Part shown: positions 1 to 32,164 of the stretch, piece after piece | Layout of the letters: each line of letters begins with the position of its first letter | How positions within the stretch are numbered: the first letter of the stretch is position 1 | Assembly: GCA_021784455.1 (NCBI GenBank) | Contig: JAJXSS010000004.1 | Coordinates: 1 to 32,164, forward strand | Direction: 5' to 3' | Length of the DNA: 32,164 nucleotides | Source of the DNA: Planctomycetota bacterium | GTDB taxonomy: Bacteria; Planctomycetota; Phycisphaerae; Phycisphaerales; Phycisphaeraceae | Position numbers and translations under genes: made by a program | The notes under the pieces: generated by a model | What the model saw: the letters and a program-made list of their open reading frames with translations, nothing else | What the model was told of the DNA's origin: nothing | Databases searched by the model: none

Positions 1-2
1 TC

Positions 3-689
3 GATGACTTGGTGGATGTGTTCGGCCGCATGGGCTTCGATGTCGCCACCGGCCCCGAGGTCGAGGACGAGTGGCACAACTTCGTCGCCCTCAACATCCC
101 CCAGGCCCACCCCGCCCGCGACCCGCTCGATAACTTCTACGTCGACATGCCCACGATTTTTGGCGGCCCCCCCGCAAGTGCCGGCACCATGCTGCGCTCC
201 CAGACCTCGACCATCCAGATCCGCGTGATGGGCCGGCAGAAGCCGCCCGTGCGCGTGGTGGCCACCGGGCGGGTCTACCGCCCCGATGAGCACGATGCCA
301 CCCATTTCTCCATGTTCCACCAGATCGAAGGGCTGTACGTGGACCACCACGTCTCCATGGCCGATCTCAAGACCACCCTTTTCCAGTTCGCCCGCGCTTA
401 TTTCGGCCCGGATGCCGAGGTGCGCTTCCGCCCCAGCTACTTCCCCTTCACCGAGCCTTCGGCCGAGTTTGACATCAAGATGCTCCTGAACGGCCAGTGG
501 GTCTGGAAGGAAATCGGCGGCTGCGGCATGGTCAACCCCGCCGTGCTCGAGGCCTGCCATATCGACCCCGAGGAGTGGACGGGCTTTGCCTTCGGCCTGG
601 GCATCGAACGCCTGGCCATGCGCAAGTACCACATCCAGGATATCCGCTGGCTCTTTGAGAACGATGTTCGTTTCCTTCGCCAGTTCTAG
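3..689 (+). CDS. pheS: Phenylalanyl-tRNA synthetase alpha subunit, C-terminal part (5' truncated by window)
   Basis: Open from the window edge; class II aaRS motifs [76 protein letters not shown] typical of PheS. Confidence 0.97.
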
Positions 690-745
690 GCGCCTATTGT
701 CTCAGACTTTTCAACTACACCCACCCCCACCAAGCGAGTTCAACG

Positions 746-1684
746 ATGGCAGCACCGCTCCTTAAGACCGATCTACCCCTGAACAACCGGCGCCAAGGCA
801 AAGTGCGCGACATCTACGACGCGACTTTGACCGATGGCACACCGGTCCTGCTGATCATCGCCTCGGATCGCATCAGCGCGTTTGATGTGGTGATGCCCAA
901 CGGCATTCCCGGCAAAGGCATTGTGCTGACCCAGATCTCCAAGTTCTGGTTCGACATGATCGGCCGCAAACTGGCCGGCCAGCTCACCCACCACTTGCTG
1001 GCCACAGATGCCGCCCAGGTGGCCGGTCTGTCCGCGGCCGACAAGCAGGCCATCGACCGCCGCGTCATGGTCGGCCGCAAGTGCCGGGTCGTCCCCGTCG
1101 AGTGCATCGTGCGCGGCTACCTGGCTGGCTCGGGCTGGGCCGAATACAAGAAGTCCCAGACGGTCTGCGGCATCAAGCTGCCGGCCGGCCTGCAGCAGTG
1201 CGGCAAACTGCCCCAGCCCATCTTTACGCCCTCCACCAAGGCGGCCTCGGGCCACGATGAAAACATCTCCTTCGCGAAAGCCTGCGAACTCGAGGGCACG
1301 GCACTGGTGACCAAGCTGCGCGACCTGTCCCTGGCCATTTACCAGATGGCCCACGACTACGCTGCCGCCCGCGGCATCATCCTGGCCGATACCAAGTTCG
1401 AGTTCGGGCTGCCGGTCGACGGCGGCGCCACTCCCATCCTCATCGACGAGGTCCTGACCCCTGACAGCTCGCGTTTCTGGCCCGCCGACCAGTATCAGCC
1501 CGGCCGGGACCAGCCCAGCTTCGACAAGCAGTTCGTCCGCAACTACCTCGAAACCCTGGTGGCCCGGAAACAATGGAACAAGACCCCCCCGGGCCCGCAG
1601 CTTCCGGCGGAAGTGGTGGAAGGGACGCTCCAGCGCTATCGGGAAGCCTACCGGCTGCTGACGGGGTCAGACTTGAATCTGTGA
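746..1684 (+). CDS. purC: Phosphoribosylaminoimidazole-succinocarboxamide synthase (SAICAR synthetase)
   Basis: GKVRDIYD, ECIVRGYLAGSGWAEYKKSQTVCGIKLP, ILADTKFEFG, LIDEVLTPDSSRFWPADQY motifs. Confidence 0.97.
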   Translation: MAAPLLKTDLPLNNRRQGKVRDIYDATLTDGTPVLLIIASDRISAFDVVMPNGIPGKGIVLTQISKFWFDMIGRKLAGQLTHHLLATDAAQVAGLSAADKQAIDRRVMVGRKCRVVPVECIVRGYLAGSGWAEYKKSQTVCGIKLPAGLQQCGKLPQPIFTPSTKAASGHDENISFAKACELEGTALVTKLRDLSLAIYQMAHDYAAARGIILADTKFEFGLPVDGGATPILIDEVLTPDSSRFWPADQYQPGRDQPSFDKQFVRNYLETLVARKQWNKTPPGPQLPAEVVEGTLQRYREAYRLLTGSDLNL

Positions 1685-1838
1685 CCCCAGCGCGGGTTTT
1701 GCCCACTTCACGGCGGTATTTTGCTCAAAAAGACACGTTATTGCACGCATTGGCCGATGCGGAGGGGCCGGCGTGCAGTGCCGCCTACAATGCAAAATTC
1801 GGATGATGTCGGGTCAACCCTTAGAAAAAGGAGTTGCC

Positions 1839-2090
1839 ATGATTGCCGAACGTCAGATGGATGTGGCGGGCCCACCCGAGGGGATCGCCGAACTGGGCAC
1901 CAAGCTCAAGGCCGTCAAAGATGACCTCTGTGATGCCGGAAGGGCTTCTTTGCACAGCGCCAAAATGAGCGCCGGTGCCGCCCGGCAACGGGCGCAGCGC
2001 TACGTCAACGATCACCCGGTGACCAGCCTGCTGGTGGCAGCGGGCGCGGGCCTGATGGTGGGTTCTCTGCTGCGGCGGCGCCACACCTGA
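1839..2090 (+). CDS. DUF883/ElaB/YqjD-like small protein with C-terminal membrane anchor
   Basis: ATG at 1839 preceded by AAAAGGAG; helical N-terminus and C-terminal VNDHPVTSLLVAAGAGLMVGSLLRRR, typical of DUF883 proteins. Confidence 0.8.
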   Translation: MIAERQMDVAGPPEGIAELGTKLKAVKDDLCDAGRASLHSAKMSAGAARQRAQRYVNDHPVTSLLVAAGAGLMVGSLLRRRHT

Positions 2091-2098
2091 CGCATCCC

Positions 2099-2392
2099 GT
2101 GAACGCATTTCAAGAGATCCTGGCGGTTGTCGTGCGCCTGCTCCGCAACGAGTTCCGGGCGGCGGCGCACGAAGCCGAGCATGTCGCGGCCCGCATTACG
2201 CGGGAAACTGTGCTGACCGTGATAGCCGCGCTGGCCGCCTGCGCCGGAGCGGGGCTGCTGCTGGCGGCCCTGTGCCTGTTCCTGCTGGCGCTGATGCCCA
2301 CTCCCGACGCCTTGGCCCTGACCGGCGCCCTACTGCTGTTGCTGGCTTTGCTCGCCTGGCTGGCGGCCCGGGCGTTTCCCCCCTCCCGGTAG
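2099..2392 (+). CDS. Small membrane protein, YqjE/phage-holin-like
   Basis: GTG start 8 bp after the DUF883 gene; two hydrophobic segments after an amphipathic N-terminus; gene order like yqjD-yqjE. Confidence 0.6.
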   Translation: MNAFQEILAVVVRLLRNEFRAAAHEAEHVAARITRETVLTVIAALAACAGAGLLLAALCLFLLALMPTPDALALTGALLLLLALLAWLAARAFPPSR

Positions 2393-2500
2393 CCGCTGGC
2401 GGTCTGTTCGCCTGCGGCCACGGTGCCTGGGGACCAGGCGCGACGGGGAGCCGGCCAGTTCCTTCAACGGGCCCAATCCCGCAGCCCACCACTATCGCTA

Positions 2501-2515
2501 CTGATGCACCATCAG
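2501..2515. promoter_or_regulatory. 15-bp interrupted palindrome CTGATG-CAC-CATCAG upstream of the CDF transporter gene
   Basis: Perfect 6-bp arms with 3-nt centre, 21 nt before the ATG at 2537, overlapping the expected -35 region. Confidence 0.4.
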
Positions 2516-2524
2516 CAGTTCAGT

Positions 2525-2530
2525 TAAAAT
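2525..2530 (+). promoter_or_regulatory. Candidate -10 element TAAAAT, six nt before the start codon (possible leaderless transcript)
   Basis: TAAAAT-gagggc-ATG; no properly spaced Shine-Dalgarno sequence. Confidence 0.4.
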
Positions 2531-2536
2531 GAGGGC

Positions 2537-3493
2537 ATGGCTGAGTCTACCGCCAGTCCGCACTTCCGTGAGATCCACCGCGTTGCTCAGGTTGCCCTGG
2601 TGATGGGCATCGTGGTGATGCTGCTGAAATTGGGTGTGTTCTTCCTCACCCATTCGGTGGCGGTGCTGTCCGATGCCCTGGAATCCATCATCAACATCCT
2701 CGCGGCCGGAGTCATGCTCTATTCGGTGTGGCTGTCCAGCCGCCCGGCCGACAGCGACCACCCCTACGGCCACGGCAAGGTCGAGTTCATGACCCTGGGT
2801 TTCGAAGGTCTGATGATCCTCTTGGCCGGAGGCACCATCGCCTACGAAGCCATTCAGCGGCTGTTCAGCCCCGAGCCCATTGAAGCCGGCCTGGGCGTGT
2901 GGCTGCTGCTGGCCGTCAACGCCATCAACGCTGCCCTGGCCACCTTCATCTACCGCCGCGGCCGGCGTTACGGCAGCCCCGTGCTCATCGCCGACGCCAA
3001 GCATCTGTTCACGGATGTCGCTTCCACTGTGGGCGTGACCATCGGGTTGGGGCTGGTGTGGCTGTTCCGGATCGACCACCTGGATCCCTTGATGGCCCTG
3101 ATGCTGGCCGGCCTCATCCTCTTCACCGCCTGGGGGCTCTTGAAGCAGGCGGCCGACGGCTTGATGGACCGCAACGATGTCCCGGATCAGTCGGCCATTG
3201 CCCAGATCCTCGACGAGGAGGTCGCCGACGGTGCCATCAAGAGCTATCACAAGATCAAGCACCGCCACGCCGGACCGTTCATGTGGATCGAGTTCCATAT
3301 TCAGGTGGACCGCAACCTCAACATCACCCAGGCCCACGACTTGGGCAGCCGGATCGAGCATCGCCTGGAGGCCCGCTTCGGCCACGCCAAGGCCACCGCC
3401 CACGTGGAACCGGCCCTCGACTCCGAGCCGCCGGTCTCGTTCCCGGCCGCCGCGCCGGCATCCCCATCCGCCCCCCGCCCCCCGGCGGGGTGA
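2537..3493 (+). CDS. Cation diffusion facilitator family transporter
   Basis: HSVAVLSDALESIINI, DHPYGHGKVEFM, ADAKHLFTDVASTVGV, C-terminal ferredoxin-like domain (MWIEFHIQVDRNLNITQAHDLGSRIEHRL). Confidence 0.93.
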   Translation: MAESTASPHFREIHRVAQVALVMGIVVMLLKLGVFFLTHSVAVLSDALESIINILAAGVMLYSVWLSSRPADSDHPYGHGKVEFMTLGFEGLMILLAGGTIAYEAIQRLFSPEPIEAGLGVWLLLAVNAINAALATFIYRRGRRYGSPVLIADAKHLFTDVASTVGVTIGLGLVWLFRIDHLDPLMALMLAGLILFTAWGLLKQAADGLMDRNDVPDQSAIAQILDEEVADGAIKSYHKIKHRHAGPFMWIEFHIQVDRNLNITQAHDLGSRIEHRLEARFGHAKATAHVEPALDSEPPVSFPAAAPASPSAPRPPAG

Positions 3494-3515
3494 GTGGTGC
3501 GGGGGAGTTTCGCGC

Positions 3516-3544
3516 GGTATCACTCCCGCTTGAAGAGTGATACC
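3516..3544. promoter_or_regulatory. Hairpin: GGTATCACTC-9 nt-GAGTGATACC
   Basis: Perfect 10-bp inverted repeat with loop CCGCTTGAA, 22 bp after the CDF stop codon; no T-tract. Confidence 0.5.
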
Positions 3545-3760
3545 AAGAACCGTACCCCGGTTTCGGCCCCACGCTGGTGGCCACGGCATGATCATCAGCC
3601 CCATGCGTGAAATCCCGGCATACTTTCCTGACCTGCCCAACCCGGATCGCGAGCGTTCCCAATACGCCCACCCCCGCCTCGATCTGGAAGAGCGGCTCGC
3701 CTGGTCCGGTGGCGCGGCCAGGCCGCGAAGCGTTTGCGGTGCGAGGCTGGAGTGCCTTTG

Positions 3761-4708
3761 ATGATTCTGCAATCTGAACGCCTGGCTGTAGACATCGCCG
3801 ATCCGGGAACGGTCTACCGCGGGCCCCGCTTTGACTGGACGGGTTTTGTCACCCAGGTCACGTTGGATGGGGCGCATACGTTCTGCACAACCGAAGCCGC
3901 TGGCCGGGCCGGGAGCGCCACCTGGCCAGGGGCGGGCCTGTGCAACGAATTCGGCATTTTCCAGCCCATCGGTTATGACGAGGTGCCGGTTGGAGGCCAG
4001 TTTCCCAAACCCGGGGTGGGCTTGTTAACCCGCCTGGATGGCCGGGGCTATCGCTTCATGGCGCCGTATCCCATCGAGCCGGCCACCATCCACGTCGAAG
4101 CTCTGGGCCCGCAATGCGTGCGCTACCACATCAAGCCCGCGGACTGCCATGGCTACAGCTTCGACTATCAGAAGACGCTGATGTTGCACGGACAAACCCT
4201 CGCGATCCAGTATCAACTCGAGAACCTGGGCGCCAAGCGGATCCTGACCCAGGAATACAACCACAATTTCATCGCCCTGGATGGTGCAGCCCTGGGCACG
4301 GATTACTTCCTGGACCTGAACTTCATCCCGCAGTTTGATCGGGAGGTCCATCCCCTTCAGACCCGGGGCTCCCGCATTCTGTGGCAGGAGCGCCCCGCGG
4401 CCGATTTCTACAGTCCAATCGGGGGCTTCGACGCCGCGACCCCGGTTGGCTGGTCCCTGCACCATGTCCGCCGTGGTCTGCGGCTCGATTGCCGGACCGA
4501 TTTTCGAGCTTCGGGTGTGGCCATCTGGGGAACGGCACACGTCATCAGTCCCGAGATTTTCTACCCGGTGGACCTGCTTCCGGGGGCCACCTGCCGCTGG
4601 CAGCGGAGTTACACCTTCCGATTGACCAGTGACCCGGACCAATCTGTGGCACCCCCGGCCCACCCCGGCGTGGTTGGGATCCCGGACGCTGGAAAGGACC
4701 GGGGCTGA
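3761..4708 (+). CDS. Aldose 1-epimerase/galactose mutarotase-like protein
   Basis: Mutarotase-like beta-sandwich pattern; TQEYNHNFIALDG, 'PIEPATIHVEALGP', ATG start at 3761. Confidence 0.65.
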   Translation: MILQSERLAVDIADPGTVYRGPRFDWTGFVTQVTLDGAHTFCTTEAAGRAGSATWPGAGLCNEFGIFQPIGYDEVPVGGQFPKPGVGLLTRLDGRGYRFMAPYPIEPATIHVEALGPQCVRYHIKPADCHGYSFDYQKTLMLHGQTLAIQYQLENLGAKRILTQEYNHNFIALDGAALGTDYFLDLNFIPQFDREVHPLQTRGSRILWQERPAADFYSPIGGFDAATPVGWSLHHVRRGLRLDCRTDFRASGVAIWGTAHVISPEIFYPVDLLPGATCRWQRSYTFRLTSDPDQSVAPPAHPGVVGIPDAGKDRG

Positions 4709-4733
4709 TCGGTGGCGCGGGCCGGCCGGCACG

Positions 4734-5579
4734 TTACCGCCGGCGCCGGCAGAGCAGCAGTATCAGGCCGCCCAGGGCCATCTGGCTCAGCGCGGCAGGC
4801 TCGGGGATGGCATCCACGGTCAAGGTGAAACTGTCCACATAACCCGGAGCCGGCGGGTTGGTCGTTTCCTCGACATAGCTGCCGAAACTAATGGTCGTGA
4901 TGTTCGGGTTCTGGGAATCGAAGGCGGTCGTCGCGCGTACCACCTGGCCATCGATATACCACGTGGCCGTCCAGCGTGCGGGATGGGTGTCCAGCACGAT
5001 GGCAATGGTGTGCAGGCCGGTGGCGGTGCCGATGACCTGCTGGTTGGTCAGGCAGCCCGGACTGGTCGGCCCGCTGTAGCAGGAAAGGTTTTCATATGCG
5101 CTGGTAGAGCCGCGCATCAGCATCCAGGCCGACGGGTTGACCGCGTAGTGGTACCCCTGCGAATTGGTCCCGCCATTAGCGGTGGAGTACCCCAGGCCGA
5201 TAAAGTCCAGACTGGGGGCGGTGCAGTCTTCGCCGACCGACAAGGTATAGACATGGCCGGCCTGGGGTAGAAACGGCAGCGAGGCGCCCCCGTTGGTCGT
5301 CGTCAGCGTGCAGTGCGTGCCATCGGTGGTATAGCCGGTGCCGGGCGTCGTCCAGGTGGCGCCCCGGGTGCCACCGTAGGCTCCCAGCGTCACATCCGGA
5401 GCCGAACCCTCCAGGATCCCGCTGCGGCTGAAGGCATCGTGGTAGATGATCGTGTCGGCCGGCGCGGCCCCTGCCCGCCCCAGCGTCCAGGCCCCGGCCA
5501 GAGTCAGCAGAGTGATCCACCTGCGCGGGGCGGATCGCGCCTTCGAAGAGCGACGGCTACCGGTCATCGCCTGCCACAT
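4734..5579 (-). CDS. PEP-CTERM sorting domain protein with concanavalin/LamG-like ectodomain
   Basis: Signal peptide, IPEPAALSQMALGGLILLLCRRRR C-terminus, AGGAGG upstream of the ATG on the minus strand. Confidence 0.85.
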   Translation of the reverse strand: MWQAMTGSRRSSKARSAPRRWITLLTLAGAWTLGRAGAAPADTIIYHDAFSRSGILEGSAPDVTLGAYGGTRGATWTTPGTGYTTDGTHCTLTTTNGGASLPFLPQAGHVYTLSVGEDCTAPSLDFIGLGYSTANGGTNSQGYHYAVNPSAWMLMRGSTSAYENLSCYSGPTSPGCLTNQQVIGTATGLHTIAIVLDTHPARWTATWYIDGQVVRATTAFDSQNPNITTISFGSYVEETTNPPAPGYVDSFTLTVDAIPEPAALSQMALGGLILLLCRRRR

Positions 5580-5693
5580 GCGAATCCTCCTGTCATCCGT
5601 CCCCGATGCGCACCGGAAGGTGCCACCGACGTGGCGGTCCTCGCATGTGGAATGGTCACATCATACCGCAGAAGGGCCTAGGGCGGTGGGCCG

Positions 5694-8309
5694 CTACGGA
5701 GCATTCAGGGGTCCGGGTTTGCCCCACCAGCAGGTCCAGGTTTCAGCGGGCGGGCGGGGGTCAGCGGGGGTCAGCGGCACAGGACCGGTGAAGGACCAGG
5801 GTTGCTGACCATCGTCTAGCGGGGCATCCACCGAAGGGGATACGGGCAGGTTGCGCTGCAGGGCCAGCAGCACCGGCCGGTGGGCATCGAGCGTCAGTTC
5901 AAGGTGTCCCTGTGCGTCCAGAAGCGGCCTGGCCGCCTGCTCGGGGGCCAGGGGATCGATGATGGCGATGCTGGCGGGCGTTTGCGCAGGCCAGGGATTG
6001 CGCAGTTTGACTTGCCGGGGCTGCTCGCTGTAAAGGACCACCCATTGGGTCTGGCCGGCGGCACGCTGGGCCGACACCAGCACCCCGGGCCGGGCGCGCA
6101 GGTGCACGAAGCCGGCATCCGCCCATGAGGCCGGCAGCGCGGGGAACACCTGAATAACGCCGGAATGGCTCTGCAGAAGCATTTCGTTGAGGCCGTTGGC
6201 CAGACCGCAGAGCTGGTTCTGCATCCACTGCATCCCGGCGCGAGCTTCCGGGGGGCGGGACTGTTCGCAGAGGAAGCCATTGGTTTTGAGGGTGCTGAGC
6301 ACCCAACCGTTGAGCAGGGCGTCCAGGGCACCATCCCCATCGCCCATCCAGGCGCGGGCGGCGGCGATCCAGCCCATGGACAGGTCATCGTTCCAGCGCA
6401 GGCGGCCGGGATCGGGCTGGCCGATGGTCACCCGTGAGGAGCAGCGCCACAGGTTGGCCAGGGTGCGCTGGGCGATGGTCTGGAGGTCCGTGGGGCCGAG
6501 TTGGGTGACCAGGCCGGTTGGGTAGATGGGCGCGATCTGATAGGGGTGTGAGACGGGCACATCCAGCGGCACATCCTTGGCCGGGGCGAACTCGCCGTTG
6601 GCCACGGGGACGGGATTCAGACGGGCCAGCAGGTCGCGGTAGCGGGCGGCATCGGCGCTGGCCCCCACGGCGTCGGCGGCCAGGGCGGCATCGCGGAAGT
6701 GGCCGTGCACAGCCGCCAGATCCATGCCGGCATCGCGCACGAGGCGCTGGGCGGGCACCACGTTGAACATGGTGTCTTCGCACAGCTTGGTCAGCGGCAG
6801 GGACAGCCGGCCGGTGGCGGGATCGGGCTCGAGATAGGCCGCATAAAACTCGGCCACAGCGCGGATGAGCGGCCAGCCGCAGCGGGACAGGGTGTCGCGA
6901 TCCCCCGTGAACTCATAATGCCACCAGGCAAGCTGGGCCAGCCAGGCCGAGACGAAGAGTTCGTAGCGCCAGTAACCCACCCCCCAGTGATCGATGCCGC
7001 GGCCGATGCTGGCAAAGGGCACCTTGACCCCCGGAAGGCCCCACACGCGGCGCGTTTCCATCTCCATCTCGGGCAGCACGGCCCAGAAGTGGCGCAGAAA
7101 CGGCATCATCAAATCGCAGTGGTTGGCCGCCGCCAGCGGCCAGTAGCACATCTGGGAGTTGATGTTGTTGTGATAGTCCCCACCGTAAGGCTGCTCGAGT
7201 CGCAGGTTCCAGGCGGACATCAGGGGCGCCGGATAGGCGCCGCGGCTGGAAGAGGCCATGGTGTAGATGGCGTAGCACCACAGGGCCTCGAGGATGCGCT
7301 GGGGCAGTTGGATGACCGAGCGGCTCCAGCGCTCGTGCCAGAAGTTGCGGTGATCGGTGTGCAGGCGGTCGAAGTTGCGCTGCCAGGCGGTTTCCAGCAG
7401 CAGGGCGGCGCGGCGGCGCAGGAAGGCCCCTTCGCGGGCCGTGACGAGGGTGAACAGCAGTTCGGTGACGGGCCCCTCACAGTGCAGCTTCGCATGGGGC
7501 GATTGTTCCCCCGCGCCTTCGAGCGAGCCGCCGCGGACCTCGAGCATCAGCAGCGTGCGGTGGCCATCGGCGTAGTCGATCTGCAGTGTCGCCCGCTGCG
7601 GGGCCCAGTCATAGCCCAGCCGGCGATACTCCTCGCGGCGGATCATCTGGAGGTAGGGGGAATCAGCGGCGGCGGCATTTTCGGGGGCACCATTTCCGGG
7701 GGCGGCCGCTTCGGGGCTGAGTTGAAGGTTCAGGGTGCGGCCTTGCAAGCCGCTGAAGCGCAGGGCCAGCACGTTGCCATCGGCGTAGACGAAGCTCTCC
7801 ACCCGGCCGCCCTGGGCCAGCTCGAGGGTGTGCGTGGCGTGATAGAGGTCCAGCACCTGGCGGCGCACGGCCAGGTCATCGGGCTGGGCGCTGCTGAACC
7901 ACAGTCCCCCGGCGGGGAGGAAGGTGGGGAAGTAGGTGCGGAAGTCCCATTCCTCCTCATTGATCTGATCGGTCAGGAGGTGATTGCCTTCTTCGGCGAA
8001 GATGCGGCGCAGGGTCTGATGCGTGGTCCGGGGGATAACCGGATGGCGCAGGTCGCGGACATCGGATTTGGTCAGGCCCCAGCAGAGCATGCCGGTGGGC
8101 TGGTAGGTCATGGCGGCCAGATCGCCGTTGCCCAGGGGCAGGCCCTCCTGCCAGAGGCGGGCCGGGCCGTGATAGATGAGGCGGTTGCGGCCGACGCGGC
8201 GCTGCACATCCACGGCCAAGGGCACCCCCGGATAGCGGCAGTGGCCATCCCAGAAGCCTTGGGAGCCTTGCGGAGCGTGCTGCCAGTGCGTCAAGACGGA
8301 TCGCGGCAT
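5694..8309 (-). CDS. Divergent GH95-like glycoside hydrolase (alpha-L-fucosidase/galactosidase fold), no evident signal peptide
   Basis: N-terminal WQEGLPLGNGDLAAM and central GGDYHNNINSQMCYWPLAAANH resemble GH95 motifs. ATG at 8309; alternative TTG at 8321. Confidence 0.75.
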   Translation of the reverse strand: MPRSVLTHWQHAPQGSQGFWDGHCRYPGVPLAVDVQRRVGRNRLIYHGPARLWQEGLPLGNGDLAAMTYQPTGMLCWGLTKSDVRDLRHPVIPRTTHQTLRRIFAEEGNHLLTDQINEEEWDFRTYFPTFLPAGGLWFSSAQPDDLAVRRQVLDLYHATHTLELAQGGRVESFVYADGNVLALRFSGLQGRTLNLQLSPEAAAPGNGAPENAAAADSPYLQMIRREEYRRLGYDWAPQRATLQIDYADGHRTLLMLEVRGGSLEGAGEQSPHAKLHCEGPVTELLFTLVTAREGAFLRRRAALLLETAWQRNFDRLHTDHRNFWHERWSRSVIQLPQRILEALWCYAIYTMASSSRGAYPAPLMSAWNLRLEQPYGGDYHNNINSQMCYWPLAAANHCDLMMPFLRHFWAVLPEMEMETRRVWGLPGVKVPFASIGRGIDHWGVGYWRYELFVSAWLAQLAWWHYEFTGDRDTLSRCGWPLIRAVAEFYAAYLEPDPATGRLSLPLTKLCEDTMFNVVPAQRLVRDAGMDLAAVHGHFRDAALAADAVGASADAARYRDLLARLNPVPVANGEFAPAKDVPLDVPVSHPYQIAPIYPTGLVTQLGPTDLQTIAQRTLANLWRCSSRVTIGQPDPGRLRWNDDLSMGWIAAARAWMGDGDGALDALLNGWVLSTLKTNGFLCEQSRPPEARAGMQWMQNQLCGLANGLNEMLLQSHSGVIQVFPALPASWADAGFVHLRARPGVLVSAQRAAGQTQWVVLYSEQPRQVKLRNPWPAQTPASIAIIDPLAPEQAARPLLDAQGHLELTLDAHRPVLLALQRNLPVSPSVDAPLDDGQQPWSFTGPVPLTPADPRPPAETWTCWWGKPGPLNAP

Positions 8310-8321
8310 GGTCGTGCCCAA

Positions 8322-10421
8322 TCAGAGGTAGAGGTCGGCCAGCAGATGGCCCCGGGGCGGAAGGTCGGCGGCCAGCATACCACCCTGCAGGGCCACGGGC
8401 CGGCCGGTCCAGAAATCGCGCAGGCGCAGCTTGCGGCCGGCCAGGCCCAACTCGGCCAGGCTGGTGGCGAGGGTTTGCGGGGCCTGGTCCCAGTTGAACA
8501 GGCCCACCGTGGCGGCGATGCCGTGCTGGCGACGTGTGCGGCTGGCGGGCTCGTGCAGGCGCAGCAGGATGCGCGGCAGTGGCCGGCCGAAGAAGGCCGC
8601 CCGGTCGGGCACGAGCACCCGGCCGCCCTGGTCGCAGCGCTGCGACAGCCGGCGGTAGTCGCGCATCATGGCGGGGGTGAATTTCTCCAGGGCCCCGGAA
8701 ATGTCGATCATCCCCGCGGTCAGATAGCCCACGGCGCAGCGGAAGCGGCGCTCGTGGTCGGGGTACTGCGGGGCGCCCATGAAGCTGTCCATGTCGGCGT
8801 ACCAGGTGCGCCGGCCACAGGCGCCCAGCGAAGCCAGCAGCCAGGAGCAGTTGGCGATGTGGTTTTCCCAGCCACCGTGATCGATGTCGGTGCCGGCGCG
8901 GAAGGCATCGCAGCCGTCGACGGCCAGGAAGGGATTGCCCAGCGGGCACGAGACGCAGTGCAGGAAGTAACCTTGCGGCCCCAGTTCGCGGCGGATCAGG
9001 TTGAGCAGCCAGCGCCGCCACTGGATGTGGGTGCCGCCGCCCTGGTAAACCAGGTCCGGGGCATCGAAGGCCCAGGAAAAGAAATCGAGCTTGATGCCCG
9101 CGAAGCCCCAGTCGTGGATGACGGTGCGCAGGGTCTTTGCGATGAACTGGCGCACCCCCGGAACCGAGTAATCGGGGTGCAGGTCGCCGACGTGGGCGAT
9201 GGGCTGGCCGGCGGCGTTGCGCGCGATCCAGTCCGGATGATCGCGTGAAATGGGGCCGCCGATGTCCATGCGCGGTGTCCACCAGATGGCCGGGGTCAGC
9301 CCCGCCTTGCGGCATTCCGCGACGAAGCGCTGCGGTCCGCCCGGGAAACGCGTCTTGTCCCAGGTGGCGCCGGTGTCGGGGTAGTAGGCATCGAGATAGC
9401 CCCAGGACAGATGCGGCGGATGGGCGGGCTGGTAGCCATGGTCGATCTGGAAGATGCCCCCCTTCTGGGCCTTGGCCGCCAGGCGGATGCGTTTCAGGCA
9501 GTCGGCCTCCGACAGGCCGGTATAGATGCCATAGTTCCAGGTGCAATAGACCGGCCGGTGATCCAGCACGCTGTGCGCACCGGCAAAGCGCTGGCGGTAA
9601 AGCTTCACCAGTTCATCCAGGTAGGTGTCGTAGATGCGGTCCAGGGGCGCCTCACACAGCAGGAAAAACGTGGATTCCAGAGCCAGCGTCTGGCCGGAGG
9701 CAACCTCTTCGCGGGCGGCGCCGTTCCAGAAGAAGGCGCTGCGGTATTCCAGCATGCGGCCGGGAGCGGCGGGCAGGCCCAGTTGCCACGATGGGGCATG
9801 GCGCTCCTGAGTGGCGGCGCCTTCGACCAGCCAGCGGTCGTGCTCGGTGCGGCCGATCACCAGGGCCGGCATGGGGCCCAGCCCCTGGCGGCCGAAGCAG
9901 CGCGGCTCCTGGGGCAGCGGGCGCAGGAACGGGTACGTCTGCCGCGACTGGGGCAGGTTCTCGTAGCGCAGATTCTCCGAGTGCGCAAAGACGGGCAGGC
10001 CACGGCCGGCAAGCTGCGGGCCGCCAGCCCCCTCACGCACTTGGAACCCGTAGCCATCGAACCGGAACGGCCGCTGGCCGCGGTTGACCAGGCTCGGCCG
10101 GATCCAGATGCCCCCACCGGCGGGCGACCGGCCGGCCTCGAAGTGGGCTTCCAGGCCGGGGGCGAGCTTGATCCGCCAGCACATCCGGCCGGAAGAACTG
10201 CGCCTCTGCTGCAGGCGCGTGCCCACCAGGCTCTGGTCGCCGGCCTGGAGATAGAACTGCAGGCCGAACCACCCGCCCCCGGAATTGCCCCCGGAATTGC
10301 CCCCGGAACGGCCGCTGGAAGTTTTCGCGATGCCCCTGCCGGTCTCTTGGATATCGAAGACCCCCTCCGTCGCGTGCAGGTGCAGCTTCAAACCCATCGT
10401 CTTGACGCGTTGCTGGTCCAT
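8322..10421 (-). CDS. GH36-like (clan GH-D) alpha-galactosidase family protein
   Basis: KGGIFQIDHGYQ, GLTPAIWWTPRMD, WGFAGIKLDFFSWAFD (nucleophile-type KLDF), FRAGTDID; ATG at 10421 with GGGAGC Shine-Dalgarno. ORF-track extension to 10610 is not needed. Confidence 0.8.
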   Translation of the reverse strand: MDQQRVKTMGLKLHLHATEGVFDIQETGRGIAKTSSGRSGGNSGGNSGGGWFGLQFYLQAGDQSLVGTRLQQRRSSSGRMCWRIKLAPGLEAHFEAGRSPAGGGIWIRPSLVNRGQRPFRFDGYGFQVREGAGGPQLAGRGLPVFAHSENLRYENLPQSRQTYPFLRPLPQEPRCFGRQGLGPMPALVIGRTEHDRWLVEGAATQERHAPSWQLGLPAAPGRMLEYRSAFFWNGAAREEVASGQTLALESTFFLLCEAPLDRIYDTYLDELVKLYRQRFAGAHSVLDHRPVYCTWNYGIYTGLSEADCLKRIRLAAKAQKGGIFQIDHGYQPAHPPHLSWGYLDAYYPDTGATWDKTRFPGGPQRFVAECRKAGLTPAIWWTPRMDIGGPISRDHPDWIARNAAGQPIAHVGDLHPDYSVPGVRQFIAKTLRTVIHDWGFAGIKLDFFSWAFDAPDLVYQGGGTHIQWRRWLLNLIRRELGPQGYFLHCVSCPLGNPFLAVDGCDAFRAGTDIDHGGWENHIANCSWLLASLGACGRRTWYADMDSFMGAPQYPDHERRFRCAVGYLTAGMIDISGALEKFTPAMMRDYRRLSQRCDQGGRVLVPDRAAFFGRPLPRILLRLHEPASRTRRQHGIAATVGLFNWDQAPQTLATSLAELGLAGRKLRLRDFWTGRPVALQGGMLAADLPPRGHLLADLYL
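10276..10308 (-). repeat. In-frame 12-bp minisatellite (CCCCCGGAATTG) encoding (S)GGNSGGNSGGG
   Basis: cccccggaattgcccccggaattgcccccggaa inside the GH36-like CDS. Confidence 0.7.
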
Positions 10422-10470
10422 TATCAAAGCTCCCAACGAGCCACCACCACCCCGCCCCCGCCCCGGAAAG

Positions 10471-10530
10471 GGGAGCGGTCTTGGTTCGACACAGTCACAG
10501 GACCGCTCCACTTCCGGGGACGGTCGCGGC
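10471..10530. repeat. Dispersed intergenic repeat, copy 1 (GGGAGCGGTCTTGG-N35-ACGGTCGCGGC)
   Basis: Ends match copy 2 at 31012-31069 with nearly equal spacing; internal 9-bp inverted repeat GGAGCGGTC/GACCGCTCC (10472-10480/10501-10509). Confidence 0.65.
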
Positions 10531-10540
10531 GCGTTGGCCT

Positions 10541-13500
10541 TTATTCCAGGGTAATGAGGCGGAAGTCGTGAGTTTTCACGGTCAGGCCGCCCACACGATC
10601 GCCGGCGCAATTCAGGGGTTTCTGGGTTTCATCATCCACCACCTTGGCCCCCGCACGAGCCCCCGGCACGACAATATCCGTGTGGATGTCCGTAGGGCCG
10701 GGATTGACGATCACCAGCGTCAGACGCCTGGAATCGACGAGCTGATAGGCCGTGATGAGCAGTCCCGGCTGCGTGGCGGTTGCGGTCCCCTGCGAGCGCC
10801 AGTAGGGCACCCACACGGCGGACTCATCCAGAATCCCGGCCCGGCGGAGAATGGCCATGCCGCGTTGATCCCCATCCTCGCCAAACACCCCGCAGTCGTG
10901 CAGCAGGGCCATGGCCAGCACCGTGCGGGCGCGGGGATCGGTGAAGTTGATGGGAATGTTCTCCACCACCTGCACCGGGATGCCCGAGAACTTGCCGATC
11001 TGCATGCGGAAGCGGTCCACCCCCCAGGCACTGAACATGTCGTCATCCGCCGATTCCAGGTACAGCGACTCCCAGGCATTCATGCGGCTGAGCCAGGGCA
11101 CCTGGTACACGGCGCCGGGGGCATAGCAGTTGTTGGTGTCGGGAACGCCCAGGTCCTGCACGATGCGGGCGATGCGCTGGTAGAAGGCCCGCACCATGAA
11201 GATGTTCATGCGCGGCTGGGGGCGGCCTTCATCATCGAGGTACATTTCACCCTTATCCATCGAACTGCCGGCGCGCAGGGAACCCCAATCCCACCAATAG
11301 CCGCCGGCTCCGGTGTTCTTGGCCAGCAGGTAGAAGTAGTAGGCCTCGAAGTCGTAGCCGCTCTGGACGCACGGATCCTTGCTCAGAATGGCCCGCTGCT
11401 CGGGCAGCGGCCAGACCGGGTTGCCCTTGTCATCCTTGTAGCCCAGCAGGGAAGCATCGGGGTGGATGGCCGGATTGGTCACCCCCGTCCATTCCCCGGA
11501 GAAGACCCGGTTCTCCGGTTGCAGGTAGCCGATCATGTCCACGGCGCGGTACGCGCCGTACTCGTGGCCCTTGACCAGAAGCCAGCGGCCATCGGGCGCC
11601 CGGGGGGGATTGGGCAGCAGCGCGCACTGGCCGGGATAGGGCTTGCCCTTGTAATAGAACGGTTTGCCGGCGATCCAGTTCTGCCACTGCTCATCATTCA
11701 GCGGGAAAACGTGCACCCCGATGGTGCCCCACCAGGAGGCCCCGCCGATGTGCATCCGGTTGCTCCACTGCATTTCCCGGGCATCCGCGGGCAGCGGCTT
11801 GGTGGGCACGGCCATCACGGCAAAGCGGATGTGCCGCGGATGGTCGATAACCACCGGCTGGTTGAAAATGTCGATGCGCAGTTCGGTGGCATCCTTGGTT
11901 TTGACCAGGAAGATGTGCGGCTTGTGCGGGTCGATCCAGTAGCCCTCGTAGCTGTCCGTGTACCAGTACAGGCCGCGTTCGCCATCACCCACGTACATGA
12001 TGTAGGGGCGCAGGGAGCGCTGGGAGAGGTTGTTCCACAACTCGCCGGGCTTGGGATTGCCCGTCCAGGGGTGGTCCTTCTGGTACAGCACTACGCTGTC
12101 GCGCGGGGTGTAGGCGAAGCAGGTGTCGGCCGGATCGGTGATGGGGATGCGCAGCTCCAGACGGTCCAGGGAAACCGTGCCATTGGGCACGATGTCCATA
12201 TTGACCAGGTACTGCCCGGTGTAGTCGGCCTGGCCGTGCAGCTTGAAGGTCAGGCCCGCGAGGTGGCTTTGGGCTGATCCGCTGATCTTGGTGGGCAGGT
12301 CGGAGGGCGTCCAGGCAAAGGGCTTGTCGGCGGCGCCCAACGTCACGGTCCGCCCGTTTTGCGTCGCCACCAGGGTCATGGGCCCGGCCAGGATGTTCTG
12401 CCCGGCCGCGGGCGGGACCAGTTTGCTCTGGATGCCCGCCACCAGCCCCGTGTCGGTGAGTTTGACGCGGTCGCCGACGGTCTCGAAGGTGTCCGGGGCG
12501 GCCTTGATGGGGGTGTACGGCCGGACGACTTCGTGTTCCAGACCGCCCTTGAAGCTCTGGAAGGGAAATGTTTTCTGCTCGAAGGTGTCCTTCCGGGTCA
12601 CCAGGGGCTTGCCGGCGCCATCCTGGATTTCCATGGTGATGTCGTAATGACCCTCGGCCAGCGGGGGGAAGTCGAATTTCAGCTTGGCGGCACCGTCGGG
12701 GTCGAAGGGCACCGTATTGCGGCCGATGAGGCCCGCGCCCGGCGGGCCAAACCAGGCACTGAGGTATTTGGCCTCGTGGGCCAGCTTGGGGTCCAGACCG
12801 AGGATGCCGACATCGGCCGAGACGATCAGTTTGTGGAAACTGGGCAGGTAGGCAAATTGCAGCTTGGGGTGGGCGGGTTTGCGGGTGACGCTGAGGTTCT
12901 TGATGTAGCCCTGGACATCGGGATTCTGGCTTCTCCACAGGGTCAGGTCATTCCGGTAATAGAGGGCACCCGTGTCGGCATCCGTGACCTGGAGATAGAC
13001 CCGGTTATTGCGGCCGTTACGGGGATCCTCCAGGGCCAGCCCGGTAGCCTTGATCTGGATCTGGCGGGAGGCGCCGGGGGCTACCGTGACGGGATCGGTG
13101 CGGTCCAGCAGCACTTTGCCGTCGGCGGCCACGATCTTGGCGGCCACCTTGAGCCGGATGTCCTTGGCCTGCGGGTTGAACACGTGGAAGGCCAGATCCG
13201 GATTGCCATCCATCCAGTCGCCCACGCCGGTGAATTGCACCGCGGCGGCCTTGGAATCAAAGATCACTTCGGGGAAGCTCGGAAAGTCCAGCCAGGTGGC
13301 CGGGGCCCAGGTCCAATAGCTGCCGCCGGAATCCTGGGCCGACACGAGCTGCATGACCCAGTGAGTGCCATCCTGGATGTGCGATGTGCCCAGGCTCTTG
13401 AGCGGGATGGCGATCTCCTGCTCCCAATAACTGGCGGTGAAGTGCGACTTGGCGATGGCCCCGGTGTCGTAGTCAAAGCCCATCTGGCCGATGGACCAGC

Positions 13501-14038
13501 GCACTTTCTGATCGATGACCACATCCCAGGGATTGGTCATGAACTTGTAAAAGTACCCCGACACCGCTTTGGCCCGGCCGATGTTGCAGATCTCGATCTC
13601 GGTGTGGTCATCCCAGAGAATGGCGCCGCCGGCCGCCTCTTTGTCCAGCTTGTTCTTGACCGCCGCACGCAACGAGCCCTTGGGATAGACCGGATAGCGA
13701 AAGGCGAGGTAGAGGTTCTGGTCATCGTAGCCCACGTACCACACCGGCTGGAGGAACTGCGGCAGGGACATGCTCTCGTTGAGATTGGGAAAGCCGGTGA
13801 TGGCGGCGGCGCTCTGCCATTCGCCCGGCTCGATCCGGCCGTCGATGGTGGGCGGATGGACCATTTTGGGGATGCGCAGCACGGGGACCTCCTGGGGGGG
13901 CGCGGCCGAAACCGGCACGTTCAGACCCAGCAGGGCGGCCGTTGCCATCGCCAACAGGATTCGACGGGGACCGGAGAACTGAAGATGGGACAAAGCCACT
14001 ACCCACTTCGCCGGCTCGCGCAGGGAAGGCCAAGACAT
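10541..14038 (-). CDS. Large exported DUF6067-like (putative glycoside hydrolase) protein with N-terminal CBM9-like domain
   Basis: Signal peptide-like ILLAMATAALLGLNVPVSA; PTIDGRIEPGEWQSAAAITGF CBM9-like start; shares domain layout and motifs with the 17715-20696 protein. ATG at 14038 with GAGGTG upstream. Confidence 0.7.
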   Translation of the reverse strand: MSWPSLREPAKWVVALSHLQFSGPRRILLAMATAALLGLNVPVSAAPPQEVPVLRIPKMVHPPTIDGRIEPGEWQSAAAITGFPNLNESMSLPQFLQPVWYVGYDDQNLYLAFRYPVYPKGSLRAAVKNKLDKEAAGGAILWDDHTEIEICNIGRAKAVSGYFYKFMTNPWDVVIDQKVRWSIGQMGFDYDTGAIAKSHFTASYWEQEIAIPLKSLGTSHIQDGTHWVMQLVSAQDSGGSYWTWAPATWLDFPSFPEVIFDSKAAAVQFTGVGDWMDGNPDLAFHVFNPQAKDIRLKVAAKIVAADGKVLLDRTDPVTVAPGASRQIQIKATGLALEDPRNGRNNRVYLQVTDADTGALYYRNDLTLWRSQNPDVQGYIKNLSVTRKPAHPKLQFAYLPSFHKLIVSADVGILGLDPKLAHEAKYLSAWFGPPGAGLIGRNTVPFDPDGAAKLKFDFPPLAEGHYDITMEIQDGAGKPLVTRKDTFEQKTFPFQSFKGGLEHEVVRPYTPIKAAPDTFETVGDRVKLTDTGLVAGIQSKLVPPAAGQNILAGPMTLVATQNGRTVTLGAADKPFAWTPSDLPTKISGSAQSHLAGLTFKLHGQADYTGQYLVNMDIVPNGTVSLDRLELRIPITDPADTCFAYTPRDSVVLYQKDHPWTGNPKPGELWNNLSQRSLRPYIMYVGDGERGLYWYTDSYEGYWIDPHKPHIFLVKTKDATELRIDIFNQPVVIDHPRHIRFAVMAVPTKPLPADAREMQWSNRMHIGGASWWGTIGVHVFPLNDEQWQNWIAGKPFYYKGKPYPGQCALLPNPPRAPDGRWLLVKGHEYGAYRAVDMIGYLQPENRVFSGEWTGVTNPAIHPDASLLGYKDDKGNPVWPLPEQRAILSKDPCVQSGYDFEAYYFYLLAKNTGAGGYWWDWGSLRAGSSMDKGEMYLDDEGRPQPRMNIFMVRAFYQRIARIVQDLGVPDTNNCYAPGAVYQVPWLSRMNAWESLYLESADDDMFSAWGVDRFRMQIGKFSGIPVQVVENIPINFTDPRARTVLAMALLHDCGVFGEDGDQRGMAILRRAGILDESAVWVPYWRSQGTATATQPGLLITAYQLVDSRRLTLVIVNPGPTDIHTDIVVPGARAGAKVVDDETQKPLNCAGDRVGGLTVKTHDFRLITLE

Positions 14039-14228
14039 CAAGCACCTCGACGTGATGCGGGCAGTTCCGGACAGCGGCGAAGGCTTGCGATGGCCTTCGA
14101 GAACACGCCTGGCGGAACCGACTGATTGAATAAGTATACGATGGCCGGACCAAAAGCAAGCATATTGTGCGCAAGGCTTGGGAGAGCCGGTACAGGTTAA
14201 GCCGGCCTCGGGCCAGCCACGCCCGGAA

Positions 14229-14280
14229 GGAGCGGTCTCTAACTCGATGGGGAAGACTGCGTCGTCACACGCGAGGCTCG
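14229..14280. repeat. Possible degenerate copy of the dispersed intergenic repeat
   Basis: GGAGCGGTCT left end and CGTCACACGCGAGGCTCG right end (13/18 identical to CCTCACGGTCGCGGCTCG at 31055-31072). Confidence 0.35.
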
Positions 14281-14292
14281 TTGAATGGTTGA

Positions 14293-14315
14293 ACCCCCGG
14301 CCGTGGTCCGGGGGT
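14293..14315. promoter_or_regulatory. GC-rich hairpin ACCCCCGG-CCGTGGT-CCGGGGGT
   Basis: Perfect 8-bp arms with 7-nt loop in a gene-poor gap. Confidence 0.45.
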
Positions 14316-14355
14316 GGTCGCCACCGGGCCTAACTAACTATCAGGTGTTTAAGGT

Positions 14356-14535
14356 TTATTGCTCTTCATTCCGGGGCAAATCGGCAAGTTTCCCGTCCTT
14401 GGTCCAGGCCATCATCTGGGTACTTGGGCAATCTACATGCCCGCCGGCCGCCGCGCAGCCGGTCCGGAGACAACCGAACAAATAAAACTCGCTTCCGCCC
14501 GGGCCATTCTTCTTGACTTCTGCCGGCGGACGGGG
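14356..14535 (-). pseudogene. Possible decayed gene, C-terminal remnant resembling planctomycete prepilin-type proteins
   Basis: Minus-strand frame from stop to stop reads PRPPAEVKKNGPGGSEFYLFGCLRTGCAAAGGHVDCPSTQMMAWTKDGKLADLPRNEEQ*; no start codon before the Met-Met near its end; upstream frame-shifted segment SNIKAGIVNGGKGKFTYLSEEACDRLLEHVRYCVFHHQL. Confidence 0.35.
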
Positions 14536-14880
14536 TTAATTGATGGTGGAAGACACAGTATCGAACGTGTTCCAGGAGGCGATCGCAAGCTTCCTCCGAC
14601 AGATACGTGAACTTCCCCTTTCCGCCATTCACTATGCCAGCTTTGATGTTCGACGAAACAGCCGACTGGGGTTGTGGCGTTGCTGAACGGGCATTCCGCG
14701 CTCGGCGCCTGGAGGTGCGCGGACAGTGAGCGCGGGGTCGAGCCCCGGCGAGACTATCCAAATCACCGGCAGGGGATGGAAACCGACCTTCAACCTCCGC
14801 AAGTTCTGATATCAGGGAGCATGTGAATTCGGAAGATCAAAAGTCAAATCGACAGCCATCTTCGAGAAAGGAGCGGCCTT

Positions 14881-15783
14881 ATGTTTGTGAAGACTCAGAT
14901 GATGTGCGGCCTCACGGTCTTGGCGACGGTGGCCTTGGGCAGCGAGTTGGCCCAGGCGGCGGCGGTCAACTTGTTCGACGCGACCACTGCCCCGGGCGGG
15001 ATCTATGTTGGGGCTGATAACGGGGCATCTTGGCCAGGCAATGCCGTCTCCTCAGGCACGGCCAATTACCCATCGGAGTTGGGCAGCACCCCGTCGGTCG
15101 TGGATGGAAACCCCACCACCTACTGGCTGGGCAATTCCCAAGGGGGGGATAACCTTGGTCTGAATCTGGGAATTGTTGCCGGTCACTACACCGACAACAC
15201 TGCCAGCACGTTTGTTCAAAACACCTTCGGGCAGATTGCCACCATCCGCATCTGGTCCTACCAATGGAGTTACGCCTATCCTGACACCAGCACGTATTGG
15301 CAGCAGTATCCCGGCGCCTTGAAGGTTGTCTATGCCACAGGTAATGGCGGTTGGACGAACGCTTATACTTTCGGCAGCGCCAGCTCCCCCAATAATCCGG
15401 ACCTGGCCACCGGCGGATTCTGGAACGCCACCACCATTACCGCCATCAACGGCAGCACGCCGACCTTGATCAGCGACCAGACCAACTACCCCGGCTATGT
15501 CGCTCTCGGGGCCAGTGCGTTCGTCAATGGCGGCACCACGGTTGATATGGGCAACGACGGCGTCCATGGCGAGGAATATGCCAACTACGCGGACGTGAGT
15601 GTGGCGATTCCGGCCGGGGCGACGGCCGTAGTTCTGGAGTTCGGTGCCATGGACTATAACGGCGGCGGTGCCAATATCGACGTGAATGATGTCCAGGCCT
15701 TCGCGCCCGTCCCCGAACCGGCCTCGCTGGCCCTGCTGGCGGCCGGTGGTCTGCTGCTGCTGCTGATGCGTCGGCGGGCTTGA
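14881..15783 (+). CDS. PEP-CTERM sorting domain protein (possible discoidin-like ectodomain)
   Basis: GAAAGGAGCGGCCTT-ATG; signal peptide; [37 protein letters not shown]-terminus. Confidence 0.9.
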   Translation: MFVKTQMMCGLTVLATVALGSELAQAAAVNLFDATTAPGGIYVGADNGASWPGNAVSSGTANYPSELGSTPSVVDGNPTTYWLGNSQGGDNLGLNLGIVAGHYTDNTASTFVQNTFGQIATIRIWSYQWSYAYPDTSTYWQQYPGALKVVYATGNGGWTNAYTFGSASSPNNPDLATGGFWNATTITAINGSTPTLISDQTNYPGYVALGASAFVNGGTTVDMGNDGVHGEEYANYADVSVAIPAGATAVVLEFGAMDYNGGGANIDVNDVQAFAPVPEPASLALLAAGGLLLLLMRRRA

Positions 15784-15875
15784 GGCGTTCCAGCGACGAG
15801 GCCGCCCGCCCGACGCGAAACAAGAAAAAGCAATGAATTTCAAATCTCGATCACGTTGACGAAAGGAGAAGTCTT

Positions 15876-16595
15876 ATGCTTACGAAGAATCAGGTGGCGT
15901 ATGGACTAGCAGCTTTGCTGCTGGTGGCCGTGGTTGGAATCGCGGCCGGTCCTGCACTGGGGGCGGTGATGGCACCGGCGCTGCCTGGCGGAGCAACCAA
16001 CGTTTTCTATGGCACCTTCGCCAACGCTGGCCCCGGCATGTCGGGCGGAAGCATCTCGTGGATCAACGATAACGATCTCTCCCAATACGTTTATGGCACG
16101 ACGATCCAACCGGCCATCTTTGCGGAAACCTCGCCGACCGATGTCAGCGGCCCTGGCCCGAACCCCAGCACCCTGTTCGGCCCGATCAATCTCATCCGCG
16201 TGTGGGTCTGGCAGGACCTCGTGGACAATTACCCCCCGGGCTGGGTGGTGGCGCCAACCAGCATCACCATCAAATCCGACTACACCGGCGGAAACGACAC
16301 CGATTACTACACCATTACCGCCAACAACTTTGCCACCACCATCGGGACCTTTACCCCGACGTGGGTTGACTACGGAGTAGCCAGCGGCAACTATCACTAC
16401 CTGTATGCCGATATCCCGGTGAGCATCGCTCCGACCAACGCCGTTTACCTGAATCTGGGCACACCCAGCGGCGCCAGCGGAGAGTTTCTGGTCCCGGAAA
16501 TCCAGGCGGCCAACGTCCCCGAACCGGCCTCCTTGGCCCTGCTGGCGGCCGGTGGCCTGCTCCTGCTGGGCCGGCGGCGGGCGGTACACCACTGA
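15876..16595 (+). CDS. PEP-CTERM sorting domain protein, paralogue of preceding gene
   Basis: GAAAGGAGAAGTCTT-ATG; signal peptide; [24 protein letters not shown]-terminus. Confidence 0.9.
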
Positions 16596-16666
16596 ACGCC
16601 GGATACACCGCAGGACTGTTGTCTGAAGGTCCCGGCAACCAGGGGAGATGGACAGGGAGCACAGCC

Positions 16667-17644
16667 ATGAGGCCCTCCATCATCACCGATCTGGTTCCGA
16701 CCCCGCGGTCGGGAAAGGGGCACCCTGCCGAGGTAGCGGGCCCTGCTCGGGCCGGTTTTACCCTGATCGAGCTTTTGGTGGTGATCTCCATCATCGCTCT
16801 GCTGGTGGCCCTGTTGCTGCCGGCCCTGAGCCAGGCCCGCACGGCTGCCCGCCGCGCCGAGTGCGCCAGCAACCAGCGGCAGATCTTCATCGCCACCGCT
16901 ACTTACGCCACCGATAACCGCGATTACCTGCCCGGCTGCAGCGCCTTTCAATGCGTCCACGGCGCGGACTACATGACGTCGTACAGCGCCTATCCGTGGG
17001 AATTTGCCGATACCGATTTCTGGATGAGTACTCCCATACTGCCTCCCGGTGTTGTCTGGTCTCAGACCGTGCGCTGGTACGGCGTGGGGGTGCTCATTGG
17101 CCAGCGCTACCTGCCCCCCACCTCGGTGGTGGCTTGCCCTGACTTTGTCTCGCCCACCAACGAAAACTTCACCCACAGCAATGGCGCGTTCATTTTGCCC
17201 CAGGCCGTGGCCAAGAGCACCCAGGCCAACGGCTCCATCGACCCCAATCAGGTCTGGATCAACGCCGGCACCAACCAGGGTTCGTACGTGCTCGACACGG
17301 TGCCCTACTATCAGCCCGATGCCACCAACCTGTCCAAGGGGCGTATCAACCAGCCTGGCCGCAACGGCGGCTTCTGGTCACCCGGGGGCGCCTATGCGGT
17401 GCCGCACATCACGGCCCTGATTCAGTGCCTGAGCACGTGGGCCTACGTCAACCCGCAACCCGCCACCGTCACCCACGAAATGGCGGGTGTCAACACGGCC
17501 TACATCGACGGCCACGTGCAGTGGACGCCGCTGACCCCCGATGTCTGGCAGGTGTTCAACAGCCTGGGCTTCCCGGCCAGCAATGCTGGTGAGATGGGCG
17601 GTCGCTATACGTTTTTCCCCTATGCCACCCTGCTGGCTCAATGA
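16667..17644 (+). CDS. Prepilin-type N-terminal cleavage/methylation domain protein
   Basis: [44 protein letters not shown] and C-terminal [11 protein letters not shown] typical of planctomycete pseudopilin-like proteins; ATG at 16667. Confidence 0.9.
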
Positions 17645-17714
17645 GGTGCTCTGGCGGTCTGATACCGCGACCGGGTTTCCCCCGACGTTTCCAAGCTCTG
17701 CCACAAAGGGGCCG

Positions 17715-20696
17715 ATGATGCCGCATCGTCTGAGTGTGCTTTTGCTCGTTCTGCAAGTCCTGCTCGCCGGCGTGGTCCACGCGGCGGACACACCGACCGC
17801 AGCATTCCAGTTCCTGGTGGGGCCCTATCCCTCCAAGGGGTTGTTCGAATACCAGCTCGACGCCGGGGATTACATGAAGGCCCACCCGGCCGTCGCCGGT
17901 TGGACGCTGCTGGTCCAGCGTAACGGGCAGGAGATCGTGCATCAGACGCACCCCCTGGCTGCCGACGGCCAGGCCCATGACTACCTGGATGTCGGTGCCA
18001 TGCCCGACAAGGCGGTCTATACGCTGGCCGCCATCCTTACCGACAAGACGGGTCAGGAACTGGCCCGCCAGACGGCCAGCTTCACCCGCCACATCATGCC
18101 TTTTGAAACGGCCAAGCCCACGGGCCTGAGCGACATCATCGTGCCGCCGTTTACGCCGCCGGTGGTGACGGCCGACGCGGTCTCCTGCTGGGGACGCACC
18201 TATCAACACGGACCCCAGGGCCTCTTGACCCAGATCACCGCCGCCGGCCAGCCCCTCTTGGCCCGCCCCGCGACCTTTATGGCCCGCGTGGGGAACGGCC
18301 CCCTGACCGCTTTGACCGGCGACGCGCCGCAACTCGCCGCGCTGGGCAAAGGCCAGGCTCGCCTCAGCCAGACCTTCCGTGGCCAGGGGATCACCCTGCA
18401 GGTGCGGGGCGCTTTTGATTACGACGGTTTCTACCTGTTCACGGTCCACCTGACGCCCGACAAGGCCCCCGTGGAGCTGCAGGATCTGCGGCTGGAGATC
18501 CCCTTTACGAACACCATGGCGCAGCTCATCGATGCAGCCGTGACCTGGCGGCGCATTCAGGGCCCGCAGAAGGAATGCATGGGCGAACTGGACCCCAAGC
18601 AGGGCGTGCTGTGGGATTCCAAGACCTACCCCAGCCGCAACTGGCCGCGCATCGGCAACATGCCCCCCTTCATCTGGGTCGGCGATGATTATCGCGGGCT
18701 GGTGTATTCCTGCGCCTCGGAGCAGGGCATGCACAACGATGAAAACCGCGCGGCCGCCCAACTCGAGCGCCGCGGTCAGGAGGTGATCTACACCGCGTGG
18801 TTCGTCAACAGCCCGCTGCACCTGACCCAGGAGCGCACCTTCCAGTTTGCCCTGCAGGCCAGCCCCTTCAAACGCATGCCCCAGAACTGGCGCCTGTGGC
18901 GCAACGAGGGCTATCGCGAACCTTACAAGGATGGCACCCTCTTCACCAACTGGTTCACCGATGGCTCCTACCCCACCTACGGCCGGTTCCTGACCCTGCC
19001 GCTGCTCAAGAAATACGCCGATGCCACCGGGGCCGACCAGGTGGGCACGATGGCCTCGGCCGTGTCCGAGTGCGGCGGCACGCCGGAATACCTCGAGTTC
19101 TGGCATGAGTGGGGCTCGGACCTGATGTGGCCGCACATCAAACGCGCCCCGCCGGAAGCATGGGCTGTCAAGATGATGGAAGAAGCCCACCTGCCCGTGA
19201 ATCCCTACATCCGGGTCGAATCGGCCTCCAACGTCTGCGCCACCAATGTCCAGTACCGGGTTTGGTGGTACAACCAGGAAGTGCGCCACGCCGACATCAG
19301 CTACATCTACCAGGACAATCCCCCTTACGTTTATTACTACGACCCGCCCAACGGCTATGGCTACATCCGCGATGATGGCCGCAAGGAAGCCACCAGTGCC
19401 ATCTGGAACTCGCGGCTGTTCATGAAGCGCATCGCCACCACGGCGATCGAGGACGGCAAGATCCACAGCCCCTACATCTGGGCCAACGCCATCAGCCCGG
19501 AGCTGCCCGGGCGCAGCTTCTGCCGCAAGATGCTCAACGGGGAGTACCTGTACACCAAGCTGTTCACCCTGGGCCAATGGCGGGTGATGTGTTCCCACCA
19601 GTGGGGCATGGAACTGGACTGGTATCCCTTCCCGCAGACCAATGAATCGCCCTATCCCAACATCGGCCCGGTGCGCAAGTACTGGCGCGAGGTCTACAGC
19701 CGCCTGCTTCTGCACGATGTGACCAACTTTTCCGGAGGCGACAACGCCGGCTACTCCGAGCGCTGGCTCAACGCCCTGGATGTGTTCTGGCTGGACGATC
19801 CCACGGTGCACTGGCACCCCTACTATCACAACGACACCCATCCGGTGGCCACCCAGCCCAACACCTACATCTCCACCTACACCGCCAAAGGGCGGGCCCT
19901 CTTGGTCATCTCCAACCAGAGCCATGACAGCGTTATCGAGCACATTCAGCCGGGGGATTTGAGCAGTTTCGGGGCCGGCGGGCTGAAATACTTCTACGAT
20001 GCCGAGACCGGGGAACAGATCGAGGCCACCGCCGATGGGGTGCTGCACCTGTTCATCCCCGGCGAGGATTACCGGGTGGTCATCGGTTTCCCTCAACCCT
20101 GGCCCTTCGCGGCCGCCCAGGCCCTGGGCTGCCCCGATCTTCTCCCCCAATCCACGCTCGATCCGGAGGACACCCTGACGGCCATCAGCCGACAACTTCT
20201 GACCTCCCCGAACTTCCACCGCATTCCGGGGGCGGATCAGCTTTACGAGCGCTGGATGGGCAAGGTCATGGCCGACCTGTGGAGTGACTCCAAGGATGTG
20301 GTCTATTACAACGCCCAGGCCTGCTCGAGCGTCAACTTTGGCCAGCCTGGCATCCAGGCTTCCATGTTTTACGACAAGCGGCGCGATGCCATGCTCGTGA
20401 ACTATTTCAACCACTCCGACCAAGATGTGTGCCTGGCCCCCGGGGTGCGCGACCAACTGACCAAACTGGCCGGTAAGACCGGGCACAACTACATCATCCA
20501 CCCCGTCACGGGCATCTCCGAGTGGGAGTTCATCGACATCCCCGCCCACCGCGGGCTGCTGGAGATCTACTACGTGGACAGTCCCGACTTCTGGGGGCCG
20601 CGTCATGGCCCGTTCCAGCCCGGCACCATGCTGGGCAACCTCCGCAAGGCCGTGGACACCAACCAGCGCACCCTGGGTGGCCGACCCTTGAAGTGA
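17715..20696 (+). CDS. Large exported DUF6067-like putative glycoside hydrolase
   Basis: Signal peptide LSVLLLVLQVLLAGVVHAAD; long intact ORF; motif collinearity with the 10541-14038 protein (e.g. LEIPFTNT.../PPFIWVGDDYRGLVY versus LRIPITDP.../PYIMYVGDGERGLYW). Confidence 0.75.
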   Translation: MMPHRLSVLLLVLQVLLAGVVHAADTPTAAFQFLVGPYPSKGLFEYQLDAGDYMKAHPAVAGWTLLVQRNGQEIVHQTHPLAADGQAHDYLDVGAMPDKAVYTLAAILTDKTGQELARQTASFTRHIMPFETAKPTGLSDIIVPPFTPPVVTADAVSCWGRTYQHGPQGLLTQITAAGQPLLARPATFMARVGNGPLTALTGDAPQLAALGKGQARLSQTFRGQGITLQVRGAFDYDGFYLFTVHLTPDKAPVELQDLRLEIPFTNTMAQLIDAAVTWRRIQGPQKECMGELDPKQGVLWDSKTYPSRNWPRIGNMPPFIWVGDDYRGLVYSCASEQGMHNDENRAAAQLERRGQEVIYTAWFVNSPLHLTQERTFQFALQASPFKRMPQNWRLWRNEGYREPYKDGTLFTNWFTDGSYPTYGRFLTLPLLKKYADATGADQVGTMASAVSECGGTPEYLEFWHEWGSDLMWPHIKRAPPEAWAVKMMEEAHLPVNPYIRVESASNVCATNVQYRVWWYNQEVRHADISYIYQDNPPYVYYYDPPNGYGYIRDDGRKEATSAIWNSRLFMKRIATTAIEDGKIHSPYIWANAISPELPGRSFCRKMLNGEYLYTKLFTLGQWRVMCSHQWGMELDWYPFPQTNESPYPNIGPVRKYWREVYSRLLLHDVTNFSGGDNAGYSERWLNALDVFWLDDPTVHWHPYYHNDTHPVATQPNTYISTYTAKGRALLVISNQSHDSVIEHIQPGDLSSFGAGGLKYFYDAETGEQIEATADGVLHLFIPGEDYRVVIGFPQPWPFAAAQALGCPDLLPQSTLDPEDTLTAISRQLLTSPNFHRIPGADQLYERWMGKVMADLWSDSKDVVYYNAQACSSVNFGQPGIQASMFYDKRRDAMLVNYFNHSDQDVCLAPGVRDQLTKLAGKTGHNYIIHPVTGISEWEFIDIPAHRGLLEIYYVDSPDFWGPRHGPFQPGTMLGNLRKAVDTNQRTLGGRPLK

Positions 20697-20700
20697 CATC

Positions 20701-21603
20701 ATGAGACCAATACCACCTGCATCCTGTGTCTTGCTCGCCCTGGTGGTCGCCGCCCCCGGGGCCTGGGCCATCGCTCCCGGCCAGACCACGGCGTTCCCCA
20801 CCAGCGGCGATTGGAGCGGCACCACCGCCAGCAACCAGCCGTGGAGTCTGGCCACCAGTTACGTTTACCAGTGGAATACCTATTGGAACGGCACCTGGTA
20901 CATCGGCTCGGCCGTGGCCGTTGCTCCCAACTATCTGCTGACCGCGGGCCACGTGGGCGCCACCCCGGGACAGAGCTACACCACCATCAACGGTACCACC
21001 TACACCGCCGTCAGCGCCCTAACGCCGCCGGCGGCGCCGGGACAGACCGCTGTGCCCGACCTGTGCCTGGTGAAGGTCGATCACACCCTGCCCGGCTATA
21101 ACACGCTCTACACCGGAAGCTTCTCCTCTGGCCAGAACCTGTTTCTGGTCGGCTACGGCCTGACCGGCACATATGCCCCGGCCAACTTCGCCTACACCCT
21201 GACCTCAGGCACCGATGGCATCGCCCGCTGGGGGACCAATGCCGTCTACTTGACCCCCTTTACCCAGGCTTCGGGTAGCTACAACTCCATGGTCTTTGAG
21301 ATGAGTGCCTACGACACCAACACCCCCTACGAGGCGTTTTTCGGCAACGGCGACTCCGGCGGCGGCACCTTTGTGAAGGTCGGCAACCAGTGGGAGCTGG
21401 CCGGCATCAATGCCTATATCTACTCCGGGGTCAACGGCTATTACGCCAGCAGCGCCATCGCCGTCCCATCCTACGCAGCTTGGATCAGCGCCAACGCCCC
21501 CGTTCCCGAACCGGCCAGTCTTGCAGCCCTCATCGGCCTGGGCTGCCTGCTGCTGCGCCATCGCTCCAGGCCGGCCTCGCGTACAGACTCCGCCTCAAAA
21601 TGA
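20701..21603 (+). CDS. Trypsin-like serine protease with PEP-CTERM anchor
   Basis: Triad motifs LLTAGHV, DLCLVKV, GNGDSGGGTF; C-terminus [23 protein letters not shown]; signal peptide. Confidence 0.85.
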   Translation: MRPIPPASCVLLALVVAAPGAWAIAPGQTTAFPTSGDWSGTTASNQPWSLATSYVYQWNTYWNGTWYIGSAVAVAPNYLLTAGHVGATPGQSYTTINGTTYTAVSALTPPAAPGQTAVPDLCLVKVDHTLPGYNTLYTGSFSSGQNLFLVGYGLTGTYAPANFAYTLTSGTDGIARWGTNAVYLTPFTQASGSYNSMVFEMSAYDTNTPYEAFFGNGDSGGGTFVKVGNQWELAGINAYIYSGVNGYYASSAIAVPSYAAWISANAPVPEPASLAALIGLGCLLLRHRSRPASRTDSASK

Positions 21604-21629
21604 CTTGCCACCAGGAAACAGGAGCATTT

Positions 21630-22619
21630 ATGCCCACCGCCTTTCGCGTCAGCGCTTTAGCGCTCGTGGTCTCAGCCATCGCCGCCCTGTGGTCCGCCGC
21701 GCCCTGCCGCGCCGATGGCATTGCCATCCACAGCGGGCAGAAGCTCGCTTTCCTGGGGGACTCGATTACCCAGTTCGGCTGGGAGCATGCCAGCGGCTAC
21801 CTGCACCTGGTCGTCAATGGCCTGGAAACCTGCGGCATCAAGGTCATCCCCATCCCGGCCGGCATCAGCGGCAATACCTCCCGCGACATGCTGGGGCGGC
21901 TCCAGCGCGATGTCCTGGCCAAGAAGCCCGATTGGCTCACCATCAGTTGCGGTGTCAATGATGTGTGGCACAACCCCGGCGGCGTGCCCCTGGAGGAGTA
22001 TCAGAAGAACATGACCGAAATCGTGGATCGCGCCCAGGCCGCGGGCATCAAGGTCATGATCCTCACCGCCACCATGATCTACGAGGACCAGGCCAACAGC
22101 CTCAACCAGCGGCTGATCCCTTACAACGCCTTTCTGCGCGAGCTGGCGGCACGCAAGCACTGCCTGCTGGCCGATGTGGGCGCCGACATGCAGGCCCGGA
22201 TCCACGAGGCAATCGCCCACGGGCATCACCCCGGCCACCTCTTGACTGTGGATGGGGTGCATATGAATCCCGTGGGCAACATGATGATGGCCACGGCCAT
22301 CCTCCAGGCTTTCGGCCTCGAGGCCGCCCAGCTCCACCAGGTCCGCCAGGCCTGGCTCGACAAGCCCGCGGGCTGGACCGCCCGCGTCACCTGCACTGTA
22401 TCCGCCGACAAGCCCCTGACCTTGGGCCAATACCTGAAGCTTCGGGACCAGGCTCTGGCCGCCAACCAGGATGTACCCCAGATGCTCCAGAACTCCTTCC
22501 AGAAGGATGCCAATGCCATCCTTTCGGCCGGCGGCACCCACAGCCCCCGGCAGCGGATCCAGGACCAGTTCACGCGCGATGTGGACCAGCGCCTGGGCTC
22601 AGCCGGGAATCCAAAATGA
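21630..22619 (+). CDS. Exported SGNH/GDSL hydrolase
   Basis: GDSITQ block I, GVNDVWH block III, DGVHMNPVGNMMMA block V; ATG at 21630 with AGGAAACAGGAG upstream; signal peptide. Confidence 0.9.
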   Translation: MPTAFRVSALALVVSAIAALWSAAPCRADGIAIHSGQKLAFLGDSITQFGWEHASGYLHLVVNGLETCGIKVIPIPAGISGNTSRDMLGRLQRDVLAKKPDWLTISCGVNDVWHNPGGVPLEEYQKNMTEIVDRAQAAGIKVMILTATMIYEDQANSLNQRLIPYNAFLRELAARKHCLLADVGADMQARIHEAIAHGHHPGHLLTVDGVHMNPVGNMMMATAILQAFGLEAAQLHQVRQAWLDKPAGWTARVTCTVSADKPLTLGQYLKLRDQALAANQDVPQMLQNSFQKDANAILSAGGTHSPRQRIQDQFTRDVDQRLGSAGNPK

Positions 22620-23843
22620 CGTCTGCGGCGTGACCGGTCGGGGATCGCCCTCAACTTCCACGGCGATACTGATGCCGATGGGATCGGGGAACGGCTGCGG
22701 CAGGCCCTCAACCATCAGCCGCGGGCCGACCTGGTGAAAAGGCAGCGGGCGGTTGTCGCCCACCAGGCGCACGGTCAGAACGTGATTGGCGATCTCCGCA
22801 TAACAGAGGCTGGCTCCGGTACTGTGCAGGACGTGCAGGTAGACCGTTCGCCCGCGCACCGTGACGTTGCCGAAATTATTCCAGGAAAAGGGCGAGCGCC
22901 CGCTGTGGGGCAGGAATTCGCCGTAGCGCTTCAGCCAGGCCCCGGCCTGCCGCAGAATCCGGGCCGAGGGCTCGGGGATCGTGCCATCGCCCCGGGGCCC
23001 GATGTTCAACAGGAGATTGCCCCCATGCCGGGCCGTCTCGGTCAACATCTGGATGACGGCCTGGGCCGGTTTCCAGGCCTCGTCCCCCGCGTGGTAGCCC
23101 CAGTTGTTGTTGAGCGTCATGCAGGCCTCCCAGGGGATGTCTTCCTTGGGCGGACGGATGGCCTGCTCGGAATTCACGATGTCTTCGATCTGGGGTCCGT
23201 TACGGCTGTTGATCAGGATCCCCGGCTGCAGGCGGCGCACCATGGCGTTGGTGGCGGCCCCATCCAGGGGCTGGGGGATGCAGCCGTCGTACCACAGGAT
23301 GTCAATCGGCCCGTAGCGGGTCAGGAGTTCCTGGAGCTGGGCCCGGTAGTAGGCGATGAAGCGCTGGCGGGCCTCTTCACGAGGCCACTGCTGGGGCCAG
23401 TCCCGTTCGAAGGCGCTGGGGTAATCGGGGTGTGTCCAGTCGGCTACCGAGTAGTACAACCCGACTTTCAGGCCGCCGCGCCGCACCGCCTGCACGAAGG
23501 CCGCCACCAGGTCGCGCCGGGGCCCTCGACGTGCCGCGTTGAAGTCCCGCGTCGCCGTATCCCACAGGGCGAAGCCATCGTGGTGCCGCGTCGTCAGGAC
23601 CATGTACCCCATGCCGGCCTGCCGCGCCAACTCCACCCAGGCATCCGGATTGAAGTTCTCGGCCCGGAAAGGATCGACATAGAGGCGTGCATACTCCTCC
23701 AGCGGAATCCGCTCCCGGTTCATGACCCACTCACCGCGGCCGGCGACGGAATAGGGCCCCCAATGGATGAACATCCCGTAACGGGCCTGGTGGAACCACT
23801 GCAGGGGTGCGGGCGAGGCTTGGGCAGGGGTGAGGCTTGGCAT
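22599..23843 (-). CDS. Alpha-L-fucosidase, GH29 family
   Basis: ARYGMFIHWGPYSV, TTRHHDGFALWDT, YGPIDILWYDG, WEACMTLNNNWGY, LLLNIGPRGDGTIPE; ATG at 23843 with AGGAG upstream; no signal peptide. Confidence 0.93.
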   Translation of the reverse strand: MPSLTPAQASPAPLQWFHQARYGMFIHWGPYSVAGRGEWVMNRERIPLEEYARLYVDPFRAENFNPDAWVELARQAGMGYMVLTTRHHDGFALWDTATRDFNAARRGPRRDLVAAFVQAVRRGGLKVGLYYSVADWTHPDYPSAFERDWPQQWPREEARQRFIAYYRAQLQELLTRYGPIDILWYDGCIPQPLDGAATNAMVRRLQPGILINSRNGPQIEDIVNSEQAIRPPKEDIPWEACMTLNNNWGYHAGDEAWKPAQAVIQMLTETARHGGNLLLNIGPRGDGTIPEPSARILRQAGAWLKRYGEFLPHSGRSPFSWNNFGNVTVRGRTVYLHVLHSTGASLCYAEIANHVLTVRLVGDNRPLPFHQVGPRLMVEGLPQPFPDPIGISIAVEVEGDPRPVTPQTSFWIPG

Positions 23844-23955
23844 AGGACGGCTCCTGGGGGCCGCGGTTTGAGCCCGCACGGCAAGTGGATCGGGTCGCAC
23901 GGAGAGTCCGGATCAGAGCCCTGGCCCGCGCGCCAGAGGTAAGGCGGCAGGGCGG

Positions 23956-25173
23956 CTAGTGGTTGGGGCTCTGCCGCTGGTGCTCCTCGGGGCGGCGGCT
24001 GGGGCCCAGGCCGGACCACGTCGCCAGGCCGGCAGACGGGGGGGGCACATCCAGGGGTTGGTTGCCCTGCCGCAGGGACAGGGTGGCCTGATAGCCGGCG
24101 GCCACGCTCATGCGCGCGTCCAGGGGCGTGGCCCCGGTGCGTTGGCCGGTTTGGGCGAACGCCAGGAAATCATCGATGATCTGAGGGTCCGCTCCCCCGT
24201 GGCTGCCCTGGATGGGGGGCACCGCCTCCACGAGGGTGCCCTGGCGGCTGGCCGGACCGCAGCGCCGGTTCCACAGGCGTACCGAAGCCCAGTTGGTCTC
24301 GTGGGAGAAATCGCCATCGTTCTCGATGCGGCCCTCGGTGCCGATGATGGTGTAGTTGCGCATGGAATCGGGCGTGTAGTGGCACTGGCAGTAGCTGGCC
24401 TGGATGCCGTTGGCCAGTTGCATGAGCATCATGGTGTGATCCTCGACATCGATGATCGGGCTGAGCTTCTTCTGCTTCAGCGGCGGCCAGTGGGATTGCA
24501 CAAAGCGGGCACTGCCGGCCTCGTCCGGTCGACGGCGGTCCTGAACCTGGTTGTACACGCTGAGCTTGCCCATGCCCACCGTGCGCTGGGTGTAGGAGCC
24601 GGCCAGGTAGTGGATCACATCGATGTCGTGGGCCCCCTTCTGCAGCAGCAGCCCGGTGGCGTAGCGCTGTTCGGAGTGCCAGTCCTTGAAGTAAGCGTCG
24701 CCGCCGTAGTCGATGAAATGCCGGCACCAGATGGCCTGGACCTCACCGATGCGGCCTTCGTCGATCCACTGCTTCATCTTCTGGATCACCGGGAAAAAGC
24801 GCATATTGTGGCCGACGTACAGCCCCGCCCCGTGGCGCTGGGCGGCGGCCAGGATGCGGTCGCAGCCGGCGATGGTGATGGCCATGGGCTTTTCCAGGTA
24901 CACCACCTTGCCGCGCTCCAGGGCGGCCACCGCCTGTTCCTCGTGCAGATAGTCGGGGGTGGTGATAAAGACGATGTCCAGGTCGTCCTGGTCGAGCAGT
25001 TCCTGATAGGTTCGGGCCACGCGCAGTTGGTCCCCGTAGCGCTGGCGGTAGTCGGCGATCACGCGCGGATTGGGGTCGCAGATGGCCGCCAGTTCGAAGC
25101 CCTGGTCCGGGCGGTGGGCGTTCTCACACAGGCGGCCACGGCCGCCCGCTCCGATGGATCCGATTTTGAACAC
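23956..25173 (-). CDS. Gfo/Idh/MocA family oxidoreductase
   Basis: KIGSIGAGGRGRLC nucleotide-binding start, VYLEKPMAIT, GLLLQKGAHDIDVIHYL; GTG start with AGGAG upstream. Confidence 0.93.
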   Translation of the reverse strand: MFKIGSIGAGGRGRLCENAHRPDQGFELAAICDPNPRVIADYRQRYGDQLRVARTYQELLDQDDLDIVFITTPDYLHEEQAVAALERGKVVYLEKPMAITIAGCDRILAAAQRHGAGLYVGHNMRFFPVIQKMKQWIDEGRIGEVQAIWCRHFIDYGGDAYFKDWHSEQRYATGLLLQKGAHDIDVIHYLAGSYTQRTVGMGKLSVYNQVQDRRRPDEAGSARFVQSHWPPLKQKKLSPIIDVEDHTMMLMQLANGIQASYCQCHYTPDSMRNYTIIGTEGRIENDGDFSHETNWASVRLWNRRCGPASRQGTLVEAVPPIQGSHGGADPQIIDDFLAFAQTGQRTGATPLDARMSVAAGYQATLSLRQGNQPLDVPPPSAGLATWSGLGPSRRPEEHQRQSPNH

Positions 25174-25413
25174 AAGGGGCTCCTGGCGAGGTTAAGCGGG
25201 GATCGTCGCCCCGACAGTTTATCCGGGGTGAACTCTATCTGCGCTGGCGTTCTGGGGGCTCGCCCGATCGCCCAAGACGTTCCGGCTGCGGAGGCGGCGG
25301 CGGCCGCGTGTCATGTCAGGATACCGTTTCCAGGCGGCGACCCAGGGCCGGGGAAGCCGGCCGGCAGGGCCAAGGCCTGGAAGCCCATCCGCGTCAACCT
25401 GCGCGGGCGGGAA

Positions 25414-25440
25414 TTGTTTTTTGGGATTGCGCGCGATAAG
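25414..25440 (+). promoter_or_regulatory. Candidate promoter/operator region for the ROK regulator
   Basis: TTGTTTTTTGGGATTGCGCGCGATAAG, an AT-rich patch in the 328-bp divergent intergenic region. Confidence 0.3.
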
Positions 25441-25501
25441 ACATGGCTGGTCGCGTGAAGAGCATTCTCTGGAAGGGTCCCCGCGCTGGTACGGATGAGC
25501 C

Positions 25502-26599
25502 ATGGCAAGCACCGCCCTGTCAATGCGTCAACGCCGGATGGTGCAAGCCCTCTGGCGTTTTGGGCCCCAGAGCCGCATCCAGTTGCACACGCAACTGGGC
25601 CTGAGGCCCAACACGGTGGGGGCGGATGCGGACCGCCTGGTGCGTCTGGGCATCCTGCGGGAGAGCGACGGGGTGGTGCGGGGCCGGGGCCGGCCCGCCC
25701 GGCCGCTGAGGATTGACGACCGCCGCCGCCAGGTGGTGGGGTTGGCGTTGCGGCGGCAGCGTATCGAGGTGGCGCGGCTGAGCCTGACCGGACAGTTGGT
25801 GGGCCAGATCCTGGGGCAGGAGGTTGCCGAGCCCCGTGACATGGTCGGGGTGGGGGCCGCCTGCCTGCGTGCCTGCGTGGACCGCAACACGCTGGCGGTG
25901 GGCATCAGCACGCCGGGATTCGTGGAATCCGAGGCACAGCGCATTGTGTTTTCGGCCATCTGGCCCGCGCACGGGCCCATCCCCGTGCAGGAGTTGTACC
26001 GGGCCAGTGGCGCCCGGCCCGTGGTGCTGGAGAACGACATGCACGCCCTGGCCGCCCAATGGCTCTTGTCGCAGCGTTGCGAACCGCGCGAAGACGCCTT
26101 GCTGGTGTACATCGATGATGGGCAGCTTGGCTCGGCGCTGCTGGTGGGGGGGCGCCCCAACCGCGGGTGTATCACGGGGGCCAACGAGCTGGGGCACACG
26201 CGGCTGCCGGTGGCAACCGAGGGGTGCTACTGCGGGCAGACCGGGTGCATCGAGAGAATCGTCAGCAGTGCGTTCGCGGGGGGCGGCCGGCCCGGGTTGA
26301 CGCTGGCCCAGCGCCTGGCCCGGGGCGGGGACCCGAAGGTGGATGAGATCGTGGGCCACCTGGGGATGGTGCTGGCCAACGCGGTGAATTTCACGCGGGT
26401 GCAGCAACTGGTTCTGGCCGGGCCGTTAGGCGCCTTGCCGGCCCTGGCCGAGCCGCTGACCCGGCTCGTGCGCCGGTTGGTGCTGCCGACGCTGGCGGAG
26501 CGGATCACCATGGACGCCTGGGGCCAGAGCGTGGCGGCGCCGGGCATTGTGGCCGGATGGTTGGCGCTGACCCAGATCCTGATCGACAGTTGGGAGTAG
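25502..26599 (+). CDS. ROK family transcriptional regulator (winged HTH + ROK domain)
   Basis: N-terminal HTH (RRMVQALWRFGPQSRIQLHTQLGLRPNTVGADADRLVRLGILRE); GANELGHTRLP and CYCGQTGCIERIVS ROK motif. Confidence 0.9.
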   Translation: MASTALSMRQRRMVQALWRFGPQSRIQLHTQLGLRPNTVGADADRLVRLGILRESDGVVRGRGRPARPLRIDDRRRQVVGLALRRQRIEVARLSLTGQLVGQILGQEVAEPRDMVGVGAACLRACVDRNTLAVGISTPGFVESEAQRIVFSAIWPAHGPIPVQELYRASGARPVVLENDMHALAAQWLLSQRCEPREDALLVYIDDGQLGSALLVGGRPNRGCITGANELGHTRLPVATEGCYCGQTGCIERIVSSAFAGGGRPGLTLAQRLARGGDPKVDEIVGHLGMVLANAVNFTRVQQLVLAGPLGALPALAEPLTRLVRRLVLPTLAERITMDAWGQSVAAPGIVAGWLALTQILIDSWE

Positions 26600-26654
26600 A
26601 ACGGAGCTGGAACGAACCGGGCCGCACCCCCGGATTGAGGACGCGCACTTGGCC

Positions 26655-26660
26655 GATAAT
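26655..26660 (+). promoter_or_regulatory. Candidate -10 element GATAAT, six nt before start codon (possible leaderless transcript)
   Basis: GATAAT-gaagac-ATG; no Shine-Dalgarno sequence. Confidence 0.4.
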
Positions 26661-26666
26661 GAAGAC

Positions 26667-27872
26667 ATGAGCACTTCGCACCTGCTGATCCTGGATGACG
26701 GCCTGGGCGCCTGGGGGCCTTTGACCGATCTGCGGCCGGTGTTTGACCTGCGCACGGGTGCCCACACCACGCGCGGCCGCATCGAGCACATCATCGGCCG
26801 CAGGGCCGAGGTGCTCAACGTGCCCGCGCCTCTGGCGGCGTTGGCCCAAGAGGAGCCGGGGGTGACCATCAATGGTCCCCTGACTCCCGGGGACTGGCTG
26901 GTGGTCAACGGCCGCTGGCTGGGGGCCGCCGGCCGGGAAGCGGTGCAGGGGCTCAAGCCGGGTCAGGCGGTGGTGCAGGAAGATGGCCAACTGGTGGCGT
27001 TGCGCCTGGGAATCACCAGCGCGGCTCAAGGGCTGAAGTTGGCCGTGCCCGACCGAGCCTCGGAGGTGGTGCGCCTGGCCGGGCGAGTCCTGGCCGAGCG
27101 GCCCTGGCACATTCTGGACAACCTGGAAGAAACGCTGGGCTACGACCTGACCCACGGCCTGCCTGCGATCACTGATCCGCTGCCGGCGGGGGTCGCGCAG
27201 TTCGGCAGCCACCGCTTCATCCTGGTCAATGCGCGTCTGCAGCCGGGGGTGGTGCTCAACTGCGAGGCCGGGCCCATCCGCATCGAGGCGGATGTGATCG
27301 TGGGGGCCGGCAGCGTGCTGGAGGGCCCCTGTCACATCGGAGCCGGAACACAACTGGCCGCTCACACCTACATCCGGCCCCACACGGTGATCGGTCCGCG
27401 CTGCAAGGTGGCAGGGGAGATTTCCTTTTCCATCCTCCAGGGCTCCAGCAACAAGGCCCACTACGGCTATCTGGGCCACAGCCTGGTGGGCCAGTGGGTG
27501 AACCTGGGCGCGGGCACCACCGTGAGCAACCTGAAGAACACTTATGGCAAGGTGCGCGTGCAGCTTGGGCCCGGGGAAGAGCCCCAGGACACCGGGCGGG
27601 TGTTTCAGGGCCCGATCGTAGGCGATTACGTGCGCACGGCGATCGGCTCGCGCCTCCTGACGGGCTCGTGCCTGGCTACGGGCACGATGCTGGCCTTGTC
27701 CGGCTACGCGCCCAAGGGCAGCCGGCCGTTTGGCTTCTACACCGACCAGACCCCCGATGGAGCGGGGCACGATCCCGACAAGTTCCTCGCCGTGGCCAAA
27801 GCCATGATGGCCCGGCGGCATGTGGCCATGTCGGCGGCGCTCGAGGCGCGGCTCAGGGACCTCATGCGATAA
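26667..27872 (+). CDS. GlmU-like putative sugar nucleotidyltransferase with left-handed beta-helix
   Basis: LLILDDGLGAWGPLTDLRPVFDLRTGAHTTRGRIE N-terminus of the GlmU-like family; hexapeptide repeats; NLGAGTTVSNLKNTYGKVRV. Confidence 0.87.
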   Translation: MSTSHLLILDDGLGAWGPLTDLRPVFDLRTGAHTTRGRIEHIIGRRAEVLNVPAPLAALAQEEPGVTINGPLTPGDWLVVNGRWLGAAGREAVQGLKPGQAVVQEDGQLVALRLGITSAAQGLKLAVPDRASEVVRLAGRVLAERPWHILDNLEETLGYDLTHGLPAITDPLPAGVAQFGSHRFILVNARLQPGVVLNCEAGPIRIEADVIVGAGSVLEGPCHIGAGTQLAAHTYIRPHTVIGPRCKVAGEISFSILQGSSNKAHYGYLGHSLVGQWVNLGAGTTVSNLKNTYGKVRVQLGPGEEPQDTGRVFQGPIVGDYVRTAIGSRLLTGSCLATGTMLALSGYAPKGSRPFGFYTDQTPDGAGHDPDKFLAVAKAMMARRHVAMSAALEARLRDLMR

Positions 27873-28047
27873 TCGCCGTATTGCCATTGGTTCGAGCACC
27901 ACCATCGGTGCGGCCATCAATGTGATGCCCCGCCGGCCGGCTTGGCGGCGCAGTTTGTCTAGAGCCTTGGCCGCGGCCGATCCCGGCTTGACCAACAATT
28001 GATCCTTCGGGGCTGGCCTTGCGGGCGGCCGTCGGCCATGGCATCGT

Positions 28048-28581
28048 ATGAGCATGACAGTCCCGCTCATTCATCTGCCCCAGCTCGCCAAGGAACAAGA
28101 GAAGGAGAATGGGAGGTTCCGCCGGTTCCTGAAATTCCAGTGTCGCGTGGATGATGCCGAGGTGGATCGGCGGGTAGCCGACATCACGCAGCGCGTCTGG
28201 GCCCAGATCGACTGCACGACTTGTGCAAACTGCTGCAAGACGGTGCATCCGACCCTCTCCGAGAGCGATGTGGAGCGGCTGGCGCGGCGCCTGTACATGG
28301 ACCGGCAGACGTTCATCGCTCAGTTTCTGGAAGCGGAGGAGGAGGCTCACGAAAAGGCTTGGCGCACACGCACGACGCCATGTCCCTTCCTGCAGGACAA
28401 TCGCTGCAGCGTCTACGAAGACCGCCCGGAGGACTGCCGTGGCTATCCCTATCTCTACGAGCCGGAGTTCTCGTTCCGCACTATCGCCATGATTGAACGC
28501 ACCGCTACCTGTCCGATCGTCTTTGAAGTGATGGAGGAACTGAAAGACTCGCTCGGATTTCGGCCGCGGGCCGGCAGGTAA
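28048..28581 (+). CDS. YkgJ-type cysteine cluster protein (putative metal/Fe-S cluster)
   Basis: CTTCANCCK...CPFLQDNRCSVYEDRPEDCRGYPYL. Confidence 0.9.
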   Translation: MSMTVPLIHLPQLAKEQEKENGRFRRFLKFQCRVDDAEVDRRVADITQRVWAQIDCTTCANCCKTVHPTLSESDVERLARRLYMDRQTFIAQFLEAEEEAHEKAWRTRTTPCPFLQDNRCSVYEDRPEDCRGYPYLYEPEFSFRTIAMIERTATCPIVFEVMEELKDSLGFRPRAGR

Positions 28582-28650
28582 GGAGATGGGGCCGAAGTTT
28601 TGCCCCACCCTGCGGCGGCCGGGCCTTGGAGCCGGGAAGGATTCCGGGGG

Positions 28651-29673
28651 TCAGCCTACGAATTCGTTGCCCACCTTGCGGGCCCGGGTGGGTTTGTCCA
28701 GGTTGATGCCCAGGGACACGCCGACTTCCACCAGGAGATTCCAGCCCGCCGCCATGTAAACGTAGCCGGACAGGTCGCCGGCTGAAGGCACGCGGATCGT
28801 GGGAAAAGCCGTGGGACGATCGGCCACGGCGATCACCGTCAGGCCCACGCCTTTGGCCAGAACATCGATGAATTTGGATTCGGAATCGGCGTAGGGATCC
28901 AGCGAGATGACCACATCGGAGGGGTCCATGACCTCTTCGATGCCGTGCACGGCGTAGGTGCCCTCGAGGAAGTCGGATTTACGGCGGGTGATCTCGTTGG
29001 TCTTGAGGGTCAGTTCCTCGGCCACCCCATCATTGCGGCCAGCGAAGTAGATCGTGCCGGCTTGGGCGATCTTCCTGACCAGATCGGCGGGGATGGACGT
29101 GGTCAGAGCCTCCTGAATCAGGCCCCGGAGCGATTGCAGTCGCCCCTGGAGCGTGGCTTGGCCACTAAACAGGTCCAGGAGCGCATGATAGAAGAGGGCC
29201 TGCTCCTGGACGCTCTTGGTGGCGGCCACGGCGCCTTCAGGTCCGCAGGACAGCACGTATCCCTTGGTCGCCAGGGATTCCAACTTGGAACCGGCCGAAG
29301 CGGTCAGGCTGAAAAGGTTCCGGTGGCCGCGGTTCTTCAGCTCCGTGAAGAGCTTGATGACTTCGGAGGTGCGGCCCGAGTTGGACAGGGCGAACACGGC
29401 CCAGTCGTCCAGTTGATATTCCTGAGACTGCCGGCCGGCGTCGGTGAAAAGGGCCGGCGCTTTCAGGCCGCGGCGCATGGCCTGGGTCATCATGTGCTTG
29501 GCCGGGAAGATGCGGCTGGAGCCTTCGCCGGTCAGAAGCAGCTTGCCGGCTTTGGCGATGCGCCCCGCCACGTCGGCGGCCTGGTTCAGGTTGAATTGCG
29601 CGACGATCTGCGGCGTCTGCATCATGTCGCGGACGAGACCGAACTGGCTGTACTTCTGGTCGGTGAGATTCAT
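28651..29673 (-). CDS. SIS domain sugar isomerase-like protein
   Basis: LLTGEGSSRIFPAKH, FALSNSGRTSEVIKL, GPEGAVAATKSVQEQALFYH. Confidence 0.9.
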   Translation of the reverse strand: MNLTDQKYSQFGLVRDMMQTPQIVAQFNLNQAADVAGRIAKAGKLLLTGEGSSRIFPAKHMMTQAMRRGLKAPALFTDAGRQSQEYQLDDWAVFALSNSGRTSEVIKLFTELKNRGHRNLFSLTASAGSKLESLATKGYVLSCGPEGAVAATKSVQEQALFYHALLDLFSGQATLQGRLQSLRGLIQEALTTSIPADLVRKIAQAGTIYFAGRNDGVAEELTLKTNEITRRKSDFLEGTYAVHGIEEVMDPSDVVISLDPYADSESKFIDVLAKGVGLTVIAVADRPTAFPTIRVPSAGDLSGYVYMAAGWNLLVEVGVSLGINLDKPTRARKVGNEFVG

Positions 29674-30881
29674 GGTTTAGCCTTTTGGGTGTTGAGGGCG
29701 GCGTAAACGGGCAGAGGCCCCACGAGCGGCCGGGCGTATTCCAGGAAGGCGGAAGTCACGAACATACCGTTGTTGGCGATGAAACGGTCGGGCATGGGCC
29801 GGGCGGCGTTGGCCACCTTGGCCAGGGCAATGGTTCCAAAACCGGCCTTGTAAGGTGCCCCGCGTTTGGACCGGCGTTCGATGGTGACCATGACCTCGCT
29901 GATGCCTTTGAGCGCCAGTTGTACGGCCTGTCGGCCGCAGCCATAGGCTTCATCAAAATCCAGCTTGATGCCGCGATCGGCGGCGCACATCTGCAGCGAC
30001 TCGGTCACCTGGAACTCCCCCCGCCAGCCGAACTTGTTCTTGATCATCTGGTGCAGCATCATGGCCGCACTGGTGCCACCCATGGCCCCGAACTCGACGT
30101 TGTTGAACTTATCGCGTGTCTGCGAGGCGCTGACGGGGGTGCCATCCGCATAGGTGATGCCCTCCCCACAGACGATGGAGCAGAAGCCGTACTTCCGGTG
30201 CGCATCAGCCACGGCGGCCAGGAAGGCTTGGGCGTCGAATGGCCGCTCCGGCAGCAGAATGAGGTGGGGCGCATCGGCGGGGTAGGTCTTGGCCAGGGCG
30301 GCGGCGGCGGGCAGCCAGCCGGCGCTGCGGCCGACGGTCTGGAAGATCACGTATTGATCCACCCGCTGCATGTCGCGGGCGAGCAAGCCGGCCTGCAGCA
30401 CCGACAAGGCGATATAGCGGGCGGCGCTGGGATACCCGGGGGTATGGTCCGTGCCGTCGAGGTCGTTGTCCACGGTTTTGGCCACACCCACGCCCTTGAG
30501 GTCATAGCCCTGCTGGCGGGCGAACGCGGTGACGCGATGGATGGTGTCCATCGTGTCGTTGCCGCCGATCATGAAGTAGTAGTGAATGTCGTATTTCTGG
30601 AGCTGGGCCAGCACGGCCGGCAGTTCCTCATCCTTGAGCTTGTGCCGGCTGGAGCCCAGGGCGCTGCTGGGCGTGCCGCGCAAAGTGGCCAGAGTGGCCT
30701 TGGTCTGGGCGCCCAGGTCCACCAGGTGATCGCCCAGCACGCCCTCGATTCCGAAGCGCATGCCCAAAACGCGGCCGATCGCCTTGGACTTGAGGGCCGC
30801 CTCGACCACGCCGACCAACGAGGCGTTGATCACCGCGGTGGGGCCGCCGGATTGGCCGATGATGGCATTGCCTTGAACCAT
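29670..30881 (-). CDS. 6-phosphofructokinase family, predicted PPi-dependent type
   Basis: IGQSGGPTAVINASL, MIGGNDTMDT, VAKTVDNDLDGTDHTPGYPSAARY. Lys in KTVDND and Asp in GGND match PPi-PFKs rather than GGDGS/PGTIDND of ATP-PFKs. Confidence 0.88.
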   Translation of the reverse strand: MVQGNAIIGQSGGPTAVINASLVGVVEAALKSKAIGRVLGMRFGIEGVLGDHLVDLGAQTKATLATLRGTPSSALGSSRHKLKDEELPAVLAQLQKYDIHYYFMIGGNDTMDTIHRVTAFARQQGYDLKGVGVAKTVDNDLDGTDHTPGYPSAARYIALSVLQAGLLARDMQRVDQYVIFQTVGRSAGWLPAAAALAKTYPADAPHLILLPERPFDAQAFLAAVADAHRKYGFCSIVCGEGITYADGTPVSASQTRDKFNNVEFGAMGGTSAAMMLHQMIKNKFGWRGEFQVTESLQMCAADRGIKLDFDEAYGCGRQAVQLALKGISEVMVTIERRSKRGAPYKAGFGTIALAKVANAARPMPDRFIANNGMFVTSAFLEYARPLVGPLPVYAALNTQKAKP

Positions 30882-30924
30882 GGTGTATTTCCCGCCCCCG
30901 GGAGTCTGTGGACTTTCCCTGATC

Positions 30925-30961
30925 TTTACTATATATTATCGACTACGTTATTTAATGCAAC
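30925..30961 (-). promoter_or_regulatory. Likely promoter of the pfk-SIS operon
   Basis: AT-rich island; minus strand reads TTGCATTAAATAACGTAGTCGATAATATATAGTAAAG. Confidence 0.5.
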
Positions 30962-30995
30962 TGACCTTGGGGCCCTCGCAGGGCGAACGCATGTA

Positions 30996-31072
30996 CGAGC
31001 CGCGACCGAGAGGGAGCGGTCTTGGGAGGGGGCCGGGAGCCAGAAGGAGCGATTCCTCACGGTCGCGGCTCG
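30996..31072. repeat. Dispersed intergenic repeat, copy 2, bounded by a 13-bp perfect inverted repeat
   Basis: CGAGCCGCGACCG (30996-31008) and CGGTCGCGGCTCG (31060-31072); internal GGGAGCGGTCTTGG shared with copy 1. Confidence 0.7.
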
Positions 31073-31120
31073 CTAAGAACGGCTACATGTGTTTCCCCTG
31101 GGGGCCACCGGAGACCGCCC

Positions 31121-31885
31121 GTGAGCCAAGCACCCGTGTTATACCTGGGCGACACCAGCCTGCGGACGGCCGCCGCTTACCTGGGCGGCGTGATGGCCCA
31201 CGCCGGCATCGCCTTTGACTATCTAGCCAGCGACCTGCCGGCCACGCCCCAGCGGCTGGCAGCCCCACGCCAGCTTGTGATTCTCAGCGATTATCCGGCC
31301 AGGAACATGCCTGCGGAAGTCCAGCGGCTGCTTGTGACCCAGGTTGAGCAAGGGGCGGGACTGCTCATGATCGGCGGCTGGGAGTCGTATGGCGGCCTGG
31401 GCGGCGACTGGGGTCCGACCGCGGTAGGCCAGATCTTGCCGGTGCAAATCGCCGAGCGGGATGACCGGGTTAACTGCGACCAGCCGACGCTGGTGGTCTG
31501 TCGCCGGGAACACCCTATCACGGCCGGGCTGCCCTGGGGCGAGCGGCCACCCGTCATCGGCGGGTTCAACCGGGTGACACCCAAGGCTGGTGGCCCCGAG
31601 GCGACCGAGGTGCTCCTGCAAGCCCAGCGCTGGACCGCCCAGCATCAGGGCGAGGGCTTCACCTTCCATCCGGCCGATACTGATGCCTTGCTGGTGGTCG
31701 CCCCGTATGGCCGCGGCCGGACTGCCTGCCTGATGACCGATGTGGCCCCGCACTGGGTGGGCGGCTGGGTGGACTGGGGCGACCAGCGCGTGCAGGCCCA
31801 GGCGCCGGGGGCGGAAGCTATCGAGGTGGGCAACCTGTATGCCCAGTTCTTCCAACAACTGCTGCGCTGGACGGGGCACTTGTAA
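31121..31885 (+). CDS. Putative glutamine amidotransferase-like (class I GATase-like/ThuA-like) protein
   Basis: VLYLGDTSLRTAAAYLGGVMAHAGI, GLLMIGGWESYGGLGGDWGPTAVGQILPV, CLMTDVAPHWVGGWVDWGD; GTG start at 31121. Confidence 0.75.
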   Translation: MSQAPVLYLGDTSLRTAAAYLGGVMAHAGIAFDYLASDLPATPQRLAAPRQLVILSDYPARNMPAEVQRLLVTQVEQGAGLLMIGGWESYGGLGGDWGPTAVGQILPVQIAERDDRVNCDQPTLVVCRREHPITAGLPWGERPPVIGGFNRVTPKAGGPEATEVLLQAQRWTAQHQGEGFTFHPADTDALLVVAPYGRGRTACLMTDVAPHWVGGWVDWGDQRVQAQAPGAEAIEVGNLYAQFFQQLLRWTGHL

Positions 31886-31952
31886 GCCGGGATACAGGCC
31901 GCTCCGGACCGGCACGGAACCAAACCTTTCCAGCGAGGATCGAGACGACACT

Positions 31953-32164
31953 ATGGCTAATTCTTCCTTCACGTTTGTCCGTCAGCAGGGCTCCCGGCGC
32001 CGGCTTTCCACCGATTTGCTTAAGACGCTGGGATCCACCCCCGGGGCCAGCGAGAAGTGGCTGTTCGTCAGCCCGCACGATGATGATCTTTGCATCGGCG
32101 CGGGCCTTTGGATACAAGCCGCCATGGCCGCCGGGGTGGAAGTGCATGTTCTGATTTTGAAGAT
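31953..32164 (+). CDS. PIG-L/LmbE family deacetylase, N-terminal part (truncated by window end)
   Basis: Reading from ATG 31953: MANSSFTFVRQQGSRRRLSTDLLKTLGSTPGASEKWLFVSPHDDDLCIGAGLWIQAAMAAGVEVHVLILK; SPHDDDLCIGAG is PIG-L-like. Not in the ORF track because it is open at the edge. Confidence 0.8.
   Translation, partial: MANSSFTFVRQQGSRRRLSTDLLKTLGSTPGASEKWLFVSPHDDDLCIGAGLWIQAAMAAGVEVHVLILK

Follow-up and report, generated by a model that had tools for sequence, protein, structure and literature searches.

A recurrent PEP-CTERM/prepilin gene pair beside glycan-enzyme genes in Phycisphaerae, with a possible role in polysaccharide capture

The locus at positions 14881-22619 of the Phycisphaeraceae DNA analyzed here (the window, 32,164 nucleotides in full) raises the question of whether a tight run of genes for putative exported and glycan-acting proteins is a functional system of its own. 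Planctomycetes are rich in polysaccharide-degrading enzymes. The CAZyme clusters of these bacteria were functionally uncharacterised as of 2024, with 30-34% of their genes unassigned (PMC11131199).

The run consists of six consecutive plus-strand genes separated by intergenic gaps of 4-92 bp. The original prediction described the co-directional arrangement and the spacing correctly but gave seven genes, a miscount, as its own title likewise names just six. Three start codons were refined using the signal-peptide and ribosome-binding-site context (prepilin, ~16667, with an alternative TTG at 16619; giant, ~17715; SGNH, ~21630). The run and the annotated enzymes of the wider locus, which also includes a Gfo/Idh/MocA oxidoreductase gene on the minus strand, are as follows.

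14881..15783, plus strand: PEP-CTERM protein 1, with a suspected discoidin/CBM32-like ectodomain (PEP-CTERM 21.9 vs 20.7 bits; VDGNPTTYW; weak Foldseek CBM32 matches; homologs at L015, L017 and L056)
15876..16595, plus strand: PEP-CTERM protein 2, kin of protein 1, directly upstream of the prepilin (PEP-CTERM 23 bits; 32% identity to the L015 and L066 PEP-CTERM proteins)
~16667..17644, plus strand: prepilin/pseudopilin with a locus-specific ectodomain (N_methyl 29.1 vs 21.2 bits; 45-56% identity to prepilins adjoining giant orthologs)
~17715..20696, plus strand: giant exported GH123_N-like putative glycoside hydrolase (PF19543 48 vs 22 bits; orthologs 64-73% identity)
20701..21603, plus strand: trypsin-like serine protease with a PEP-CTERM-like tail, lineage-specific, outside the conserved core (Trypsin 26.2 vs 20.6 bits; LLTAGH and GDSGGG motifs)
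~21630..22619, plus strand: exported SGNH/GDSL esterase, acetyl-xylan-esterase-like (Lipase_GDSL_2 E 4e-26; solved acetyl xylan esterases E ~1e-20)
5694..8321, minus strand: GH95-like enzyme (GH95 catalytic domain E 3e-33; relatives ~69% identity)
8322..10610, minus strand: GH31/melibiase-like enzyme (Pfam; relatives in L013, L014, L015, L017 and L018)
10541..14041, minus strand: second, divergent GH123_N-like giant (PF19543 34.2 vs 22 bits; relative in L017)
22599..23900, minus strand: GH29 alpha-L-fucosidase family enzyme (PF01120 E 2e-85; relatives adjoin SGNH in L013, L014, L015 and L018)

Most of the family assignments originally made from motifs held up in profile searches: the products of genes 1 and 2 both carry the C-terminal PEP-CTERM sorting signal (PEP motif, transmembrane stretch, basic tail) at scores over the curated cut-off, the prepilin motif and the DUF6067-type giant exceed the cut-offs of their own profiles, and the SGNH protein matches Lipase_GDSL_2, but the PEP-CTERM tail of the protease is just marginal (16.1 vs 20.7 bits; 20.5-21 bits in the genome-wide search). 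The cleavage/methylation motif at the N-terminus of the prepilin was detected with a second profile as well (26.9 vs 16.3 bits), and membership in the DUF1559/H-X9-DG type scored below the curated cut-offs (PF07596, 20.1 vs 23.3 bits; TIGR04294, 13.5 vs 19 bits). The PF19543 match covers residues 136-392 of the giant and only part of the profile; this family, now named GH123_N, is presumably the former DUF6067. No GH123 catalytic domain was matched in the giant in Pfam, and profile searches of solved structures returned no relative of the giant and no result for the protease. The VDGNPTTYW stretch of PEP-CTERM protein 1 is one that we take to be typical of discoidin-like domains, and the best Foldseek matches of the AlphaFold model of this protein (mean pLDDT 44, low confidence) were mostly CBM32-type domains (E ~0.04). 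The prepilin model was unusable (mean pLDDT 32). Promoter and terminator scans inside the run yielded no signal exceeding shuffled expectation, which makes a single transcript for all six genes plausible; a search for RNA elements and tRNAs found none.

Orthologs of the giant (64-73% identity) are encoded on six Planctomycetota MAG contigs and, within the sample of the class, in 7 of 397 genomes, the source genome of the window included, spread over three families; genus g106 encodes a paralog (44-47% identity). At the loci of related Phycisphaerae MAGs, the order PEP-CTERM, prepilin, giant is kept in L013 and L015, the first two genes are swapped in L017, and in L014 a PEP-CTERM gene immediately precedes the giant, with no prepilin called between them. 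The trypsin-like protease has no counterpart at any related locus examined. In L013, L014, L015 and L018, the opposite strand carries relatives of the SGNH and GH29 genes side by side, and the GH95-like and GH31-like genes come next. Given the retained order of the core, the opposite orientation of SGNH and GH29 and the lack of a protease counterpart, two conserved pieces can be distinguished: the PEP-CTERM/prepilin/giant core and, apart from it, an esterase/fucosidase cassette that is rearranged in this genome. Thus, the gene order that the original prediction proposed to look for in relatives is conserved for the PEP-CTERM, prepilin and giant genes but not for the full set. A seven-gene unit was rejected: there are six genes, and two of them are not conserved as members of it. 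The PEP-CTERM protein of L013, which by eye is nearly identical to that of L014, has no BLAST similarity to the PEP-CTERM proteins of the window or L015; it looks as if the ectodomain had been replaced at a fixed position.

The original prediction singled out the run itself as the best candidate for a new system in the window; the stronger finding lies beyond its coordinates, in a gene pair that recurs genome-wide in several Phycisphaerae and of which the window core is one instance. We counted as a pair, from profile-hit lists, a PEP-CTERM match with a prepilin next downstream on the same strand within less than 500 bp. The source genome (4.17 Mb in 528 contigs, 70.8% complete) contains 45 PEP-CTERM matches, including weak ones below the cut-off, and 60 N-methylation matches. 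These form 13 pairs vs 0.16 expected under uniform placement, compared with 22 vs 0.17 in G072 and 13 vs 0.15 in G090 (complete hit lists for both), under a null that inflates significance because of gene packing and the possible clustering of exported-protein genes. With a gene-adjacency null, we estimate that about one pair per genome would be expected. Clustering does not explain the fixed order of the pair: the three genomes together hold 48 PEP-CTERM-first pairs, and reversed or opposite-strand neighbours number 0-2. At least three pairs were found in G009. Among the matches listed, no pairs were present in G037, from the same order but a different family, despite 19 and 46 matches, or in G435, from a different class of the phylum. 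Chance gene order is rejected by these statistics together with the conservation of the core.

The pairs are coupled to glycan enzymes. In the source genome, they are followed by genes for GH42, GH5, GH5, GH16, a metallophosphatase and then GH99, and the GH123_N giant; for three further downstream proteins, Pfam gave no match. For G072 and G090, a downstream set was chosen by size prior to annotation, mostly the first and sometimes the second gene after the pair. Seven of these 20 genes exceed the curated cut-off of a glycoside hydrolase, sulfatase or CBM profile (strict count), a further five have weaker or sialidase-like matches (12 of 20, lenient count), and two are clearly housekeeping; glycan-degrading enzymes account for 0 of 20 control genes from arbitrary regions of the same genomes, which were not matched to the downstream set in length or export.

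The prepilin ectodomain varies with the neighbouring enzyme. Among 57 prepilins, the ectodomain of the window protein matches only those adjoining giant orthologs in L013, L015/L066 and L017 (40-53%) or the giant paralog in L056 (60%). When 47 prepilin loci were compared, homology extended to the prepilin as well as the downstream gene in 10 locus pairs vs 0.27 expected (0 of 3000 permutations reached this value), two of the 10 being tandem prepilins with one common neighbour, and PEP-CTERM and prepilin homology coincide in 5 cases vs 0.44 expected (0 of 2000 permutations); both tests count related loci repeatedly and are descriptive only. The plainest examples are duplications within a single genome: contig C57 of G072 carries both the giant triad (L066) and a paralog triad (L056), and triads L072 and L083 of G090 are 58%, 50% and 52% identical in the PEP-CTERM, prepilin and downstream proteins, respectively. 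The majority of the 43 PEP-CTERM proteins encoded upstream of prepilins have no assignable ectodomain family; the assignable ones comprise PATR repeats (6), LamG (2), F5/8 type C, GLEYA and PA14.

The cell possesses both sorting routes, given that the source genome encodes exosortases (four matches over the cut-off; exosortase genes are present in 7 of 7 genomes checked) and, on contig C16, a type II secretion (T2SS) cluster with GspG and GspD over the cut-off and GspH, I, J, L and M-like genes.

In planctomycetes, pili-like fibres bind dextran, and capture and periplasmic accumulation were proposed from dextran imaging (Boedeker et al. 2017, PMC5394234); glycan capture by such fibres is also covered in a review (PMC12078418), and in Akkermansiaceae, attachment to glycans has been linked to a type-IV-pilin locus (PMC13174399). 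That planctomycetes use pili to capture polysaccharide is thus an already published hypothesis; a description of the PEP-CTERM/prepilin pair was not found in the searchable literature, that is, outside most subscription papers and all preprints. The dextran binding by such fibres, together with the conserved order of the core, the recurrence of the pair, its enzyme coupling, the covariation of the prepilin ectodomain with enzyme and PEP-CTERM partner, the types of the assignable PEP-CTERM ectodomains, and the exosortase and T2SS genes, supports reading the core as one instance of a modular unit for capturing and digesting glycans, in which the locus-specific pair serves its own enzymes; we put the probability of this reading at about 45%. 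The exosortase-sorted, lectin-like PEP-CTERM protein would sit on the outer surface and the pseudopilin would be assembled by the type II secretion/type IV filament machinery. Jointly, they would bind a particular polysaccharide and deliver it to the outer membrane or periplasm for the exported enzymes of the locus (giant, SGNH esterase, GH29, GH95-like, GH31-like) to strip and cut. Whereas gene order, recurrence, enzyme coupling and the exosortase and T2SS genes are observed, binding to glycans, assembly into a filament, the substrate and its uptake are predictions; a fucosylated and acetylated polysaccharide is a guess taken purely from the family names GH29, GH95-like, GH31-like and esterase. 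The general idea of the original prediction, surface-attached glycan capture and processing, fits this evidence, but the full six-gene set is not conserved. Several observations point away from capture: most paired PEP-CTERM ectodomains have no assignable family, the model behind the discoidin call is of low confidence, about half of the prepilins have no PEP-CTERM partner, G030 encodes at least 150 prepilins and 9 PEP-CTERM proteins, L014 lacks a prepilin, and the giant has no catalytic-domain match.

The main rival, which we consider unlikely on balance, is cargo-specific secretion, that is, traffic rather than capture: the prepilin would be a dedicated minor pseudopilin that directs the neighbouring enzyme to a type II secretion system used in common, and the enzyme would then be retained at the surface by the PEP-CTERM protein as its anchor. 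The covariation of downstream enzyme and prepilin ectodomain, the T2SS cluster of the source genome and the export signals carried by the locus enzymes are all compatible with such a role, but two pairs precede genes for products that are not secreted (pyruvate:ferredoxin oxidoreductase and ABC-F), and the assignable PEP-CTERM ectodomains resemble glycan-binding rather than protein-docking domains. Somewhat less probable still is that abundant exported-protein genes, regulated together, simply gather in polysaccharide loci and that PEP-CTERM protein and prepilin do not cooperate directly. Both families are indeed abundant in the source genome, and the null models used were not conditioned on CAZyme clusters; against this stand the fixed order of the pair, the duplication of entire triads as units, the covarying PEP-CTERM and prepilin homology, and G037, with its many matches and no pairs among those listed. 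A matrix role, where the pair would build a holdfast or extracellular matrix and the enzymes would remodel polysaccharide made by the cell itself, is improbable even though PEP-CTERM/exosortase systems were defined through their association with exopolysaccharide genes (PMC1569441), as no glycosyltransferase or polysaccharide-export family was detected among the 19 window proteins scanned and the many hydrolase families among the neighbours fit catabolism of diverse glycans.

If the glycan-capture reading holds, a recurrent lectin-like and pilin-like pair per enzyme set would name part of the unassigned genes of CAZyme clusters and would supply a sequence-only marker for finding such loci.

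Among known systems, the Verru_Chthon cassette, which is of PVC origin, includes prepilin-like proteins too, but the window prepilin scores far below the cut-offs of its profiles (TIGR02596, 25.4 vs 70 bits; TIGR02599, 18.3 vs 256.5 bits). In the polysaccharide utilisation loci of Bacteroidota, SusCD forms a surface module of two genes that recurs next to substrate-specific enzymes. The pair described here is likewise a two-gene surface module repeated next to enzymes, but with exosortase and prepilin sorting signals, and none of the 19 window proteins matched SusC or SusD. Tentatively, with lower probability than capture as such, the pair may do in Phycisphaerae what SusCD does in Bacteroidota: it would be substrate-specific, would have been duplicated and adapted anew together with each set of enzymes, and would combine two sorting systems for polysaccharide capture and uptake. 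In that case, the glycan targeted by an unassigned planctomycete gene cluster could be predicted from the sequence of its pair.

The MUL2 locus of Akkermansiaceae resembles the present one in that a type-IV-pilin-like protein of a PVC bacterium is tied to complex-glycan attachment; however, it is one conserved four-gene locus with PilM, whereas here many locus-specific prepilins each come with a PEP-CTERM protein and an enzyme, and PilM was unmatched among the 19 window proteins (PMC13174399). The fibres and crateriform structures of Planctopirus and Gemmata belong to another class, and the accessible part of their description assigns no genes to the fibres and describes no PEP-CTERM partner or enzyme coupling; in both cases, filament-type proteins of planctomycetes are proposed to carry polysaccharide into the periplasm (PMC5394234), and the pair would offer a genetic handle on this pilus-capture hypothesis.

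In sequence comparisons, the window prepilin (16667-17644) matches the prepilin beside the giant's paralog (locus L056) at 60%, but those beside the giant orthologs, such as the one in L013, at 40-53%, whereas the adjacent giant, a putative exported glycoside hydrolase (17715-20696), matches its orthologs at 64-73% and the paralog at 44%. Prepilin exchange between paralogous giant loci is possible. The giant orthologs in three related Phycisphaerae loci (L013, L014 and L015) carry a twin-arginine-like stretch (TRRDV/TRRKV) at the N-terminus, unlike the window giant, which has a Sec-like signal peptide, so that different export routes may serve the same enzyme.

Prepilin numbers can expand without a PEP-CTERM partner: in G030, a single-contig, 7.4 Mb genome of the same family as the source genome, at least 150 prepilin matches were detected, compared with 9 PEP-CTERM matches. 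Passenger-associated-transport repeats, of the autotransporter-type beta-helix kind, recur both within PEP-CTERM/prepilin pairs (6 of the 43 paired PEP-CTERM proteins) and next to them, with two examples:

L051, 5011-9018: passenger-associated-transport repeat protein
L032, 2-2131: passenger-associated-transport repeat protein

Further genes lie around the window locus:

4734-5579 (-): weak PEP-CTERM tail (17.6 bits, under the cut-off), adjoining the GH95-like gene
25502-26599 (+): ROK-family gene, flanking
28651-29673 (-): SIS-domain gene, flanking
29670-30881 (-): phosphofructokinase-family gene, flanking

The three flanking genes may represent sugar-handling functions tied to the locus.
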